Assembly (NCBI GenBank): GCA_002842465.1
Contig: PHDA01000001.1
Coordinates: 1 to 64,000, forward strand
DNA length: 64,000 bases
Source of the DNA: Bacteroidetes bacterium HGW-Bacteroidetes-7
GTDB taxonomy: Bacteria; Bacteroidota; Bacteroidia; Bacteroidales; UBA932
Reading direction: 5' to 3'
Shown here one piece after another: positions 1 through 64,000 of the stretch (positions within the stretch are counted from its first letter, which is position 1; each line of letters starts with the position of its first letter). Position numbers and translations under genes: made by a program. Under the pieces are notes generated by a model. The model was not told where the DNA came from. It was given only the letters and a program-made list of their open reading frames with translations, and did no database searches.

Positions 1-1950
1 GAAAAAGCCTTAGACAAAGCCTTAAAAACAGAGTTTAATACCACTGATCCACTATCTCAGCAAATTGTAAAACACAGAATTTCCCATTCAAAAATTTACA
101 TTGAAATTGCAAATTCAAGCAATATAGTTTATACTATTCGAAGAATAATTAATTCAGGAAATATAACTCCAACAGGGAATGATGAAATGACAAAGAAGGT
201 AATCGTATTCAAATCACACTTGGATGAAATCACACCTGAAATTGAACAGTTACCATTGTTTATTCGAAGTACCAATAATAACGCTAATGATTTTGGTTTT
301 TATCATTGGCTTGCTGAATTTATCGGCATAAAACTACCAGAAGTTAATAATATTGGAAAGTCAAATGAAAAAAGTCCATTATATCTTCAAACTATATTTC
401 CGGCACTTTTTATTGAACAAACAAAAGGATGGTCTGAATTTTTAGCTACTTGTCCATATTTTGGAATTCCCAGAAACAAAGAAAAGTCAATTGAATTTTT
501 ACTTGCTCTAAATGAATTATCTATTTCTACTGAAAAAGATAGGATATCAAAAGAAGAAAAAGATTTAAAAGGTAATTGGTCGCAAGTTTTATCTCGGTTA
601 GAAATCCTCGCATCAGAATATCATGCTGAGATTAAAGCTGTACCACTAGAAATTCAGCCAGATAAAGATTTATTAATTACAAGTTCAATAGTGATTCCAG
701 ATGAAGAAGACAAATCAAGATATCAATCAGCAATAGTCCTTAAAAAAACACTTGAAGAACAAATAAATGAATTAAAAAAACTACCAATTAAAAAAGTTGG
801 TGATAATAAAGAATTCATTCGTATAAAACTAGAAAAACTGCAATCTGATCAAAATCAATTTATGTTAAAGTTAGACAACTTTGATCTTAATTTCAATTTA
901 CAAAAACAACAAGAACAAACACTTGAGAAACAGCTTAAAAGTATAATTAAAGAATTATCAAGTCTAAAAGGGATAAAAAATGTTTTTGATGATGTTTTAA
1001 TAAAAGAAAACATATATAGAACATGCCCAACGTGTACTCAAAAAGTATCTACAGATTTAATGGCAAGTGAGGGAGTATCAATAGAGAAGTTGACATTAGA
1101 TGAAAACATTTCTTATTTAGATGGTCAACGAAAAATTATTGAAAGTGCTATCAAATCGCTTTCAATAATTATTGCGGAAAAATTAATTATTAGAAAGTAC
1201 TATCAAAGGACTCAACGTGAATTCGAAGAAGAAATTAAACTTACTCTTCATGAATTGATTTCTGACGATAGAGATTATTCTGAAACAGATACCCTTCAAA
1301 GAGTGAGATTAGAGAAAAAGATAAGTGATTTAGATTTTATACAAAATAGATTTAATGAAAATATAGAACAATTAAGTCTCTTAGCTGATAAATTTAAAAT
1401 ATTGTTAAGTGAAAAAAATGCACTTGAAGGTAATTCAGAAGCCGACAAAAATAAATTAGATGAATTTGAAACAATGTTTAAAGATGATTATTTGTATAAA
1501 TTTGGATATGATAGTAATCCTAAATGGAATATATTTATACAACAAAAAGATCCATTTAAGTATTTTCCAGTTTTTAAATTCCAAGAGGACGACCCAATTC
1601 CAAAATCAATAAGAACAAATTCATCTGCATCTGATTTTGTTCGAACATTATGGGCTTATACATTAACGTTACTTTTAAAAGGAGAAAATCATCCTGGGAT
1701 AGTTATGTTTGATGAGCCAGGCCAACATTCAGTAAAGAGCTCAAGTTTAAAGGCCCTGTTCAAAGCTTCTTCAGAGATAAAAGATAAACAAATTATTATT
1801 TTTACTTCCGTTCAAAAGGATTTATCAACAATTGATGACACAACTGACAAATTGGATATAAATAAGATATTAGAAGGCTTAACAATAGATGTAGATTATA
1901 GTATGTATAAAATTGGAGAAGGGGAAAAATGTATTGATATCCTAAAGTAA
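1..1950 (+). CDS. Rad50/SMC-like coiled-coil ATPase, C-terminal part (5' end outside window)
   Basis: The reading frame is open from base 1, so the ATG at 187 is internal and the true start lies upstream of the window. The visible 649 residues lack a Walker A motif, which should be in the missing N-terminus. The middle is Lys/Glu-rich coiled coil interrupted by a CPTC pair (residues 342-345 from base 1) that resembles a zinc hook. Near the end a SxSDFVRT segment (about residue 543) is in the signature-motif position, followed by a Walker B-like VMFDEPGQ (D571, E572). This layout is that of Rad50-type ABC ATPases found in anti-phage systems, such as the ATPase of ABC three-component systems. 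The family call is from motifs; the precise system cannot be named because the partners would be upstream. Confidence 0.7.
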   Translation, partial: EKALDKALKTEFNTTDPLSQQIVKHRISHSKIYIEIANSSNIVYTIRRIINSGNITPTGNDEMTKKVIVFKSHLDEITPEIEQLPLFIRSTNNNANDFGFYHWLAEFIGIKLPEVNNIGKSNEKSPLYLQTIFPALFIEQTKGWSEFLATCPYFGIPRNKEKSIEFLLALNELSISTEKDRISKEEKDLKGNWSQVLSRLEILASEYHAEIKAVPLEIQPDKDLLITSSIVIPDEEDKSRYQSAIVLKKTLEEQINELKKLPIKKVGDNKEFIRIKLEKLQSDQNQFMLKLDNFDLNFNLQKQQEQTLEKQLKSIIKELSSLKGIKNVFDDVLIKENIYRTCPTCTQKVSTDLMASEGVSIEKLTLDENISYLDGQRKIIESAIKSLSIIIAEKLIIRKYYQRTQREFEEEIKLTLHELISDDRDYSETDTLQRVRLEKKISDLDFIQNRFNENIEQLSLLADKFKILLSEKNALEGNSEADKNKLDEFETMFKDDYLYKFGYDSNPKWNIFIQQKDPFKYFPVFKFQEDDPIPKSIRTNSSASDFVRTLWAYTLTLLLKGENHPGIVMFDEPGQHSVKSSSLKALFKASSEIKDKQIIIFTSVQKDLSTIDDTTDKLDINKILEGLTIDVDYSMYKIGEGEKCIDILK

Positions 1951-2060
1951 TCTGGACTCGAAAAAAACAACGAAATGCTAACATTTTGTATAAGTAATGG
2001 CAGGCAATGTGCTAAATATCAAGGTTTGTAGCCCGCTTAAACTACGTAGCGGTTTGACAG

Positions 2061-2110
2061 GAAAGTACCACGCAATCTGCCACTACTCATACAATTTACC
2101 GTTGGCGGTA
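2061..2110 (+). repeat. Intergenic spacer repeat, copy A, ending in a module boundary
   Basis: Bases 2061-2092 match 5851-5879 with a three-base gap and a few mismatches (shared core AAGTAC, GCAATC, AACTCAT or ACTCAT). It is followed at 2101-2110 by GTTGGCGGTA, the exact reverse complement of TACCGCCAAC at 3922-3931, so the ATPase/TOPRIM gene between them is bracketed by 10-bp inverted ends. The layout recalls integron attC sites, but the canonical GTTRRRY/RYYYAAC core is not matched. Confidence 0.55.
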
Positions 2111-2144
2111 ATTATGACACACAAACCTCTTAATAAGCAGATAC

Positions 2145-3920
2145 ATGAAAATTACAATTAAGCAAAAATATAAGTCTATAAATCCTCCATGTGATTTTGA
2201 ATTACCAGATTTCTCAGTATTAACTGGTAGAAATGGAAGTGGCAAAACTCATTTATTAGAGGCAATATTAAACAAAGACAAATCCGATGTCAATATAAAT
2301 GGTGAAATTAAACGGAACATTAGATACATACCTTTTAATGGTCTAAATCCATACATTCAAGAAACCTGTGACCCAAATTCTATAACTCAACAGATAAAAA
2401 ATATTTGGAATCAATATAATAGCGCAAGACAAAACTCAACAAGAATACCTCAAGATTCAAATATGCAAAATCTCCTACGACATATAGGAGATGAGAATGC
2501 GAAAAGGTTAATTGAAAAGACAATAAATGAAACACACAAAGAGTTTGATAAATTAACTGAAGATGATTTGTCTGACAATTTCGATATTTCATTTATGGGA
2601 CAAAATGATTTTTTCACAGCTCAATTTGCCTTAATTTTTAAAAACTATCATAAAAGACAGGAAGAAAACAATATAAATGAATACTATGTTTCGAAGGGAC
2701 AAATTCCAACAAAACCAGTATTGTCAAAGCAAGAATTTGAAGACAAATTTGGAACACCACCTTGGGATTTTGTAAATAAAATTTTGTTTGAAACTAATAT
2801 TCCATATGAAGTTAATAGCCCAATAGGTACAAGAATTGAATCCAACTTCAATTTCAAATTAAAAGACCGAACTGCAGGTTTTGAAATTAGTTCTGCTGAC
2901 TTATCGACGGGTGAAAAAGTTCTAATGTCTTTAGCATTAGCAATATATAACACTGGAGGCGATGTTGGAAAACCAGATTTATTATTGTTAGATGAACCTG
3001 ATGCTGGTTTACATCCTTCTCTGTCTCAAAAAATGGTTGATGTTTTAAATAAAAATATTGTCATTGAAAATAAGATCCCAACAATAATTACAACACATTC
3101 ACCAACAACAGTAATTGCTTCAAAAGGAGTATCAATATATCAATTAATACGAGGCAATAATATTCCAACAAAAGTCTCAACACAAGAGGCTGTTGAAATA
3201 TTATCTTGTGATATTCCTTTTTTAAAAATATCTACGGATAAAAGAAGACAGGTCTTTGTGGAAAGCAAATATGATGTACAATATTACGAACAGCTATTAA
3301 ATATTTTTTCAAGGTTTGTTTCATTTAATGCGGAACCTATTTTTATTCCTGCAAGAACTTCAAATGGTTCAAATTGCACAGATGTTATAGAAGTAGTAAA
3401 GAATTTATCAGACAATGGTAATGACCAAATTTTTGGAGTAATTGATTGGGATTTAGTTAATAACTCTAATGGTCGCATTATAGTTTTAGGTGAAAACAAA
3501 AGGTATGCTATTGAAAACTATTTGCTTGACCCACTTTTAATGGGTTTGTTGTTTATTAGAGAAACAAAAATAAATATTGCAGATTTTATTGGTCTTTCAA
3601 TTAATAATTATGGACAAGTCGCAAACCTTACTATTGGTGATGCCCAAATAATAATAGATAAAGTATTGTTGGACTTAAATTTAAATACAGGTAATAATTT
3701 ACAATATTCGACAATTAATAATTGGAATTTAATTATAAATGAGTCGTTTTTAAAACACCAAGGACATGATTTGGAAACTCTTTACAAATCAAAATATCCT
3801 TTCTTAAATATTTATCAAAGAGAGGATAGTTTGAAAAAGGATATTATAAATAAGGTAATTAATGATTTCCCTGATTTTACATCTAAAGACTTATTAGAAA
3901 CAATGTTGAAAATAAAATAA
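2145..3920 (+). CDS. OLD-like AAA/ABC ATPase with C-terminal TOPRIM-like (DUF4435-like) domain
   Basis: A 591-residue protein. The N-terminal ABC-type ATPase has Walker A GRNGSGKT (residues 28-35), signature LSTGEK (253-258), Walker B LLLLDEPDAGLHP (D283, E284) and an H-loop TTHSP (H318). From about residue 368 a second domain begins with VFVESKYD (E373), then IDWD (D434, D436) and YAIENYLL. That is the Glu...Asp-x-Asp arrangement of TOPRIM-type nucleases as in the OLD family, or of the related DUF4435. Such proteins act alone or with a helicase partner in phage defence. No PtuB-like HNH or UvrD-like partner gene is adjacent, so this one looks stand-alone. Its spacers carry inverted ends (2101-2110 and 3922-3931), suggesting it moves as one module. 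A nuclease activity is inference. Confidence 0.75.
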   Translation: MKITIKQKYKSINPPCDFELPDFSVLTGRNGSGKTHLLEAILNKDKSDVNINGEIKRNIRYIPFNGLNPYIQETCDPNSITQQIKNIWNQYNSARQNSTRIPQDSNMQNLLRHIGDENAKRLIEKTINETHKEFDKLTEDDLSDNFDISFMGQNDFFTAQFALIFKNYHKRQEENNINEYYVSKGQIPTKPVLSKQEFEDKFGTPPWDFVNKILFETNIPYEVNSPIGTRIESNFNFKLKDRTAGFEISSADLSTGEKVLMSLALAIYNTGGDVGKPDLLLLDEPDAGLHPSLSQKMVDVLNKNIVIENKIPTIITTHSPTTVIASKGVSIYQLIRGNNIPTKVSTQEAVEILSCDIPFLKISTDKRRQVFVESKYDVQYYEQLLNIFSRFVSFNAEPIFIPARTSNGSNCTDVIEVVKNLSDNGNDQIFGVIDWDLVNNSNGRIIVLGENKRYAIENYLLDPLLMGLLFIRETKINIADFIGLSINNYGQVANLTIGDAQIIIDKVLLDLNLNTGNNLQYSTINNWNLIINESFLKHQGHDLETLYKSKYPFLNIYQREDSLKKDIINKVINDFPDFTSKDLLETMLKIK

Positions 3921-3921
3921 C

Positions 3922-3931
3922 TACCGCCAAC
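3922..3931. repeat. Inverted partner of the module boundary at 2101-2110
   Basis: TACCGCCAAC, two bases after the ATPase/TOPRIM stop codon, is the exact reverse complement of GTTGGCGGTA at 2101-2110. It closes the module. Ten bases alone is weak evidence; placement on both sides of one gene makes it worth noting. Confidence 0.45.
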
Positions 3932-3962
3932 TCGTGGTATATTCCATTATAAATACGACACA

Positions 3963-5072
3963 GTGCAAACAGACTTTACTAAAATATTGCTTGACTTCAA
4001 ATCAATTCCACGACATAAGCGGACAAAGACGTTTATGGAAATTTCTGGTTACCCTCATTACGAAAATGTCTGTAGCAATATCTTGAAATTCTATCTTGAC
4101 CCTACAAACGAACACGGTCTAAATGACTTAGTTCTAAATTCATTGTTGCATCTTATTGACATAAACTTTCAGTTTGACACTGAATTTGAACAAATTGATA
4201 TTTTTCGAGAACATCGAACGATTAATGATAACAGGCTTGACTTACTAATACTAACTGAGAATTACGCAATCGGAATTGAGAATAAAATATTTCATCATTT
4301 ACATAACGACCTAACAGATTACAAAAACACTGTAAAATCATACTGTTACAATTCAAGAAAACCAATTTACATAGTTTTATCGCTTAACAAATTAACTACT
4401 AACGAAGAAATGGAAAAGGTGAACGAAAATGACTTTGTCAATGTGACATATGAGCAGGTTTTTCAGAACATAAAACAAAATATTGGCAGACACTTAAATA
4501 GTTCAAATATCAGCTACATAAACCACTTGACAGACTTTATAAAATCAATTGAAAATCTTACACCCAAGACTATGGAGAATAAGGTACTATGGACATTTTT
4601 CAAAAACAATACCGAGACAATTCAGGAGTTGACGGTTAGCTTTAATGAATACAAGAACTCACTTTATCAAAAAATCTATCAGCTTAACGATACTCTACCG
4701 CTAAATGAATTTGCCCCAACAGTTGACCGACAATGGATATATGAGGGCTGTTGCCTAGTCCACGACTACACAATTAATTCAAAATATAAATTAGCAATAG
4801 ATACATCCATTGACATTAGCGGTTGGAAAATTCAGTTATTTGGACGTAATAGTCAATCAACTGATTTCATCTTTAATGTAATGTGCAAGGACAATGATTT
4901 TTTGCCACAACCTTTTGATAGTTATGAACGAGGCGAAAGGCTTATTTATCAAAAATTTGACACCGACATCGACATGTCTACTGTTGCAAAAACATTAACT
5001 GACTTGCTGAAAAGAATCGAGAATTATAAACAGCGGACAGATGATCATAACGTCATTTTACACGGGTTTTGA
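3963..5072 (+). CDS. PD-(D/E)XK nuclease superfamily protein (PDDEXK_4-like)
   Basis: A 369-residue protein starting at GTG; no better ATG exists before the conserved region. The N-terminus has the YENVCSNILKF...LDP...EHG pattern of the PDDEXK_4 family. A putative catalytic core follows: D93 in RLDLLI and E106-N-K108 in GIENKI, that is Asp-x(12)-Glu-x-Lys. The C-terminal 180 residues (after about 190) are not recognised and may bind the target. These proteins are common single genes in bacterial defence islands; the role as a restriction-type nuclease is inferred from fold motifs and location. It lies between two spacers with repeat character and has no close operon partner: 42 nt after the upstream gene and 131 nt before the next. 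Confidence 0.75.
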   Translation: MQTDFTKILLDFKSIPRHKRTKTFMEISGYPHYENVCSNILKFYLDPTNEHGLNDLVLNSLLHLIDINFQFDTEFEQIDIFREHRTINDNRLDLLILTENYAIGIENKIFHHLHNDLTDYKNTVKSYCYNSRKPIYIVLSLNKLTTNEEMEKVNENDFVNVTYEQVFQNIKQNIGRHLNSSNISYINHLTDFIKSIENLTPKTMENKVLWTFFKNNTETIQELTVSFNEYKNSLYQKIYQLNDTLPLNEFAPTVDRQWIYEGCCLVHDYTINSKYKLAIDTSIDISGWKIQLFGRNSQSTDFIFNVMCKDNDFLPQPFDSYERGERLIYQKFDTDIDMSTVAKTLTDLLKRIENYKQRTDDHNVILHGF

Positions 5073-5203
5073 GTCAGTCGGGGTGACGTGCAAACTTGGA
5101 GCTTTGTGCTACTATTCAAGTTCAGTGCAGCTTGACAGTTTTGTGCTCCGAAAACCCGCCCTAACGCAAAGCCCGAAAACGTTATGGATTATTATATAAA
5201 GAC
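5073..5203 (+). other. Intergenic spacer with inverted CTAACG/CGTTA(T) ends
   Basis: This 131-nt spacer between two unrelated single-gene modules contains CTAACG (5161-5166) and CGTTAT (5180-5185) around a short stem, then the next gene. It is similar in style, not in exact sequence, to the spacers at 2061-2110 and 5851-5896, where a GTT trinucleotide also begins the next module. Confidence 0.3.
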
Positions 5204-5731
5204 ATGTACAACTTTGACAATTTAATATCCAGAGGAACTTCATTTACGTTGACAGCATTAAACGATTTGAATTCAAAAGTAATTAAAGAACTTCATACTA
5301 AGAGTTCAACAATTGCTGTTAAGAATCTTCAGATGATCCAATTACAGAAAGCAATTTTAACAATTGGAATGTTTTCATTATTTGAATCAATATTACAAGA
5401 AAGATTATCATGTCAGGACGGTTTTAAAGAAGTAAAAAAGAGACTTATTCAATCTGGAAAGATTGAACTATATAATCGTTTCGATGATTTTTATTGTGCC
5501 ATCAATGTCCTTAAACATGGACTAGGGAGGAGTTATGACACATTAGTTTCTAAATCAGATCCTTCACCATTTAGATTGAAGTTACCTGGAGAGAATCTCT
5601 TTTATGAAGGAGATGTATCAGAAATTTCAACGTTGATAGAATTCGATAATAAATTTGTTATAAACTGCGCAGAAATAATTGAATCGGTAACTAAAGAAAT
5701 TAAAACCGAGCATCCTGTCTGTAATTTTTAG
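5204..5731 (+). CDS. Unknown 175-aa protein in defence island
   Basis: I do not recognise this protein. It is predicted mostly helical. Residues 45-75 (a hydrophobic stretch with FSLFESILQE) and the NVLKHGLGRSYDTL segment at about 105-118 are the likeliest conserved motifs. A polar residue pattern with an R/K-x-x-H-like NxLKHG loop after a long helix is reminiscent of HEPN-type all-helical domains, but this is a guess. It has its own spacer on each side and no operon partner. Base composition is A+T-rich like the rest of the island. An antisense reading of the 3' end (5627-5824) was dismissed as a shadow. Confidence 0.55.
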   Translation: MYNFDNLISRGTSFTLTALNDLNSKVIKELHTKSSTIAVKNLQMIQLQKAILTIGMFSLFESILQERLSCQDGFKEVKKRLIQSGKIELYNRFDDFYCAINVLKHGLGRSYDTLVSKSDPSPFRLKLPGENLFYEGDVSEISTLIEFDNKFVINCAEIIESVTKEIKTEHPVCNF

Positions 5732-5850
5732 ACACATTAAAAACTGACAAGAAAAAACAACAACACACAGCATCATGCTTAATACATTTGAGGACAAGTG
5801 GTTATTTAATGTATTCTGGCCCATCAGTTTATGTAACGGCAGATAGGGAC

Positions 5851-5896
5851 GAAGTACGCAATCGGCAACAACTCATGCCGCTAAATGTTAGTACAC
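5851..5896 (+). repeat. Intergenic spacer repeat, copy C
   Basis: Bases 5851-5879 match 2061-2092 (AAGTAC, then GCAATC, then ACTCATGC or ACTCATAC). A GTTAGTACAC element (from 5887) then takes the place of the GTTGGCGGTA element of the first copy. The rest of the 231-nt spacer (5732-5962) shows no coding frame or clear promoter. Confidence 0.5.
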
Positions 5897-5962
5897 ATAA
5901 AAACAAACACTATTAGTTAGTATATATTTGAATTATTGAGCTTTAAAAACTAGTTTTGTAAT

Positions 5963-6199
5963 ATGAATTATAGATTAGAAAATAACAATCCCGCAGATTT
6001 TGAAAGGTTAGTGAATTCTATCTGTCAAAAGATTTCAGGAACAGGAGTTGTTGAATTTTCACCAGGAAAAGATGGAGGACGAGATGGGAAATTTACCGGT
6101 ACTGCTCAAAATTTCCCTTCTACAAAAGATAGTTGGTCTGGTAAATTTATAATCCGAGCGAAACTGTTCAATGTCATTAGACGATCTCATATTAATTAA
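5963..6199 (+). pseudogene. Truncated N-terminus of a restriction-endonuclease-like protein
   Basis: Only 78 codons remain. Residues 1-67 look like the start of a PD-(D/E)XK nuclease-like protein: an N-terminal FERLVNSICQKI helix, the KDGGRDG motif (residues 36-42) that supplies the catalytic Asp, and WSGKFIIRAK (about 58-67) at the (E/Q)-x-K strand. The frame then runs into 11 unrelated residues and stops, so the body of the enzyme is missing, and the usual Gln/Glu before A-K appears as Arg. From memory, similar N-termini occur in effector nucleases of ABC three-component systems; this was not checked. The break lies about 100 bp upstream of the methyltransferase operon and probably marks a recombination scar. 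Confidence 0.6.
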
Positions 6200-6293
6200 T
6201 TTTCCTGTTACATGACAACAAAAAATGCCTTTTTAATTATATGGAAATTCCTCACTATAAATTCAATAATAGGAACTCATCTGAAAAAATGAT

Positions 6294-7640
6294 ATGAGAA
6301 AACTAACTTTTATTGATTTATTTGCTGGGCTTGGCGGTTTTCACTTAGCACTTGAACAACTTGGATGTAAATGTGTCTTTGCTTCAGAAATCAAAGAAGA
6401 CTTACGACATCTTTATAATATAAATTTTCCGGACACTCAAATTTACGGCGATATAACTCGTATTTATCCAGAAGATATTCCTCCTCATGATATTTTATGT
6501 GCCGGTTTTCCGTGTCAACCATTTAGCCAGGCAGGCAAGCGACAAGGTTTTAATGATGAAAAAGAAAGAGGAAATCTCTTTGATAACATTTGTGCAATCC
6601 TTGAAATTCACAGACCAGAATATGTTTTACTTGAAAATGTGTCAAATCTTAAAGGGCACGATCATGGGAATACATGGAGAACGATAAAATCCAAGCTCGA
6701 AGCACTTAATTACGAGGTTTTTGAACCAAAAATTCTTTCCCCTCACGAATTTGGTATTCCACAACACCGTCGTCGTATCTATATAGTATGCAGAAATAAG
6801 GACTTTGGAACACTTGATGGCTTTTCATTTCCAACAACCCGCCCGATGCAATGCGATATAAATAAGATTATAGATACAAATGAAGTTCAAATTCAAAAAC
6901 TAAAACCGGAATCTCGCAATCAACTTGCTATTTGGCAAGAATTTATTGATCTGACAATTCAAAATGGAGATACACTCCCTTCATTTCCAATTTGGTCTAT
7001 GGAGTTCGGTGCAAACTATAAATTTGAGGCAACACCACCCGCATTTCAGAATTTAGAAGATTTGGTTGGTAGTAGGGGAAAGTTAGGTCAAAAAGTTACT
7101 GGAACTACCGTGGCTGAGTGTTTAAGTCACCTACCAAATTACGCATATAAAGATAAAAATAAAGTGTTCCCACAATGGAAAATTAGATATATCCGTCAGA
7201 ATAGAGAATTCTACAATAGGCATAAATCATGGTTAGATAGTTGGATTGAAAAAGTAAAAAATTTTGATAATAGTCATTTGAAAATGGAATGGAATTGCGG
7301 TAAAGATGCAGAGCCTACTATTGAAAATAAGATTATCCAATTCAGAGCGTCAGGGATTCGTGTAAAAATGCCGTCATTTTCTCCTGCATTAAATCTAATC
7401 AGCACTCAAATACCTATTTTTCCTTGGTTGCCGCTCCCTAAAGAAGCACTAAATGAGGGTGAACCAGATAAAGGAAGATATATGACTCTTAAAGAAGCCT
7501 CAAAATTGCAAGGCATGCAAGATTTGAAGTTCGGAGACAACAACTTCACTCTTTCACAAGGACGTTCATTTGAGGCACTTGGTAATGCTGTGAATGTAAC
7601 AATCATTAAGCATATTGTAAAAAAACTACTCAAGTTATGA
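6294..7640 (+). CDS. DNA (cytosine-5)-methyltransferase
   Basis: A 448-residue C5 methylase that transfers a methyl group from S-adenosylmethionine to cytosine in DNA. The motif order is classical: motif I DLFAGLGG (8-15), motif IV GFPCQPFS with catalytic C74, motif VI ENV (E114), motif VIII QHRRR (157-161) and motif X GNAVNV near the C-terminus. The target-recognition region (about 200-370) is unlike anything I can assign. ATG 6294 is chosen because the ATG six bases upstream is closed by a stop. The stop overlaps the next start (ATGA at 7637-7640), so it is translationally coupled to the GHKL gene. It probably marks host DNA against the nucleases encoded downstream. Confidence 0.95.
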   Translation: MRKLTFIDLFAGLGGFHLALEQLGCKCVFASEIKEDLRHLYNINFPDTQIYGDITRIYPEDIPPHDILCAGFPCQPFSQAGKRQGFNDEKERGNLFDNICAILEIHRPEYVLLENVSNLKGHDHGNTWRTIKSKLEALNYEVFEPKILSPHEFGIPQHRRRIYIVCRNKDFGTLDGFSFPTTRPMQCDINKIIDTNEVQIQKLKPESRNQLAIWQEFIDLTIQNGDTLPSFPIWSMEFGANYKFEATPPAFQNLEDLVGSRGKLGQKVTGTTVAECLSHLPNYAYKDKNKVFPQWKIRYIRQNREFYNRHKSWLDSWIEKVKNFDNSHLKMEWNCGKDAEPTIENKIIQFRASGIRVKMPSFSPALNLISTQIPIFPWLPLPKEALNEGEPDKGRYMTLKEASKLQGMQDLKFGDNNFTLSQGRSFEALGNAVNVTIIKHIVKKLLKL

Positions 7641-9181
7641 GCGATAATATAATAGACACTGTCAGCATAACAATTGGCACAACGATGTATGGTAGATTTG
7701 AGGACCTTCCAAATACCACTTCACACATATTAGCCGAATTTATTGATAATGCATTACAATCGTATAGGGACAACAAAACTAAATTGGAAAATCTTGAAGA
7801 AGATTACAAACTAAAAGTAACAATTGATATTGATTGGGATAAAGCAGATAATAGAGCAAAAACAATTGTTATTACTGATAATGCAGCAGGTATAGCGAAA
7901 GATAAGTATGTCAGTGCATTTATGCCCGCCCTAACACCCGAGAACAACAAAGGATTAAATGAATTCGGGATGGGATTAAAAACCGCTGCATGTTGGCTTG
8001 GTGAATCATGGACAGTAAAAACAAAAGCTCTAAATGAAGATGTTGAAAGAACTGTATCTTTCAATCTAAATGAAGTTATTGCTAACGATTTAGAAGAACT
8101 GCCTGTAGAAACCTCTTCTAAGGGAATCAATGAACACTACACCATAATTACTACAACAGACTCCACAAAAAATGTTCCGGCTTATAAAAGCATTTCAAAG
8201 ATTAAGACTGAACTTGCAAGTATTTATAGAAAATCATTGAGAGAAAAAGAGATGATAATCAAGGTGTGCGGTGAAGAGTTAGCTTTTGAAGAATATGAGA
8301 TTCTGACTGCACCGTTAAATAGAACACCTAATTCACCCCCTATTTATTGGAAAAAAGAAATTGATTTCAAATTTGGTAAGTATAGGGCAAAAGGCTTTAT
8401 TGGTATTTTAAGAGATATTAATAGCACACAAAACGGCTTTGTGTTATTACGTCGCGGGCGTGTTATAGTCGGGGCAGAAACAGATGGTCGATATTTCCCA
8501 AAATGTTTATCTGGGTCAACAGGTACATTTCGATATAAACGTTTATTTGGGGAACTTGAATTAGACGGATTTGATGTTTCTTTTAACAAGAATGACATAC
8601 AAGATAAAGAGAATCTTGATGCTTTAATGGAAGCTCTCAAAGGGGAAATACATACCAAAGAATTTGATTTATACAATCAAGCAGAAGAATACCGTCTTGA
8701 TGATACAAGAAAGCATGTAAAGAAAATAGTTACAAAATACAACTCCTCCCCTAAAGACAACCGGAGTATCATTTCAATTGACAATTTTGCAAATAATGAA
8801 GTTGTTCAATCAAACACTGAATCGACAAAATCTGAGGTAGCCAACGAACCAACTGGAACAGATCTTATGCCAGTCGTAATAGGGGAGTATGGTGCAACTT
8901 ATAAAATAAAGGATAAAAATTATACGCTAAAAGTTCAATTTGTTGAGTCAGGTAATGATTTATTTTGGGTAGATGTCAGACAAAAAAACGAGAATATTAT
9001 CATTTGTCAAATAAATACAAAACATATTTTCTTTCAGTATTTTGGCAAACCAAGCGAGTCAAACATAGCAATTTTAAAGACTTTGGCAATTGCCAAATTT
9101 ACAGCGCGTGAGTCCGGCCAAGATAGTGCTACGGATTTATTCAATTTTTTTAATGAATATATCAAAAAGACAAAAGTTTAA
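7637..9181 (+). CDS. MutL/MORC-like GHKL ATPase of restriction-modification locus
   Basis: A 514-residue GHKL ATPase, not a sensor kinase: no His-box or membrane segment. The N box is EFIDNALQS (E34, N38), G1 is DNAAGI (from D81), and G2 is FGMGLKTAA (about 110-118). After it comes a second domain with LRRGRVIVG and an FNKNDI segment (about residue 317) corresponding to the conserved lysine of MutL/Hsp90-type transducer domains. Dimeric ATP-gated clamps of this type were predicted to work with Z1-type helicases and a methylase in restriction systems, and are thought to be ancestral relatives of eukaryotic MORC proteins. The gene starts inside the methylase stop codon and is 3 nt from the Z1 gene, so all three are co-transcribed. 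Confidence 0.9.
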   Translation: MSDNIIDTVSITIGTTMYGRFEDLPNTTSHILAEFIDNALQSYRDNKTKLENLEEDYKLKVTIDIDWDKADNRAKTIVITDNAAGIAKDKYVSAFMPALTPENNKGLNEFGMGLKTAACWLGESWTVKTKALNEDVERTVSFNLNEVIANDLEELPVETSSKGINEHYTIITTTDSTKNVPAYKSISKIKTELASIYRKSLREKEMIIKVCGEELAFEEYEILTAPLNRTPNSPPIYWKKEIDFKFGKYRAKGFIGILRDINSTQNGFVLLRRGRVIVGAETDGRYFPKCLSGSTGTFRYKRLFGELELDGFDVSFNKNDIQDKENLDALMEALKGEIHTKEFDLYNQAEEYRLDDTRKHVKKIVTKYNSSPKDNRSIISIDNFANNEVVQSNTESTKSEVANEPTGTDLMPVVIGEYGATYKIKDKNYTLKVQFVESGNDLFWVDVRQKNENIIICQINTKHIFFQYFGKPSESNIAILKTLAIAKFTARESGQDSATDLFNFFNEYIKKTKV

Positions 9182-9184
9182 ATT

Positions 9185-11512
9185 ATGCAACAAATTATTA
9201 TAGATAAATCAACTGAACCAGCTACTGCATTAAAGTTTGCACTTCAAAAAGTCACCTGTGGTAACTTTTTTGAAACTTTTATCGAATCACAGAAACAAGG
9301 GTATCAAAGAACTGATGGTTCAATAAGAAAAAAGGGCATCACAATTAATGGAGCTGTTAATCTTAGAGAAGAAACAGCCAATATCCTTGCACATTGTAAT
9401 CCGCATGATGCAATTTCAAATCCGGAAACTACTCATCTTGTCGTTGGTTATGTTCAAAGTGGAAAAACTTTATCTTTCACAGGTCTTTCCGCTCTTGCTT
9501 TAGATAATGGTTATCGTGTAATTGTTTTTCTTGCCGGCACAAAGAACAACCTATTAAGTCAAACTTCAAAAAGATTGCGTAAAGACTTGATTGGAGTTTC
9601 ATCTGCAAATAATGATTATTTTAAAATTCATTCAAATCCTACAATTAAAGTAATGGAGGAATTGATTGGGCATATTGAATCTTCAGATAAGCCAATCATT
9701 CTTATTCCAATCTTAAAACACTACAAACATATTAATCAACTTTCAGAGGTATTTAAAAGCAATGACTTCAAAGATGTGATGTATGATGAGACTGTTCTTA
9801 TTGTTGATGATGAGGCTGATCAGGCTTCATTAAATAGTTTCGGTCGGAAAAATAGTCAAAATGCAGAAAATGAGGAGTTGGAAGAATCAAAAACTTATGA
9901 ATCCATTTTAAAACTTCGGGCAGCACTTCCTGGTAACACTTATATTCAATATACGGCAACTCCACAGGCAAATATTTTGATAAGTATGCAAGACCTTCTT
10001 TCGCCCAAAAGTCATACCTTACTAACACCTGGCGAGGGATATGTTGGAGGAAAACTATTCTTTGGCAAAGATGGACCGAATCATGACTTGTTTAACGGTG
10101 GTTTGATAAAACAGATACCGGACAATCAGGTATTTCACAAGAGGAGAAATCCTTTAAAAAAAATACCACAATCACTTAAGGACGCTCTTATGCTACACAT
10201 AATGGCAGTTGCTATTGTAGTCAAATTTCTAAAAGTTGATGACGTCTCATATCTTTCAATGATGGTTCACCCAGACAATACAAAGCCGTGTAATAAAAAA
10301 TTCAAAGAATGGATCGAAAAGGAACTTCGAAATTGGCGATTGGCTTTAAAAAAACCAGATGGTCAAGATGACAAAGAAGCGATTTTGGATCGCTTTAAAG
10401 AACTTTTTCCTATGGCGATTGAATATTACTCAGAGGATGAGCGTCCAACTTTCGAACAAATTAAACGATTCATTCCTGACATTATTAACGACCGAAAAGT
10501 ATGGCTTGTCAATACTGATGAAGATGCAGAAACTGAAATAGAGGGGGATAATTACAAAATGCATATTCTTGTTGGTGCTGAAATGCTAAATCGTGGTTTT
10601 ACCGTTGAGAAGTTGGCAACTACTTATATGCCTCGCTATTCTGTTGGTCCAACAAATGCAGATACAATTCAGCAACGTTGTAGATTTTTTGGATACAAAC
10701 AAGATTATATAAAATCTTGTCGTGTGTTTTTGCCAAGTTGGTCTGTAACTAATTACATTGATTATGTTAAACATGAAGAAGAACTCCGATCTACTTTGGC
10801 AAGTTGTGATACTTTGGCTGCCGCTGAACGGAAAATTCTACTTTCACCCAATTTAAGACCAACAAAACAAAACGTACTTCCTATTTCAGTTGTGAATACC
10901 AAGTTAAAAGGAATGCGAGGAATGCAAGCATTTGAAAGTAAATCTTTGATCGAAGAAAATGATAATCTGGTTAGGTCATTTTTACAAAAGCATGAGTCTT
11001 CTTTTAATATCTTGTATGAATACTCCACTCTCGACCGTACACACAGAGGTTTTAAACTACCTATTGACGATGCAATTAGCTTTCTAAATGACTTCCGTTT
11101 TGGGAACTTTTTGGATGCACGACGTAAAGCCGATACTATTCGTTATTTGCGATATTTATCAAGTGAGGATAATGAGAGCCCATTGACGTTTGTCTATTTT
11201 ATCCAAATGGCATATCAAGCCCCAATTAGACGCCGTAAATTTGATTTTGATAATTTGAAATTGTCAGTTGAAACTGATTTATTTGCTGGTCCAAGTTCTG
11301 CAACTGATTCTACTGACTACCCAGGTGATAGAAAAATTGTTGGAGAGGACTCTATAACTTTTCAATTGTATCATTTCCATTTAGAAAGTGCACCGCTTGA
11401 CTTTGCTCATGAAGCTTACACAATAGCAATCAACTATCCGGCTTCATTAGCTGCTAATTATTGCTCAAATGAAGAATCTAAACAAGAAGATGATTTAGAA
11501 GATGATGAATAA
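9185..11512 (+). CDS. Z1-domain superfamily II ATPase/helicase
   Basis: A 775-residue SF2-type ATPase with a Z1 domain. Motif I is GYVQSGKT (88-95, K94), motif II VDDEAD (D208-D212), motif III YTATPQAN (about 256), motif V MLNRGFTV (467-474) and motif VI IQQRCRFFGY (about 493). Z1 proteins are DNA-translocating or remodelling partners of MutL/MORC-like ATPases in predicted restriction systems. The C-terminus is acidic (ends in a run of Asp/Glu) and overlaps the next gene by 11 nt. It is located between the GHKL ATPase and the DUF4420 nuclease, the order expected from known loci. It is presumably the motor that couples target recognition to cleavage; this is inference from the family. Confidence 0.92.
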   Translation: MQQIIIDKSTEPATALKFALQKVTCGNFFETFIESQKQGYQRTDGSIRKKGITINGAVNLREETANILAHCNPHDAISNPETTHLVVGYVQSGKTLSFTGLSALALDNGYRVIVFLAGTKNNLLSQTSKRLRKDLIGVSSANNDYFKIHSNPTIKVMEELIGHIESSDKPIILIPILKHYKHINQLSEVFKSNDFKDVMYDETVLIVDDEADQASLNSFGRKNSQNAENEELEESKTYESILKLRAALPGNTYIQYTATPQANILISMQDLLSPKSHTLLTPGEGYVGGKLFFGKDGPNHDLFNGGLIKQIPDNQVFHKRRNPLKKIPQSLKDALMLHIMAVAIVVKFLKVDDVSYLSMMVHPDNTKPCNKKFKEWIEKELRNWRLALKKPDGQDDKEAILDRFKELFPMAIEYYSEDERPTFEQIKRFIPDIINDRKVWLVNTDEDAETEIEGDNYKMHILVGAEMLNRGFTVEKLATTYMPRYSVGPTNADTIQQRCRFFGYKQDYIKSCRVFLPSWSVTNYIDYVKHEEELRSTLASCDTLAAAERKILLSPNLRPTKQNVLPISVVNTKLKGMRGMQAFESKSLIEENDNLVRSFLQKHESSFNILYEYSTLDRTHRGFKLPIDDAISFLNDFRFGNFLDARRKADTIRYLRYLSSEDNESPLTFVYFIQMAYQAPIRRRKFDFDNLKLSVETDLFAGPSSATDSTDYPGDRKIVGEDSITFQLYHFHLESAPLDFAHEAYTIAINYPASLAANYCSNEESKQEDDLEDDE

Positions 11513-12530
11513 AAAAGCAAACTATAATATGGAAAGTAACGCTATTTTTTCTCAATTTAAGAACCTCGTAAAATCTACAACTAATAATGAGGCATTTGAT
11601 GTGATTTCTATCAGTGATTTACCTCATAAATTGGGTGTTTCTTGCGAAGGATTTCCAAAATTTTTTGTTTCAACAAACAATTCAATTTCCTCTACTCAAA
11701 ATATCATTCGGGAAATGCTATCTGTTGAGTACAATTTACCATGTTTCATAGTTGAAAATGGAGATGTAAAGCAAAAAGACTGTTTCTCGGTTATTACTTT
11801 AAGAACTAATGATGTTTCACTTCAAGCATATTTCATTGAAATTTTTTTAATGATGCTCCAAAAAATCTCAAAGGAGCCTTCACGAAGAGAACTTTCAATT
11901 GAAGTTGAGAACCTAATTACTATTTTCTCCACTTTAACCAAACCCCCAAGACAAAAGTTACAGGGTTTATGGGCTGAACTGCTAATAATTGAACGAAGTC
12001 TGCACCCGGAAACATTAATTAATGCATGGCATAATTCGCCAGCTGCAAAATATGACTTTACGCTTGGTCGTGACAAAATAGAGGTTAAAAGTACTTCGTC
12101 AGAAGAACGTGTACACCATTTTTCACTTGACCAACTTAACCCTTCCCCAAATTCTCGTTTGCTGATAGCGTCTTTAATTGTTCGAGAATCTGGTCAAGGA
12201 AGTGGAGGGCTTTCTGTTCGGGATCTTTACGAACGTATATGTAGAAGAGTTACTGCAATTAGTGCTCGTTTGCAACTATATACAATTATGGCCGAAACTA
12301 TTGGAAGTGACTTAGCAAAACTCGACAATACATTTTTCGATTATACAGAAGCCTCTGATACACTTTCTTTTTATGATTCTAATGATGTACCACACATTGA
12401 TAAAACAGCTGTACCCCAATTTGTTTCTGAGGTGAAGTTCTCGAGCAATTTGTCTCATTTGATAGATATACAAAATACACTTTCTACTTTCGACTGCTCA
12501 AATAGTCCTTTATATAAAAGTTTATTTTAA
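11502..12530 (+). CDS. PD-(D/E)XK motif protein (DUF4420)
   Basis: A 342-residue protein whose central part carries an intact nuclease core: E159 in GLWAEL, D185 in KYDF and E194-V-K196 in DKIEVKST. This Glu...Asp...Glu-x-Lys order is that of PD-(D/E)XK restriction nucleases and matches the DUF4420 family that accompanies Z1 and GHKL genes. It is the most likely DNA-cutting subunit. The ATG at 11502 overlaps the Z1 coding end; an internal ATG at 11529 (MESNAIF) is a plausible alternative that would leave a 16-nt gap. The next gene follows after 13 nt. Confidence 0.88.
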   Translation: MMNKKANYNMESNAIFSQFKNLVKSTTNNEAFDVISISDLPHKLGVSCEGFPKFFVSTNNSISSTQNIIREMLSVEYNLPCFIVENGDVKQKDCFSVITLRTNDVSLQAYFIEIFLMMLQKISKEPSRRELSIEVENLITIFSTLTKPPRQKLQGLWAELLIIERSLHPETLINAWHNSPAAKYDFTLGRDKIEVKSTSSEERVHHFSLDQLNPSPNSRLLIASLIVRESGQGSGGLSVRDLYERICRRVTAISARLQLYTIMAETIGSDLAKLDNTFFDYTEASDTLSFYDSNDVPHIDKTAVPQFVSEVKFSSNLSHLIDIQNTLSTFDCSNSPLYKSLF

Positions 12531-12543
12531 TTAGTTCAAAAGT

Positions 12544-14772
12544 ATGGTAATTGAAAAAAAAGACAAGGAAGAATTAAAGAAACTCTTTGATGAGGCATTA
12601 TCTAATTCTGCCACATTCAAACATATTGAAGGTGTAAACCCAAGTCGTATAATCTTTGACGGTGTTGAATACCACATATTTATCAAAAACTTATCTCCAG
12701 CCCAACTATCTAACGGCAATCCAAATATATGGAGAATTCAATTACCGATACGTGAAGTTTTTGAACATATAAAAGAATCAACACTTCCATTTATCTTACT
12801 TGGATATGATTCAGAAAATGATGTTTATACTACTTGGAATCCTCATTGGGCAAAACAACGTCTTAATGTTGCGAAAAGTGCTTCGTTTTATTCTCGCTTA
12901 AACATTCAGAAAGAAGCACGAATCACAAATCAGTTACAACATCTTGAATTAAATAATGATGGTGAACTAATTGCATTTCCACGTGAAAAAATTGCTTATT
13001 ATCTTGTGAATTTAAAAATATTCTTTCCAGAGTTGTCTGATTATGTTGCGGTAGGCTCTCGAAAAAGAACAGAAGCAAATGAAGCATACAAAAAACTTAC
13101 AGATTCGAAAAACATACCTGACTTTGCTCATTATTTGGCTCATTTAGGCTTTTTGGACAAAACCATAAGTAATTATTGCCATGCTATTAAAAATCTTATA
13201 AATGACAGCATTATTTCCCGTAATCGTAAGATTTTTTTGGCGTATGATTCTATTACTGAATACCCAAAAGCCGTTCCTGCATTTTTGGAAATTCCAGAGG
13301 TAAAAGCTATGGACATTTCTTGGAATAATACTTATTCGGCTGCTTTAACAAAATATATTGATTTTTTAATGGAGATATGCAATGTAAACACTCGGGAGAC
13401 TGTAATTACAACCCCGGAAATAATTGAAACCAATGAAACTTTTAATTATTTCTGTAACACATATTATTTAGGCAATTTCATGGGCTATTTGTGGGGGAAG
13501 GAATTGAGTGAAAGAAGCATTAGTACATATACCAATGCAATTTACAAACTTATTAACAAAGGTTACATACAGCACTATGCAGAGGTTTTTCTAAAATATA
13601 CCAGAATTAAAGACTATTTTAATGCTATTGAGACATTCCTTTCAATACCGGAAATTAGTGAGTTAAATCAGAACTGGAAATCTGTTTTTTCGGTAGCATT
13701 AAATCATTATGTGCATTTTCTTATTGAATGGCAAGATATTAATAACAAGCATACTATCAATTATTCAGAACAAGCAACTTCTGACTTTGCTAAAGAAAGT
13801 AAAAGTTTCGAAAATGAATTACAATCAGAAACTAACACAAATGAGGTAATTCCTGAAACAGATTGGGAAGAGTCTTTTTTGGATATTGAGAACAAACTAA
13901 CTCGGATTGCTAACCCTGCATTAATTGATTTACTTCGAACATATTTGGATACTGAATATAAATCCCCGGCAAGCGCATTTAATATTATTGAAGATTTTTA
14001 TGGGAATCGTTTCCCCTCAATGCAGATGAAAGATTGGCAAAAATTATTTGAGAAAATTGATTGGAGCAATCCATATTACTTCCCTTCTTTGGTTGCCGTA
14101 CCCGAAGGGAAAAAGAAATCACATATTTTGAGGGTAACTTACCTGGATGGTAAAATCATTCAGGAAAGAGTTGTAGCTAAAACACTTGTAGAAGTCGTTC
14201 GTAGCGCTAACCCCGAGCAAATTTCGTCATTAAATATACTGTTAGCTGGTGTTAATCTTGTATCTAAAGAAATATCTGAGAAATACGAAAAATGTCAAAT
14301 ACCAATTCAAGATGGATATTATGTGATGACACTTTCTGATACTCCCAAAAAATATCAGATTATTAAAATGATCTCTGACGCTCTTCATTTAAATCTAAAT
14401 GTAGAGTTTATTTCAAATGACGATTCTGACCAACCTCAAGCAGTTCCGGTTCCTTATGTAGTACCTATTCAATCCAGAACAAAAATACGAGTTACATTCC
14501 CTGATGGTAGAATTATTCAAGAAGGCAGAGTTAGCAATACCCTAATTGAAGTTGTAAAGTTTGCTGGTGCCCAAAATGTAAGAAACCTAAATATCTCAAT
14601 CAACAATGACAATCTTGTGTCCAACAAAGTAACTCCTACATACGAAAACTCTTTAAAACCAGTAGGGAATGATTTATTTGTACACACTAATAGTTCTACA
14701 CAAACTAAATTCGCTCAGATTCAGCAAATTTCAGCCGAACTTAATTTGGGGCTTTTAGTAGAAATAAAATAA
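12544..14772 (+). CDS. Multidomain protein with two kinds of internal duplication, restriction locus
   Basis: A 742-residue protein of no family I can name with certainty. Residues 1-150 form one domain (motifs FDGVEYHIFIKNLSP, RIQLPI, FILLGYD, TWNPHWAKQRLN) that could be a DNA- or modified-base-reading fold. Residues 197-277 and 315-395 are a pair of about 80-aa repeats, period 118: each has a (S/T)ISxYxxAIxxLI helix, then FLxIPE, then W-x-x-x-(Y/F)SxALxxYxxFL. The helix order is reminiscent of the core-binding (SAM-like) domain of tyrosine recombinases. Residues 526-626 and 646-742 are a second pair, each starting with RVT(Y/F)xDGxIIQE and TL(I/V)EVV, and ending on a conserved LxLxVE. No nuclease or ATPase motif is evident. 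Location, 13 nt after DUF4420, makes it part of the operon, most likely a target-recognition or adaptor subunit. Confidence 0.65.
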   Translation: MVIEKKDKEELKKLFDEALSNSATFKHIEGVNPSRIIFDGVEYHIFIKNLSPAQLSNGNPNIWRIQLPIREVFEHIKESTLPFILLGYDSENDVYTTWNPHWAKQRLNVAKSASFYSRLNIQKEARITNQLQHLELNNDGELIAFPREKIAYYLVNLKIFFPELSDYVAVGSRKRTEANEAYKKLTDSKNIPDFAHYLAHLGFLDKTISNYCHAIKNLINDSIISRNRKIFLAYDSITEYPKAVPAFLEIPEVKAMDISWNNTYSAALTKYIDFLMEICNVNTRETVITTPEIIETNETFNYFCNTYYLGNFMGYLWGKELSERSISTYTNAIYKLINKGYIQHYAEVFLKYTRIKDYFNAIETFLSIPEISELNQNWKSVFSVALNHYVHFLIEWQDINNKHTINYSEQATSDFAKESKSFENELQSETNTNEVIPETDWEESFLDIENKLTRIANPALIDLLRTYLDTEYKSPASAFNIIEDFYGNRFPSMQMKDWQKLFEKIDWSNPYYFPSLVAVPEGKKKSHILRVTYLDGKIIQERVVAKTLVEVVRSANPEQISSLNILLAGVNLVSKEISEKYEKCQIPIQDGYYVMTLSDTPKKYQIIKMISDALHLNLNVEFISNDDSDQPQAVPVPYVVPIQSRTKIRVTFPDGRIIQEGRVSNTLIEVVKFAGAQNVRNLNISINNDNLVSNKVTPTYENSLKPVGNDLFVHTNSSTQTKFAQIQQISAELNLGLLVEIK
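14119..14769 (+). repeat. Tandem duplicated C-terminal domain in the 742-aa protein
   Basis: Two roughly 100-codon units, 14119-14424 and 14479-14769, encode the same pattern: basic start, RVT-x-x-DG-x-IIQE, a TL-x-EVV helix, L-N-I strand, LVS, a K-rich helix and a terminal L-x-L-x-VE. Identity between the two is moderate, so the duplication is old. I recall similar units at the C-termini of other restriction-locus proteins but could not check. Confidence 0.7.
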
Positions 14773-14933
14773 TAGCTTATTTACAATAATACACTATACA
14801 AGGATATAAATGTCTCTTCGAATTTTCAACATTTGAGCTGTTCGAAAAATGGTAGTAGGTGACATTTAGGGGGTCCGACAATCCAAAAGCATTAAAATTC
14901 TATTCAGTATAAACAATTTTAATAAGTCTACTC

Positions 14934-15674
14934 ATGAGCAGCAAAAATTCAAATATTGACAGATTATTAAAATCCGTTGGAATAGAAACCTTTATTAAAT
15001 ATTTTAACCAGTTTCAAACTTTGAACAGCTCTGAGTTGAAAATGCTTTTTGATAAAGAAAATGAAAATTGGAAACACACTAGCAAATCTACAAAAGCTAG
15101 TGTAGGTAAAAGAATTTTTAATGAAGGAAGAGAAGTTGAAGCATTGGAGCATATTATTTTCACAAAGAATGAAATATTAATTCCAAATATCAATGAAGTA
15201 ATGCAACATGCACAGTTGATATATAAAAACTATATTGATAATAATATTGAAAAATTTGAAACTATTTCCTCATATGAAAAAATGGTAATAGTAAAATACA
15301 GGCTTCAACAAGGGATATTTAGAACTAATTTACTCCGTCATTGGAAAGGCTGCTCTGTAACTGGTTGTAAAAATAGTTCTCTTTTAATTGCATCACACAT
15401 CAAACCATTTTCTGAATCAGTTGACAATGAAAAGTATGATGTATATAACGGCTTATTGCTCGCCCCCAATTACGATAAACTTTTTGACAATTTTCTTATT
15501 TCTTTTAATGAAGCAGGCGAGATTTTAGTTTCAAAGCAACTCGATAAGAGTGATTTAGAAAGTTTAAGCATAACCGGAAAGGAAAAATTACGGATGGAAA
15601 AAGTAACGGAATCAACCCAAAAATATCTTGAATATCACCGAAGAAAATTCGAAATGAATGAACTAATTAATTAG
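14934..15674 (+). CDS. HNH endonuclease (HNH_2-like)
   Basis: A 246-residue protein. The C-terminal half carries the HNH_2 signature: zinc-binding CSVTGC (C140, C145), ASHIKPF with H155, then NGLLLAPNYDKLFDNFL, with the Asn and the final Asp/His-position residues in the usual spacing. The N-terminal 130 residues are helical and unassigned. HNH_2 proteins are common as restriction-type nucleases and often recognise modified DNA. A 161-nt gap separates it from the 742-aa gene, so it may be transcribed alone, but it is on the same strand and is the last gene before the composition changes. It may be a second effector of the same locus or an independent type IV-like enzyme. Confidence 0.8.
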   Translation: MSSKNSNIDRLLKSVGIETFIKYFNQFQTLNSSELKMLFDKENENWKHTSKSTKASVGKRIFNEGREVEALEHIIFTKNEILIPNINEVMQHAQLIYKNYIDNNIEKFETISSYEKMVIVKYRLQQGIFRTNLLRHWKGCSVTGCKNSSLLIASHIKPFSESVDNEKYDVYNGLLLAPNYDKLFDNFLISFNEAGEILVSKQLDKSDLESLSITGKEKLRMEKVTESTQKYLEYHRRKFEMNELIN

Positions 15675-15800
15675 ATAATATTGTAAAACAATGTTTTATG
15701 AAATAAGAAAATATGCCCCCTAACATCAATCATCCACCTCCACCTTTATCCCATTTTAAATAACCTTAAAACCCCCAATCACCTCAACAATTTTAACCCT

Positions 15801-16286
15801 ATGACAAAATCACTCGTAGTAATCGACATTCAAAACGACATCACAAAGAATTACAAAGAAATTATCGGCAATATAAATAACGCCATAGATTGGGCGGTTA
15901 GTAATAATATACACGTCGTTTACATAAGGCACGAAAATTTATCAGACGGCACAAGAACCTTTAAACCCAATACACGCGGGGCAGAACTAGTTCCGGATAT
16001 GAAAATTGTATCAAAAAATATCTTCACAAAATCCAAAGGAAACGCATTAACCAGTGACGAGTTCGCAGATTTCATAACCAAAAACAAAATTGATGAATTC
16101 TATATAACAGGAGCAGATGCAGTTGCCTGTGTCAAATCAACCTGTTTCAATATGACTAAGGCAAACTATAAGGTTAATGTCCTGTCCGATTGCATTACAA
16201 GTTATGATAAGAGAAAGATTGATGAAATGCTTCAATACTACCAAAGTAAAGGCTGCAATATCATAACTTTGCAAAACCTCAGATAA
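15801..16286 (+). CDS. Isochorismatase-family cysteine hydrolase
   Basis: A 161-residue hydrolase. The catalytic triad of the family is visible: D9 in VVIDIQND, a lysine in FTKSKGN (K77 or K79), and C110 in DAVACVKST. Members cleave isochorismate, nicotinamide or related amides/ethers; the short length and lack of a specific pocket motif do not allow the substrate to be named. It sits just after the A+T-rich island and 17 nt before a GNAT gene on the same strand, and may be co-transcribed. Codon use is more A-and-C-rich than in the upstream island, consistent with a different origin. Confidence 0.88.
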   Translation: MTKSLVVIDIQNDITKNYKEIIGNINNAIDWAVSNNIHVVYIRHENLSDGTRTFKPNTRGAELVPDMKIVSKNIFTKSKGNALTSDEFADFITKNKIDEFYITGADAVACVKSTCFNMTKANYKVNVLSDCITSYDKRKIDEMLQYYQSKGCNIITLQNLR

Positions 16287-16303
16287 AAACAGAATAACCA
16301 CCT

Positions 16304-16747
16304 ATGACCATCCTCCAAATCCACTCCAACAAAAAACAATTCCTCGACCTCCTCCTCCTCGCAGACGAGTCGGAAGAGATGATTGATAAATACCTGACTC
16401 ATGGAGACCTCTTTGCCCTGTATGACGGCGATTTAAAAAGTGTCTGCGTAGTAGTCCCGATAGACACCGAAACCTGCGAACTCAAAAACATAGCAACATA
16501 CCCCCAATACCAGGGCAAAGGGTACGGCACAGCGCTAATAAACCATGTATCAGAACTCTACAAGAACAAGTATAAATATATGCTCGTAGGCACAGGCGAA
16601 GTACCCTCAATCCTCGCCTTTTACGAAAGCTTTGGATTTAAAGAGACCTCCCGCATAAAAAACTTCTTCACAGACAACTACCCCCACCCCATGTTCGAAG
16701 GCGACATACAGCTTGTAGATATGATCTATCTTAAAGCTAAAATCTAG
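16304..16747 (+). CDS. GNAT-family N-acetyltransferase
   Basis: A 147-residue acetyltransferase. The acetyl-CoA binding motif A is [17 protein letters not shown] (about residues 66-82), with the Q-x-x-G-x-G/A loop typical of the fold, and motif B follows with FYESFGFKE. The substrate is unknown. The 5' end of the gene is unusually C-rich for this genome. It ends 7 nt before the Crp-like regulator, so the two are probably one transcript. Confidence 0.85.
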
Positions 16748-16754
16748 ATAAGAC

Positions 16755-17324
16755 ATGGAAAATGAAATATTAAAATACCTTTCGAAATACATTCCAATCA
16801 CCCAAGAGTTGGAGGAGGAGCTAAATAAAATAGAGTTTATAAAGCTCTTTCCGAAAGGGACTATTCTGCTTGAGGAGGGGAAAATTTCAAATGAGTGCTA
16901 TTTCATTATTAAAGGGTGTATCAGAAGCTTCTATAATAAGGATGGGGAGGAAAAAACAACGGAATTCTATACCGAAGAACAAGCCGTAATCCCCTCGGCA
17001 TACGGAAAGAAAATCCCCTCAGAATATTATATTGAGTGCATTGAGGATACTATTACCGGAGTAGGTACTCCTGAATTGGAAACAGAGGTGTACCGGAAAT
17101 TTCCTCAGGTAGAGTCATTAAATCGTGCCCTTGGGGAGGTTATAATGGCAAAATACCAGGATACGTTTGCTGAATTTAAGATGGCTTCACCCGAGGAGAG
17201 ATATCTGGCTCTGTTAAAAAACAGACCTGATTTAATTCAAAGAGCTCCCCAGCATCAAATAGCCAGTTATCTGGGAATTAAGCCCGAATCTTTAAGCCGG
17301 ATTCGTAAAAGGATAGTGAAATAA
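16755..17324 (+). CDS. Crp/Fnr-family transcriptional regulator
   Basis: A 189-residue regulator with an N-terminal cyclic-nucleotide-binding-like beta-roll (LFPKGTILLEEG, then YFIIKGCIRSFY) and a C-terminal helix-turn-helix (HQIASYLGIKPESLSRIRKRI, the last 25 residues). The pocket residues for cAMP are not conserved in an obvious way, as usual in Bacteroidetes members, so the ligand is unknown. It follows the GNAT gene by 7 nt. Confidence 0.88.
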   Translation: MENEILKYLSKYIPITQELEEELNKIEFIKLFPKGTILLEEGKISNECYFIIKGCIRSFYNKDGEEKTTEFYTEEQAVIPSAYGKKIPSEYYIECIEDTITGVGTPELETEVYRKFPQVESLNRALGEVIMAKYQDTFAEFKMASPEERYLALLKNRPDLIQRAPQHQIASYLGIKPESLSRIRKRIVK

Positions 17325-17382
17325 AAATTCTGCCTCCTGCATTTCTTAACTTAAGTCAACGAATTGGCATATAATGGCACTG

Positions 17383-17390
17383 TAATTTTG
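17383..17390 (+). promoter_or_regulatory. Candidate -7 box (TAATTTTG) for the methyltransferase gene
   Basis: TAATTTTG fits the Bacteroidetes TAnnTTTG consensus and lies 36 nt before the start codon at 17427. No good TTTG -33 box is at 19-20 nt, so this is a partial match. Confidence 0.4.
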
Positions 17391-17426
17391 TGTTAAAATA
17401 ATTATTCAACTTTAAATTCGGGTACT

Positions 17427-18047
17427 ATGTATAAAGACGAAAAATTCTGGAACAGAATCGCCTCAAAGTTTGACAGAATTGAGCAAAACGACCCTGCTTA
17501 CAAGATATTTATTGAAAAGGCAAGAGGGTATTTAAAAGCAGATGACACAATTTTAGATTTTGGTTGTGGTACCGGGCTTATTTGCAATGAAATTTCCGAA
17601 AATGTAGAGTTTATTCATGCGATTGACATTTCCACCAAAATGATTGAAATTTCTAAAAATAAAGCTGCGCTGCGTAATATTAAAAACATTGATTTTGAAC
17701 GCACAACAATATTCAATGAAAAATTCAAACCCGGTTCATTAGATGCAATTATTGCCTTAAATGTATTTCATCTATTAGAAGACCCTCAAACGCATTTTCA
17801 AAGAATAAATCAAATACTAAAACCTGGAGGTCTGATAATTTCATCAACTCCTTGCATGAGCGAAACCCAATTTTTAAATACAACTCTTAAACTCTTCTCT
17901 ATCATTGGAATGACGCCAAAATTAAACTCCTTTACAAGTTCTGAGTTGGAACAGATGCTCTTAAGCGAATCCTTTAAAACAATTGAGTTTGGCAGAATAA
18001 AACCTAAATCTCCAATATATATTTGTATTTTAGAGAAGCAATCATAA
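17427..18047 (+). CDS. Class I SAM-dependent methyltransferase
   Basis: A 206-residue Rossmann-fold methyltransferase. Motif I is ILDFGCGTGLI (about residues 42-52), followed by the acidic AIDIS loop and the post-II motif LDAIIALNVFHLL. The C-terminal part, with LKPGGLIISSTP, is also typical. The substrate is a small molecule or lipid that cannot be deduced. It has its own candidate -7 box and is 13 nt ahead of a GNAT gene, which may be co-transcribed. Confidence 0.85.
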   Translation: MYKDEKFWNRIASKFDRIEQNDPAYKIFIEKARGYLKADDTILDFGCGTGLICNEISENVEFIHAIDISTKMIEISKNKAALRNIKNIDFERTTIFNEKFKPGSLDAIIALNVFHLLEDPQTHFQRINQILKPGGLIISSTPCMSETQFLNTTLKLFSIIGMTPKLNSFTSSELEQMLLSESFKTIEFGRIKPKSPIYICILEKQS

Positions 18048-18060
18048 AACCACAAACCCT

Positions 18061-18516
18061 ATGAAAGTAATATCAGTACGGGAAAACCCCGAAATTAAAG
18101 ACCGGGCAATCAAGTATTTTCAAAGCAAATGGAAGAGTGTGTTTCCAATAATTTATGAAGATTGCATTAGTCACTCTATTGTCTCGCCTACTCCACTGCC
18201 ACAGTGGTACTTATTAGAAAAAGACGGCCAGATAATTGGCTGCGCAGGGCTCATTACCAACGATTTTATCAGCCGCATGGATCTCTGGCCGTGGGTAGCC
18301 GCCGTTTATATCGAGGAGGAGCACAGAGGCAATAATTACGGCTCTTTGCTGATTGACAAAGCCAAGGCAGACACCAGAGAGGCCGGGTTTAAACACCTGT
18401 ACCTGTGCACCGACCACATAGGCTATTACGAAAAATTCGGGTTCAAATACATCGGACAAGGCTATCACCCATGGGGCGAAGAGTCCAGGATTTATCAATT
18501 TAATGTAGAAAATTGA
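18061..18516 (+). CDS. GNAT-family N-acetyltransferase
   Basis: A 151-residue acetyltransferase with motif A VAAVYIEEEHRGNNYGSLLIDKA (R-G-x-x-Y-G loop) and motif B YYEKFGFKYIG at about residues 121-131. It is most like small-metabolite or aminoglycoside-type acetyltransferases, with no clear substrate. It follows the methyltransferase by 13 nt. Confidence 0.85.
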   Translation: MKVISVRENPEIKDRAIKYFQSKWKSVFPIIYEDCISHSIVSPTPLPQWYLLEKDGQIIGCAGLITNDFISRMDLWPWVAAVYIEEEHRGNNYGSLLIDKAKADTREAGFKHLYLCTDHIGYYEKFGFKYIGQGYHPWGEESRIYQFNVEN

Positions 18517-18572
18517 GATAAATTAATAAAGCACAACAAAACTTAAACAACGACTCTTTTTATTTAAGTTAT

Positions 18573-18603
18573 TTTGTATTTTCTTAAATAGCGGCTATCT
18601 TTG
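18573..18603 (+). promoter_or_regulatory. Bacteroidetes-type promoter before fic-DUF4180-ydeI
   Basis: TTTG (18573-18576), 19 nt, TATCTTTG (18596-18603): an exact match to the TTTG-N19-TAnnTTTG consensus. The start codon of the Fic gene is 16 nt downstream, giving a short leader. Confidence 0.75.
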
Positions 18604-18619
18604 TTTAAAATTATTTCAA

Positions 18620-19744
18620 ATGAAGCAATATAAATCTGGACAGTACATAAGTCAAGGATACTACAAGAGTTTTCAACCTTCATTAATCAACAAGCAACTG
18701 TACGTTGACAACATGGAGGTTTTAGACCTTCTTAGTCAAGCAGATAGAGAAATAGGTAGATTAGATATGTACTCAAAGTATATTCCTAATATAGATCTCT
18801 TTATTAGTATGCACGTACTTAAAGAAGCCACTCAAAGTAGCAAAATTGAAGGAACTCAAACTAATCTCGAAGAGGCTTTACTAGAAAAAGAAGATGTTCC
18901 TCTGGATAAAAGAGATGACTGGGAGGAAGTCCAGAACTATACAAAAGCAATGGAATGGGCTGTAAACGAACTAGAGAAACTTCCATTCTCTTCTAGATTA
19001 ATTCGCAAAACTCATAACATTCTGCTTCAGGGTGTTAGAGGAGAACGAAAACAGCCCGGTGAATTTAGAAATAGTCAGAATTGGATCGGTGGAGCAACTA
19101 TAAATGATGCGCTTTTTATCCCCCCGGTTCATACTTCTGTGCCAGAATTAATGAGTGATATCGAAGAGTTTCTTCACAACAAAGAAATTTATATACCTGA
19201 ATTACTAAAAATTGGGCTTGTACATTATCAATTTGAAACAATTCACCCATTCCTTGATGGAAACGGTAGAGTTGGCAGGTTGCTCATTCCATTATATTTA
19301 GTAAGCAAAGGAATACTGAAGAAACCTATCTTGTACCTATCCGATTTTTTTGAAAAGAACAGAAAACTATACTACGAAAACTTAATGTTGGTAAGAGATA
19401 AAAGCAATGTTTCACAATGGTTTAAGTTCTTTTTGGTTGGAATAATTGAAACTGCAAAGAGTGGCATAACAACATTTGACAATATACTTCAATTACAAAA
19501 ACAGGTTGAAACTAGCATTCAGAAATTAGGTAGCAGAGCAGCAAATGCAAAAAAGATTGTTGATTATTTGTACAATCATCCAATGATCAATGCAGAAAAA
19601 GTTAGTGAAGTAGCAGGAATATCCATGCCTTCGGCATACAAATTAATTGTTGATTTAGAAAAACTTAAAATTTTAAGAGAAGTAACAGGAGGTCAGCGAG
19701 GAAGAGTATATTTGTTTGATGACTATTTAAAACTTTTCAGATAA
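18620..19744 (+). CDS. Fic-family protein (AMPylase-like) with C-terminal winged helix
   Basis: A 374-residue class II Fic protein. The inhibitory helix motif SSKIEG (E77) precedes the Fic core, whose active loop HPFLDGNGRVGR (H209 catalytic) is intact, so AMP transfer to a target hydroxyl is expected once inhibition is relieved. The C-terminus (about 310-374) looks like a winged-helix DNA-binding segment. These proteins may act on their own promoter or on host targets. The upstream promoter at 18573-18603 and 20-nt spacing to the DUF4180 gene point to a three-gene operon. No toxin-type partner is adjacent. Confidence 0.9.
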   Translation: MKQYKSGQYISQGYYKSFQPSLINKQLYVDNMEVLDLLSQADREIGRLDMYSKYIPNIDLFISMHVLKEATQSSKIEGTQTNLEEALLEKEDVPLDKRDDWEEVQNYTKAMEWAVNELEKLPFSSRLIRKTHNILLQGVRGERKQPGEFRNSQNWIGGATINDALFIPPVHTSVPELMSDIEEFLHNKEIYIPELLKIGLVHYQFETIHPFLDGNGRVGRLLIPLYLVSKGILKKPILYLSDFFEKNRKLYYENLMLVRDKSNVSQWFKFFLVGIIETAKSGITTFDNILQLQKQVETSIQKLGSRAANAKKIVDYLYNHPMINAEKVSEVAGISMPSAYKLIVDLEKLKILREVTGGQRGRVYLFDDYLKLFR

Positions 19745-19764
19745 TTGAAAATGCAGATTGAAAA

Positions 19765-20127
19765 ATGAGAATTGAAACTCACATTATAAAAGATACAAAA
19801 ATTGCTGAAGTTATTTCTGATGTCAATATCATAAATGAGATTGAAGATGGAATAGACTTATTAGGAAGCCTCTACTATCAAGGTTTTGACAAAATTATAA
19901 TCCACGAAAAAAACATTACTCCAGATTTTTTTGATTTAAAAAACGGAATTGCCGGTGAAATACTTCAAAAGTTTTCGACATATCGTGTCCGATTGGCTAT
20001 TGTGGGTGATTTCTCCAAGTATTCAAGTAATAGTCTCAAAGATTTTATATTTGAAAGCAACAAAGGTCAACATATCAATTTTGTATCTTCGTGTACAGAA
20101 GCTGTAAATATTCTATCAAACAGATGA
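19765..20127 (+). CDS. DUF4180 domain-containing protein
   Basis: A 120-residue protein with the DUF4180 pattern (IAEVIS...DVNIINEIEDGIDLLG, then a YYQGFDKIIIHEKNITPDFFDL core, and a VRLAIVGDFSKY strand). The family has no known function; it is often found near acetyltransferases or regulators. It lies 20 nt after the Fic gene and its stop overlaps the next start (ATGA at 20124-20127). Confidence 0.8.
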   Translation: MRIETHIIKDTKIAEVISDVNIINEIEDGIDLLGSLYYQGFDKIIIHEKNITPDFFDLKNGIAGEILQKFSTYRVRLAIVGDFSKYSSNSLKDFIFESNKGQHINFVSSCTEAVNILSNR

Positions 20128-20726
20128 ATGAGAACAAACCCGAAAGCAATAAATTAAGCCCTGCTAAAGAGGCCGCTACATTTTTTAAAACCCAGGATGA
20201 TTTTAGAGAGTGGCTGGAAATTAATCACGAAAAAGAGACGGAACTAATTGTTGGATTTTATAAGGTGGGCAGCGGAAAACCATCAATGAACTGGTCGCAG
20301 TCGGTTGACCAGGCACTCTGTTTTGGCTGGATAGATAGTGTAAGAAGATCAATAGTCGACGAGAGCTATTGCATTCGTTTTACTCCGCGCAAGAGCACAA
20401 GTAACTGGAGTGCAATCAATTTAAAGAAAATTGAAGAGTTAACAAAAGCAGGTCTTATGAAGCCTGCGGGTCTTAAAGCTTTAAGTTTAAGGAGAGACAT
20501 TCAAACCGAGATTTACTCATACGAAAATGAGCCTGCAATTCTCGACTCCAATTACGAAAAACAATTCAGAGAGAACAAAATTGCCTGGGATTTTTTCATG
20601 AAACAGGCTCCTTCATACAGAAAAGCAGTACTGCGTTGGATAATGAGTGCCGCGCAAGAAAAAACCAGACAATCAAGATTAGAAAAAACAATAAATGAGT
20701 GCGCACAACAAAAGCGTCTTTCATAA
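20124..20726 (+). CDS. YdeI/OmdA-family protein
   Basis: A 200-residue protein when started at ATG 20124, which overlaps the DUF4180 stop codon; a longer in-frame GTG start at 20091 lies inside DUF4180 and is less likely. The central motif (WLEINHEKETELIVGFYKVGS, then SVDQALCFGWIDSVRRSI) is that of the YdeI family, described as bacteriocin-protection or OmpD-associated. Residues 135-200 form a conserved C-terminal helical domain. The reaction is unknown. It is the third gene of the Fic operon. Confidence 0.8.
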   Translation: MNENKPESNKLSPAKEAATFFKTQDDFREWLEINHEKETELIVGFYKVGSGKPSMNWSQSVDQALCFGWIDSVRRSIVDESYCIRFTPRKSTSNWSAINLKKIEELTKAGLMKPAGLKALSLRRDIQTEIYSYENEPAILDSNYEKQFRENKIAWDFFMKQAPSYRKAVLRWIMSAAQEKTRQSRLEKTINECAQQKRLS

Positions 20727-20752
20727 CAAAGTAATCCCCTCTAAACTAGTTG

Positions 20753-20782
20753 TTTGACACTTACTGCTCCAATGTAATTTTG
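20753..20782 (+). promoter_or_regulatory. Bacteroidetes-type promoter upstream of the FISUMP lipoprotein
   Basis: TTTG (20753-20756), 18 nt, TAATTTTG (20775-20782). A second -7-like box, TAACTTTG, is at 20817-20824. The leader to the start codon at 20897 is long (about 70-115 nt) and contains an 18-codon open frame (20844-20900) whose stop overlaps the lipoprotein ATG. Confidence 0.6.
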
Positions 20783-20896
20783 GCAACATGCAAATAATAT
20801 TCTATAAAAATTATTCTAACTTTGAATTAACAGTAGATAGCTTATGTTTAAATTAGAAAACAAACAACTTGGAACAGCTTTAATTATTGGTAGAAT

Positions 20897-21652
20897 ATGA
20901 AAAAAATGAAATCTTTAGCCCGCCTGTTTTTGATATCAGGATTATTTATTGCAGCTTTTACAGCATGTGAAAAAGAAGAAGAAGGTCTGTTAGGTTCTAA
21001 TCCAATTGGAGGAACAATTGTTGATGCAGACGGAAATGTCTATAATACAGTACAAATTGGAGATCAGGTGTGGACAGTAGAGAATCTTAGAACTACCAAG
21101 TATAATAACGGCAGCAATATTCCAAACCTTACCGTCCCAAAGGATTGGGCTTATGCAAAAAGTGGTGCATATTGCAATTATAATAACCTCGAAAGCAATG
21201 TAGAACTTTACGGGAGGCTATACAACTGGTTTGCTATCAGCACAGGCAAACTGGCCCCTGCCGGATGGCGTGTTGCCACCGAAAACGATTGGGTAAAACT
21301 GGCAAGCTATCTCAGTGCAAACCGATATCTTATAGACACAACAAGGCTTGGGAGTACAGTCACCAAATTAATCTGTGCCAAAACAAACTGGCCATATAGC
21401 TCCTTATCTGGAACTCCCGGAATGAATCCTCAGTACAACAACACCACAGGCTTTACCGGCCTTCCCGGAGGTGTGCGATGGGGTCATGGAGAGTTCGAAT
21501 ATATAGGACGTTACGCTTATTGGTGGAACTCAACACAACATAGTTCTGACTATGCCCGTCACCGCTATATCCATAACTCAACAGCAGACTTGCTATGGGT
21601 TCCCGGTCATCTCAAGCAGTGTGGCTTTGCTGTACGACTTGTAAAAAATTAA
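20897..21652 (+). CDS. FISUMP-domain lipoprotein
   Basis: A 251-residue exported lipoprotein. A signal peptide ends in a lipobox AFTAC (Cys about 24), so the protein is anchored in a membrane by lipid. The rest is the Fibrobacter-succinogenes major paralogous domain: DADGNVYNTVQIGDQVWTVENLRTTKYNNG at residues 42-71, LYGRLYNWFAI, and WRVATENDW, ending in a CGFAVRLVKN tail. The domain is a lectin-like fold of unknown binding target on the cell surface. It has its own promoter region and is followed by a separate small lipoprotein. Confidence 0.85.
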   Translation: MKKMKSLARLFLISGLFIAAFTACEKEEEGLLGSNPIGGTIVDADGNVYNTVQIGDQVWTVENLRTTKYNNGSNIPNLTVPKDWAYAKSGAYCNYNNLESNVELYGRLYNWFAISTGKLAPAGWRVATENDWVKLASYLSANRYLIDTTRLGSTVTKLICAKTNWPYSSLSGTPGMNPQYNNTTGFTGLPGGVRWGHGEFEYIGRYAYWWNSTQHSSDYARHRYIHNSTADLLWVPGHLKQCGFAVRLVKN

Positions 21653-21771
21653 CAAATAAACCTCCGCACCACTTTCGTTCCCAAATCGTAAATAGTTTAA
21701 TATTTGATGATTTAGTGCTAACTTTCTGATAGCATTGCGTAAATTTATTTCAAACCTTAACATTAACGGCT

Positions 21772-22212
21772 ATGAAAACAAATAATTTACGCAAACTTAT
21801 CCTATTAATCCCGGCGCTATTACTCATAGCAATTCCTTCTTGTGAGTTTGAAGCCGCAGACGACAAACCCGGGTACACCTATAAATTAAGAATAGAAATG
21901 ACAAACTCCTCTTCTGAGGGAGTAAATTTTATTGTTGTGCAAAAAAAAGAGACTGTCGCTGCCGGAAACTATGTACACCCGGGAGATACAAGAACAACTT
22001 TACACCAAATAAATGTTCTTAAGCAGTACGAAGTCACCATTAACGCCCACCAGGATGGAAAGGTCATAACAAAATCTGTCCTACTAAATGCGGACGACTG
22101 GCAGTGGGAGTATCCAAACGATTTACTTGGAAAACAGGGTGCTGAAACAGATTTAAAAATAAAAGCAATATTCAACGGCTCAGCTGTCTCCATACAGGTT
22201 ACTCAACTTTAA
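21772..22212 (+). CDS. Hypothetical lipoprotein, 146 aa
   Basis: A small lipoprotein with a clear signal peptide and lipobox (AIPSC, Cys at about 24), then a short charged linker and a beta-rich domain. No family recognised. The 119-nt upstream gap contains a degenerate version of the CTCCGCGCCACTTTTGG element found near katG (here CTCCGCACCACTTTCG at about 21661). Confidence 0.6.
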   Translation: MKTNNLRKLILLIPALLLIAIPSCEFEAADDKPGYTYKLRIEMTNSSSEGVNFIVVQKKETVAAGNYVHPGDTRTTLHQINVLKQYEVTINAHQDGKVITKSVLLNADDWQWEYPNDLLGKQGAETDLKIKAIFNGSAVSIQVTQL

Positions 22213-22217
22213 ATTAG

Positions 22218-24464
<2,247 letters not shown>

Positions 24465-24470
24465 AACTAA

Positions 24471-24608
24471 TCTCCGCGCCACTTTTGGATATATGTTTGT
24501 ATATCAGGCATTCCATAATGAGACTTGAGCAGTGATAAGGTGAAAATCGCTTAAGTCTCTTTTGCAAATAGCACATTAATAATTAGTTGTCCAAAAGTGG
24601 CGCGGAGA
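24471..24608. repeat. 138-bp inverted-repeat element (MITE-like) between katG and DUF5916 gene
   Basis: The 19-bp arms 24471-24489 (TCTCCGCGCCACTTTTGGA) and 24590-24608 are perfect reverse complements. Inside is a second pair, 24520-24530 and 24549-24559 (10 of 11 bases pair). The left arm begins six bases after the katG stop codon. No coding frame lies inside. A single-copy CTCCGCGCC fragment also occurs near 32868, and a degenerate one near 21661. The structure could be a miniature mobile element or a large transcribed hairpin. Confidence 0.7.
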
Positions 24609-24617
24609 AAATTTTGC

Positions 24618-24625
24618 TATCTTTG
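24618..24625 (+). promoter_or_regulatory. Candidate -7 box (TATCTTTG) for the DUF5916 gene
   Basis: TATCTTTG lies 25 nt before the ATG at 24651 and directly after the right arm of the inverted repeat, so the -33 region falls inside that arm. If the element moved in, it replaced the original upstream promoter half. Confidence 0.5.
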
Positions 24626-24650
24626 GGCTGCAAAACTTAAAAAAACACCT

Positions 24651-26822
24651 ATGTATCAAAGAGTCGTATTTTTTGTATCATTTTTGGCAATGGTTTTACA
24701 GGTGGGCAGACTTAATGCCCAGAACACACAACCAAATGTAATTCAAGCAGTACGGGTAGCAGACCCAATACATATTGACGGAAATTTAAACAAAGCAATC
24801 TGGCAGAATGCAATTCCGGTGACAAATTTCACTCAGCGCGAACCTGCCGAGGGAGAACAACCATCTGAACAAACTAAGGTGGCAATACTCTACGACCAGC
24901 ACAACATATACTTTGGAATCTGGTGCTACGACTCTCAGCCCGATAAAATCTCTGCAAAAAAGATGAACCGCGACTTTAACTGGGGCAGCGACGACAATAT
25001 CGAAATAATGATAAGCCCCTTTAACGACAACCGTAACGGTTATCTGTTCATTACCAATCCAAACGGAGCAATGGCAGATGTGTGGCTTGGAAACGGAGGC
25101 GGAAACAACACAGACTGGAACGGAGTGTGGGATGTGAGGGTTACTCGCGACAAAAACGGTTGGTACGCCGAGTTTGTAATCCCCTTCTCTACCCTTAAGT
25201 TCAAAAATGAAGAGGTTCAGACCTGGGCAGTAAACTTCGAAAGAAACATTCGCCGCAAAAACGAACAGGTCCGCTGGCAAGGTTGGTCTCGCCAGTTTGA
25301 TATTGACAACATCACCCAAAGCGGTAAGCTTGAAGGCCTTGCTAATATTAAACAAAAAGAGAAGGTAGAGATTTTGCCCTATATTAGCGGAGGTGTAGAG
25401 TGGCTTAACGACAAACCTCAAGGGACCTATAAGGTGGGAGGTGAGGTAAATTACGATATCAGCCCCACGATGAAACTCAATTTTACCCTTAATACCGACT
25501 TCGCCCAGGTTGAGTCTGATAGAAGAGAGGTTAATCTCTCCCGTTTCTCAATCTACTACCCTGAAAAGAGGCAGTTTTTTCTTGAGGGAAAGAGCTACTT
25601 TGATATGAACGTCTCTTCGGCACGCCTCTTTTACAGCCGGAGGATTGGAATAGCCGGAGAGTCAATAGTACCGGTAATTGGCGGAGGAAGACTGTTCGGA
25701 AAAATCAATAAAACCAGCATCGGAATTATGACTCTTCAGACTGCTGCTCTTAAGGGAGATGTCGCGAGTGCCAACTCCTCTGTATTTAGGGTAAAACAAG
25801 ACATCTTTGAAGAATCAAGCATAGGTTTTATCTCAACCCAGAAATTCAGCAACGGATACTACAGCGCCCTCTACGGTGCAGACTTCACCTACAACACATC
25901 AAAATTCCTCGGCAACAAAAACCTAATGACCGGCTTCTCCGGAGCAATTACAACCGAATATAAAAAAGAAAATACAACCAATAATAATACAGATAATGCA
26001 ACATACCACGTATTCCTCTTCTACCCCAACGATATAATCAACTTTAATGCAGGCTTCAACACAATTCAGGAGAACTTCAGGCCTGCTCTTGGCTTTGTAA
26101 ATCGCGCAAACTTTAAACGATTGTACACTCAGCTGGACTACAGACCAAGAATTAAAAAAATGGACGGATTAATTCGCTCTTTCTCATTCAAAGTCTTTGA
26201 GTTGCAATACTTCATTAACGACAAAACAGGCTTCACAGAAACTATATCCGCTGAATTTCGCCCTTTGGGCATAAACTTCCAAAGTGGCGATTACATTGGC
26301 TTTAACTATGAATTCCAGCAGGATAACCCTAATGAAGATTTTGGACTTATTGACGGTGTGATAATTCCCAAAGGGCAGTACAACGACAACAACTTTAGCG
26401 CTGAGTTTCATTCCTTTGACGGCAGACCCATAAACGCAGGCATAGAATATGAGAAGGGCACATTTTACACAGGCAGCCGGTCAAACATAGAGATGTACCT
26501 CAACTTAAGCGTCAACAGACACTTGAGTTTCAGTGCTGACTGGAGCAGGAACAACCTTGACATGCCCGAAGGGTACTTTAAGGTAAATGAGTTTGGAGGA
26601 AGGGTTAACTACGCCTTCAACCCCAAGCTTAATACATCGGTATTTGCTCAGTGGAATAACGAACACCATGAGGTCATTCTAAACGGCCGTATTAACTGGA
26701 TCCCTAAAATCGGCAGCTTCTTTTACTTTGTGGTAAACCAGCATATAGACACCGCCAACAACACCTTTAAACTCACCCGCACCACCATCCTCGCCAAACT
26801 TATATGGCGCTTTGCTGTGTAA
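24651..26822 (+). CDS. DUF5916 domain-containing outer-membrane protein
   Basis: A 723-residue exported protein. ATG 24651 is chosen over the GTG at 24597 because it begins a normal signal peptide (hydrophobic core, cleavage after LNA-Q) and lies behind the -7 box. Residues 25-230 are a carbohydrate-binding family 9-like sandwich (HIDGNLNKAIWQNAIPV, then FGIWCYDSQPDK), and the remainder is a beta-barrel typical of DUF5916 (ESDRREVNLSRFSIYYPEKRQFFLEG near 305). The role is unknown; such proteins sit in the outer membrane of Bacteroidetes. The 3' end is 32 nt from the next gene. Confidence 0.88.
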   Translation: MYQRVVFFVSFLAMVLQVGRLNAQNTQPNVIQAVRVADPIHIDGNLNKAIWQNAIPVTNFTQREPAEGEQPSEQTKVAILYDQHNIYFGIWCYDSQPDKISAKKMNRDFNWGSDDNIEIMISPFNDNRNGYLFITNPNGAMADVWLGNGGGNNTDWNGVWDVRVTRDKNGWYAEFVIPFSTLKFKNEEVQTWAVNFERNIRRKNEQVRWQGWSRQFDIDNITQSGKLEGLANIKQKEKVEILPYISGGVEWLNDKPQGTYKVGGEVNYDISPTMKLNFTLNTDFAQVESDRREVNLSRFSIYYPEKRQFFLEGKSYFDMNVSSARLFYSRRIGIAGESIVPVIGGGRLFGKINKTSIGIMTLQTAALKGDVASANSSVFRVKQDIFEESSIGFISTQKFSNGYYSALYGADFTYNTSKFLGNKNLMTGFSGAITTEYKKENTTNNNTDNATYHVFLFYPNDIINFNAGFNTIQENFRPALGFVNRANFKRLYTQLDYRPRIKKMDGLIRSFSFKVFELQYFINDKTGFTETISAEFRPLGINFQSGDYIGFNYEFQQDNPNEDFGLIDGVIIPKGQYNDNNFSAEFHSFDGRPINAGIEYEKGTFYTGSRSNIEMYLNLSVNRHLSFSADWSRNNLDMPEGYFKVNEFGGRVNYAFNPKLNTSVFAQWNNEHHEVILNGRINWIPKIGSFFYFVVNQHIDTANNTFKLTRTTILAKLIWRFAV

Positions 26823-26854
26823 AATTTTTCGTAAATTCACACAAAACTTACTCT

Positions 26855-28342
26855 ATGAGCTTTGTGCAGCAACTCAGCATCAGAAAGCTAATCAGCTTTG
26901 TGGTGACTCCATTGGTAATCCTCTATATTCTTCTTTTTGTAGATGTGGTTCCCGAAAACCCGAAGGTGGGGTACACCCTGTGCGTTGCTATACTTATGGC
27001 TGTATGGTGGATAACGGAGGTTGTCCCTCTTGCAGTAACCTCACTAATTCCGGTAGCATTATTTCCTCTTTTTGGGATAATGGATGGACGCGCAGTTTCT
27101 GCCACCTATTTCAACGATGTTATTTTCCTTTTCATGGGAGGATTTATGGTAGCGCTTGCAATGGAAAAATGGGATCTGCACAAAAGAATTGCATTTAATA
27201 TTCTCTATTTTACCGGAACCAGCCCTGCACGCATTTTACTTGGCTTCATGATGGCATCTTTCTTTTTGTCGATGTGGATATCCAATACAGCTACGGTTAT
27301 GATGATGCTGCCAATTGCAATTGCAATTATCCGTCAGCTTGACAGCCTTATGAACAACCAAAGCTCCTCAAAGTTCTCAATCGGAATATTACTTGGCGTA
27401 GCATACAGCGCATCAACAGGAGGAATGGCCACATTGGTCGGCACACCTCCCAACCTCTCATTTGCCAGAATATTTCACATCTACTTCCCAGATGCCCCGG
27501 AAATTACCTTCTATAAGTGGATGCTTTTTGCAGTACCGGTATCCCTTATAATGCTCTTTGCAATCTGGGCATTTCTTTATGCAATTTTCCGTCCTAAAAA
27601 GGATGAGTGGAGAGATGTTGACAAGCACACATTCCTGAATCAGCTTAAAGAGATGGGGAAAACTACATACGAGCAAAAGGTGGTTTTTGTTGTCTTTTCT
27701 TTGCTTGCAATCTTATGGATAGGCAGGGCAGATATCGATTTCGGCATTTTTAAACTACCCGGATGGAGCAATTTTTTTCCAAACGCAACCTTTATTAATG
27801 ATGGAACAGTTGCAATTTTTATGGCATTGGTCCTATTTGTCATACCTTCAAAATCTGTTAAGGATGACAGAATCTTGGAGTGGAGTACTGCCTCGAAGCT
27901 CCCCTGGAATATTTTACTCCTGTTTGGCGGAGGATTTGCTTTGGCTACGGGTTTTAAAGAGAGTGGACTTTCGCTTTGGTTTGGCGGCCATTTGGCGGGA
28001 CTCGCATCACTCCACCCTATCTGGATTATCCTAATAATTTGTCTGGTAATAACCTTTCTTACAGAGCTCACATCAAATACTGCTACCACAGAGATGGTGC
28101 TTCCTATTCTGGCCGGTATAGCAATAACAACCGAAATGAACCCATTGCTCCTCATGATTCCCGCAACCCTATCGGCATCAATGGCGTTTATGCTTCCCGT
28201 AGCGACTCCTCCCAATGCAATCATATTTGGCACCGGTCGTATATCTGTAGGCATGATGGCAAAAACCGGCCTTGCAATAAACCTTTTTGGTGCAATCATA
28301 ATTACTCTTATGATGTACTTCTGGGGGAGTTTTGTGTTCTAA
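26855..28342 (+). CDS. SLC13/DASS-family anion or dicarboxylate symporter
   Basis: A 495-residue membrane transporter with about 11-12 segments. ATG 26855 is preferred over 26804, which lies in the end of the DUF5916 gene. The two signature motifs are SNTATVMMMLPIA (about 156) and SNTATTEMVLPIL (about 407), the repeated Ser-Asn-Thr substrate and sodium sites of the divalent-anion/sodium symporter family. Likely substrates are C4-dicarboxylates (succinate, malate) or sulfate; this cannot be decided. Its 3' end overlaps the convergent lipoprotein gene by four bases. Confidence 0.9.
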   Translation: MSFVQQLSIRKLISFVVTPLVILYILLFVDVVPENPKVGYTLCVAILMAVWWITEVVPLAVTSLIPVALFPLFGIMDGRAVSATYFNDVIFLFMGGFMVALAMEKWDLHKRIAFNILYFTGTSPARILLGFMMASFFLSMWISNTATVMMMLPIAIAIIRQLDSLMNNQSSSKFSIGILLGVAYSASTGGMATLVGTPPNLSFARIFHIYFPDAPEITFYKWMLFAVPVSLIMLFAIWAFLYAIFRPKKDEWRDVDKHTFLNQLKEMGKTTYEQKVVFVVFSLLAILWIGRADIDFGIFKLPGWSNFFPNATFINDGTVAIFMALVLFVIPSKSVKDDRILEWSTASKLPWNILLLFGGGFALATGFKESGLSLWFGGHLAGLASLHPIWIILIICLVITFLTELTSNTATTEMVLPILAGIAITTEMNPLLLMIPATLSASMAFMLPVATPPNAIIFGTGRISVGMMAKTGLAINLFGAIIITLMMYFWGSFVF

Positions 28343-29154
28343 CGGGAATACTTAGCGTGATGAATCACATTTGTGATATTCTCATTAGGTATATTTGTGA
28401 ATATTCTGTCTTGTGGATAAACACTCTCGGTACTTAATATAAGGTCGCTCTCAGTAAGGAGAAACTTATAGTTTTGCATATACTGGACTTGCCCGGCAGT
28501 GCTCTTTATGTTTAAGGATATTATGTCTAAATTGACACTCCAAGTTCCGCTGAAATTATCCAAAATATTGTTTAACGTCAACTTTCCCCTTACCTCTGTA
28601 GGAGACATAAACCTTAACTCCGAAAGTGGTACTCCCGCCAGACTCTCTTTTGAACCGTAGATAGTCAGAGTATTGCCCGTCTTAACCTCTTTAAGAGGAG
28701 CCTGAAGGTTAATTTTCAGATTCACAGGATTGGTACCGTACATAAAATTGAACTCTACCTGTAAATTGCCGTTGTTTATTGCCTCTTCTGAATTAAATAC
28801 AACGTCAAATTGTGAATTTTTGTAAATCAATCGTTTATTACCAAGAGATAAAATTATATCCTTATTGATTGCTATGTATGGCGAGGTGTTATCATAAAAT
28901 TTGTTAACGCAGTTTTGAACAGGAACATTATTTTCCAGAACCTCTCCCGACCACCCTTGGGGAGAATTCATATCCAGGAACGAAAAATCTTTTGTAGCAG
29001 TTACCGTTGTGTAGAAGTCTCTAACAGACCATGTCCCTTTAAGCTCATCAAACAAAGTATCATCCTTACTGCAACTACTAATCATTAAGGCAGGCGCTAA
29101 AATAATGACAAGAGACAGCAGTTTTATAAAATCTATTTTTCTTATAATCCTCAT
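28339..29154 (-). CDS. Lipoprotein, paralogue of the 29,199 gene
   Basis: A 271-residue lipoprotein with a signal peptide and lipobox (MISSC, Cys about 28). The mature part is a beta-rich domain containing the core TWSVRDFYTT near the start and DNFSGTWSVN near 200. The neighbouring protein at 29199 has the same architecture with matching landmarks, including the final IPNExIT(D/N)V...KY(S/K)R tail, so the two arose by tandem duplication. I do not recognise the family. The 3' end overlaps the SLC13 gene by four bases, tail to tail. Confidence 0.75.
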   Translation of the reverse strand: MRIIRKIDFIKLLSLVIILAPALMISSCSKDDTLFDELKGTWSVRDFYTTVTATKDFSFLDMNSPQGWSGEVLENNVPVQNCVNKFYDNTSPYIAINKDIILSLGNKRLIYKNSQFDVVFNSEEAINNGNLQVEFNFMYGTNPVNLKINLQAPLKEVKTGNTLTIYGSKESLAGVPLSELRFMSPTEVRGKLTLNNILDNFSGTWSVNLDIISLNIKSTAGQVQYMQNYKFLLTESDLILSTESVYPQDRIFTNIPNENITNVIHHAKYSR

Positions 29155-29198
29155 AATCGCAATATTGTTTGGTTATTAATAAAAGGTCTGTCCTAGCG

Positions 29199-29996
29199 TT
29201 ATTCATTCAAACCTGGTCTTTTGTACTTTGTCCAATGAACAACATCTGTTATGCATTCGTTGGGAATTGTATTCAAAATATTATAGTCGGGAGAAGCTCC
29301 TTTTGAACTTAAAAATAGTTCCCCTCCAATAATTTTGTAGTCTAAGGTATGTTTTACTTTAAAGTCAAACATATCCCCATTTATTTTAAATGTTAATCTG
29401 CCTGAATTCACCGACCATGTACCACTAAAATTATCCACAATATCGCCATGCAAAAGTGATCCGCTTACTTTTACTGCAGATCTGAAATTTAACTTAATCA
29501 ACGGTATCCCATTAGCGCCGTACGGACTTTCGGACAAAGTGAAATAATCTCCCTTTTTAACATTGTATTCAGGCGCTGAGAAATCAATCTTAAGGTTTAT
29601 CTGCTCCCCATCGTGTATAAATGAGCACTCTGCCAAAAGTGTTCCTCTGTAAACCTCATTGAAATTAACATCAATATCGTATGATTTGAATTTGTATATT
29701 ACTTTTTTCTGGCGTAAGGCAATATGCATGTCATTGCTGATCCTGATTCCTGAATATGAAAAGTCTCTGATGAGCGAAACATTATTATCAGCAGGTGCTC
29801 CATTTATCAACAACTCTCCCGGCCAATGGCTGGCATATGTATCTTTAAATGTAAAATCATTTGTTGCAGTAAAGGTAGTGTATGAATCATAGGATCTCCA
29901 TTCGCCACCAATATCATCCATCAGCATTGACTCTTTAATACAAGAGGTAAAAATGAGAGTAGCTAAAAAAAATGTAAAAACGTTTGATTTTTTCAT
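29199..29996 (-). CDS. Lipoprotein, paralogue of the 28,339 gene
   Basis: A 265-residue lipoprotein (signal peptide, lipobox FTSC). It aligns along its length with the downstream protein: YTTFTATNDFTFKD versus YTTVTATKDFSFLD, DNFSGTWSVN in both, and a shared terminal IPNE..T.V..TKYKR motif. It is the first gene of the pair; a 44-nt gap separates them. A perfect 8-bp palindrome with a 3-nt centre (30030-30048) is upstream and may be a regulatory site. Function unknown; the genes are probably surface-exposed. Confidence 0.75.
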   Translation of the reverse strand: MKKSNVFTFFLATLIFTSCIKESMLMDDIGGEWRSYDSYTTFTATNDFTFKDTYASHWPGELLINGAPADNNVSLIRDFSYSGIRISNDMHIALRQKKVIYKFKSYDIDVNFNEVYRGTLLAECSFIHDGEQINLKIDFSAPEYNVKKGDYFTLSESPYGANGIPLIKLNFRSAVKVSGSLLHGDIVDNFSGTWSVNSGRLTFKINGDMFDFKVKHTLDYKIIGGELFLSSKGASPDYNILNTIPNECITDVVHWTKYKRPGLNE

Positions 29997-30029
29997 GCCT
30001 AAAATTTTAATGATTAATAATGAGAGGCT

Positions 30030-30048
30030 TAAATACGAGACGTATTTA
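30030..30048 (-). promoter_or_regulatory. Palindrome upstream of the lipoprotein pair
   Basis: TAAATACG-AGA-CGTATTTA is a perfect 8+8 bp palindrome 34 nt upstream of the ATG at 29996, in the region where a promoter is expected on the minus strand. It could be a repressor operator; no bound factor is known. Confidence 0.4.
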
Positions 30049-30102
30049 CATTATAGATGCAAAAAAGTGAATTTTCGTTGCATGAGTTTGTGAACAAAAT
30101 GT

Positions 30103-32568
30103 CTAGAAGTCAACCCTTACCGAAAAAATTGGAACAAGTCCAACGCTGTATGAGTCGCGTGTTAAAATTTTACCCTGGCTGTATGAGAAGCGGCGTCTTA
30201 TGACATTGTGTTTGTCTGTCAGGTTTTGAACTTCGACAAGAAATGTCCATGAACTCTGTTTACTGTTAAGTCTGTAGCTCACACCAAGGTCAATTCTTGA
30301 ATAGTCCGGTAATTGTTTACCATATGTTCGAAGAACATCGTAAACGACTCTTCTTCTTGATAAAGAAAGTTCTGTATTAACAGGAGTATATCTGAATCCC
30401 CCTCTGTTAAGGGCCCTGATATTGAATCCTAGAATATTCCTGCCATCTCTCCCTGTTTTAAACTCCCTGCCTGCTGTAAACATGAAAATTCTTCTGTTAT
30501 TAAAGTATGTGTTGTAGGTTCTCCCGTCCGGAGCTTTATACCTGGAATCAAATAGGGATGCGCTTGCAAGGAAATAGGAGTTTCTGAAGAACTCTTTTTC
30601 AAGGGAGAATTCAATTCCTGTATTTCTGCCTTTTCCACTGTTCACAAGTTTTACATCCGGAAGTCCGTATGCAGCGTTTAGTATTGAGTATTTACTTACA
30701 TTGCCTTCAGCAATAGGCACTTTGTATAGGTGTTGATGATAAACTTCCGCAGTAGCTTTAAGTGAATGGGTTAGACTGCCGGATACTCCAAAAGTGATGT
30801 GTGCTGCCCTTGTGGCTTTTAGCTTATCATTTGCAACCTCTCTCTTTTGAGGAGTTATTCTGACTCTGTAATTATAAATTGAAAGCGGTTCGAGGCGTGA
30901 GTGAAGGCCCACTCCCATGTTCATTGTCCAATCGCCTCCAATTGATAACTTCATGCCGGCCCTTGGTTCTGCGACAAACTCTCCTGTAATCCCTGAGTGA
31001 AATAAGTGCATTCCTGCCACCATCTCAATTCTCTCTGATGGCCTGTATTTCCACTGCATAAAGTAGCTGTTGTACCAACCTCTATCCTTTCCGTCAATAA
31101 GAGTGTCATAAACACCCTGAGAAACAAACCTTTTGGCAAACATATCTCCATTTACAATGTTTGTGCTCATACCCACCTTAAATGTATTGGAGGGAGATAT
31201 TTTATGGTTTAGGGTAACCGAGGCCCTTACAGCCGGGTAAGAGAAGCTTTCCGAATAATTATGTCTCTTATTCAAAAGAGTGTCAACAACATAATTGTCT
31301 GAGTTGTTCTTTTGCCAGGTTAAACCGATTGTAGTTCTGATAAAGGTTTTTTCGTCAGGCAATGTTAATGTATGCTTGACTCCTGCAACGGCAAAAAACT
31401 GCTTATCAAGAAACTCGTCATTATCGGCACCAATTTTTATTGAATCGGCATTATCCGATGCCATATCTCCCACTTTACTGGCCCCTCCTGCAGTAAAAAA
31501 TTCAAAATTGCCGGCCTTTCCGGAAGAATACGAGACTTTTGAGCCCCAATCGAAAGAGGTTGGAATTATACTCACATCATCGCTATCAATTATTCCATAG
31601 CGGCTGAGAAAGTTAAAATTTGCATACCTCAGATTTGCAAACCACGATCCTGCTTTGTTTGCTGGTAACGGACCTTCGGCAGAGACCTCGGCTCCCACGA
31701 CTCCAACGCCAAATGAATACTCCCCTTTTGTAGGGTTTCCGTTTCGAAGAGAAAGATCCATTACACCTGAAGTTGCGTTCCCAAACTCAGAAGGAAAGGC
31801 TCCGGTATAGAACTCAAATCCAGATAAAATATTTGTAGTTATTGCCGAATACGCACCTCCTGAAGCTCCCTCACCGGCGGCCAAGTGGTTTGGGTTCGGA
31901 ATCTCAATACCCTCCAGCCTCCAAAGTAAACCCTTTGGAGAGTTCCCCCTGACAATTATTTGATTATTATCATCTTCATTTCCTGCAGAAACACCCGGAA
32001 GAGAGGTTACCATTTTTAACGGGTCGTAATAGCCCGAAGCAAAACGTGATGCATCCTGACTTCTTAATCTTCTTGCGCTTACCATCGCCATTGTATTTCT
32101 GTTCTTTCCTCTGTCTGTAATTACGGTAACACCATCCAGAACCCTTGTGCTCTCTGTCATGGGAATTGTTATAAAAACCTCTTTACCGCTGCCCACAAGA
32201 ATGTCTCCAAATAGCTCACTGTTGTATTCGGAATGTTCAACTTTAATAGTGTACCTTCCTGGAAGCAACTCAAATCTAAAACTACCTGCAGAATCACTTA
32301 TTACATATGATTCAAAAGCAGGGGACGTCGTACTTACACTCACGTGAGCTCCCTGTAGCGATGCACGGCTCTCTACATCAATAAGCTTTCCATAAAGAAC
32401 TCCTTTTACACTTTGATTGTTCTGCAGAGTGTTGCTGTCGTGATTCACTGTGGTTAATAGAGAAGGCTTTTCCATATTAGTTGAACGAAAAAATGCTCTG
32501 CACGGGATTGTTATTGTGAATGCCCCGAACAGAACACATATTGCAGCTTTTGTGAAAAATGCCATCAA
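30103..32568 (-). CDS. TonB-dependent receptor with N-terminal carboxypeptidase-regulatory-like domain
   Basis: An 821-residue outer-membrane receptor. After a signal peptide comes a carboxypeptidase-regulatory-like domain (GVLYGKLIDVESRASLQGA at about 56, DSAGSFRFELLPGRYTIKV), then the plug (SLPGVSAGNEDDNNQIIVRG, about 190-210) and a large beta-barrel ending in a C-terminal aromatic strand. It imports a nutrient or siderophore using energy from TonB. No SusD-type partner is next to it, so it is not a typical polysaccharide locus. No good promoter is seen in the 150-nt gap to tRNA-Pro. Confidence 0.92.
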   Translation of the reverse strand: MMAFFTKAAICVLFGAFTITIPCRAFFRSTNMEKPSLLTTVNHDSNTLQNNQSVKGVLYGKLIDVESRASLQGAHVSVSTTSPAFESYVISDSAGSFRFELLPGRYTIKVEHSEYNSELFGDILVGSGKEVFITIPMTESTRVLDGVTVITDRGKNRNTMAMVSARRLRSQDASRFASGYYDPLKMVTSLPGVSAGNEDDNNQIIVRGNSPKGLLWRLEGIEIPNPNHLAAGEGASGGAYSAITTNILSGFEFYTGAFPSEFGNATSGVMDLSLRNGNPTKGEYSFGVGVVGAEVSAEGPLPANKAGSWFANLRYANFNFLSRYGIIDSDDVSIIPTSFDWGSKVSYSSGKAGNFEFFTAGGASKVGDMASDNADSIKIGADNDEFLDKQFFAVAGVKHTLTLPDEKTFIRTTIGLTWQKNNSDNYVVDTLLNKRHNYSESFSYPAVRASVTLNHKISPSNTFKVGMSTNIVNGDMFAKRFVSQGVYDTLIDGKDRGWYNSYFMQWKYRPSERIEMVAGMHLFHSGITGEFVAEPRAGMKLSIGGDWTMNMGVGLHSRLEPLSIYNYRVRITPQKREVANDKLKATRAAHITFGVSGSLTHSLKATAEVYHQHLYKVPIAEGNVSKYSILNAAYGLPDVKLVNSGKGRNTGIEFSLEKEFFRNSYFLASASLFDSRYKAPDGRTYNTYFNNRRIFMFTAGREFKTGRDGRNILGFNIRALNRGGFRYTPVNTELSLSRRRVVYDVLRTYGKQLPDYSRIDLGVSYRLNSKQSSWTFLVEVQNLTDKHNVIRRRFSYSQGKILTRDSYSVGLVPIFSVRVDF

Positions 32569-32652
32569 AACGTTTATTTATGTGAAGTTAATACAAATTC
32601 TCTCCAGTCTGTTTGTGATAAGTATCCTTTTATTAGTAAAATAAAAAATTAT

Positions 32653-32684
32653 TTTGCAGATTGTGAAAAAGAGATATATCTTTG
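32653..32684 (+). promoter_or_regulatory. Bacteroidetes-type promoter before tRNA-Pro
   Basis: TTTG (32653-32656), 20 nt, TATCTTTG (32677-32684), ending 36 nt before the tRNA 5' end. It matches the consensus exactly. Confidence 0.75.
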
Positions 32685-32720
32685 CACTCCCATTTCAATG
32701 GGGAAGTTCTTTTTAAAATT

Positions 32721-32794
32721 CGGGGTGTGGCGCAGTTGGCTAGCGCACCTGCTTTGGGAGCAGGGGGTCCTCCGTTCGAGTCGGAGTACCCCGA
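32721..32794 (+). tRNA. tRNA-Pro (anticodon TGG)
   Basis: A 74-nt cloverleaf. The acceptor CGGGGTG (32721-32727) pairs with TACCCCG (32787-32793) including one G-U pair; discriminator A at 32794. The anticodon stem is CCTGC/GCAGG with loop TTTGGGA, anticodon TGG at 32755-32757, reading proline codons. The T-arm is CTCCG-TTCGAGT-CGGAG. The CCA end is not encoded. Confidence 0.95.
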
Positions 32795-32797
32795 CAC

Positions 32798-32843
32798 AAA
32801 AGCTTGACAATCATTTGCAAATGCAGATTGTCAAGCTTTTTTT
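32798..32843 (+). terminator. Rho-independent terminator after tRNA-Pro
   Basis: A perfect 15-bp stem: 32798-32812 and 32826-32840, with a 13-nt loop, ending in a T run. It begins four bases after the tRNA, so it both ends transcription and probably defines the 3' precursor. Confidence 0.9.
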
Positions 32844-33016
32844 GTGCACACAATTTTTCTCCGCGCCCAAACCCTCTGAATTTGTTGCCTCAGATGCTTT
32901 TGGCTTTTAAATTATTACTACTTCAAAAAAGCTGAATTTGTAAGCTACTCGTGTGTTTCACTAAAATATTTTCATATCTTTATCCGCCTATTTCTTACTA
33001 ATCGCTAACATTTTTT

Positions 33017-33760
33017 ATGACTCGGTACCTGCCTTTTATTTTTATTTCAGTTTTGCTACTCGTACCGGCCTCACTTTTTGCACAAAATGAAGAGGTTAAA
33101 CAGCCCGCGAAAAAAGAACAGGCAGAAAACGTTAAAGAGCCTGCAAAGGTTGAATTCGCAGCAAACGCCCAATTGGTAAGTCGTTACTTGTGGAGAGGTC
33201 AGGATTACGGTCACGCACCGTCATTTCAGCCGGGAGTAGAATTATCATGGAGAGGTTTTGCATTTGGAGCGTGGAGTGCGTTAAGAATTGCGGGAGACGG
33301 AGAGCCGGAACTTGACTTTTATATCTCAAAAGATTTAGGAAAATTTACATTTGCTGTATGGGATTACTGGTCTTATGATAAGGCGCTTAGAACACAATAT
33401 TTCGATTACAATTCCGCTACAACCTCTCATATGTTTGAAGGACAGGTTATCTATTCAACCGGCGAAAGAAATCAATTTAACCTGTTGCTGAGTTCTCTGT
33501 TTTTCGGAGCAGATCCAACCAAAAGCCTGTATGGAGAGGTTGAGTATGTTAGAGAGTTTGGAAAAAATGAAATTGCACTTGTAGCAGGGTATCAGTTTAA
33601 GGGTGAATATTATGCTCCGCACAACGGGTTTGTAAATATTGGCTGCTCTTACTTAAGGTATCTGTGGGATTTTGGGAAGTATTCGACCTTTGTCTCGTTT
33701 TCCCTCACAGCTAATCCTGCACTAAAGAAGACTTTTTTGACCGTGGCGGTGGGGTTTTAA
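33017..33760 (+). CDS. TorF-like outer-membrane beta-barrel protein
   Basis: A 247-residue exported protein with a signal peptide (cleavage after SLFA-Q) and an N-terminal Lys/Glu/Pro-rich linker (residues 24-47). From residue 48 the pattern AANAQLVSRYLWRGQDYGHAP, then alternating hydrophobic/aromatic strands, resembles the TorF family of putative porins. The final VAVGF aromatic end fits Bam recognition. Function unknown. A weaker -7-like box (TATCTTTA at 32975-32982) is upstream. Confidence 0.65.
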   Translation: MTRYLPFIFISVLLLVPASLFAQNEEVKQPAKKEQAENVKEPAKVEFAANAQLVSRYLWRGQDYGHAPSFQPGVELSWRGFAFGAWSALRIAGDGEPELDFYISKDLGKFTFAVWDYWSYDKALRTQYFDYNSATTSHMFEGQVIYSTGERNQFNLLLSSLFFGADPTKSLYGEVEYVREFGKNEIALVAGYQFKGEYYAPHNGFVNIGCSYLRYLWDFGKYSTFVSFSLTANPALKKTFLTVAVGF

Positions 33761-33803
33761 TTGAATTTTACGATTTTGCACATATAGAAGGATATTGGAT
33801 AAT

Positions 33804-35483
33804 ATGAAAGAAAGTCCCGGAATAAACAACAGACTATTTTTAATGATTGCATATACAGGGGCGATTTTTATGCTGCTCTTTACAACCCTGCTTACTTTGC
33901 AAAAAAGGCAGTCTAAAATGATTCACGAAGAATCAGACGAGCAATTTCACCGAGAAATTACATCAATCATTAACCTTAACAGCAAGGGCCAGCAACAAAT
34001 GGTCTTTGACTATACCTACTGGGATGAGTTTAACGAGGTTATGTCTAAAGGAGGGAATTCAATATGGTTTGATCATAATATCTCAACCATACTTACCTCT
34101 TATGACTATGATTATGTAGCTGTATATAGTGATGCAAACGAGTTATTGTATGAGCGCAGCTCTGAAGATTATCACTTAAGCGAGGTAATCCCCGAAGGGG
34201 CTTTGGAGTTATTGGATAAAAAGAGGCTTTTAAACTTCTTCATTGAAACCATTGAAGGATATATGGAGATTGCATCTGCTTCAATTCACCCCACTTTTGA
34301 CCAGAATAGAACCCAGACAGAACCCTCTGGCTATATATTTATTGGAAAACTTTGGGATGAAAAAATGGTCCAATACCTATCAAACTTTACCTCTTCCCAA
34401 ATAACGATTGGTAAGGGAATACCTCACGATGATCATAAAGATTACATTCTTCACAGCCATATTATCTTTCCCGGATATGAAGGCACTAATATTGGCGGAG
34501 CACATTTTTTAAGAGAGAATCCTGTATTTAAGCTTTACTACAGCAGTTCGGTTTATATGATGGGTGTTCTTTTGTTGTCGCTTGTTTTTGTTTGGATTAC
34601 AATCAGGTACTCAACCCGTCTTTGGGTAATAAAACCACTGAAACATGTTGAGAACATACTTAAAAGAGAGAGTTCTAACGACATTATTATGCTAAAAAAG
34701 GCTCCCGGAGAGTTTGCCCAGATAGCGACCCTTTTTGAAAACTATAAAAAGCAGGAGGAGGAGCTTAAGCAGGCAAAAGAGTTGGCAGAGCAGGCAGACA
34801 CACTTAAAACCAGATTCCTTGCAAATATAAGCCACGAAACGAGAACCCCCATGAACAGCATTATGGGATTCTCTGAACTTTTGAACGATCCTGATCTTAC
34901 TCATGACCAAAGGATGCAATATGTTGGAATAATTCACTCTAACAGTCTGAAAATGATGGAGCTTTTAGGCGACCTTATGAATGTATCCAAGCTTCAGTCA
35001 GGACAGGAAATGGTTCATGAAACTCCATTTTCTCTAAAAGAGATGATGGTAAACATCCACACAAACCATAACTATAAGGCATCGGGCAAAGGGCTCCTAT
35101 TGGTTAACAAAAATCAGGATTCGACAGATGATATCATTCTCTACACTGACCGTGAAAAAGTATGTCAGATAATTGACAACCTTATAAATAATGCCATCAA
35201 ATACTCTCCGGAGGGTACTATCGAATACGGTTTTGAGAAGACTAAAACATATATCAGGTTTTATGTAAAGGACCAGGGGATTGGCATTCCTGCAGAGTTA
35301 CATGAGAGAATTTTTGAATATTTCATTCAAGGAGAAACCTCTCTAAATAAAAATTATAGCGGAGTGGGTCTGGGTCTTGCAATAGCAAAGGCAAACGTAA
35401 AACTATTAGGAGGAGACATTAAAGTGGAGAGCGAACCGGGTAAAGGATCCTGCTTTAGTTTTACAATTCCACATAAATTCTAA
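33804..35483 (+). CDS. CHASE4-domain sensor histidine kinase
   Basis: A 559-residue membrane kinase. ATG 33804 is preferred over the TTG at 33795. A first membrane segment (about 13-30) is followed by a CHASE4-type extracellular sensor ([14 protein letters not shown], then [19 protein letters not shown]), a second membrane segment at about 245-270, a coiled-coil linker, and the HisKA domain with phosphorylatable H344 in [11 protein letters not shown]. The ATPase part has [10 protein letters not shown] (N box), KDQGIGIP (G1) and [10 protein letters not shown] (G2). No response regulator is adjacent, so it is an orphan kinase. It ends 20 nt before asnA. Confidence 0.92.
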
Positions 35484-35503
35484 CCCAAAATATATTTGTA
35501 CCA

Positions 35504-36541
35504 ATGTCAGTATTAATTCCAAAAGGATATAGAAATATCCTTGAAAACGTAGAGAATACCCAAAAGGGTATTAAGCTGGTTAAGGACATGTTCCAGAGCA
35601 ACCTGTCCGCACAGCTGGTTCTTCTCAGAGTCACTGCACCTATAATGGTGCTAAAAGGGACCGGTATCAATGACGATCTTAACGGAGTAGAGAGGCCAGT
35701 AACCTTTCCTGTTAAAGATCTTAATGAGTCACCTGCAGAGGTAGTTCAGTCGCTTGCTAAATGGAAGAGAGTGAAACTTTCGGAGATGAAGATGAATCAT
35801 AATCGTGGAATTTATACAGACATGAATGCAATCCGCCCCGATGAGGTAATGGATAATATTCACTCGATTTATGTCGATCAGTGGGACTGGGAAAAGGTTA
35901 TAAGCAAAGAGAATAGAAACCTGTCCTTCCTAAGAAGCACTGTTAGAAGAATTTACGAAGCAATCAGGGTAACTGAAAACAGAATATATGTAGAGTATCC
36001 ACAGATAGTACCATCACTGCCGGAAGATCTATTCTTCATACACGCGCAGGAGCTGCTTGAGATGTATCCGGGCCTGACTCCAAAAGAGCGCGAGAATGAG
36101 ATTACAAAGAAACATAAGGCTGTTTTTGTAATAGGGATAGGACACGACCTTACAGATGGCAACCCTCACGACGGCAGAGCTGCAGACTACGACGACTGGA
36201 GCACCAAAAATGAAGATGGATATTATGGCCTTAATGGCGACCTTTTGCTATGGAATCCTGTTTTGCAAAGCTCATTTGAGATATCGAGCATGGGAATACG
36301 GGTAGATGAGATGGCAATGGAAAAGCAGCTGAAAATCCGCAATCAGGAGTGGAAAAAAGAGATGATGTTCCATAAAGAGTTACTAGCCGGCAATCTCCCC
36401 TATACAATCGGTGGAGGTATCGGGCAATCAAGGCTTTGTATGTTTCTTTTACGAAAATGCCATATTGGCGAAATCCAATGCAGCATCTGGACAGATGAGA
36501 TAAAAAATGAGTGTAAAAAAGCGGGCATTGAACTAATGTAA
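35504..36541 (+). CDS. asnA: Aspartate-ammonia ligase AsnA
   Basis: A 345-residue class II synthetase-like enzyme that makes asparagine from aspartate, ammonia and ATP. The N-terminus IPKGYRNILENVENTQKGIK and the interior VTAPIMVLKGTGINDDLNG, VYVDQWDWE-type segment (IYVDQWDWEKVI) and GGGIGQSRLCMFLL are characteristic of AsnA. The length is normal. A TATATTTG box 6 nt before the ATG would give an almost leaderless transcript if used; otherwise it is read from the kinase gene. Confidence 0.96.
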   Translation: MSVLIPKGYRNILENVENTQKGIKLVKDMFQSNLSAQLVLLRVTAPIMVLKGTGINDDLNGVERPVTFPVKDLNESPAEVVQSLAKWKRVKLSEMKMNHNRGIYTDMNAIRPDEVMDNIHSIYVDQWDWEKVISKENRNLSFLRSTVRRIYEAIRVTENRIYVEYPQIVPSLPEDLFFIHAQELLEMYPGLTPKERENEITKKHKAVFVIGIGHDLTDGNPHDGRAADYDDWSTKNEDGYYGLNGDLLLWNPVLQSSFEISSMGIRVDEMAMEKQLKIRNQEWKKEMMFHKELLAGNLPYTIGGGIGQSRLCMFLLRKCHIGEIQCSIWTDEIKNECKKAGIELM

Positions 36542-36621
36542 CTGCGTTCTCCAGGATTTTACTTATCACCATATCGTAAAGTTGCCCGAGAATTTGACAC
36601 ATTGCAACTAAGAAAGGAAGA

Positions 36622-36656
36622 GGGTTAACTAATTTTACTCATAATTTAGTTAACCC
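36622..36656. terminator. Perfect hairpin between asnA and a lipoprotein gene
   Basis: GGGTTAACTAA (36622-36632) and TTAGTTAACCC (36646-36656) are a perfect 11-bp inverted repeat with a 13-nt loop. There is no T run after it, so it may be a regulatory palindrome rather than a classical terminator. It sits 16 nt before the next start codon. Confidence 0.45.
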
Positions 36657-36671
36657 TTAATATTTACTGCC

Positions 36672-37313
36672 ATGAAAAAGATTTATCAATTAATAATTTT
36701 TTCAATCTTACTTCCACTTACCTCTTGTGATATTATTGAGGAGGCTATCACCGGGTCAAAACTTGGTGGAGAGCAATCGGCAATAGGGCAGGTTGGGGTT
36801 ACAGTAACTTCATCCAGCGCCCAAATAAATGGGGTTAGCAACTTTCAGGCAACTGTAACATCACTTAGCGGAGGTGTATCAACCTATACAGGGTCTGCAA
36901 CTGTGGCCAACTCATCAATAGTAAGTACTCTGACCAATCTGCCCGGCGTTACCGTTAGTGGCAATACGGTTACTGTAACAGGAGTAAAATTCAAATCTAC
37001 AACCGAGGGGGTTGAGAGTATCTATGGTTTTGACCCGGGAATACTAATTAAGTACAGTTCAAGTGTTGGCGACGAATATGATATACTGGGTTCGTCAACA
37101 AAAAGAGTGGTTACTGCAAAATCTACCTCTGATGATTTCAATTGGGGAGGAATGATGATAAAAGTTCTTAAGGTAGAAGAGAACATCAACCGCGGTGGTG
37201 TTAAGAAGATTACCTATTTTGGAAATCACAAATGGGGCATGGTTGCTGTCAGGTTTGACTTTGACGATGGAAGTTACTCTCAGTTTCCAATTTACAACAG
37301 CGCAAACAACTAG
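36672..37313 (+). CDS. Hypothetical lipoprotein, 213 aa
   Basis: A secreted lipoprotein with signal peptide and lipobox LTSC (about residue 19). The body is Ser/Thr/Val/Gly-rich (residues 45-110), as in beta-strand surface proteins, followed by a conserved-looking C-terminal domain (SSVGDEYDILGS, YFGNHKWGMVAVRFDFDDGSY). No family recognised. It is 11 nt ahead of the radical SAM gene, so the two may be functionally linked. Confidence 0.6.
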   Translation: MKKIYQLIIFSILLPLTSCDIIEEAITGSKLGGEQSAIGQVGVTVTSSSAQINGVSNFQATVTSLSGGVSTYTGSATVANSSIVSTLTNLPGVTVSGNTVTVTGVKFKSTTEGVESIYGFDPGILIKYSSSVGDEYDILGSSTKRVVTAKSTSDDFNWGGMMIKVLKVEENINRGGVKKITYFGNHKWGMVAVRFDFDDGSYSQFPIYNSANN

Positions 37314-37324
37314 TATATTAGCGA

Positions 37325-38593
37325 ATGAAGTACCTTACTATAAATGGTGAGAGAAAAGCAATACCACCCTTCCCTCACCACAAGGAGTATGTCTACCGTT
37401 GTTACCAATTCTTTAGAGCAAAAAATCTATATACATTTCTTACAATTCCGGGTCATTACAGGTTTGTAAGAGAGGTTTGGATGCAGAAAAAACATAAAAT
37501 TGCTATTCCAAGAGATCTTCTTATTGACCCCACAAGTGATTGTAATCTAAAATGTAAAGGTTGTTGGGCAGCTGACTACGAGAAACACTCCAATATCTCA
37601 TACGAAAAGCTTGATACAATCTTCACAGAGGCAGCAAAGCTTGGGGTGATGGATATTCTTATGTCAGGTGGAGAACCTCTTATGCGTAAAGATGACATAG
37701 TTTCACTGGCAGCAAAGCACAGGAACCTCACATTTTCTATGTTTACAAACGGAACACTTGTTGACGAAGCATTTGCAGACAAACTTGTTGAACTAGGCAA
37801 TTTAAACCTCTTCATAAGCATCGAAGGGTTTCGTGATGATACCGATTTTCGCAGAGGTAAAGGCACCTATGATCAAGTAATTAAGGCAATGGATCTTCTA
37901 AAGGCAAGAGATATAGGATTTGGTTTTTCAGTCTGCTATCACTCTAAAAATTATGAAGTTATCTGTAGCGATGAGTTTATTAGCTTCATGAGAGAAAAGG
38001 GGGCCTGGTTTGCATGGTTATTTAACTATCTACCAATAGGAAGCGATGCTGACACCTCACTATGTTGTACTGCAGAACAGAGAGCCTATGTAATGAAGAA
38101 GACAGACGAGTACTATAAAAAGCACAATTTTCTGTTGATTGATTTTGCAAACAGCGGTCACAAGTCGATAGGTTGTGTTGCTGCAGGCAACGACTTTCTG
38201 CACATAAATGCAAACGGCGATGTTGAACCATGCGCCTTTTGCCACTACTCCGACACCAATATCAACGACAAAACCTTTCTTGAGGCACTACACTCCCCTT
38301 TCCTGGAAAGATTCAGAAATAAAAAGCCCTTTTCACAAAACTTTCTCACCCCCTGCCCAATGATGGACCTTCCGGAAGAGATCGTTAAGCTAACCTCAGA
38401 CAGCACAGTCAGGTCAACTCACCTGAACAACCCGGAAAGCGGAGAGGAACTTGCACAGAAAACAAGAGATCTTGCTAAAAACTGGCAACCTGTTGCAGAG
38501 AAGATATACGAAGGACTTCCAAAAGCAGAAAAAAGGCGATTTGGAATCCTTAACTGGCTACTACATGCGGGAGATAAATTTAAGTACCGGTAA
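37325..38593 (+). CDS. Radical SAM/SPASM-domain protein
   Basis: A 422-residue enzyme. The [4Fe-4S] cluster ligands are C73-x3-C77-x2-C80 in CNLKCKGC, followed by the GGEP motif (MSGGEPLM) at about 116-123. The C-terminus is a SPASM-type region with GCVAAGNDFLHINANGDVEPC and CHYSD cysteines for auxiliary clusters. Such proteins modify peptides or act in cofactor biosynthesis. No precursor peptide gene is evident nearby (only a lipoprotein and a small membrane protein), so the substrate is unknown. Confidence 0.88.
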   Translation: MKYLTINGERKAIPPFPHHKEYVYRCYQFFRAKNLYTFLTIPGHYRFVREVWMQKKHKIAIPRDLLIDPTSDCNLKCKGCWAADYEKHSNISYEKLDTIFTEAAKLGVMDILMSGGEPLMRKDDIVSLAAKHRNLTFSMFTNGTLVDEAFADKLVELGNLNLFISIEGFRDDTDFRRGKGTYDQVIKAMDLLKARDIGFGFSVCYHSKNYEVICSDEFISFMREKGAWFAWLFNYLPIGSDADTSLCCTAEQRAYVMKKTDEYYKKHNFLLIDFANSGHKSIGCVAAGNDFLHINANGDVEPCAFCHYSDTNINDKTFLEALHSPFLERFRNKKPFSQNFLTPCPMMDLPEEIVKLTSDSTVRSTHLNNPESGEELAQKTRDLAKNWQPVAEKIYEGLPKAEKRRFGILNWLLHAGDKFKYR

Positions 38594-38649
38594 TAAAGGG
38601 GAATAAAAGATAATAAAGAACTATAAATTAATCTAATACCAGCAAAACA

Positions 38650-39081
38650 ATGATAAACTACCGTTTTAAGTATTTTGGATTAGCCGTTGTATTGGTGGCT
38701 GTGGCATTTACGGTTCTCTACTTTGGTTTTAACTTCCGCTTTGAAATGACAGTATTTGCTGTCCACTCCGCATTCTTTGAAACCAAGATGTTTGCACTGT
38801 TCAAGACCAATTTTGCTGACGAGTTAATTCTTCTTTTATACATAGTCGGTTTAGCTCTTATGATTTTTTCAAAGGAAAAGGAGGAGACAACCGGTATAAT
38901 TCAAAAAAGGCATAACGCTATGCGCTACGCCCTTTTCATTAATTTTTTAGCTCAAATTTTTGTAATCCTCTTTATCTACGGTCAGGGGTTTATTGCCTTT
39001 TTGGTTCTTAATCTTATTAACCTCCCCATGCTCTATCTTGTTTTATTCATGATTATGAAAAGAAGAGTTACAGATAAATAA
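38650..39081 (+). CDS. Small integral membrane protein, 143 aa
   Basis: Four predicted membrane segments (about 10-29, 52-75, 90-112 and 113-135) with little soluble sequence and a Lys/Arg-rich end. I do not recognise the family. It lies 56 nt after the radical SAM gene on the same strand and may belong to that unit. A role in transport is possible but unsupported. Confidence 0.7.
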   Translation: MINYRFKYFGLAVVLVAVAFTVLYFGFNFRFEMTVFAVHSAFFETKMFALFKTNFADELILLLYIVGLALMIFSKEKEETTGIIQKRHNAMRYALFINFLAQIFVILFIYGQGFIAFLVLNLINLPMLYLVLFMIMKRRVTDK

Positions 39082-39115
39082 AAGAGCATAAACCGCTAAA
39101 AGAGAACCAATAAAA

Positions 39116-40093
39116 CTACTTACTTCCAAAGCTTTTCATGAACTGAACCCTCTCAAATTTTTCAGGGTTCTCTATGTTAGAGTAGTTGAGCCTGCCTCTG
39201 AAGTCCGATAAATTTTTAAATCCCTGAGAATCCATAAAGAGGTTAAGATCGGCAATAGCATTAGATATTGCGACGCCACCCTTCTTGTAAAGTGCTGTGC
39301 ACATCTGAGCTGTTGTAGCACCTGCAAGAATCTGCTTAAGCACCACTGTACCATTGTGAATACCGGTGCTTGCCGAAAGATCAATTCCCGGAACCAGCGC
39401 CGAAACTATACCCATCCAACGAAGCTCCTTAAGGTACTCGTCGGGATGAGAGAAGGCATCAGCCGGATAAATTCTCAGTTTATTTATATCAATATCGGGG
39501 CTGTAAAAACGGTTGAACATAACAACTCCCTTTGCGCCGTTAGCTTTTAGGCTACTAACGAACCCCGGAATGTTTGTAAAATTTGAGCCGATTTTTACCG
39601 CTACCGGAATTCCAATGCTTTTTGAAACCTTTGAAACCACATTGAAATACTCCTTTTCAATATCGTCAGACTTTTTGTGTACATTCAAAGGAAGCGAATA
39701 TATATTCAGCTCCAGGCCGTCTGCACCGGCGCTTTCTATCTCCTTGGCAAACTGTGTCCATTCACCTAAAGAAAAGCAGTTTATGCTTGCAATAACCGGA
39801 ACAGAAACGGTTTTCTTTACATCCTCAATCAATTTCAAATATCTGTCAATGGAGTTTTGACGCAAATAGTGGTGGAGATAATCGGCCGACTCCGGATAGT
39901 CATGCGACTGAGAGTTTAGAAACTCCGCTTCGTTTACTATCTGCTCCTCAAAAAGTGATTTAACCACAATTGCACCCACTCCTGCCTTCTCGAATTCTGC
40001 AACCCTGTCCAATTGTGCCGTAAGTCCGGAGCTTGCCGCAAGGATTGGCGATTTTAGCGCCAGTCCAAGGTAGTTAACTGAAAGATTTGACAT
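39116..40093 (-). CDS. Dihydroorotate-dehydrogenase-like flavoprotein
   Basis: A 325-residue TIM-barrel flavoprotein of the dihydroorotate dehydrogenase superfamily (LGLALKSPILAASSGLT, SINCFSLGEW, ADGLELNIY, and a C-terminal GGVAISNAIADL FMN site). The loop that normally carries the catalytic Cys or Ser (N-x-S-C-P) reads LNIYSLP, so the base is not the classic one. Genomes often carry this protein beside a true PyrD. Function in pyrimidine synthesis is therefore uncertain. It is 13 nt downstream of glyS on the same strand and is probably co-transcribed. Confidence 0.8.
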   Translation of the reverse strand: MSNLSVNYLGLALKSPILAASSGLTAQLDRVAEFEKAGVGAIVVKSLFEEQIVNEAEFLNSQSHDYPESADYLHHYLRQNSIDRYLKLIEDVKKTVSVPVIASINCFSLGEWTQFAKEIESAGADGLELNIYSLPLNVHKKSDDIEKEYFNVVSKVSKSIGIPVAVKIGSNFTNIPGFVSSLKANGAKGVVMFNRFYSPDIDINKLRIYPADAFSHPDEYLKELRWMGIVSALVPGIDLSASTGIHNGTVVLKQILAGATTAQMCTALYKKGGVAISNAIADLNLFMDSQGFKNLSDFRGRLNYSNIENPEKFERVQFMKSFGSK

Positions 40094-40106
40094 AGTTTAT
40101 GTGGTG

Positions 40107-41645
40107 TTAAATTTGTTCAAGAACTTTTCTCATGCTCACCTTCTCCTCTACAATTTTACGAAGATTTTCTACAGAAACGCGCTCTTGTTCCATTGAATCC
40201 CTGTAACGGATTGTAACGGTATTGTCGGTTAAGCTTTGGTGATCTATAGTGATGCAGAAAGGGGTACCGATTGCATCCTGGCGGCGGTATCTTTTACCGA
40301 TGCTGTCCTTCTCGTCATACTGGCAGTTAACATCGTATTTAAGATCGTCCATAATCTTTCTTGCAAACTCTGGCAGGCCATCCTTTTTAACAAGCGGCAG
40401 CACCGCAAGTTTAACAGGTGCAAGAAAAGCAGGTAGTCTTAAAACTACTCTGTCCTCACCATTTTCAAGCTTCTCTTCACAATATGACGAGGAGTATATG
40501 GCCAGGAATGTTCTGTCAAGACCAATTGATGTCTCAACTACATAAGGAACATAGTTTTCATTTGTCTCAGGATCGAAGTACTGCATCTTTTTGCCAGAAA
40601 ACTTCTGATGCTGCGAAAGGTCAAAATCGGTCCTTGAGTGAATTCCCTCAAGCTCCTTGAAGCCGAATGGAAACTCAAATTCGATGTCGGCAGCAGCATT
40701 TGCATAGTGAGCCAGTTTTTCATGGTTGTGGAACCTGTACTTGCTCTCGCCCAGCCCTATTGCATAGTGCCATTTAAGGCGCGCCTCTTTCCACTTCTCG
40801 AACCACGAAATCTCTTCTCCCGGGCGAACAAAAAACTGCATCTCCATCTGCTCAAACTCTCTCATTCTGAAGATAAACTGACGGGCTACAATTTCGTTTC
40901 TAAAAGCCTTACCTATCTGGGCAATGCCAAAAGGGATCTTCATTCTGCCTGTCTTCTGAACATTCAGAAAGTTTACAAATATTCCCTGTGCTGTTTCTGG
41001 TCTGAGGTAGATTGTTCCGGCATCCTCACTTACACTGCCCATTTGGGTAGAAAACATAAGGTTGAACTGTCTCACTTCTGTCCAGTTTCTTGAGCCCGAA
41101 ACGGGACATGCTATTTCACAATCGATTATAAGTTGTCTTACAGCTTCAAGATCACCGCTGTTGAGAGTTTCGTTCATCTTATGAGTAACCTCGCGGGCTT
41201 TTTCTGCGTTTCTAAGGACATTGGGATTTGTGGCTCTGAACTGGGCCTCATCAAAAGAGTCTCCAAACTTCTTCTTACCCTTCTCAACATCTTTCTCAAT
41301 CTTATCTTCGAGCTTTGCAATATAATCTTCAAGCAGAACATCTGCTCTGTACCTCTTTTTGGAATCTTTGTTATCAATCAAAGGGTCGTTAAATGCACCA
41401 ACATGGCCCGAAGCCTCCCAGATTTTAGGATGCATAAAGATTGCAGAGTCAATCCCGACAATGTTTTCGTTAAGACGAACCATTGCATCCCACCAGTATT
41501 TTTTGATGTTATTCTTGAGTTCCACCCCCAACTGTCCATAGTCATACACGGCACTAAGACCGTCATAAACTTCGCTCGACTGAAAAATGAAACCATACTC
41601 CTTTGCGTGCGCTATCAGACTCTTGAATAACTCCTCCTGTGTCAT
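40107..41645 (-). CDS. glyS: Glycine-tRNA ligase (single-chain, class II)
   Basis: A 512-residue homodimer-type glycyl-tRNA synthetase that charges tRNA-Gly. Class II motif 1 is within YDYGQLGVELKNNIKKYWW, motif 2 with FRNEIVARQFIFRMREFEQMEMQFF, and motif 3 in TSIGLDRTFLAIY. The C-terminal anticodon-binding domain (about 410-500) is complete. This eukaryotic/archaeal-type enzyme is typical of Bacteroidetes. It reads away from dsbD, with a shared 98-nt divergent region. Confidence 0.96.
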   Translation of the reverse strand: MTQEELFKSLIAHAKEYGFIFQSSEVYDGLSAVYDYGQLGVELKNNIKKYWWDAMVRLNENIVGIDSAIFMHPKIWEASGHVGAFNDPLIDNKDSKKRYRADVLLEDYIAKLEDKIEKDVEKGKKKFGDSFDEAQFRATNPNVLRNAEKAREVTHKMNETLNSGDLEAVRQLIIDCEIACPVSGSRNWTEVRQFNLMFSTQMGSVSEDAGTIYLRPETAQGIFVNFLNVQKTGRMKIPFGIAQIGKAFRNEIVARQFIFRMREFEQMEMQFFVRPGEEISWFEKWKEARLKWHYAIGLGESKYRFHNHEKLAHYANAAADIEFEFPFGFKELEGIHSRTDFDLSQHQKFSGKKMQYFDPETNENYVPYVVETSIGLDRTFLAIYSSSYCEEKLENGEDRVVLRLPAFLAPVKLAVLPLVKKDGLPEFARKIMDDLKYDVNCQYDEKDSIGKRYRRQDAIGTPFCITIDHQSLTDNTVTIRYRDSMEQERVSVENLRKIVEEKVSMRKVLEQI

Positions 41646-41672
41646 AATTACAATTGTTTATAAACTGCGAAA

Positions 41673-41704
41673 TTAGTGCTTTTTATATAAATTTAATACT
41701 TTTG
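41673..41704 (+). promoter_or_regulatory. Promoter for dsbD in the glyS-dsbD divergent region
   Basis: TTAG (41673-41676), 20 nt, TACTTTTG (41697-41704). The -7 box fits TAnnTTTG; the -33 box has one mismatch. A partial minus-strand -7 box (TAATTTCG, reverse of 41668-41675) overlaps it and may serve glyS. Confidence 0.55.
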
Positions 41705-41743
41705 TCTGTCAATAATCTTTAAAGTGATTAAAACAAATATACG

Positions 41744-43738
41744 ATGAAACGATTTATACTAATATTATTTTCTCTGTTCCTGATAACTGCTGCAAATGCA
41801 CAGGTTTCGGCATATTGGAGCTACCAGCAAAGAGATAACGGTGACGGCACAATTGATCTGATATTTAACGCCGACATTGAAAAGCCTTGGTATATGTACA
41901 ATACCGAAGTTATTGAAAACGGGCCTCTGCCTACCACATTTGAGATCAAGAGCACTACGGGCTTTATTGCAGTAGGAGCATTAAAAGACAATATGAAGGC
42001 AAAGACAAAAATGGATGAAGCCTTTGGTATTGAGGTTAAGGTTTATGAAGAGAAGGCCTCTTTTGTACAGACTATCAGAAGGACAGATGCCGCCGCATTT
42101 AAAGTGGAGGGAATTCTTACATTTCAGACCTGTAACGGTTCGGAGTGTCTGATGGACGAAATAGATGTTGTGTTTAATATCCCTGCCGGGGAGGTGGCTG
42201 AATACACAGAGGAGGAGATGATTCCGATATCTGCTGTAGACGGTGAGCAAACATCCGGCGGTAATGCTAAGGGATCAACAGAGGGGCTGCTGGTCTTTCT
42301 TTTGATTGCTTTTGCAGCGGGTCTTGGAGGCGTTTTTACTCCTTGTGTTTTCCCGATGATTCCAATGACAGTTAGCTTTTTCATTGGTGGCTCCGGTGCT
42401 AAAAAGGCCGGTATTATCAAAGGGTTAATTTTCGGACTATCTGTTACACTCATTTACACAATGGTTGGGGTCGTTGTTGCCCTGTTCCAGAGTACAGACG
42501 CAACAGATTTCATGGGAACCCACTGGTTACCAAACTTCCTGTTTGCTGCTCTCTTTATCACTTTTGCAATATCTTTTCTTGGAGCATTTGAAATTACACT
42601 TCCAACTGGCCTAGCAAATAAAGCAGATGCTCAGGCAGATAAAGGCGGTTACGTTGCCTCATTCTTTGTTGCCTTTGCAATGGTTATTGTATCGTTCTCA
42701 TGTACTGGCCCGTTTGTAGGCTCCATTCTGGCAGCAGCTGTAACGGGAGGTCTTGCGCTTAAGCCAATTCTTGGAATGTTTGCGTTCGGTCTTGCATTTT
42801 CGCTGCCGTTTGTGATCTTCTCATTCTTCCCTTCACTTATGAAGAAGATGCCTAAGTCAGGCGGATGGCTCAACGTTGTTAAAGTTGTATTTGCATTCAT
42901 CCTTATTGCTTTTGCACTCAAATATCTATACACTGTTGATGCCTACTTCGGCTGGGGCATTCTTAACCGTGCAATTTTCATCTCAATCTGGATTGTAATA
43001 GCAATTCTTCTTGGAATGTACCTTCTTGGAAAGATTACCACGTCTCACGATTCAAAGGTTGAGTCTGTGGGTGTACCGAGGATTATTTTTGCGATAGCCT
43101 CTTTTGCCTTTGCGGTATATCTTATTCCGGGTCTGTTTGGGGCACCCCTCGCTTCCCTTTCGGGACTCTTGCCTCCACCTGATCAAAGTACCATGGTAAT
43201 CTCCGGCTCGGCAACAGGTTCGGCATCTTCGGCTACATCTATGGAACCAAGCACCGGACTTTGCTCTGAGGCAAAATATGCAACTACTAAAAACAGGGCT
43301 CCACACGGCCTTAACAGCTACTACGACATAAAGGAGGCCATTGAATGTGCAAAAGAGCAAAACAAGCCCCTTTTACTCTCATTCAAAGCTGTTACATGCA
43401 GTGCCTGCAAGGTGATGGAGGCAACAGTTTGGAGTGATCCTGCTATATTGGATATACTGCAAAACAAAGTAGTTCTGGTGAGCCTCTATGTTGACGACCG
43501 CACCGAACTTCCTCTTGAGGAGCAGGTAACCTCTGTAATTGATGGAAAAATTAAGAACACCCTGGGCAGAAAATACCGCGACTACCAACTGAGTCGCTTT
43601 GGTGTTGCCTCACAGCCCTATTATGTTCTTGTTGATCATAATGAGCAGGTGTTGGGTAAACCTATTGCTGAAAGTTCTGTTGCAGAATTTCTGGCATTCC
43701 TTAATGGTGGTATAGAAGCATTTAACCGCCAGCTTTAA
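41744..43738 (+). CDS. dsbD: Thiol:disulfide interchange protein DsbD-like
   Basis: A 664-residue reductant conduit across the inner membrane. It has a signal peptide (residues 1-19), an N-terminal DsbD-alpha-like domain (about 20-170), an eight-segment membrane domain with the two redox cysteines C201 (TPCVFP) and C320 (SCTGPF), and a C-terminal thioredoxin-like domain with C552-x2-C555. It takes electrons from cytoplasmic thioredoxin to periplasmic partners. A Ser/Thr/Ala-rich linker (about 480-505) precedes the last domain. The stop codon is within a hairpin (43721-43755). Confidence 0.93.
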   Translation: MKRFILILFSLFLITAANAQVSAYWSYQQRDNGDGTIDLIFNADIEKPWYMYNTEVIENGPLPTTFEIKSTTGFIAVGALKDNMKAKTKMDEAFGIEVKVYEEKASFVQTIRRTDAAAFKVEGILTFQTCNGSECLMDEIDVVFNIPAGEVAEYTEEEMIPISAVDGEQTSGGNAKGSTEGLLVFLLIAFAAGLGGVFTPCVFPMIPMTVSFFIGGSGAKKAGIIKGLIFGLSVTLIYTMVGVVVALFQSTDATDFMGTHWLPNFLFAALFITFAISFLGAFEITLPTGLANKADAQADKGGYVASFFVAFAMVIVSFSCTGPFVGSILAAAVTGGLALKPILGMFAFGLAFSLPFVIFSFFPSLMKKMPKSGGWLNVVKVVFAFILIAFALKYLYTVDAYFGWGILNRAIFISIWIVIAILLGMYLLGKITTSHDSKVESVGVPRIIFAIASFAFAVYLIPGLFGAPLASLSGLLPPPDQSTMVISGSATGSASSATSMEPSTGLCSEAKYATTKNRAPHGLNSYYDIKEAIECAKEQNKPLLLSFKAVTCSACKVMEATVWSDPAILDILQNKVVLVSLYVDDRTELPLEEQVTSVIDGKIKNTLGRKYRDYQLSRFGVASQPYYVLVDHNEQVLGKPIAESSVAEFLAFLNGGIEAFNRQL

Positions 43739-43755
43739 TCAAGCAGGCGGTTAAA
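43721..43755. terminator. Hairpin spanning the end of dsbD
   Basis: TTTAACCGCC (43721-43730) and GGCGGTTAAA (43746-43755) form a perfect 10-bp stem with a 15-nt loop that contains the dsbD stop codon. The T run after it is weak. It may act as a terminator between the convergent genes. Confidence 0.5.
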
Positions 43756-43787
43756 CTCATCTTTTATAATCAATCGATTTTTTAGAA

Positions 43788-44417
43788 TCAGATTATTTCG
43801 TACATATCTTCCAATGGCTTTCTTACCTTTTTGAAAGCCAGGAAAGAGTCATCCTGTGACCTGTATCCGAGTGCACACATAACAGATGCCGTAAGACCTT
43901 TCTCTTTGAGTCCAAGAATTTTATCAAAACTCTCCTTGTCGAATCCCTCCATCGGGCCAGAGTCAATTCCAAGTTCCGAAGCAGCGGCCATAAGTGTACC
44001 AAGAGCAATATAGGTCTGTTTTGAAGTCCACACCTTCATCTGCTCAGGGCTCATCGAAGCCATATGAGACTTCATCATATTACCGTAATCTGCAGATTCA
44101 GAAACATTAAGATTGTTTATTTTTGCTCGTAGCTCAAGGTAGTTGTCAACCTCTTTGTCTCCAACATTGGTGTAGTTACAAAACAGAAACAGCACAAATG
44201 CATCTGTAAGTTGAGGTTGGCCCCAGGCAGCAGCCTTTAGTTTCTCGCGAATCTCAGGATTCTCAATAATAAGAACCTTGTATGGCTGCAGTCCGTATGA
44301 AGTTGCAGTCAGGTTAACCGCCTCCTTTAATAGTTGGATATTTGTATCGCTTATCTTTTTTGTGTTGTCAAATTTCTTTGTAGCGTAACGCCACTTTAGA
44401 CTATCTATAATTTTCAT
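43788..44417 (-). CDS. NAD(P)H-dependent nitroreductase-family oxidoreductase
   Basis: A 209-residue FMN enzyme (WRYATKKFD at the N-terminus, TSYGLQPYKVLIIENPEIREKL binding segment, SELGIDSGPMEGFD and GYRSQDDS toward the C-terminus) of the NfsB type. Substrates could be quinones or nitro compounds. It is the last gene of the AraC-pirin-nitroreductase run and is 63 nt downstream of the pirin gene, hence likely regulated with it. Confidence 0.9.
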   Translation of the reverse strand: MKIIDSLKWRYATKKFDNTKKISDTNIQLLKEAVNLTATSYGLQPYKVLIIENPEIREKLKAAAWGQPQLTDAFVLFLFCNYTNVGDKEVDNYLELRAKINNLNVSESADYGNMMKSHMASMSPEQMKVWTSKQTYIALGTLMAAASELGIDSGPMEGFDKESFDKILGLKEKGLTASVMCALGYRSQDDSFLAFKKVRKPLEDMYEII

Positions 44418-44480
44418 CTCTATTCATTTATTTAATTGGGTTGCCCCATAGTTAACATTTAAATCTTGTTATTGTTTGAA

Positions 44481-45215
44481 TTACCACTTCATAGGGACAT
44501 CAATAATTAAAAATTTTGAATCCTGTTGTGCAATAATCTCTAGTGATGGTGAATCTGTTATAGCTATTGCATCTCTTCGCGACAACTTATTGTCTAAAAT
44601 AGTTATATCTCCCTCTATAACAAAAAGATATATGCCATTCCCCTCTTGTTTGGTTTTATATTCAATACTCCTCTCTTTTTCAAGTTCAGAAAGATAGAAC
44701 CAGCTCTGCTGATAGATTGATATTCCCTCTTGTGAGTCGTCTTCAAATGGTTTAATAATGTTGAGGAGGCTGTTTTTCATCTTTGAGTTGTCAAGTTTTC
44801 TCTGATCATATCTTGGTTCTACGCTTTTCTTGTCAGGAAATATCCAAATCTGAAGTATCTCTGCCGCTACCTCTTTGTTGTTGTTCATTTCGCTGTGAAA
44901 AACACCACTACCTGCACTCATCACCTGAATTTCTCCCGCAGTAATTACTGAGCTGTTTCCCATACTGTCACTATGAGATAACTCTCCCTTTAGAGGAATT
45001 GTAATAATCTCCATGTTGTCGTGTGGGTGTTTTCCAAACCCCTCAGATGGGGCAACCCAGTCATCATTCAGCACTCTTAACGCTCCAAAGTGTATTCTTT
45101 CTGGGTCGTAATAGTTTGCAAATGAGAATGAGTGGTTAGCTTTTAACCATCCGTGATCGGCTCCGCCTCTGGTATTGGCCCTTATGATTGTATATTTTGT
45201 ATCTGATATTTTCAT
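44481..45215 (-). CDS. Pirin-family protein
   Basis: A 244-residue bicupin. Metal ligands are in FGKHPHDNMEII (the H-x-H pair at about 60-62) and the later histidine and glutamate (SGVFHSEMNN). Bacterial pirins are redox sensors or quercetinases. It has its own promoter (45257-45288) although the AraC-family gene is upstream on the same strand, pointing to control by that regulator. Confidence 0.88.
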   Translation of the reverse strand: MKISDTKYTIIRANTRGGADHGWLKANHSFSFANYYDPERIHFGALRVLNDDWVAPSEGFGKHPHDNMEIITIPLKGELSHSDSMGNSSVITAGEIQVMSAGSGVFHSEMNNNKEVAAEILQIWIFPDKKSVEPRYDQRKLDNSKMKNSLLNIIKPFEDDSQEGISIYQQSWFYLSELEKERSIEYKTKQEGNGIYLFVIEGDITILDNKLSRRDAIAITDSPSLEIIAQQDSKFLIIDVPMKW

Positions 45216-45256
45216 GACTTTGTGCTTTTAATAGTTTTTAAATATTAATTGTTGCA

Positions 45257-45288
45257 CAAAGGTAGGGTGCTAAAGATGGTGAGTCAAT
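45257..45288 (-). promoter_or_regulatory. Promoter for pirin and nitroreductase genes
   Basis: On the minus strand ATTG (45288-45285), 20 nt, TACCTTTG (45264-45257). The -7 box is exact; the -33 box has one mismatch. It is in the 85-nt gap between araC and the pirin start. Confidence 0.65.
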
Positions 45289-45300
45289 GCAATTTTCCCT

Positions 45301-46236
45301 CTATTTGTTGTATAATTCCTTTCCGATACGGAAATCTGTGAAGTTCTCCCCGGTTACATTTTTATAAAATTTACTGAAATGGGCAGGGTCTTTGAAACCT
45401 AAAGAGTATGCTATCTCCTTTGAAGATAGCGAAGTGTTTACACCCAAGCGTCTTGCCTCCAACACAATCCTCTGCTGAATCATCTCTTTGGCATTAACAC
45501 CTGTTGAATCTTTTATTACATTGTTAAGGTAATCGGCAGTTACACTTAATGCAGATGCGAATTGCGATACCTGATGCCATTTACTGAAATTTTCTTCAAG
45601 TAAATCTTTGAAGTCACCTATCAGCGTATTACCAGTTTGAGCATATTGTGTATTGCTGTTTTTTTGGGCAGGCAGATGTTTGTGACATTCAATCAGAAAA
45701 ATCTTAAGCCAAGATGCCACTGCTTCGTTTTTAAACCTTTCACATCCGGCTTTAACATGATTTATTTCAGAATTAAAGAGAGACACTATCTCTTTTCCTG
45801 CCAATTCAAGCATAGTCTCTTCGCCCTCTTTTATATCTAAAGGCAAAGAGGTGTTGCCACTTTCGAAAAGAGAGAGCGCTCGTAAAAAATCGTGGGTTAT
45901 GTTGTGTTTACAGAGAAAATCACCGGTAAACATAAGTACAAGTCCCAGAGGCTCTGTATGCGATACTACCTGGTGTACCTGACCGGGGGATAGAAAAAAA
46001 AGTCTGCCCGGCTTCATTTCGTGTGATGTAAAATCAATCATATGAACACCGGTACCCTGCTTCACCCAAATAATTGTATAAAAGTTATGTCTGTGAGGAT
46101 CATCGGACTCACCTCCTGTCTCCTCCCAAATCTCCTCCATTGTACGATAGGCAAACATAACAGGATTGTCCTCATGATAAAGATCAAATGAAGGTATTGC
46201 GTTTGCAACAGATTCGGTAAAAAATGAATTTTTCAT
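45301..46236 (-). CDS. AraC-family transcriptional regulator
   Basis: A 311-residue regulator. The N-terminus is a cupin sensor (DPHRHNFYTIIWVKQG, about residues 45-60) and the C-terminal 95 residues hold two helix-turn-helix motifs, the second ending with YSLGFKDPAHFSKFYKNVTGENF. The start overlaps the folK stop (ATGA, 46233-46236). It lies upstream of the pirin and nitroreductase genes and is the likely regulator of that pair. Confidence 0.9.
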   Translation of the reverse strand: MKNSFFTESVANAIPSFDLYHEDNPVMFAYRTMEEIWEETGGESDDPHRHNFYTIIWVKQGTGVHMIDFTSHEMKPGRLFFLSPGQVHQVVSHTEPLGLVLMFTGDFLCKHNITHDFLRALSLFESGNTSLPLDIKEGEETMLELAGKEIVSLFNSEINHVKAGCERFKNEAVASWLKIFLIECHKHLPAQKNSNTQYAQTGNTLIGDFKDLLEENFSKWHQVSQFASALSVTADYLNNVIKDSTGVNAKEMIQQRIVLEARRLGVNTSLSSKEIAYSLGFKDPAHFSKFYKNVTGENFTDFRIGKELYNK

Positions 46237-46823
46237 GTTTTTTTGATCACTACCGAGTTATCTTCACATTCGGCCAGCAGTTGTTTAACAGTGATTCCCA
46301 ATACGGGGTGAATAAGATTGGGGGCGATCTGGGCAACCGGCTCTAATACAAACCTTCTAAGGTGCATTCTAGGATGTGGTATTGTGAGCTTTTCACTCGC
46401 TTGTACCAAATCTCCATAAAAGATGATGTCAATATCAATTTCCCTTGAAGAGTATTCTCTTTCACCATTCTCATTCTCATTCTGTTTCTGTTTCTGCTTA
46501 TTTTTCTGTTTCTCTTTTTCTTTTTCTTTTTCTTTTTCTTTTTCTTTATCTTTTTCTTTATCTACTTCTTCTCCCCTTACCCTTCCCAGTTTTTCTTCAA
46601 TTGCAAGCACCTTTTCAAGAAGCTCTTCCGGTTTGAGTTCTGTGTCAATTAGAACGGCTCTGTTTAAAAACCATTCATCTGCGTCAAAACCCCAGGGTTC
46701 GCTCTCATATAGTGATGAGAGGATGCACACTCCCGATGATAAATCTGACACCATTTCTGACGCCCGCTCTATTAGCAAAAGCTTGTCTCCTCTGTTGCTT
46801 CCAAGAAGAAGGATTGATTTCAT
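46233..46823 (-). CDS. folK: HPPK (FolK) with Lys-Glu repeat insertion in the catalytic loop
   Basis: A 196-residue 6-hydroxymethyl-dihydropterin diphosphokinase, the folate-pathway enzyme. The N-terminal LLLGSNRGDK, FLNRAVLIDT, and C-terminal SREIDIDIIFYGD and LTIPHPRMHLRRFVLEP are intact. Between LGRVRGEE (78-86) and EYSSREIDID (123-132) there is an extra low-complexity segment of about 35 residues, made of KE repeats followed by QK and NE repeats. Normal HPPKs have only a few residues there, the catalytic loop that closes over ATP. The insertion is in frame. It starts on the DUF59 stop codon (4-nt overlap) and overlaps araC, so it belongs to the suf-folK run. Confidence 0.85.
   Translation of the reverse strand: MKSILLLGSNRGDKLLLIERASEMVSDLSSGVCILSSLYESEPWGFDADEWFLNRAVLIDTELKPEELLEKVLAIEEKLGRVRGEEVDKEKDKEKEKEKEKEKEKQKNKQKQKQNENENGEREYSSREIDIDIIFYGDLVQASEKLTIPHPRMHLRRFVLEPVAQIAPNLIHPVLGITVKQLLAECEDNSVVIKKT
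46464..46565 (-). repeat. Hexanucleotide microsatellite inside folK
   Basis: On the + strand the segment is built of TTCTTT-type hexamers (purest at 46511-46560), decaying at its left end to degenerate versions. On the coding strand it reads as Lys-Glu pairs, then Gln-Lys and Asn-Glu pairs. A 6-bp unit keeps the frame, so slippage would change insertion length rather than switch the gene off. Confidence 0.9.
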
Positions 46824-47122
46824 AACATACCCAGCTCAAAAAGAGCCTCTTCGCTCATTCTGTCTCTGTCCCATGGCGGGTCAAATGTGAGCTCAATTGC
46901 CACATCATCAATAGATGGCACCATCGAAACTGCATCATGGACATCCTGCAGCAACTCATCTACCATTGGGCAGTTGGGTGCGGTAAGCGTCATCTTAATA
47001 AAAGCTTTACGATTAATGTCAACCCTAATTTCATAAATCAGCCCCAAATCATATACATTAACGGGTATCTCAGGGTCGTAAACCTGTTTGAGGGCCAATA
47101 CAATATTTTTCTCTACGCTCAT
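46820..47122 (-). CDS. DUF59/MIP18-family Fe-S assembly protein
   Basis: A 100-residue protein with the DUF59 core VYDPEIPVNVYDLGLIYEI (about 14-32) and the conserved cysteine motif TLTAPNCPMVDEL (Cys about 51). These SufT/PaaD-like proteins help mature iron-sulfur enzymes. It lies between sufE and folK, with a 4-nt overlap to folK and 15 nt from sufE, which supports a suf-related operon. Confidence 0.9.
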   Translation of the reverse strand: MSVEKNIVLALKQVYDPEIPVNVYDLGLIYEIRVDINRKAFIKMTLTAPNCPMVDELLQDVHDAVSMVPSIDDVAIELTFDPPWDRDRMSEEALFELGML

Positions 47123-47137
47123 AATTATTAAATTTAT

Positions 47138-47551
47138 TTATGCAGAGTAGGCCATTGCATAGATTTTTATCTGTTTGATCATAGAAAGCAAACCGTTTGC
47201 CCTTGTTGGGGAAAGGTTCTCTTGAAGGCCAATCTCATTTAAAAAATTCAAATCAGCATCAATTATCTCTTTAGGCGCTCTTCCTGAAAAGACCCTTACC
47301 AGTAAAGATATTATCCCTTTGGTAATAATCGCATCACTGTCTGCGGTAAAATGAATAAGACCATCTTTAAATTCTGCATTTAACCATACTCTTGATTGAC
47401 AGCCTTTTATCAGGTTTCCTTCAAGCTTTTCACTCTCTTTAATTATTGGGAGCGACTTCCCAAGTTCAATCAAATATTCATATTTATCCATCCAATCAGT
47501 GAAAATCGAGAACTCCTCGACAATTTGCTGCTCAACCTCTTTAATTGTCAT
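47138..47551 (-). CDS. sufE: SufE-family sulfur-acceptor protein
   Basis: A 137-residue SufE-like protein. C51 in IKGCQSRVW accepts sulfane sulfur from SufS and passes it to the cluster scaffold. Residues 80-137 are the usual helical end. It is 84 nt downstream of sufS and 15 nt before DUF59. Confidence 0.92.
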   Translation of the reverse strand: MTIKEVEQQIVEEFSIFTDWMDKYEYLIELGKSLPIIKESEKLEGNLIKGCQSRVWLNAEFKDGLIHFTADSDAIITKGIISLLVRVFSGRAPKEIIDADLNFLNEIGLQENLSPTRANGLLSMIKQIKIYAMAYSA

Positions 47552-47635
47552 TATATAATCTATTATTTTTTAATTTCTTACTCTTGGTTACTTTATCTAT
47601 TGGTACATGGAAATCTACCAAAACATTTAGTTGTT

Positions 47636-48862
47636 TTAAGATAACATTTTTATTGCTCGCTTTAAGGAGGCAATAAAATACTCCGCCTCCTCAATTGTAT
47701 TATAGGCAGCAAAGGATGCACGAAGCATCGCCTCAACTCCAAACCTTCTCATAAGCGGCTCGGCACACATCTGTCCCGAACGTAAAGCAACTCCCATCTT
47801 ATCCATAATCATTGCCAGATCTGATGGATGGGCGCCATTGACGGTGAATGAAAATAGAGAAATTCTGCTGTCTCCCCTTCCGTAAAGTCTTAATCCATCA
47901 ATCTTTAAAAGCTCTTCTGTCATATAGTCAACAATTGACTGTTCCATTTTATCAAGTAACTTTCTGTCAATTGACTCTACGAACCTAATAGCCTCTGCCA
48001 TTGCAGCAGCACCTATAAAATTAGGGGTTCCTGCTTCAAACTTAAGAGGAAGAGGAGCGTATGTAGTCTTCTCTAGAGTAACAGTATCTACCATGTCTCC
48101 TCCTCCCATCCACGGCGGCATACTATCAAGAATCTCTCTTTTCCCGTATAAAACACCTGTGCCTGTTGGTCCATAAAGTTTATGCCCCGAAAATACATAG
48201 AAGTCACAATCAAGCTTCCGGACATCTGTCTCTATGTGTACAATACTCTGAGCTCCATCTATCAGAACAGGAATTCCCTTTGCGTGGGCCTTAAAGATTA
48301 ACTCCTCTACGGGGTTTATCAGTCCCAAAACATTTGATATATGAGAAACAGATACAATTTTAACGGAGCTGTCAAGCAGGTTGTCAAGCATATCCATTCT
48401 CCAGTGTCCATTTTCATCAACCGGAATAACTCTCAGGTTTGCCTCTTTGCTTTGACAAATCATTTGCCAGGGGACAATGTTGGAGTGATGCTCAGCCTCT
48501 GAAATCAATACCGAGTCCCCCTTTTTTAAATGTTTCCCTCCATAGCAGACCGCCACAAGGTTTATTGAAGCAGTTGTTCCTGAGGTAAAAATTATCTCCT
48601 CCCGTTGAGCTGCATTCATGAATTTTCTTGTAACCTCTCTTGACTCTTCATAAAGCTCTGTGGTTTTAGAACTTAACTCATGTACGGCCCGGTGAATATT
48701 TCCATTGACTCCGGAATTCATCAAGTTTACCATATCAATTACCTGCTTTGGCTTTTGAGCTGTTGCTCCGTTATCCAGATAGACAAGTTTTCTGGAGTTA
48801 ACCGTCTGCTCTAGTGCGGGGAAAAGTGATCTTATTGTCTCTATGTCCGATATTTTATTCAT
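47636..48862 (-). CDS. sufS: Cysteine desulfurase SufS
   Basis: A 408-residue PLP enzyme. The cofactor lysine is K228 in SGHKLYGPTG, and the active-site cysteine C366 lies in RSGQMCAEP (a variant of the common RTGHHCAQP). The chain is complete. It supplies sulfur for iron-sulfur clusters through SufE. It is the first gene of the minus run; a -7 box TAATTTTG (minus strand, 48900-48893) is upstream in the region shared with ruvA. Confidence 0.95.
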   Translation of the reverse strand: MNKISDIETIRSLFPALEQTVNSRKLVYLDNGATAQKPKQVIDMVNLMNSGVNGNIHRAVHELSSKTTELYEESREVTRKFMNAAQREEIIFTSGTTASINLVAVCYGGKHLKKGDSVLISEAEHHSNIVPWQMICQSKEANLRVIPVDENGHWRMDMLDNLLDSSVKIVSVSHISNVLGLINPVEELIFKAHAKGIPVLIDGAQSIVHIETDVRKLDCDFYVFSGHKLYGPTGTGVLYGKREILDSMPPWMGGGDMVDTVTLEKTTYAPLPLKFEAGTPNFIGAAAMAEAIRFVESIDRKLLDKMEQSIVDYMTEELLKIDGLRLYGRGDSRISLFSFTVNGAHPSDLAMIMDKMGVALRSGQMCAEPLMRRFGVEAMLRASFAAYNTIEEAEYFIASLKRAIKMLS

Positions 48863-48892
48863 CTGGTTATTACTATGTGAGGGTTACCGTTG

Positions 48893-48942
48893 CAAAATTA
48901 ACAAAACAAAGTTGCCGTTTATACCTTAAAAACATAAATTTG
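48893..48942. promoter_or_regulatory. Divergent promoter boxes for sufS (-) and ruvA (+)
   Basis: Plus strand: GTTG (48911-48914), 20 nt, TAAATTTG (48935-48942), leading to ruvA. Minus strand: TAATTTTG, the reverse complement of 48893-48900, leading to sufS, with no clear -33 box. Confidence 0.55.
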
Positions 48943-48967
48943 CATCAAAAGTTTATATCCCCCGGGC

Positions 48968-49561
48968 ATGTACGATTATATCAAGGGAGAACTTACCGAG
49001 CTTACACCAACCGAGGTAGTTCTGGAAAACAATCAGATAGGCTATAAAATACTTATATCCCTTCAAACTTACTCAAAGCTCAAAATGGCCGAGAGCACAA
49101 AGCTTTTCATTTATCACCACCTAAGGGAAGACAATGAGCAGCTTTACGGTTTCTATGATAAAGACGAGAGATCGCTTTTCACAAATCTGATTGAGGTTTC
49201 CGGCATTGGCCCTAACAGCGCCCGAATGATGTTATCATCGTTATCTTCTGACGAAATTAGAGGCGCAATAATTTCAGGTGACGTTAACAAGCTCAAGAGC
49301 ATTAAGGGCATAGGCCTTAAAACCGCCCAAAGGCTTTTAATTGAGTTAAAAGACAAGATGGTAAAAAGAGGTTCAGGAGATGATTTCTCCGGCTCCTTTA
49401 TTCTTCCCCAGGCAAATCGCCAAAGGGAGGAGGCCGCTTCGGCTCTTGTTTTGCTTGGTTTTTCAAAAGCCAATGTAGAAAAGGTATTGGACACACTAAT
49501 AAAAGAAAATCCCTCCTACTCGCTTGAGGAGCTTATCAAGCTTTCTCTTAAAAGACTATAG
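48968..49561 (+). CDS. ruvA: Holliday junction DNA helicase subunit RuvA
   Basis: A 197-residue protein. The N-terminal OB-like domain starts MYDYIKGELTEL, the two helix-hairpin-helix motifs are VSGIGPNSARMML (about 77-89) and IKGIGLKTAQRLL (about 112-124), and the small domain III (about 150-197) ends with LEELIKLSLKRL. It binds Holliday junctions with RuvB. gcvH follows at 46 nt. Confidence 0.96.
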   Translation: MYDYIKGELTELTPTEVVLENNQIGYKILISLQTYSKLKMAESTKLFIYHHLREDNEQLYGFYDKDERSLFTNLIEVSGIGPNSARMMLSSLSSDEIRGAIISGDVNKLKSIKGIGLKTAQRLLIELKDKMVKRGSGDDFSGSFILPQANRQREEAASALVLLGFSKANVEKVLDTLIKENPSYSLEELIKLSLKRL

Positions 49562-49578
49562 AATAATTTATAATTTCA

Positions 49579-49586
49579 TACATTTG
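49579..49586 (+). promoter_or_regulatory. Candidate -7 box (TACATTTG) for gcvH
   Basis: TACATTTG fits TAnnTTTG and ends 21 nt before the gcvH start codon. No clear -33 box. Confidence 0.4.
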
Positions 49587-49607
49587 TAAAAATTTAAACG
49601 TAAAAAG

Positions 49608-49982
49608 ATGAATATTCCAGCAAATCTTAAGTATTCTCACGATCACGAGTGGGTAAAAGTTGATGGCAACATTGCAACTGTTGGTATTACCGATTTTGCA
49701 CAGAGCCAGCTTGGTGACGTGGTGTTTGTTGACATCCCTTCTGAGGGAGAGACTCTTTCAAAATCTGATGTTTTTGGAGCAATTGAGGCAGTTAAAACAG
49801 TAGCTGACGCACTTATGCCTGTATCAGGTAAAATTATTGAGATTAATACAAATCTTGAAAGTTCACCAGAGTCAGTAAACAAAGACCCTTATGGTGAAGG
49901 ATGGATGGTTAAAATCGAGTTGAGCGACCCTTCTGAGTTAGACTCACTAATGGATGCAGAAGCATACGGCGCAATTATCTAA
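49608..49982 (+). CDS. gcvH: Glycine cleavage system H protein
   Basis: A 124-residue lipoyl carrier. K63 in GAIEAVKTVADAL is the lipoylation site, and the NIPANLKYSHDHEWVKVDG N-terminus is typical. It shuttles the methylamine group between P, T and L proteins. No other gcv gene is in the window. Confidence 0.97.
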   Translation: MNIPANLKYSHDHEWVKVDGNIATVGITDFAQSQLGDVVFVDIPSEGETLSKSDVFGAIEAVKTVADALMPVSGKIIEINTNLESSPESVNKDPYGEGWMVKIELSDPSELDSLMDAEAYGAII

Positions 49983-50014
49983 ATAATATCGCACGCAAAA
50001 CCGCATTTACTTAT

Positions 50015-50054
50015 AAAACCTGCTGTCAAAAATGTCAGCGGGTTTTTATTTTTT
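50015..50054 (+). terminator. Rho-independent terminator after gcvH
   Basis: Stem CCTGCTGTCA/TGTCAGCGGG with one mismatch and one wobble pair, short A loop, then TTTTTATTTTTT. Confidence 0.8.
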
Positions 50055-50089
50055 AATAAATTTACCATTATTTATATTATTCAGCAGAT

Positions 50090-51112
50090 ATGATTCACAG
50101 TTTTGGGAGTGACAACCACTCCGGAGCGGCACCACAGATTATGGAGGCAATTGCTAAGGCTAACTCCAATTTTGCCGTAGCTTATGGAGAAGACCCTTTT
50201 ACAAAAGAGGCCGAGGATATTTTCAAGAGAGACTTTGGACCTCAAACCGAGGTGTTTTTTGTTTTTAACGGAACCGGAGCAAATATTCTGGCGCTAAAAG
50301 CCCTTACAAACACCTTCAATTCAATTTTATGTGCCGAATCTGCTCATATAAACGTTGATGAATGCGGAGCTCCCGAAAAACTAACAGGATGCAAGCTTGT
50401 TCCAATAACGCCTGTTAACGGCAAGGTCTCTGTTGAATCTGTTAAGAAAGAGCTTAAGGGTTTTGGGTTTCAGCACCATTCTCAACCAAAAGTGCTCTCA
50501 ATTTCTCAGCCAACCGAGCTTGGAACACTTTATTCACCTAAAGAGATTAAGGAACTGGCAGATCTGATGCATAGTCATGATGGCTATCTTCACATTGACG
50601 GATCAAGAATTTCAAACGCTGCAGCTGCCCTTAATATGAAAATCAGAGAGTTTACTTCAGATCTTGGAGTTGACGCCCTCTCATTTGGCGGCACCAAAAA
50701 TGGTATGCTCATTGGAGAGGCGGTTGTTTTCTTTAAACCTGAATTAGCCGAAAATTTTCTCTATCTTAGAAAACAAGCAGCTCAACTATTCTCTAAAAAC
50801 CGATTTATTGCAGCACAGTTTACCGAATTTTTAAAAGACGGCCTTAATATTCGCCTCGCTTCTCATTCAAACTCTATGGCTAAGTACATGGAAACTAAAC
50901 TCAAAGAGATTTCTAAGGTAATAATTACCCGGCCGGTTGAAACAAACGGAGTATTTGCAATTATGGACACAAAAATTACCGAGAAACTTATGGAGAAACA
51001 TTTTTTCTACATTTGGGACGAAGAGACGGGCGAGGTAAGGTGGATGTGCTCATGGAATACTCAAAAAGATGATATTGATAAATTTATAAACGATCTCACA
51101 GCGCTTCTTTAA
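50090..51112 (+). CDS. Threonine aldolase-family PLP enzyme
   Basis: A 340-residue fold-type I lyase with K203 in SFGGTKNGMLIGEA as Schiff-base lysine, preceded by HIDGSRISNAAAAL (the Asp-x-x-Arg that binds the pyridoxal ring). This matches low-specificity L-threonine aldolase or related beta-eliminating lyases; the substrate cannot be fixed. It lies 20 nt ahead of an acyl-CoA synthetase. Confidence 0.9.
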   Translation: MIHSFGSDNHSGAAPQIMEAIAKANSNFAVAYGEDPFTKEAEDIFKRDFGPQTEVFFVFNGTGANILALKALTNTFNSILCAESAHINVDECGAPEKLTGCKLVPITPVNGKVSVESVKKELKGFGFQHHSQPKVLSISQPTELGTLYSPKEIKELADLMHSHDGYLHIDGSRISNAAAALNMKIREFTSDLGVDALSFGGTKNGMLIGEAVVFFKPELAENFLYLRKQAAQLFSKNRFIAAQFTEFLKDGLNIRLASHSNSMAKYMETKLKEISKVIITRPVETNGVFAIMDTKITEKLMEKHFFYIWDEETGEVRWMCSWNTQKDDIDKFINDLTALL

Positions 51113-51131
51113 ACCCTAAACACTACAAACT

Positions 51132-52907
51132 ATGGAAGTAAAAAGAACATTTGACCTTTTAGAAAAGCTCATTAAGGAGTATCCAAAAGATGATATTCTA
51201 AGCAGAAGAGTGAACGGCAAATGGATTAAGTACTCTTCTGACAGCTACTACAGACATTCACATCTGCTTGCATACGCCTTTCTGGCCCTTGGACTCAAGA
51301 AAGATGACAAGGTTATTACCATAAGCAATAATAGGCCGGAATGGAACTTTATTGATATGGGTCTTAATTTGGCAAATTGCGTCCATGTACCTGTCTATTC
51401 GACGCTCAGTAACGATGATTACCTCTACATTCTTAACCACAGCGATGCAAAAGCAATATTCCTTGGTGGAGAAGCTGTTGTCAAAAAAATTATGCCATTA
51501 ATCCCTCAACTCGATAGAGATATTATGGTATTTGCAATTGACAAGGCAGAAGGTATTAAGTCAATAGACTCGCTTTACGATTTGGGCAAGGATAAAGAGG
51601 CTGAATTTGAAGAAGTTATCGAAAATAATAAGAAGAATATTGACGAAAACGAACTGGCTACAATCATCTATACATCAGGTACTACAGGAACCCCAAAAGG
51701 TGTTATGTTATCTCATAAAAATTTGGCATTTACCTTTATAGGTTCTGCAAATCAGCAAATTAGAGACCATAGGCACAAAATGCTAAGTTTCCTTCCTCTT
51801 TGTCATATTTATGAAAGGAGTATGAACTACGATTATCAGTATATGGGCATAAGCACCTATTATGCTGAGAGCCTTTCAACAATTGCTTCTGATCTTGCTG
51901 ACTGCCAGGCAGACGGCTTTTGCTCAGTGCCAAGGGTTTTAGAGATGATGTTTAACAAACTTGAGGCTGCTGGAAAAGATTTGAAGGGTGTTAAGAAGTT
52001 AATTTACAAATGGTGCTTCTCAATTGCCTGCAAATTTGACTATGACAAGCAGGGTTTCTTTTACGACCTTAAATACAAATTAGCTGACAAACTTGTTTAC
52101 AGCAAATGGAGGGCTAAACTCGGAGGCAAAGAGATGCTCATTGTATCAGGAGGTTCATCTATTCAGGCTAAAATTATTAGACTATTTACAGCTGCAAAGC
52201 TTTATATATTTGAAGGTTACGGTATGACAGAAACCTCTCCGATTATTGCTGTTAACAACCCTCGTGAGATGATTATTAAGATTGGAACCGTTGGTAAAGC
52301 AATGGAGGGCACTGAGATGATGATAGCACCTGACGGAGAGATTCTTACACGCGGGCCACACATTATGCTGGGTTATTATAAAGATCCTGAATATACCAAA
52401 GAGATTATTGACAGCGATGGATGGCTTCACACCGGAGACATTGGTGTTATGGTAGATACAATTTTCCTTAAGATAACTGACCGCAAAAAGGAGATATTCA
52501 AGCTATCTGCAGGTAAATATGTAGCTCCACAGGTTATTGAAAATATGCTAAAAGAGTCTTCTTACATTGAAAATTGCATGGTAATAGGTGAAAATCAAAA
52601 GTTTGCTTCGGCAATTATAATTCCTGATTTTAACAGACTTCATTTCTGGGCTGCCAAGAACAAGATTCATTATGCCGACAATGCAGAATTAATTCAGAAT
52701 CCTGCAGTTATTGCAAAGGTTAACAAGGAGATAGATGTCGTTAATAAAAAACTTGCTGCACACGAACAGATTAGAAGAGCAAAACTCGTTGCAGACGAAT
52801 GGACCCCAATTAACGACTTATTATCACAAACATTAAAGCTTAAAAGGCATAATATTAAAGCCAAATATCAGAATTTGATAAACGATATTTTCAATACAGA
52901 AAGTTAG
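51132..52907 (+). CDS. Long-chain acyl-CoA synthetase (AMP-forming)
   Basis: A 591-residue ANL-superfamily enzyme that activates fatty acids through an acyl-adenylate. Motif A3 is TIIYTSGTTGTPKGVMLSH (about 176-194), motif A5 is EGYGMTETSP (about 358), and motif A7 is HTGDIG, with a final LSQTLKLKRHNIKAKY segment carrying the A10 lysine. Length and motifs resemble the FadD15-type of Bacteroidetes. The downstream GNAT is 2 nt away. Confidence 0.92.
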   Translation: MEVKRTFDLLEKLIKEYPKDDILSRRVNGKWIKYSSDSYYRHSHLLAYAFLALGLKKDDKVITISNNRPEWNFIDMGLNLANCVHVPVYSTLSNDDYLYILNHSDAKAIFLGGEAVVKKIMPLIPQLDRDIMVFAIDKAEGIKSIDSLYDLGKDKEAEFEEVIENNKKNIDENELATIIYTSGTTGTPKGVMLSHKNLAFTFIGSANQQIRDHRHKMLSFLPLCHIYERSMNYDYQYMGISTYYAESLSTIASDLADCQADGFCSVPRVLEMMFNKLEAAGKDLKGVKKLIYKWCFSIACKFDYDKQGFFYDLKYKLADKLVYSKWRAKLGGKEMLIVSGGSSIQAKIIRLFTAAKLYIFEGYGMTETSPIIAVNNPREMIIKIGTVGKAMEGTEMMIAPDGEILTRGPHIMLGYYKDPEYTKEIIDSDGWLHTGDIGVMVDTIFLKITDRKKEIFKLSAGKYVAPQVIENMLKESSYIENCMVIGENQKFASAIIIPDFNRLHFWAAKNKIHYADNAELIQNPAVIAKVNKEIDVVNKKLAAHEQIRRAKLVADEWTPINDLLSQTLKLKRHNIKAKYQNLINDIFNTES

Positions 52908-52909
52908 TT

Positions 52910-53842
52910 ATGAGAATTCATATTGCAACAGCTGAAGATGCTCACTCCATATCAAAAATATGGAGTGAGTGCTTTACTGATGACACCAATTACATCGATA
53001 ACTTTTTAAATAACTGCTTACCCCACTGTAAAACCTTTCTGCTAACTCCCAAAAACGAAGATAATGCGGTAGCTTCGCTCTCAGTTTTGCCCTGCTATAC
53101 ACAATACAAAGGTAAAAATTACAAAGGGGGCTATGTTTATGCTGTTGGCACATTACCTGAACACAGAGGTAAATCATATTCAAAATACCTTACCGAAGAG
53201 GCTTTTCGTTATGCCCGTATTGAAAAACTCTCATTTCTGGTTGTAAAACCTGCAACAGAATCTCTCTATGAGCTATATTCAAAACTCTCTTTTGATACTA
53301 CACTTTACGAAAAAATAACAAAAATACGAACAAACAGAAGCTATAACTTCACCTCAGATGGGCTGATTATGAGTAAAAGAGTGCCTACAGTAAGGTCGTT
53401 TACTCTTTTTTGGGATATTGATCGTATCTATAATCTAAGAGAACGTTATCTCTCCAAAGAAAGCATCTTACATAGTAAGGAGATACTCTCATACGCAATA
53501 AAGGAAATCTCTTATAGAAAAGGATCTTTTGAATCTTTCTATTATTCAAATCAGAAAGATGATCCTGTTTTCTACGTCTGTTATCCTTCTGAAAATAATG
53601 ATTCATTAGTTTATGTAATAGATCATAATATAAACAATGGTAGTGTATTAGATGATTTTATCTCTGAAAATACATCTACATTTCCAAACCTGAAATACTA
53701 CCAATTTATAAATCTTCCAAACATAGTTAGCAAGAGATGTCGTACAAAAAAAATAAAGTCGGCTTTAGTAAAATCATTTGAGGAGGATTCGGGATTTAAT
53801 AAGCACCTCTCAAAACTCAGGCTTTCACTACCCATGGAGTAA
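52910..53842 (+). CDS. GNAT-family acetyltransferase, 310 aa
   Basis: A two-module acetyltransferase of the Eis-like size class. The N-terminal half has the acetyl-CoA loop VGTLPEHRGKSYSKYL (R-G-x-x-Y-S) at about 82-97 and the following VVKPATESLYELYSKLSF. The C-terminal half (about 150-310) is unlike the first and may form a sterol-carrier-like lid. It is translationally close to the acyl-CoA synthetase (2-nt gap), so a role in lipid or peptide acylation is possible. Confidence 0.75.
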   Translation: MRIHIATAEDAHSISKIWSECFTDDTNYIDNFLNNCLPHCKTFLLTPKNEDNAVASLSVLPCYTQYKGKNYKGGYVYAVGTLPEHRGKSYSKYLTEEAFRYARIEKLSFLVVKPATESLYELYSKLSFDTTLYEKITKIRTNRSYNFTSDGLIMSKRVPTVRSFTLFWDIDRIYNLRERYLSKESILHSKEILSYAIKEISYRKGSFESFYYSNQKDDPVFYVCYPSENNDSLVYVIDHNINNGSVLDDFISENTSTFPNLKYYQFINLPNIVSKRCRTKKIKSALVKSFEEDSGFNKHLSKLRLSLPME

Positions 53843-53860
53843 TATTAATCCCACAAAATA

Positions 53861-53897
53861 AAAAGATGTTCCTCGTGGAACATCTTTTATTTTTTTA
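53861..53897 (+). terminator. Rho-independent terminator after the GNAT gene
   Basis: A perfect 12-bp stem AAAAGATGTTCC/GGAACATCTTTT with a TCGT loop, then a T-rich tail. Its stem also contains the parS-like sequence at 53867-53882. Confidence 0.85.
53867..53882. promoter_or_regulatory. parS-like palindrome (site 1)
   Basis: TGTTCCTCGTGGAACA matches the broad bacterial parS consensus TGTTNCACGTGAAACA at 14 of 16 positions. It lies in the stem of a terminator, so the symmetry may have another cause. Confidence 0.35.
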
Positions 53898-54062
53898 GCT
53901 TTCAGCATGATATGAGCATTATTGAATTTAAATTGTTGCTTAATATCAACTAAGCTGATGATCTGGAAATTTTGAAAATTTTAAATAAAATTTTTTAAAA
54001 GGGCAAATCATTCCAATGTTTCTAAAAACAAACAATAGACAGAACAATAACAAGAATAAGAT

Positions 54063-56012
54063 TTATCTGCCAAAATAGACAAGCAGTACAGAAATATCAG
54101 CCGGGGATACTCCTGGAATACGTGAAGCTTGTGATATTGTTTTTGGTCGGTGCTTTGAAAGTTTCTGACGAGATTCGGTTGAAATCGATTTTAAAGCAGA
54201 GTAATCAAACTTATCCGGGATAGCAATCTCTTCTAGTTTTAAAATTTTATCTGCAATTCTTTTCTCCCTTTCAATGTATCCTTTGTACTTAATCCTTATC
54301 TCTACAGCCTCTAAAATCTCTTTGAGAACAATATCAGTGGAAATATTGTCGTCTTTAGGCACTTCAGGTTGGTATGGAAGCGGCGTAACGCTCTGTGGAT
54401 GATTGAAATGATCGAAAAATGTTTCGCGTGGAACATTTAACAAAAGAGGATCAATTGTAGCTTGAGGTCTTGTAAGAATGTCCGCAAGTTTCTTTTTATG
54501 GGTTATTGGCGCAGATTCTACCGATTCAAGATATGGGTTAATTTCATCCGGTGAAATTGAGGTATTCTGCATATAGTTTATAAGGCTCTCTACAGAGGTA
54601 TATTTCCTTAACATTAAATCGTGCCTTTCAGCTGATGCCAAACCTGAGTTGAATCCGATTTCTGTCAAGCGAAGGTCAGCGTTATCTTGCCTTAGTAAAA
54701 TTCTATACTCTGCTCTTGATGTAAACATTCTGTATGGCTCATCCACCCCCTTTGTTACAAGGTCGTCAATAAGCACCCCAATATATGCTTGGTCTCTTTT
54801 TAGAACAAGAGGTTCTTTATTCTGAATTTTTAAGTGAGCATTTATTCCTGCCATCAAGCCTTGTGCGGCCGCCTCTTCATAACCGGTTGTTCCGTTGATT
54901 TGTCCTGCAAAGTAAAGATTGCTTATGTTTTTTGTCTCAAGTGTGTGGTTTAGCTGAGTCGGTGGAAAATAGTCATACTCCACTGCATATGCCGGGCGAT
55001 AAATAACAACATTTTCAAATCCCGGAATTGCCCTGAGAGCTTCATACTGCACATCAAGCGGAAGTGAAGATGAGAATCCTTGTAAATAATATTCGTTTGT
55101 GTTCCAACCCTCAGGTTCAAGAAATAATTGATGTGTCGTTTTATCGGCAAAGGTGCGGAGCTTATCTTCTATGCTTGGACAATATCTAGGTCCAATACCT
55201 GAAATTTTACCTGAGAATAATGGAGAAAATTGAAATCCCTCTTTGAGAATATCATGAACTTTGGTGTTTGTATGAACCATATAGCATGAGAGCTGGTTCT
55301 TGTGATACTGTATAGGTGATGGGATATTAAGGAATGAAAATTTTTCCGGGATAGAATCTCCCATCTGAATCTGAAGTTTTGTGAGATCTACACTTCTGGC
55401 GTCAATTCTTGGAGGAGTTCCGGTTTTCATTCTGTCAACAACAAAGCCCATAGAAAACAGCTGTTCTGATAGGTGCAGAGAGGGCATCTCCCCTATCCTT
55501 CCTCCAACAGCACTGTTTTGCCCGATAAAAAGTTTACCGTTCAAAAAGGTTCCGGCTGTAAGTATAGTTGCCTTTGATCTGAACGAGGCTCCCATCTCTG
55601 TTTTAACCCCTGCCACATTATCTCCTTCGAAAATAAATTCGCTAACTGTATCTTGCCAAAGGTATAGATTAGGCGTATGCTCAAGAACGTATCTCCAGTT
55701 CATAGAAAAGTGTTGCCTGTCGCACTGGGCTCTAGGACTCCACATAGCAGGACCCTTAGATCTGTTTAACATTCTAAACTGTAGGGTTGAGGCGTCTGTT
55801 ACAATACCTGTATATCCGCCTAAAGCATCTATCTCTCTGACTATTTGTCCTTTAGCTATTCCGCCAATCGCAGGATTACATGACATTTGGGCAATTTTTC
55901 CCATATCCATTGTTAGCAGCAATACTTTGGACCCCATTTTAGCTGCCGCAAATGCCGCTTCACAACCTGCATGTCCTGCACCAACTACTATTATATCAAA
56001 TTTATCTCCCAT
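54063..56012 (-). CDS. mnmG: tRNA uridine-5-carboxymethylaminomethyl modification enzyme MnmG
   Basis: A 649-residue FAD protein. The nucleotide-binding [15 protein letters not shown] begins at about residue 10, and the conserved TGTFLNG-type [13 protein letters not shown] and [11 protein letters not shown] segments are present. With MnmE it adds carboxymethylaminomethyl groups at U34 of tRNAs. Full length for the family. It is co-oriented with ybeY (immediately adjacent start and stop) and carries an internal parS-like site. Confidence 0.97.
54420..54435. promoter_or_regulatory. parS-like palindrome (site 2) inside mnmG
   Basis: On the minus strand the sequence TGTTCCACGCGAAACA differs at one fixed base from parS consensus TGTTNCACGTGAAACA. 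It encodes a conserved-looking NVPRETF segment of MnmG, so codon constraint may explain it. Another near-match is about 550 bp away. Confidence 0.4.
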
Positions 56013-56492
56013 TTAACTTATAATCTTGGGTATAGGATTAATTAATAAAAGAGCTTTATCTTCTGCATCTCTCATTATCTCTTTCTCTTTTTTAGTTTTA
56101 TCCTTATAGCCCATAAGGTGCAATACCGCATGAATTATTACTCGGTGGAGTTCGTTGTCGAAAGTTGATTTATAAAGATTGGCATTTACTCTTACTGTGT
56201 CAATGCTAATAATAATATCACCGTTTAGAAACTTACCTTCACAATAATCAAAGGTAATAACATCTGTGTAGTAGTTATGTTTAAGATACTTGTTGTTGAT
56301 ATCAAGTATGTAGCTGTCACTGCAGAATATTATATTAATATCCCCTACTTTTGATCTATTAATAAAATTTGTTGAAGAGCTGCTCTTTTCATCACCAGGT
56401 AAAAGCTTTTCTGCAACAACCTTGATCCATCTGCTGCAAATCCTTTTTCCTTTAAAATTGAAAGTAGTATCCTCTTTAAAATATTTAATCAT
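56013..56492 (-). CDS. ybeY: rRNA maturation endonuclease YbeY
   Basis: A 159-residue metalloprotein of ribosome quality control and 16S rRNA processing. The metal motif is HAVLHLMGYKDK: H121 and H125 are present, while the third His of the usual HGxLHLxGYDH is replaced by K130-D131. From memory this GYKDK form recurs in Bacteroidetes, so it is probably not a loss of function. The gene abuts mnmG. Confidence 0.9.
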   Translation of the reverse strand: MIKYFKEDTTFNFKGKRICSRWIKVVAEKLLPGDEKSSSSTNFINRSKVGDINIIFCSDSYILDINNKYLKHNYYTDVITFDYCEGKFLNGDIIISIDTVRVNANLYKSTFDNELHRVIIHAVLHLMGYKDKTKKEKEIMRDAEDKALLLINPIPKIIS

Positions 56493-56528
56493 TCAGGTAA
56501 ACCCTTCTTATTGAAAATTGTTTTAAAT

Positions 56529-56882
56529 TTATTGCTGTTTGTTATTCTCTTCCAAAATGTCCCAGTATTCAATTGCTCTTCTGGTATGAGGTATAACAAT
56601 TGATCCGCCTACAAGGTTTGCAACGGCAAATACCTCAAAGGCCTGCTCTCTGGTAACACCTAGTTCATAACATTTTTCAATATGGTACTTAACACAATCA
56701 TCACAACGCAAAACGAGAGAAGATACAAGTCCAAGCATCTCTTTAGTTTGCGTGGAGAGAGCCCCCTCTTCATAAGTTCTGGTATCAAGATTGAAAAATC
56801 TCTTGAAAAAAAGAGAGCCGGAATCAAGTATAACCTTGTTCATTTTGGCACGATATGTGCGGAATTGGGCGATCGAATTCAT
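56529..56882 (-). CDS. Carboxymuconolactone decarboxylase/AhpD-like protein
   Basis: A 117-residue protein when started at ATG 56882 (MNSIAQFRTYRAKMN). A longer frame runs into mdh and is unlikely. The CxxC motif RCDDCVKYH (about 53-61) is the redox pair of the AhpD-like family. The C-terminal half (helices with AVANLVGGSIVIPHTRRAI) is conserved. The start is only about 55 nt from mdh, divergent, and a TAGTTTTG box is at 56897-56904 on the minus strand. Confidence 0.85.
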   Translation of the reverse strand: MNSIAQFRTYRAKMNKVILDSGSLFFKRFFNLDTRTYEEGALSTQTKEMLGLVSSLVLRCDDCVKYHIEKCYELGVTREQAFEVFAVANLVGGSIVIPHTRRAIEYWDILEENNKQQ

Positions 56883-56896
56883 GTTGATATTTTTTG

Positions 56897-56904
56897 CAAA
56901 ACTA
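56897..56904 (-). promoter_or_regulatory. -7 box (TAGTTTTG) for the AhpD-like gene
   Basis: Reverse complement of 56897-56904 fits TAnnTTTG. It leaves a very short leader before ATG 56882, or about 50 nt if translation begins at 56843. Confidence 0.4.
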
Positions 56905-56937
56905 CAAAATAAAAGTAAACTAAAATTCTTTTGAATT

Positions 56938-57879
56938 ATGTCTAAAATAACGGTAATCGGAGCCGGAAATGTGGGTGCTACATGCACCAATGCCATGGCT
57001 AATATGCAATTTGCTTCAGAAATAGTACTACTCGATATAAAAGAGGGGTTAGCAGAGGGGAAAGCTACAGATATGATGCAAACAGCTAAGCTCTACAAGT
57101 ATTATACTAAAGTAAAAGGAGTTACAATGGATTATGAGGCTACTGCCGACTCAGATGTTATTGTTGTAACATCCGGTATTCCACGTAAACCCGGGATGAC
57201 AAGAGAAGAACTTATCGAAACAAACGCAAATATTGTAAGCAATGTAGTAGAAAACTCTCTGAAATACTCTCCTAACGCCGTTCTTGTAGTTATATCCAAC
57301 CCAATGGATACTATGACATATCTCACTTTGAAAAAGACCGGTCTTCCAAAAAATCGTATAATTGGAATGGGAGGAATTCTGGACAGTAGCAGATTTACAG
57401 ATTATTTGAGTATTGCACTTGATGTTCCTTCAAGTGATATAGATGGAATAGTTATAGGAGGTCATGGTGACACAACAATGATTCCTCTTGCACGTTACGC
57501 CAATTACAAAGGCATCCCTATTAATAAATTACTTTCCGCTGAAAAGCTTGGCAAAGTTATTGCAGACACAATGGTTGGAGGCGCAACTTTGACAAAAATG
57601 CTCGGAACATCTGCCTGGTATGCACCCGGGGCTGCCGGGGCCGTTCTGGTAAAGGCAATTATCCTTGACGAAAAGAAACTATACCCATGCTGCGTTTATC
57701 TAGATGGGGAGTACGGACAAAAGGATATTTGCATTGGAGTACCGGTTACGGTTGGCAAAAACGGATGGGAAAAGATTGTTGAGTTTGATCTGACAGAGAG
57801 TGAATTTGAACTGTTTAGCAAAAGTTCTGATGCCGTCAGGTCTACAAATAAGGTTCTTAGCGATATGAATATTATTTGA
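56938..57879 (+). CDS. mdh: Malate dehydrogenase
   Basis: A 313-residue NAD-dependent enzyme of the LDH-like malate dehydrogenase type. The Rossmann start is VIGAGNVGATCTNAMA, the substrate loop contains RKPGMTREEL (the first Arg marks malate rather than lactate), and the catalytic His is in GGHGDTT (about 178). It works in the citric acid cycle or in reductive fumarate metabolism together with the SdhAB-type enzyme at the end of the window. Confidence 0.96.
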   Translation: MSKITVIGAGNVGATCTNAMANMQFASEIVLLDIKEGLAEGKATDMMQTAKLYKYYTKVKGVTMDYEATADSDVIVVTSGIPRKPGMTREELIETNANIVSNVVENSLKYSPNAVLVVISNPMDTMTYLTLKKTGLPKNRIIGMGGILDSSRFTDYLSIALDVPSSDIDGIVIGGHGDTTMIPLARYANYKGIPINKLLSAEKLGKVIADTMVGGATLTKMLGTSAWYAPGAAGAVLVKAIILDEKKLYPCCVYLDGEYGQKDICIGVPVTVGKNGWEKIVEFDLTESEFELFSKSSDAVRSTNKVLSDMNII

Positions 57880-57903
57880 ATTCAAAATATTTTCGCATCT
57901 TTG
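57875..57903 (+). promoter_or_regulatory. Candidate promoter before tRNA-Ala
   Basis: TTTG (57875-57878) and CATCTTTG (57896-57903), 17 nt apart. The -7 box has one mismatch and the spacing is short; the first box overlaps the mdh stop codon. Confidence 0.45.
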
Positions 57904-57918
57904 CACGGCGATTTTTAG

Positions 57919-57992
<74 letters not shown>

Positions 57993-58078
57993 CGAGTTTT
58001 TAACAATTTTTAACGAAAACTATTGCACTAATAATGTGGCACTTAAAATTATTTACACTAAGTTTATTAACAATTACT

Positions 58079-58109
58079 TTTGGTAAATAATTAATTGTTT
58101 TTAATTTTA
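58079..58109 (+). promoter_or_regulatory. Promoter for the TonB gene
   Basis: TTTG (58079-58082), 19 nt, TAATTTTA (58102-58109; the last base deviates from the consensus G). The start codon is 33 nt downstream. Confidence 0.5.
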
Positions 58110-58142
58110 CAATCCAAATTTAATCTGAACAGTCATACAGTT

Positions 58143-58835
58143 ATGGAAGTAAAGAAAACACCTAAGGCAAATCTCGAGAGCAAGAAGTTGTTATTCAGAG
58201 AAATAGGTCTGATAATTACATTGCTTATAGTTCTAGCAGGTTTTGAATATAAAACCTACGAGAAGAGTCTCTCTGATTTGGGCGATAACAATGCAGCCCT
58301 TGTAGAAGAAGAGATGGTTCCAATTACCAATGAAACTCCGCCTCCACCACCGGAAATGCCAAAGATTCCTGTTGTATCTGACGAGATTGTTATTGTGGAC
58401 GATGATATGAAGATCACTACAGATCTTATCATCAGCACAGAGGACAACAAAAATCTTGGTGTTGAAATTAAAGAGTATGTTCAGGGGAGAAAAGAAGAGG
58501 TAGCTGAAGAGGAAGATATCCCATTTATGTTTGTAGAGGAGAAGCCTAAATTTCAGGGCGGCGACGAAAATACCTTTACTAAATGGGTAGCAGAAAGATT
58601 GGTTTATCCGGAAATTGCAAAAGAGAACGGCGTACAAGGTCGTGTATTTCTTTCATTCCGTGTAAATACAGATGGTAGCGTGAGCGATGTGAAGGTTATG
58701 AGGGGTGTTGACCCGTCACTTGATAAAGAGGCAGTTCGTGTAGTTTCTATGTCTCCTAAATGGACGCCGGGAAGACAGAGGAACAAAGCCGTAAGGGTTA
58801 TTTACTCGTTTCCTGTGATTTTCCAGCTCAGGTAG
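58143..58835 (+). CDS. Energy transducer TonB
   Basis: A 230-residue inner-membrane protein. ATG 58143 follows the promoter and begins MEVKKTPKANLESKK, so the TTG at 58095 is not used. A single membrane helix (about 20-37) is followed by a Pro/Glu-rich periplasmic linker (ETPPPPPEMPKIP) and a C-terminal TonB domain (FQGGDENTFTKWVAERLVYPEIAKENGVQGRVFLSF, about 135-230). It powers TonB receptors such as the one at 30,103. No ExbBD genes are adjacent. Confidence 0.93.
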   Translation: MEVKKTPKANLESKKLLFREIGLIITLLIVLAGFEYKTYEKSLSDLGDNNAALVEEEMVPITNETPPPPPEMPKIPVVSDEIVIVDDDMKITTDLIISTEDNKNLGVEIKEYVQGRKEEVAEEEDIPFMFVEEKPKFQGGDENTFTKWVAERLVYPEIAKENGVQGRVFLSFRVNTDGSVSDVKVMRGVDPSLDKEAVRVVSMSPKWTPGRQRNKAVRVIYSFPVIFQLR

Positions 58836-58862
58836 ATTAAATCACACAAACACTAAAACATA

Positions 58863-58893
58863 AAGGCTGCCTCGAAAGAAGCAGTCTTTTTTA
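58863..58893 (+). terminator. Terminator between tonB and hflX
   Basis: Stem AAGGCTGC/GCAGTCTT (58863-58870 and 58881-58888, one wobble pair), 10-nt loop, then a T run. Confidence 0.75.
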
Positions 58894-58901
58894 TATAATT
58901 G

Positions 58902-60065
58902 ATGGAAAAAACCGTACTTGTAGCAGTCTCCTCCAACAATGAGGAAGAGAGTAAAGTAAGAGAGTATCTGGACGAACTTGAGTTTCTTGCCGAAACTGCA
59001 GGGGCCAAATCTCAAAAGTGGTTCATACAAAACCTCGACAAACCAAATCCCAAGACCTATCTTGGAAGCGGTAAGCTTGAGGAGATTAAACAGTACATCA
59101 ACGAGAACGAGATTAAACTTGTAATTTTTGATGACGAACTGACCCCTTCTCAATTGAGAAACATTGAGAGAGAGCTGGAGTGCAGAATACTTGACAGAAC
59201 CAATCTTATTCTTGATATTTTTGCCCATAGAGCTAAAACAGCATACGCAAAAACACAGGTAGAGCTTGCGCAATATCAATATTTACTGCCTAGACTAACC
59301 AGAATGTGGACCCACCTTGAAAGGCAGAGGGGAGGTATAGGAATGAGAGGGCCGGGTGAGAGTCAGATTGAGACTGACCGGAGGATAATCCTGGAAAAGA
59401 TAAGTCGTCTGAAAGAGCAACTTAAAAAAATTGACAGACAGATGGCATCACAGAGAGGGAACAGGGGAAGCCTTGTACGAATCTCTCTTGTTGGTTATAC
59501 AAATGTGGGTAAAAGTACATTGATGAACCTTCTTGCTAAAAGCGAAGTGTTTGCTGAGAATAAGTTGTTTGCAACTCTTGACACAACAGTCAGAAAGGTT
59601 GTAATAGAAAATGTTCCTTTTCTTTTGAGTGATACAGTAGGGTTCATCCGCAAACTGCCGCATCAGCTTGTTGAGTCATTTAAAAGCACACTTGATGAGG
59701 TTAGGGAGTCTGATATATTATTGCATGTTGTAGATATTTCACACCCAAACTTCCAGGAGCACATCTCAGTGGTAGAGCAGACTTTAATCGAAATAGGGGC
59801 TAAAGATAAGCCTGTATTACTCGTATTTAATAAAATTGATGCCTACAATTATGTACCTCAGGATGAGTTTGATTATGGGCACAAAAAGCCGGAAAACTAC
59901 AGCATTGACGAGTTAAAAAACAGCTGGATGAACAAGGAGCATGCCCCTTGCATTTTTATCTCTGCAAAGGAGAAGACCAATTTACCCAAGCTGAGAAATG
60001 ACCTTTACAAAATGGTGGCCGAGATTCACGCAGGGCGATTCCCTTTTAACAATTTCCTCTGGTAA
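58902..60065 (+). CDS. hflX: GTPase HflX
   Basis: A 387-residue ribosome-associated GTPase that splits stalled ribosomes. It has the HflX N-terminal domain (FLAETAGAKSQKW, GSGKLEEIKQYI), the glycine-rich RGPGESQIETD loop at about 148-158, and the G domain GYTNVGKST (G198, K204, S205), DTVGFIRKLPHQL and NKID. ATG 58902 follows the TTG at 58899. Confidence 0.95.
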   Translation: MEKTVLVAVSSNNEEESKVREYLDELEFLAETAGAKSQKWFIQNLDKPNPKTYLGSGKLEEIKQYINENEIKLVIFDDELTPSQLRNIERELECRILDRTNLILDIFAHRAKTAYAKTQVELAQYQYLLPRLTRMWTHLERQRGGIGMRGPGESQIETDRRIILEKISRLKEQLKKIDRQMASQRGNRGSLVRISLVGYTNVGKSTLMNLLAKSEVFAENKLFATLDTTVRKVVIENVPFLLSDTVGFIRKLPHQLVESFKSTLDEVRESDILLHVVDISHPNFQEHISVVEQTLIEIGAKDKPVLLVFNKIDAYNYVPQDEFDYGHKKPENYSIDELKNSWMNKEHAPCIFISAKEKTNLPKLRNDLYKMVAEIHAGRFPFNNFLW

Positions 60066-60092
60066 AGCAGGGATATAGGGCTATCTCATTAA

Positions 60093-61214
60093 TTACTTTA
60101 TTCCCCTTGCTCTCTTAATCTCTTTAACCGCAATATCTTTTGGAAGTTCATCCACTACCCTTCCGTTATAACCTTTTGTTGTCTTCGCAACAAAGAGAGA
60201 GTTGATAAGTGCCTCTTCGGTTGCCTCAATTGTTGCAAGAAAAAGTGAGGACATTGAGCTGTTGTGAAGCTCAAGGGGATTATAAAAAGGGCTCTTTTCA
60301 TCTATTAGATTCTCTTTTGCAACAGAAAGTGCAATTACATAGTCACCACTGCCATTTGAGGCAATACCGCCTGTTTTAGCAAGTCCAAGCATTGCTCTTT
60401 TTGCCACCCTTTCAAGATTTCTGGATGTTATGGGTGCGTCTGTAATTACCACAATCATGCATGAGCCATCAGCATCTTTGTCAACATCTCTTTTAAAGTC
60501 GTATTTTCCCAACATTCTTCCAACTTGTACACCGGCAATTTCAAGAACACCTCCAAAATTTGACTGAACGAGTACTCCAACAGTGTAACCACCAAGTGAG
60601 GCAGGAAGAACTCTTGATGATGTTCCAATTCCTCCTTTAAAACCAAAGCAGATTGTGCCCGTTCCGGCCCCTACTCCCCCCTCTTCTACTTTGCCCTCTT
60701 TGGCTGCTTCAATTGCCTCAAGAACATGTTCGGGGGTAACATACCTTGCTCGGATATTGTTGAGTCCACCATCGTTGGTCTCTCCCACTACTCCGTTTAC
60801 AGATCCTATTCCTGAATTACCCTCCTGCTTTAATGTGTAGGTTATAAGAGCCTCCAGTGCGGCAGGTACACTCATTGTATTGGTGAGAATAACAGGAGTT
60901 TCAATATTCCCAAGCTCTTTGACCTGAGTATATCCCGCCAGCTTCCCAAAGCCGTTGCCTACATATATTGCTGCAGGTGTCTTCTGTTGAAAAAGATTGC
61001 CTTCGTGTGGTATTATTGCAGTTACGCCTGTTCTCATGTCCTCTCCTTGAATAAGGGTTTTATGCCCTACCTTAACGCCGGCAACATCTGTTATTGCGTT
61101 GTTTTTACCGGGTTTGAAAATACCGGTCTCAATGCCGTAATCTCTCATTCTGGTTTGTGAAACAGCTGCGGTTTGTATTAGTACAAGCAGCATTAAGGGA
61201 AGAATCTTTTTCAT
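60093..61214 (-). CDS. P1-family (DmpA-like) aminopeptidase, S58
   Basis: A 373-residue exported hydrolase with a signal peptide (about 1-19, TAAVSQ) starting at ATG 61214; a longer frame from 61271 overlaps the neighbouring hydrolase and is less likely. The N-terminal nucleophile serine is in IASNGSGDYV, where self-cleavage occurs between Gly and Ser. DmpA-like enzymes are L-aminopeptidases or D-esterases; substrate unknown. It lies 34 nt downstream of the alpha/beta hydrolase gene. Confidence 0.88.
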   Translation of the reverse strand: MKKILPLMLLVLIQTAAVSQTRMRDYGIETGIFKPGKNNAITDVAGVKVGHKTLIQGEDMRTGVTAIIPHEGNLFQQKTPAAIYVGNGFGKLAGYTQVKELGNIETPVILTNTMSVPAALEALITYTLKQEGNSGIGSVNGVVGETNDGGLNNIRARYVTPEHVLEAIEAAKEGKVEEGGVGAGTGTICFGFKGGIGTSSRVLPASLGGYTVGVLVQSNFGGVLEIAGVQVGRMLGKYDFKRDVDKDADGSCMIVVITDAPITSRNLERVAKRAMLGLAKTGGIASNGSGDYVIALSVAKENLIDEKSPFYNPLELHNSSMSSLFLATIEATEEALINSLFVAKTTKGYNGRVVDELPKDIAVKEIKRARGIK

Positions 61215-61248
61215 TATCGGAATATTTTCTTGATTTAACTGTGTTGAA

Positions 61249-62043
61249 TTAATTCTCTTTAACAAAGGCAATTAGCTTTTGCAAGCAGATCTGAGGCTCC
61301 TCAATAAAGGCGCAATGACCGGCATTTTCAAGCATAACAACTTTGGATGCACCTACAATAGATGTTATTTCGGCAGCTGCCTCCTCTTTTATGATACCAT
61401 CATGTTTTCCCATAAAAAAGAGTAGCGGCATCTTTAAGGCTTTCAGAAAATCTCTGTTATCTTCTCTTTGCATCATACCTTTAATAGAGGCAACAATGCC
61501 TTCAGGATCATGCACTTCGGCTGTCTCTTTAATCTCAAGAATCTTCTCTTCAAATTTTACAAGATTTGAGGGTGCAAAAATCTTAGGGATAGTTGTGCGA
61601 ATAATCATTTGAAGTTTATTCTGAAGAATTACTGATATCTCCCTCTCTCTGTCTGCCTTCTTTTCCTCAGTATCTGGAAAAGGAGAAGAGTTCATCATTA
61701 ACAGCCCCTGGAAGCGATCGGGGTATCCCTTGACTGCCTCCAGCGCAACATAACCTCCCATTGAGTGGCCAAGAATGAATGCTTTTTGAATCTCTAGTTT
61801 ATCCATCACAGATACAACTACATCTGCGCAAAAACTCATTGTGTTTACCTCTGCAGACCCGGTGAGGCCATGTCCAGGAATATCTATCGAGATTACTCTC
61901 ATGTGCTCTGATAGTAAAGTTGCAAACTCCTCCCAAATGTAAAGAGTTTCAAGGTAGCCATGAAGAAGGATTATTGCTCTATCTCCCTTTTTAGTGTCCG
62001 AAATATGGACAGGTAGGCCATTGCATGTTGAAAAAAATTCCAT
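61249..62043 (-). CDS. Alpha/beta hydrolase
   Basis: A 264-residue alpha/beta-fold enzyme, ATG 62043 preferred over the TTG at 62061. The nucleophile is S94 in LGHSMGG, the acid is Asp in MGKHDGI (about 217) and the base is His in ENAGHCAF (about 241). Substrate unknown. It is transcribed with the P1 peptidase gene. A TAATTTTG box (62066-62059, minus) is just upstream. Confidence 0.88.
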   Translation of the reverse strand: MEFFSTCNGLPVHISDTKKGDRAIILLHGYLETLYIWEEFATLLSEHMRVISIDIPGHGLTGSAEVNTMSFCADVVVSVMDKLEIQKAFILGHSMGGYVALEAVKGYPDRFQGLLMMNSSPFPDTEEKKADREREISVILQNKLQMIIRTTIPKIFAPSNLVKFEEKILEIKETAEVHDPEGIVASIKGMMQREDNRDFLKALKMPLLFFMGKHDGIIKEEAAAEITSIVGASKVVMLENAGHCAFIEEPQICLQKLIAFVKEN

Positions 62044-62058
62044 TGAATCTATTTTAGG

Positions 62059-62097
62059 CAAAATTAATAGAATTTATACATTAATTTCATACTTTTG
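62059..62097. promoter_or_regulatory. Divergent -7 boxes for the hydrolase (-) and the lipoprotein (+)
   Basis: Minus strand: TAATTTTG, the reverse complement of 62059-62066. Plus strand: TACTTTTG at 62090-62097. Both fit TAnnTTTG, but no clear -33 box is visible. Confidence 0.45.
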
Positions 62098-62146
62098 TGT
62101 AAACTAGGCCAGAACTACAATTTGACCCTTAAACATTTAAAAAATT

Positions 62147-62677
62147 ATGAAGAGAATGAAGCAAAGATTGTTGTCTGTAATTTCGGTTTTAGTCCTTACT
62201 ATTTCACTTACCGGCTGTTTGAAAGAGCTTGAGCCAATTGTGCTAACAGGAACATGGGAACTTGATACCGCAGCGGTAGTAGTAAGAATTGTTTATAACC
62301 CATCTGTGGCAGCTGAGCATCCCCAAACTATTAAGTTTTTAAGTGACAACATTAACAGGATTAGAAGGGAACTGATGAAGCCAAACAGAATTGTTTTTAA
62401 ACTTCCCAATGTGACCGAAAGTTACTATAATGATGTTCCACTACCAGTTACAGGAACTTTTACTCAGGAAAACGCATATTTTAGGATGGTAAATCCTCTC
62501 TTCCCGGCAGGGATTGCAGGAGCATCCGATAATCTAAGAATGGAGCTGTATTATGATCGCGACTATTTGATGTTTATCCTTTATACACTCCTTACCGACG
62601 ACGATGACCCTTCTAGTGTGTATGACAGATTAATTGATTCATACCACGGCGTTGGTCTATACAAAAAGGCCAACTAA
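62147..62677 (+). CDS. Hypothetical lipoprotein, 176 aa
   Basis: A signal peptide with lipobox LTGC (about residue 23) and a beta-rich domain starting TGTWELDTAAVVV; a lipocalin-like fold is possible from the GTW start, but I do not recognise the family. The start may instead be the Met three codons downstream. A strong bidirectional terminator separates it from the convergent sdhB. Confidence 0.65.
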   Translation: MKRMKQRLLSVISVLVLTISLTGCLKELEPIVLTGTWELDTAAVVVRIVYNPSVAAEHPQTIKFLSDNINRIRRELMKPNRIVFKLPNVTESYYNDVPLPVTGTFTQENAYFRMVNPLFPAGIAGASDNLRMELYYDRDYLMFILYTLLTDDDDPSSVYDRLIDSYHGVGLYKKAN

Positions 62678-62706
62678 TAGCGGATAACCTGAAAATAAGA
62701 TTAATC

Positions 62707-62738
62707 AAGAAAAGCTGCCAAATGGCAGCTTTTCTTTT
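62707..62738. terminator. Bidirectional terminator between the lipoprotein gene and sdhB
   Basis: A perfect 13-bp stem (62707-62719 and 62724-62736, AAGAAAAGCTGCC) with a 4-nt loop and flanking A and T runs, usable from both sides. Confidence 0.88.
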
Positions 62739-62762
62739 AACATTTAACCTTTAAAAATTTTG

Positions 62763-63542
62763 TTAGTCCTTAATTTTTGCAAGTAAATACTCTCTGTTCA
62801 TTCTTGCTATATGAGAGATAGATATGCTTTTAGGGCACTCAATCTCACAAGCACGAGTGTTTGTACATGCTCCAAAACCAAACTCATCCATCTTTGCTAC
62901 CATCTCCTTAACCCTTCTTGCTGCCTCAATTTTGCCTTGTGGCAACAAAGCAAGTGAACTGACCCTTGCCGAAACAAAGAGCATTGCCGAACCGTTTTTG
63001 CAGGTGGCAATGCAAGCACCGCAACCAACACACGAAGCGGCATCCATACTCTCCTCTGCATCATCTCTGGGAACAGGAATTGTGTTTGCATCGGGCACAC
63101 CTCCGGTATTTACCGAAACATATCCTCCCGCCTGTAGAATTTTATCAAGTGCATTTCTTTCAACAATAAGATCTTTTATGACCGGCATTCCGGCTGACCT
63201 CCAAGGTTCGATGGTAATTGTCTCACCATCTTTGAATTTACGCATATGCAGCTGGCATGTGGTAATATCATCATCGGGGCCGTGTGCCCTTCCGTTAATG
63301 TAAAGCGAGCACATCCCGCAAATTCCTTCGCGGCAGTCGTGGTCAAATGCAACCGGTTGGTCGCTCTGGCATCCCTTGTTTACCGCAACGGGGTCTGCTC
63401 CGCCGCGAATAAGCTGGTCGTTCATGATGTCAAGCATTTCCAGAAATGAGGTATCAGGAGAGATATCCCTCACCTCATATGTATGGAATGATCCCTTCTC
63501 CTTTGCGCTTTTCTGACGCCAAACCTTTAGTTTAAAGTCCAT
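62763..63542 (-). CDS. sdhB: Succinate dehydrogenase/fumarate reductase iron-sulfur subunit
   Basis: A 259-residue protein starting at ATG 63542; an upstream in-frame start overlaps sdhA. Three clusters are visible: [2Fe-2S] C70, C75, C78 and C96 (CREGICGMC), [4Fe-4S] [11 protein letters not shown] (C171-C181), and [3Fe-4S] C226, C232 and C236. It carries electrons between the flavoprotein and the membrane quinone site. It follows sdhA by 13 nt. Confidence 0.95.
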
Positions 63543-63555
63543 ATCCTGTAAATGG

Positions 63556-64000
63556 TTAGTCTTTGTAATTCCGTGTAGCAATTTTCACAAACTCATAGTT
63601 AAGATGCTCTTTGTGAAGAACGGGAGCTTTTTCTCCTCCCTGATATTCCCAGCAGCTTACATACATAAAGTTATTATCATCTCTAAGTGTCTCTCCATCT
63701 TCTGTCTGCATCTCTTCACGGAAGTGTCCTCCGCAGGACTCCTTTCTGTCGAGTGCATCCATTGCCATCAATTCACCAAGCTCCAAAAAGTCGGCAACTC
63801 TGATTGCCTTCTCTACCTCCTGATTAAGCTCCGAATTCTCTCCGGGAACATAAACGTTTTTCCAGAAATCCTCTCTTAGCTTCTTAATTTCGATGATTGC
63901 CGTTTTCAGCCCCTCTTCGTTACGAGCCATCCCCACATAATCCCACATAATGTGGCCTAATTTCTTGTGGAAGTGATCAACCGGCTCCTTGCCCTTTATG
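63556..64000 (-). CDS. sdhA: Succinate dehydrogenase/fumarate reductase flavoprotein subunit, C-terminal part (5' end outside window)
   Basis: The frame is open to the window end, so the apparent start at 63948 is internal. The visible 147 residues include [39 protein letters not shown] and a terminal NYKD, the typical C-terminus of SdhA/FrdA. The FAD and catalytic regions are outside the window. It is the upstream partner of sdhB. Confidence 0.92.

Follow-up and report, generated by a model that had tools for sequence, protein, structure and literature searches.

Restriction systems usually leave the handling of hemimethylated host DNA after replication to the methylase, which in the CglI and NgoAVII systems is presumably a C5 enzyme. 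In these two systems the methylase is accompanied by a Z1 ATPase that depends on a different protein for reading DNA, and reader and nuclease (B3 and PLD) are combined in one protein. In CglI, site reading by the R-protein is followed by ATP hydrolysis by the Z1 N-protein and then by cleavage (PMC4267653). Iyer et al. 2008 (PMC2292703) described a third type of operon, in which a C5 methylase, a MORC-type GHKL ATPase, a Z1-type superfamily 2 ATPase and a RE-fold protein with E-D-ExK residues occur together. The same source defines a MORC-specific motif, GhXhhpXXRhl, and gives the helicase of this type a C-terminal DThhQXuRhFG motif. Its passages on these operons describe no domains for a fifth protein, and the legend names only the uncharacterised X1-X3 and AIPR. 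A putative Z1/DUF4420/C5-methylase system (Nat Commun 2022 13:5731, PMC9523054) has three core genes in common with the locus described here, but its core Z1 is about 925 aa long compared with 775 aa in ours. Its type II includes AIPR and probably corresponds to the long-Z1 loci that we found; its six-gene type I might contain MTaX1 proteins or lack them. MTaX1 itself has been proposed as potentially discriminating modified DNA (PMC10853773). Our protein shares family and methylase context with the MTaX1 of that report and adds integrase-like and SeqA-like repeats and a Z1/MORC operon, neither of which is mentioned in the corresponding passage.

The locus lies in the window, the whole stretch of 64,000 nucleotides that was analysed, and consists of six genes on one strand (Table 1); an open reading frame was found at each position given in the original prediction. 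The start of the GHKL gene lies over the methylase stop (4-nt overlap), a 3-nt gap separates GHKL from Z1, and Z1 and DUF4420 overlap by 11 nt, in agreement with the operon-like coupling claimed for the first four genes. The gene for the 742-aa protein follows DUF4420 after 13 nt. The HNH gene, which follows after 161 nt, is set apart from this tight block by that gap. Scans of the locus found no enrichment of promoters (55 against 48.5 +/- 7.6 in shuffled sequences) or terminators (5 against 5.6 +/- 2.3) and therefore do not decide whether HNH has a separate promoter. Compared with the nearest relative (L017), dN/dS is 0.04-0.10 across the five genes, values that are rough since dS is 1.2-2.0. 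This indicates purifying selection and an operon that is not a chance arrangement. The five genes are intact, closely spaced and under purifying selection, and are kept as a unit in Bacteroidota.

Table 1. Genes of the locus and predicted domains of the MTaX1 protein (window coordinates)
Feature	Coordinates	Strand	Predicted role or remark	Basis
C5 methylase (DNA cytosine-5 methyltransferase), 448 aa	6294..7640	+	Predicted self-marking enzyme	Pfam DNA_methylase, 5.9e-69
MORC-type GHKL ATPase, 514 aa	7637..9181	+	Predicted DNA clamp/looping ATPase	Pfam HATPase_c_3, 8.8e-13
Z1-domain superfamily 2 ATPase, 775 aa, short-Z1 clade	9185..11512	+	Predicted motor	Pfam Z1, 1.6e-32
DUF4420 PD-(D/E)XK protein, 342 aa	11502..12530	+	Predicted nuclease, E-D-ExK intact	Pfam DUF4420, 5.5e-32
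MTaX1 protein, 742 aa	12544..14772	+	Predicted DNA / modification-state reader	Pfam MTaX1, 6.7e-19
MTaX1 domain, aa 1-165, PD-(D/E)XK-like fold	12544..13038	+	R64-x-Q66 where ExK expected	
Pair of helical repeats resembling tyrosine-recombinase core-binding domain, aa about 175-282 and 294-402	13066..13749	+		Structure and Pfam
Small helical domain, aa about 445-512	13876..14079	+	Kept even in shortest homologues	
Two C-terminal SeqA-like repeats	14110-14424 and 14470-14769 (overall 14110..14769)	+		Model, profile comparison
HNH_2 nuclease, 246 aa	14934..15674	+	Neighbour, probably non-member	Pfam HNH_2, 6e-13

The first four genes are an intact restriction-modification-like core of the kind predicted in 2008. 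The methylase scores 236 bits with TIGR00675 (dcm; cut-off 100.65). The catalytic motifs, claimed to be intact in all four proteins, were located by script: PCQPFS, ENV and GNAV in the methylase; EFIDNA, DNAAG and GMGLKTA in the GHKL protein; the Walker motifs GYVQSGKT (88) and VDDEAD (207) in Z1; and WAELLIIE, YDF and IEVK (E-D-ExK) in DUF4420. The MORC S5 motif is present as GFVLLRRGRVI at GHKL residues 267-277; the GhXhhpXXRhl pattern occurs in 10/14 GHKL proteins (window included) and in none of the other components (0/15, 0/16, 0/16 and 0/16). With the MORC motif, Z1, the E-D-ExK RE-fold and the methylase all found, assignment of the four genes to the MutL/MORC-linked architecture of Iyer et al. 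2008 stands. A Z1 profile gave no match among PDB sequences at E <= 1. Among PADLOC models, the Z1 protein matches Helicase_II (2.4e-53) better than MzaC (4.4e-27).

MzaC belongs to the MZA system (mzaABCDE), reportedly that of Gao et al. 2020. As represented by the NCBIfam and PADLOC models and in PMC9523054, MZA is similar to our locus in its GHKL-Z1-DUF4420 order and, distantly, in sequence. Could the locus be an MZA system in which AIPR has been swapped out? The order GHKL-Z1-DUF4420-fifth gene is identical and the MzaC and MzaD models give weak matches, but we consider this extremely unlikely: the window Z1 falls in a separate clade, while a Z1 from the AIPR clade (L063) does match MzaC, at 6.8e-177, and all three NCBIfam scores are far below their cut-offs (MzaB 11.1 of 850, MzaC 136.9 of 1500 and MzaD 24 of 420 bits). 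Unlike MZA, the window locus includes a C5 methylase and MTaX1; it lacks an AIPR gene (MzaE), and no sigma factor is visible. The scores and the lack of AIPR likewise led us to reject a plain MZA identity.

The 742-aa protein, labelled as of unknown family in the original prediction, is a member of Pfam MTaX1 (PF20296), to which residues 42-154 match with 68.9 bits (gathering cut-off 25); the same model matches all 15 homologues at E <= 0.01. With this protein as query, 15 homologous loci were obtained, and its gene lies directly 3' of DUF4420 in 15/15 of them (14/14 from genomes, 1/1 from a viral contig). All five genes are visible in 13 of these, the exceptions being a locus at a contig end (L022) and a decayed one (L029). 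Conserved co-occurrence with the other four genes had been named as the check on this gene; judged by these neighbourhoods, the MTaX1 protein is a genuine fifth member of the operon. A tblastn search (1e-5) found no MTaX1 homologues on plasmids.

With DUF4420 as query, matches were obtained in 15/395 genomes of the phylum and 13/199 of the family. Among the loci found in this way that have a visible Z1 gene (that is, without G433, L100 and L101, and G579, L102), MTaX1 accompanies 4/6 with a short Z1 (window included) and 0/19 with a long Z1, of which 17/19 carry AIPR. The two proteins do not occur together in any of 37 loci. In a Z1 tree of 35 rows (without L022 and L029, whose Z1 pieces are 320 and 128 aa), one branch (96/98) sets all MTaX1-bearing Z1 proteins apart, and another (97/99) does so for the AIPR-bearing ones. 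As judged from gene order and this tree, MTaX1 occupies the slot held by AIPR in the sister, MZA-like Z1 clade. It appears to take the place of AIPR as an exchangeable part of a conserved engine of Z1, MORC and DUF4420, and the poorly understood AIPR thereby gains a partner for comparison. The four-gene core also occurs without MTaX1 (L074, L076 and the Rathayibacter plasmid L132) and therefore not every such core needs it. The phylum survey gave four more genomes with MTaX1. There it is fused to HNH_2 (L007 and L010), fused to GmrSD_N (L008) or adjoins an HNH_2 frame (L009), and a DNA methylase is adjacent or one frame away in each. These contexts suggest that MTaX1 is a portable methylase partner.

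The AlphaFold2 model of the whole protein has a pLDDT of 81.7 and a pTM of 0.33; with this pTM and middling fold matches, the domain arrangement is not to be read from it. Foldseek returned nothing for the whole model at E <= 0.001. The full-length profile had a single match in PDB (a Gag polyprotein, E 0.52, taken as chance) and the MTaX1 profile had none among PDB sequences at E <= 10. VIA-align rows covering residues 4-165 are mostly of the PD-(D/E)XK fold, the MTaX1-domain model aligning with 1y1o (Z 8.0, rmsd 3.3, 126 aligned) and 9qbp_C (Z 8.0, rmsd 3.7, 123 aligned), where a Z of 8 is near the background of the tool. The D...(D/E)xK catalytic motif is absent at the expected place in 16/16 sequences, the place of ExK being inferred from strand order and not from a residue-level structure alignment. 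R64 and Q66 are invariant in all 16, and E42 is kept in 11/16. The model suggests a PD-(D/E)XK fold, and the usual catalytic residues are lacking. We rejected a canonical nuclease on account of R-x-Q instead of E-x-K.

The conserved residues also bear on whether the MTaX1 protein is itself the effector, a nuclease with an unusual R-x-Q active site for which DUF4420 and Z1 would be sensor and motor. The model resembles the folds of RecU, Hjc, DpnI, EcoRV and the SPARDA nuclease subunit, and polar residues (R64, Q66, N49, S114 and N138) are strongly conserved. However, the uniform lack of E-x-K, the fusion of MTaX1 in relatives to a separate HNH_2 or GmrSD_N domain, and the retention by DUF4420 of its own E-D-ExK make such an effector distinctly unlikely. 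The 742-aa protein is probably the DNA reader of the operon.

Three further kinds of domain follow. The integrase-like repeat at residues 305-397 aligns with 4a8e (VIA-align Z 6.8, rmsd 3.0, 75 aligned). Pfam Phage_int_SAM_5 is matched at E <= 0.01 by 6/15 homologues (best 9.6e-6), and by the window protein with 20.9 bits, below the cut-off of 22.3. The number of these repeats differs among homologues. In the small helical domain, Y486, M493 and W498 are invariant (15/15, alignments A1 and A2; L031 is not part of A2 and A3, nor are L028-L030, which lack the repeats, part of A3). The constant part across homologues consists of the MTaX1 domain and this small domain.

The C-terminal repeats resemble SeqA, by which Escherichia coli recognises newly replicated DNA in its half-methylated state. 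A single repeat is modelled with a pLDDT of 92.6 and a pTM of 0.84. Its top four VIA-align rows are SeqA (Z 5.9-7.1, the next 4.4, all below 8), and Foldseek places SeqA third (E 0.33, prob 0.93, TMq 0.60). By hhalign, the repeat and SeqA profiles match with prob 89.8 and P 1.8e-6, shuffles and unrelated profiles scoring lower, and SeqA provides the top four matches of the repeat profile among 177,635 PDB sequences (E 0.34-0.48). Pfam SeqA (PF03925) gave 15.1 and 12.2 bits, under the cut-off of 25.5, in two of six repeats tried and no match in the other four. Several weak but agreeing lines thus suggest a relationship with the SeqA DNA-binding domain. The likeness to the SeqA C-terminal domain lies in the predicted fold and a T-N-x-x-T-x-x-K loop: equivalents of T149, T153 and K156 are present in 20/20 repeats (L115, with stop codons, is not in this alignment). 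The position of the DNA-contacting Asn150 is N in 11/20, C in 7 and L in 2, and that of Asn152 is N in 1/20; the Arg116-Arg118 loop falls outside the profile alignment. Unlike SeqA, the repeats are in tandem, fused to MTaX1 and found in Bacteroidota, and no N-terminal oligomerisation domain is seen. No SeqA was found in the phage collection, and among the papers listed by literature searches that reached few subscription journals, none was seen to describe a restriction system with SeqA-like domains.

SeqA-like repeats in a restriction operon would place a dedicated reader inside the machine and open the handling of hemimethylated host DNA to tests on a single protein. A tentative and rather doubtful possibility is that the tandem repeats, whether derived from SeqA or convergent, distinguish hemimethylated self from unmethylated foreign DNA and so decide when Z1, MORC and DUF4420 fire, the module being reused in GmrSD and AIPR-helicase cassettes. 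Since SeqA sequesters hemimethylated DNA (PMC6225831), the repeats might instead serve self-protection, holding hemimethylated sites behind the replication fork and keeping restriction off new host DNA until the methylase acts, with no part in target choice. The shared predicted fold and loop motif, and the fact that the repeats are optional additions to the constant part, are consistent with this. The poor retention of the two contact asparagines, the lack of repeats in 3/15 proteins (L028-L030) and the specificity of SeqA for N6-methyladenine, whereas the window enzyme is a C5 methylase, make it unlikely. Given those three proteins and the variable number of integrase-like repeats, neither kind of repeat can be the common reader.

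Taking these results together, we think it reasonably probable that the locus is a five-gene, ATP-dependent defence operon of restriction-modification type in which MTaX1 acts as reader for motor and nuclease. The C5 methylase would mark self DNA. The MTaX1 protein would use three parts to dock on DNA, the PD-(D/E)XK-like domain, the integrase-type repeats and the SeqA-like repeats, and would in this way sense sites without the self mark or with the mark on one strand only. Its binding would switch on the Z1 ATPase, which would translocate or remodel as N.CglI does for R.CglI. Between recognition and cleavage sites the MORC ATPase may clamp or loop the DNA, and DUF4420 would do the cutting. 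Compared with CglI and NgoAVII, reader and nuclease would be divided between MTaX1 and DUF4420, and the MORC ATPase is extra. In the short-Z1 clade MTaX1 may do whatever AIPR does in the MZA-like sister clade. We also asked whether the methylase target domain co-varies with parts of MTaX1 and found no support for it: in one group (L018-L021) the target domains are 90-95% identical and identity in the MTaX1 repeats drops to 45-90%, which is unlike matched specificity.

The original prediction extended the system to the HNH gene, and here the comparison went against it. We rejected HNH as a member: tblastn found no homologue in any of the 15 related loci, of which 10 have at least 3.6 kb of downstream DNA visible, one 1.05 kb and four less than 0.75 kb. 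Relatives in the host family match only in the HNH part (32-44%) or an N-terminal piece, with different surroundings in the five examined, and eight pattern matches in viral contigs included no relatives. On these comparisons, HNH is probably an independent neighbour. The MTaX1-HNH fusions mentioned above could point to a six-gene system with the HNH enzyme as effector, which, with the gap before the gene, the lack of homologues and the partial family matches, we regard as very unlikely. One location leans toward membership. On the Hymenobacter plasmid L133, a related operon whose GHKL and Z1 frames are split has a different HNH_2 protein immediately after its Z1 pieces; in the HNH domain this protein is 33% identical to the window HNH.

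The operon in the window consists of five genes that overlap or are spaced by 13 nt or less, which confirms the tight coupling claimed in the original prediction. A motif script found the expected motifs in its first four proteins, and the catalytic motifs are in place as claimed. The GHKL protein also carries the motif that Iyer et al. give as specific to MORC. Together with the Pfam assignments these agree with the restriction architecture predicted in 2008 for the four-gene core (PMC2292703). A 2022 study describes a putative Z1/DUF4420/methylase defence system with a type II that includes AIPR (PMC9523054); the window proteins fall below the MZA cut-offs. Compared with the closest relative (L017, labelled a Paludibacter jiangxiensis MAG), whose proteins are 72-87% identical, dN/dS is 0.043-0.101, with dS near saturation.

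Coordinates of features in the window and in two loci from other genomes
Sequence	Position	Strand	Feature
Window	1-20000		G+C 0.28-0.37, mostly about 0.40 elsewhere
Window	1-1950		Gene open at contig start; 187-1947 matches Lamassu LmuB (PADLOC, 4.4e-52)
Window	2145-3920		AAA ATPase; AriA and ATPase-Toprim-like PADLOC matches (best 2e-21)
Window	3963-5072		PDDEXK_4 protein; PADLOC candidate PDC-S26 (3.3e-116)
Window	5964-6200		Short frame ending early; on visual reading resembles the beginning of a restriction-endonuclease-type gene
Window	6294-14772		Five-gene operon: C5 methylase, GHKL ATPase, Z1, DUF4420, MTaX1 (Pfam)
Window	12544-14772	+	Fifth gene, MTaX1 protein (742 aa)
Window	14934-15674	+	HNH_2 gene (Pfam)
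L029 (Capnocytophaga canis)	4076-10705		Methylase piece, Piwi-domain protein (1.3e-17), Z1 end piece, then DUF4420, MTaX1
L010	7743-15590		MTaX1-HNH fusion adjoining Eco57I-type methylase and PLD-SNF2 helicase; another restriction cassette with MTaX1

The fifth protein, originally described as of unknown family, is assigned by Pfam to MTaX1, and its co-occurrence with Z1, GHKL and DUF4420 is borne out. Searched with a four-homologue alignment, the genomes of 84,980 species yielded 14 loci; a scan of viral contigs added one. The MTaX1 gene lies directly 3' of DUF4420 in 15/15, and all five genes are seen in 13, the exceptions being L022 (truncated by the contig end) and L029 (a decayed mosaic). 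Since these loci were selected by MTaX1, a search by DUF4420 was added (E <= 0.001), with matches in 15/395 phylum and 13/199 family genomes (the window's genome in both sets), sorted by neighbouring genes. Loci with the short Z1 of the window occur in six genomes (G000, G423, G450, G567, G104 and G109), with MTaX1 in four, or three of five without the window; three of these MTaX1-bearing loci are the same as L022, L028 and L030. Long-Z1 loci occur in 19 genomes (17 with AIPR, two with neither, none with MTaX1), and two family genomes with a DUF4420 match have no visible Z1. AIPR was identified by Pfam in four loci and, in the remainder, with a profile made from those four. Within the stretch fetched per locus, AIPR and MTaX1 never occur together (0/37 loci with a Z1 match). 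In a tree of 35 Z1 proteins, one branch (support 96/98) sets all 14 MTaX1-linked proteins on the same side, and a second (97/99) does so for all 17 AIPR-linked proteins; the four loci with neither stand at the base of each group. The program flags long branches for several of these rows.

Among the 15 aligned homologues, the MTaX1 domain and a small helical domain are constant, whereas the repeats that separate and follow these domains vary; 12 homologues have one or two repeats at the C-terminus and three (L028-L030) have none. The AlphaFold2 model has a pLDDT of 81.7 but a pTM of 0.33, so the domains can be trusted and their mutual arrangement cannot; as a whole it has no Foldseek match in the PDB at E <= 0.001. 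Residues 4-165 best match RecU-like 1y1o (Z 8.0, rmsd 3.3, 126 aligned) and SPARDA 9qbp_C (Z 8.0, rmsd 3.7, 123 aligned), followed at lower Z by archaeal Hjc, DpnI and EcoRV; residues 305-397 match archaeal Xer recombinase 4a8e (Z 6.8, rmsd 3.0, 75 aligned) as well as lambda integrase, and residues 533-622 match SeqA 1lrr (Z 7.1, rmsd 2.7, 89 aligned). The aligner warns that a best Z of 7-8 is common, and these matches are therefore leads only. R64-x-Q66, placed by strand order at the (D/E)xK position, is invariant in 16/16 MTaX1 domains, among them two HNH_2 fusions and one GmrSD_N fusion.

The C-terminal repeats are likely to be related to SeqA. One repeat folded alone (pLDDT 92.6, pTM 0.84) retrieves four SeqA entries first with the structural aligner (Z 7.1, 7.0, 6.7 and 5.9; next 4.4); plain Foldseek ranks SeqA third (E 0.33, prob 0.93, TMq 0.60), and an aminohydrolase placed above it has prob 0.15 and TMq 0.30. 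A profile of 20 repeats from 12 proteins matches a profile built from seven SeqA sequences (prob 89.8, P 1.8e-6), pairing T-N-S-x-T-x-x-K with SeqA T149-N150-T151-N152-T153-x-x-K156. The SeqA C-domain scores 37.7, compared with maxima of 21.3 over 300 shuffles of its columns and 23.4 over 46 windows taken from the other proteins of the operon, and 9.4 when reversed. When the repeat profile is run against 177,635 PDB sequences, four SeqA sequences come top, each at only E 0.34-0.48, and Pfam SeqA matches two of six repeats below cut-off. Equivalents of T149, T153 and K156 are kept in 20/20 repeats, but that of Asn150 in 11 and of Asn152 in one; SeqA contacts GATC through Arg116, Thr117, Arg118, Asn150 and Asn152 (PMC6225831), and GATC-like reading is thus unlikely. 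The module is used again in other restriction cassettes: the repeat alignment matches 9/199 family and 4/296 phylum genomes (the window's in both), and the ten loci opened include a GmrSD protein with SeqA-like repeats (L118), consecutive AIPR, SeqA-like and helicase genes (L124) and AIPR adjoining a SeqA-like gene (L125). Neither the SeqA link nor an MTaX1/AIPR exchange was found in the available portions of the literature searched.

In CglI, the Z1 ATPase works only with a DNA-reading partner, recognition leading to ATP hydrolysis and then cleavage (PMC4267653), and MTaX1 has been suggested to discriminate modified DNA (PMC10853773). The data for the window's operon establish its anatomy and conservation; we infer a division of labour in which the MTaX1 protein would read DNA, Z1 would act as motor, the MORC ATPase would clamp or loop (following the proposal of Iyer et al.), DUF4420 would cut and the C5 methylase would mark. 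Three observations count against this: cores without MTaX1 exist (L074, L076 and L132), the repeats are missing from three of 15 homologues, and in the L018-L021 group the methylase target domains are 90-95% identical and the MTaX1 repeats diverged. Within this group, the methylases of L020 and L021 are 95-97% identical by segment and their GHKL and Z1 proteins 59% and 74%, which suggests recombination at the methylase/GHKL border.

The HNH gene, originally included in the operon, is better read as a neighbour, and its membership is improbable. It follows the fifth gene after 161 nt, and tblastn (E <= 1e-3) found no homologue in the 15 MTaX1 loci, where visible downstream sequence was at least 3.6 kb in ten, 1.05 kb in L024 and 389-720 bases in the other four. 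It matches 13/199 host-family genomes including the window's, all others partially, and 83 plasmid records, each below 60% identity; no annotated methylase or Z1 gene lies beside it in three opened records, whose annotation is incomplete. Hymenobacter plasmid L133 counts towards membership: in this related operon, whose GHKL and Z1 frames are both split, a 293-aa HNH_2 protein directly follows Z1 in the DUF4420 slot. A HEPN gene comes next on the opposite strand, and an MTaX1-GmrSD_N fusion, likewise on the opposite strand, lies 19 nt beyond it.

With its low G+C, the first 20 kb of the window has the look of a defence island; any LmuA partner of the gene open at the contig start would lie outside the contig.

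Follow-up and report, generated by a model that had tools for sequence, protein, structure and literature searches.

We propose that a 742-aa protein encoded by Bacteroidetes bacterium HGW-Bacteroidetes-7 is the DNA-recognition subunit, probably one that senses the methylation state, of a five-gene ATP-dependent restriction-modification cassette, an assignment that we consider somewhat better than an even bet. The cassette lies in the window, i.e. the whole stretch of 64,000 nucleotides that was analysed, and contains the following genes:

6294 to 7640, plus strand: C5-cytosine DNA methyltransferase, the first gene of the cassette (Pfam PF00145, E=5.9e-69; PCQ and ENV motifs intact)
7637 to 9181, plus strand: GHKL (MutL/paraMORC-like) ATPase (Pfam HATPase_c_3, E=8.8e-13; motifs EFIDNA, DNAAGI and GMGLKTA)
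9185 to 11512, plus strand: Z1-domain superfamily-2 helicase (Pfam Z1, E=1.6e-32, and ResIII; motifs GYVQSGKT, VDDEADQ and DTIQQRCRFFG)
11502 to 12530, plus strand: DUF4420 PD-(D/E)XK nuclease (Pfam PF14390, E=5.5e-32; active-site motif DFTLGRDKIEVK)
12544 to 14772, plus strand: the 742-aa protein, with an ATG start, the fifth and last gene of the cassette

Neighbouring genes overlap or stand a few bases apart, and the motifs of all four genes upstream of the last one are intact. All five genes are present, in identical order and between unrelated flanks, on a contig labelled Paludibacter jiangxiensis (L001 among the sequences compared). The nucleotide similarity between the two sequences, 78%, is confined to positions 6292 to 14766 of the window, and its edges are the outer ends of the first and the last gene; the cassette thus forms a unit, the last gene of which encodes the 742-aa protein. 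Its GC content is 0.343, that of the left flank 0.305 and that of the right flank 0.399. It is a mobile bacterial defence cassette. An HNH_2 endonuclease gene located downstream (14934 to 15674) was considered as a further member of the system and rejected, because the conserved block stops at 14766. Directly upstream, PADLOC and Pfam detect an LmuB-like gene (187 to 1950), an AAA/OLD-like ATPase gene (2145 to 3920) and a PDC-S26-like PD-(D/E)XK gene (3963 to 5072); these are likely defence genes, which places the cassette in a defence island. A short open stretch just ahead of the cassette (5951 to 6190, MNYRLENNNPADFERLVNSICQKISGTGVVEF...) resembles a truncated gene start, perhaps one that was broken when the cassette arrived.

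An operon with a C5 methylase, a GHKL ATPase, a Z1 helicase and an RE-fold nuclease has been described both for a putative defence system (PMC9523054) and for MORC/paraMORC restriction-modification operons (PMC2292703), and the core of three of the former (Z1, PD-(D/E)XK/DUF and C5 methylase) is present here according to Pfam. The difference lies in the last gene, which in our cassette encodes a protein with an MTaX1 domain and two tandem duplications, and not an AIPR protein; type II of the putative defence system has an AIPR protein, whereas Pfam finds none in the cassette. No such MTaX1 protein with a double duplication is described in the accessible parts of the text of these two papers. 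The MZA (mzaABCDE) anti-phage system is a more distant relative, as the NCBIfam scores of the Z1 helicase against MzaC (E=6.2e-40; 137 bits, equivalog cut-off 1500), of the nuclease against MzaD (E=1.9e-5; 24 bits, cut-off 420) and of the GHKL ATPase against MzaB (E=0.088; 11 bits, cut-off 850) are all far under the cut-offs. The five genes of the cassette (6294 to 14772) include a C5 methylase but no sigma factor like MzaA, and, according to Pfam and NCBIfam, MzaE (AIPR) is absent, the fifth gene being that of the MTaX1 protein. By analogy, the cassette may also be compared with CglI and NgoAVII, which likewise have a Z1 helicase with a separate DNA-recognition domain and a C5 methylase (PMC4267653), although there, unlike here, recognition is the task of a B3 domain in fusion with a PLD nuclease. 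In CglI and NgoAVII, the Z1-helicase subunit fires only once the separate B3 domain has bound its site (PMC4267653).

The 742-aa protein is composed of the following parts:

12667 to 13005, plus strand: MTaX1 domain, residues 42-154 (Pfam PF20296, E=6.7e-19, 68.9 bits against a cut-off of 25)
13120 to 13404, plus strand: helical repeat 1, residues 193-287 (local alignment; weak Phage_int_SAM_4 match)
13474 to 13758, plus strand: helical repeat 2, residues 311-405 (local alignment; weak Phage_int_SAM_5 match, under the gathering score)
13894 to 14064, plus strand: conserved segment, residues 451-507 (LTRIANPALIDLL...FYGNRFPSMQMKDWQKLFEKIDW), common to the short homologue of L048 and to L010
14128 to 14406, plus strand: SeqA-like copy 1, residues 529-621 (AlphaFold model, match to SeqA 1lrr, hhalign to SeqA)
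14485 to 14763, plus strand: SeqA-like copy 2, residues 648-740 (40% identical to copy 1; match to SeqA 3fmt in the full-length model)

The initial annotation had recognised two different tandem duplications by eye, and local self-alignment against 1000 shuffles confirms both of them, each lying about 27 SD above the shuffled sequences. The helical repeats align without gaps over 95 residues (score 169; shuffles mean 29.3, SD 5.1, maximum 50) and the C-terminal repeats over 93 residues (score 171; shuffles mean 28.9, SD 5.3, maximum 64), so that the residue ranges given before (197-277 and 315-395; 526-626 and 646-742) needed correction only at the domain edges. Between the helical and the C-terminal repeat there is no relationship (score 35, reached by 194 of the 1000 shuffles). 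A plain BLASTP self-comparison returned the self-match alone and did not display the repeats. Both pairs are kept, at 72-73% identity, in the orthologue encoded by the Paludibacter contig. What had been called an N-terminal domain is MTaX1, of which residues 42-154 are a clear member above the gathering score; the orthologue scores 74.2 bits. As noted before, the protein shows no catalytic motif, and no recognisable catalytic domain was found in it. PADLOC, NCBIfam and PHROGs gave no match, and the target-recognition domain of type I specificity subunits (HsdS) is absent among its Pfam matches with E up to 0.1. When the complete protein was searched against PDB sequences, only chance matches to antibodies were obtained. 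The full-length AlphaFold model is poor (pLDDT 47.6), the Foldseek matches obtained with it are meaningless outside the C-terminal pair, and the viral structure library contains no significant match.

SeqA, which regulates replication in Enterobacterales and their relatives, is a reader of DNA methylation in E. coli; its target mark is 6-methyladenine in GATC. Based on modelling, both domains of the C-terminal pair are predicted to have the DNA-binding fold of the C-terminal domain of SeqA, a likeness and not a family membership. Copy 1 is modelled with a pLDDT of 92.4 and a pTM of 0.83, and in VIA-align against the PDB the first four places are all taken by SeqA structures, namely 1lrr (Z 7.5, rmsd 2.6 A, 89 residues aligned), 3fmt (7.3), 1iu3 (7.2) and 3sk7 (6.4), with 85-89 residues aligned and the next fold at Z 3.8, bearing in mind that a Z below 8 may mean merely a common arrangement. 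Copy 2, taken from the full-length model, matches 3fmt (Z 6.9, rmsd 3.0, 90 aligned). Foldseek with copy 1 also returns as its first match 1lrr, a structure of SeqA on hemimethylated DNA (probability 0.89), with an E-value (0.22) that alone is not significant. Likewise, a profile of the domain family places SeqA in the top four positions among PDB sequences (E 0.08-0.12). In hhalign, the family scores 34.1 against a SeqA alignment (maximum of 200 shuffled controls, 19.6) and 23.9-32.7 against four single SeqA sequences, each above 376 natural decoys (maximum 23.5); as SeqA was picked owing to the earlier matches, these tests are confirmatory and do not constitute a discovery. Pfam, on the other hand, matches no family to the C-terminal domain, and for 16 members of the domain family none of the matches is convincing, with only two of them reaching SeqA (PF03925), at E=0.026. 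In the 742-aa protein, Pfam matches neither PF03925 nor the N-terminal domain of SeqA. Besides the predicted fold, the YWVxTNTNTxxK loop pattern is shared with SeqA, from which the protein differs in having two copies per chain, in giving no Pfam match to the N-terminal oligomerisation domain and in an identity of about 8-16%.

At the sequence level, the resemblance to SeqA lies mainly in the loop with which SeqA contacts DNA. The matched stretch includes the loop YWVITNTNTGRK, home of Asn150 and Asn152, two residues that contact DNA (GATC) (PMC6225831). The DNA-contact residues of SeqA that were compared are R116, T117, R118, N150 and N152. In copy 1, N150 is aligned with L and N152 with D; in copy 2, their counterparts are N and S. 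The R116-R118 loop has no clear equivalent, while the loop pattern is retained. The contact residues are thus only partly kept, from which neither GATC specificity nor hemimethylation specificity follows. The SeqA dimer binds two nearby GATC sites that are at most 31 bp apart (PMC6225831); by analogy, the tandem pair could bind two nearby sites without dimerising. In a tree, copy 2 of the window protein groups with those of L001 and of L010 (support 0.90), so the duplication predates their split. A similar domain may be present in GmrSD proteins: hhalign relates the C-terminal domain to the part of these proteins that separates GmrSD_C from DUF4268 (probability 70; L031:2629-2958), although this part gives no match to SeqA when compared directly (score 13.7).

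The idea that the protein contains a DNA-binding fold is supported, but for the C-terminal pair and not for the helical one to which it had been applied. The integrase core-binding likeness proposed for the helical repeats finds an echo in Phage_int_SAM_5 and, lower, Phage_int_SAM_4, which are the best Pfam matches after MTaX1 in both the window protein and its Paludibacter orthologue, always under the curated cut-off (SAM_5 gives 20.9-22.0 bits, cut-off 22.3). This resemblance to the core-binding (SAM-like) domain of tyrosine recombinases is a weak one. In the full-length AlphaFold model the helical repeats have a pLDDT near 30, and a profile of the repeat found only chance matches in the PDB and no good relatives in 295 Bacteroidia genomes. 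A pair without assignment and a poor full-length model would also suit a scaffold that joins helicase, ATPase and nuclease, whose duplications mediate contacts between proteins and whose likeness to SeqA is one of structure only, given that fold similarity alone shows no function. We regard a scaffold as highly improbable, because the likeness to SeqA is concentrated where SeqA touches DNA, and because single-domain relatives exist alone or fused to nucleases in many restriction-modification contexts.

A profile search with the C-terminal domain detected relatives in several Bacteroidota genomes. A single SeqA-like domain with an N-terminal helical part is present in L013, L029, L052, L054 and L055. 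In L049 (3715-8965), an EcoRII-type enzyme and a C5-methylase-like gene are divergent from an AIPR gene, which is followed by the gene of a 222-aa protein consisting of two SeqA-like domains and nothing else. In L030 and L050, the domain is fused to HSDR_N nuclease-like domains, with no obvious methylase, and in L051 (7506-12375) a 330-aa protein with a SeqA-like C-terminal end adjoins two genes of a BREX-like locus, brxL and one of phosphodiesterase type. Relatives of the domain lie in or beside Eco57I/N6 methylase, BREX, type III, EcoRII/AIPR and HSDR_N loci; homologues occurring mainly outside restriction loci, which would have spoken against the initial annotation, were not what we found. 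No methylase was recognised adjoining the SeqA-like gene in L052, L053, L055 and L056, so the domain is commonly, but not universally, associated with restriction loci. A literature search of incomplete coverage yielded no account of a restriction system with SeqA-like domains. The 742-aa protein has no relative among the plasmids searched, and among phages a single fragment was found, on a mobilisation-like element. This sequence (L010, MT838449.1), labelled as a bacteriophage, carries a truncated relative beside genes that by eye resemble relaxase and mobilisation genes, and judging from its gene content it is more likely a mobilisable element than a phage. No relative was detected in viral contigs, whether the query was the 742-aa protein, the L010 fragment, the protein of L029 or the Z1 helicase.

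A role in the discrimination of modified DNA has been proposed for the MTaX1 domain (PMC10853773). Known and fetched members are joined to HNH or GmrSD_N-type domains, instead of which the protein described here has the helical and SeqA-like pairs. Reading the sequences, we find an N4-type methylase beside an MTaX1-DUF262-like protein in L011 and beside an MTaX1-HNH protein in L012; Pfam identifies an MTaX1-GmrSD_N fusion in L034. The gene of this fusion, on a Hymenobacter plasmid (L034:10654-12219), is convergent with and adjacent to a methylase-GHKL-Z1 operon. The proposed role of MTaX1, its fusion to relatives of modification-dependent enzymes (L034) and the SeqA-like/HSDR_N fusions lacking an obvious methylase would all be in line with a type IV-like sensor of modified DNA carried by phages, which would supplement the methylase-based restriction so that phages with modified bases are attacked too. 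We consider such a sensor quite unlikely, since the operon that encodes the MTaX1 protein also includes a C5 methylase of its own, suggesting that the mark read is the one made by this methylase.

The neighbourhoods of the Z1 helicase provide a further comparison. Relatives of the helicase (E up to 1e-10) number 16 among 359 Bacteroidales genomes. An AIPR gene follows the nuclease slot in seven Bacteroidales neighbourhoods (L079, L081, L082, L083, L086, L087 and L089), while an MTaX1 protein occupies this slot in the window, L001 and L048, and neither of the two does so in L076 and the Rathayibacter plasmid L035. Because the protein takes the last position, after DUF4420, it might replace AIPR as a downstream effector of the abortive-infection type instead of being a recognition subunit. 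This is very unlikely in our opinion: neither AIPR nor any enzymatic family is matched in it by Pfam, PADLOC or NCBIfam, the modules that are found are predicted binding modules, and in L049 the tandem SeqA-like protein accompanies AIPR and does not replace it.

The homologue occupying the slot in L048 has 230 aa and consists of MTaX1 and the equivalent of residues 451-507, with neither duplication. Therefore, MTaX1 and this segment make up the core of the protein, both pairs are elaborations, and the helical and SeqA-like pairs are not essential to this type of system. It should be noted that the L048 locus may be incomplete; its second gene encodes a 170-aa protein to which Pfam assigns no family, its Z1 frame is short, and a GHKL gene was not observed. 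The dispensability of the C-terminal pair is also what would be expected of a regulator, for instance a protective reader of self DNA, in which the pair binds hemimethylated host sites that have just been replicated and holds off the helicase and nuclease or regulates the methylase. The predicted fold match would agree with this, as SeqA itself sequesters and protects hemimethylated DNA (origins) (PMC6225831). We nevertheless judge a protective function unlikely, since MTaX1, the core shared by the family, is elsewhere joined to nuclease-type domains, which suits targeting better.

Consequently, of the initial proposal of a specificity subunit of the restriction operon that reads a bipartite site through two copies of two domains, the first part is supported, in that the protein is encoded by the last gene of a conserved cassette, has no recognisable catalytic domain and in one of its duplicated domains matches a DNA-binding fold, but the bipartite design is not an essential feature of the system. 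We infer DNA binding, methylation sensitivity, complex formation and the order of events in the following model. The C5-methyltransferase would mark the host sites, and the 742-aa protein would inspect DNA by means of its N-terminal MTaX1 domain and its two SeqA-like domains; these are linked covalently and could bind a pair of nearby sites like the SeqA dimer does, with the helical pair adding a DNA clamp or a docking surface. On DNA without the proper mark, it would license the Z1 helicase and the GHKL ATPase, which would then travel on the DNA or form loops in it, and would likewise license the DUF4420 nuclease, which would make the cut. Several observations argue against a recognition role: SeqA reads 6-methyladenine in GATC, while the methylase of the cassette makes 5-methylcytosine; the base-contact residues of SeqA are only partly kept; the fold match stays below Z 8; and L048 dispenses with both pairs. 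A wider and more tentative view, which we think doubtful, is that restriction, BREX-like and Z1-helicase systems of Bacteroidota have in common a family of SeqA-like methylation readers that had escaped recognition, and that the two joined in one chain here correspond to a covalently linked SeqA dimer, making restriction dependent on the methylation state of two nearby sites.

In summary, the recognition role for the 742-aa protein bears on a question for which, to our knowledge, no mechanism is known, namely how Z1-helicase systems discriminate between self and non-self. Naming a recognition subunit with a predicted DNA-binding fold similar to that of a methylation reader makes this question testable. 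The chain of evidence that leads from SeqA to the restriction loci of Bacteroidota would be unexpected to most specialists, and a function found for the C-terminal domain, which has no Pfam match, would transfer to several restriction contexts of these bacteria. The predicted structures suggest that the cassette and other restriction systems of Bacteroidota carry a methylation-reading part that had previously gone unrecognised.
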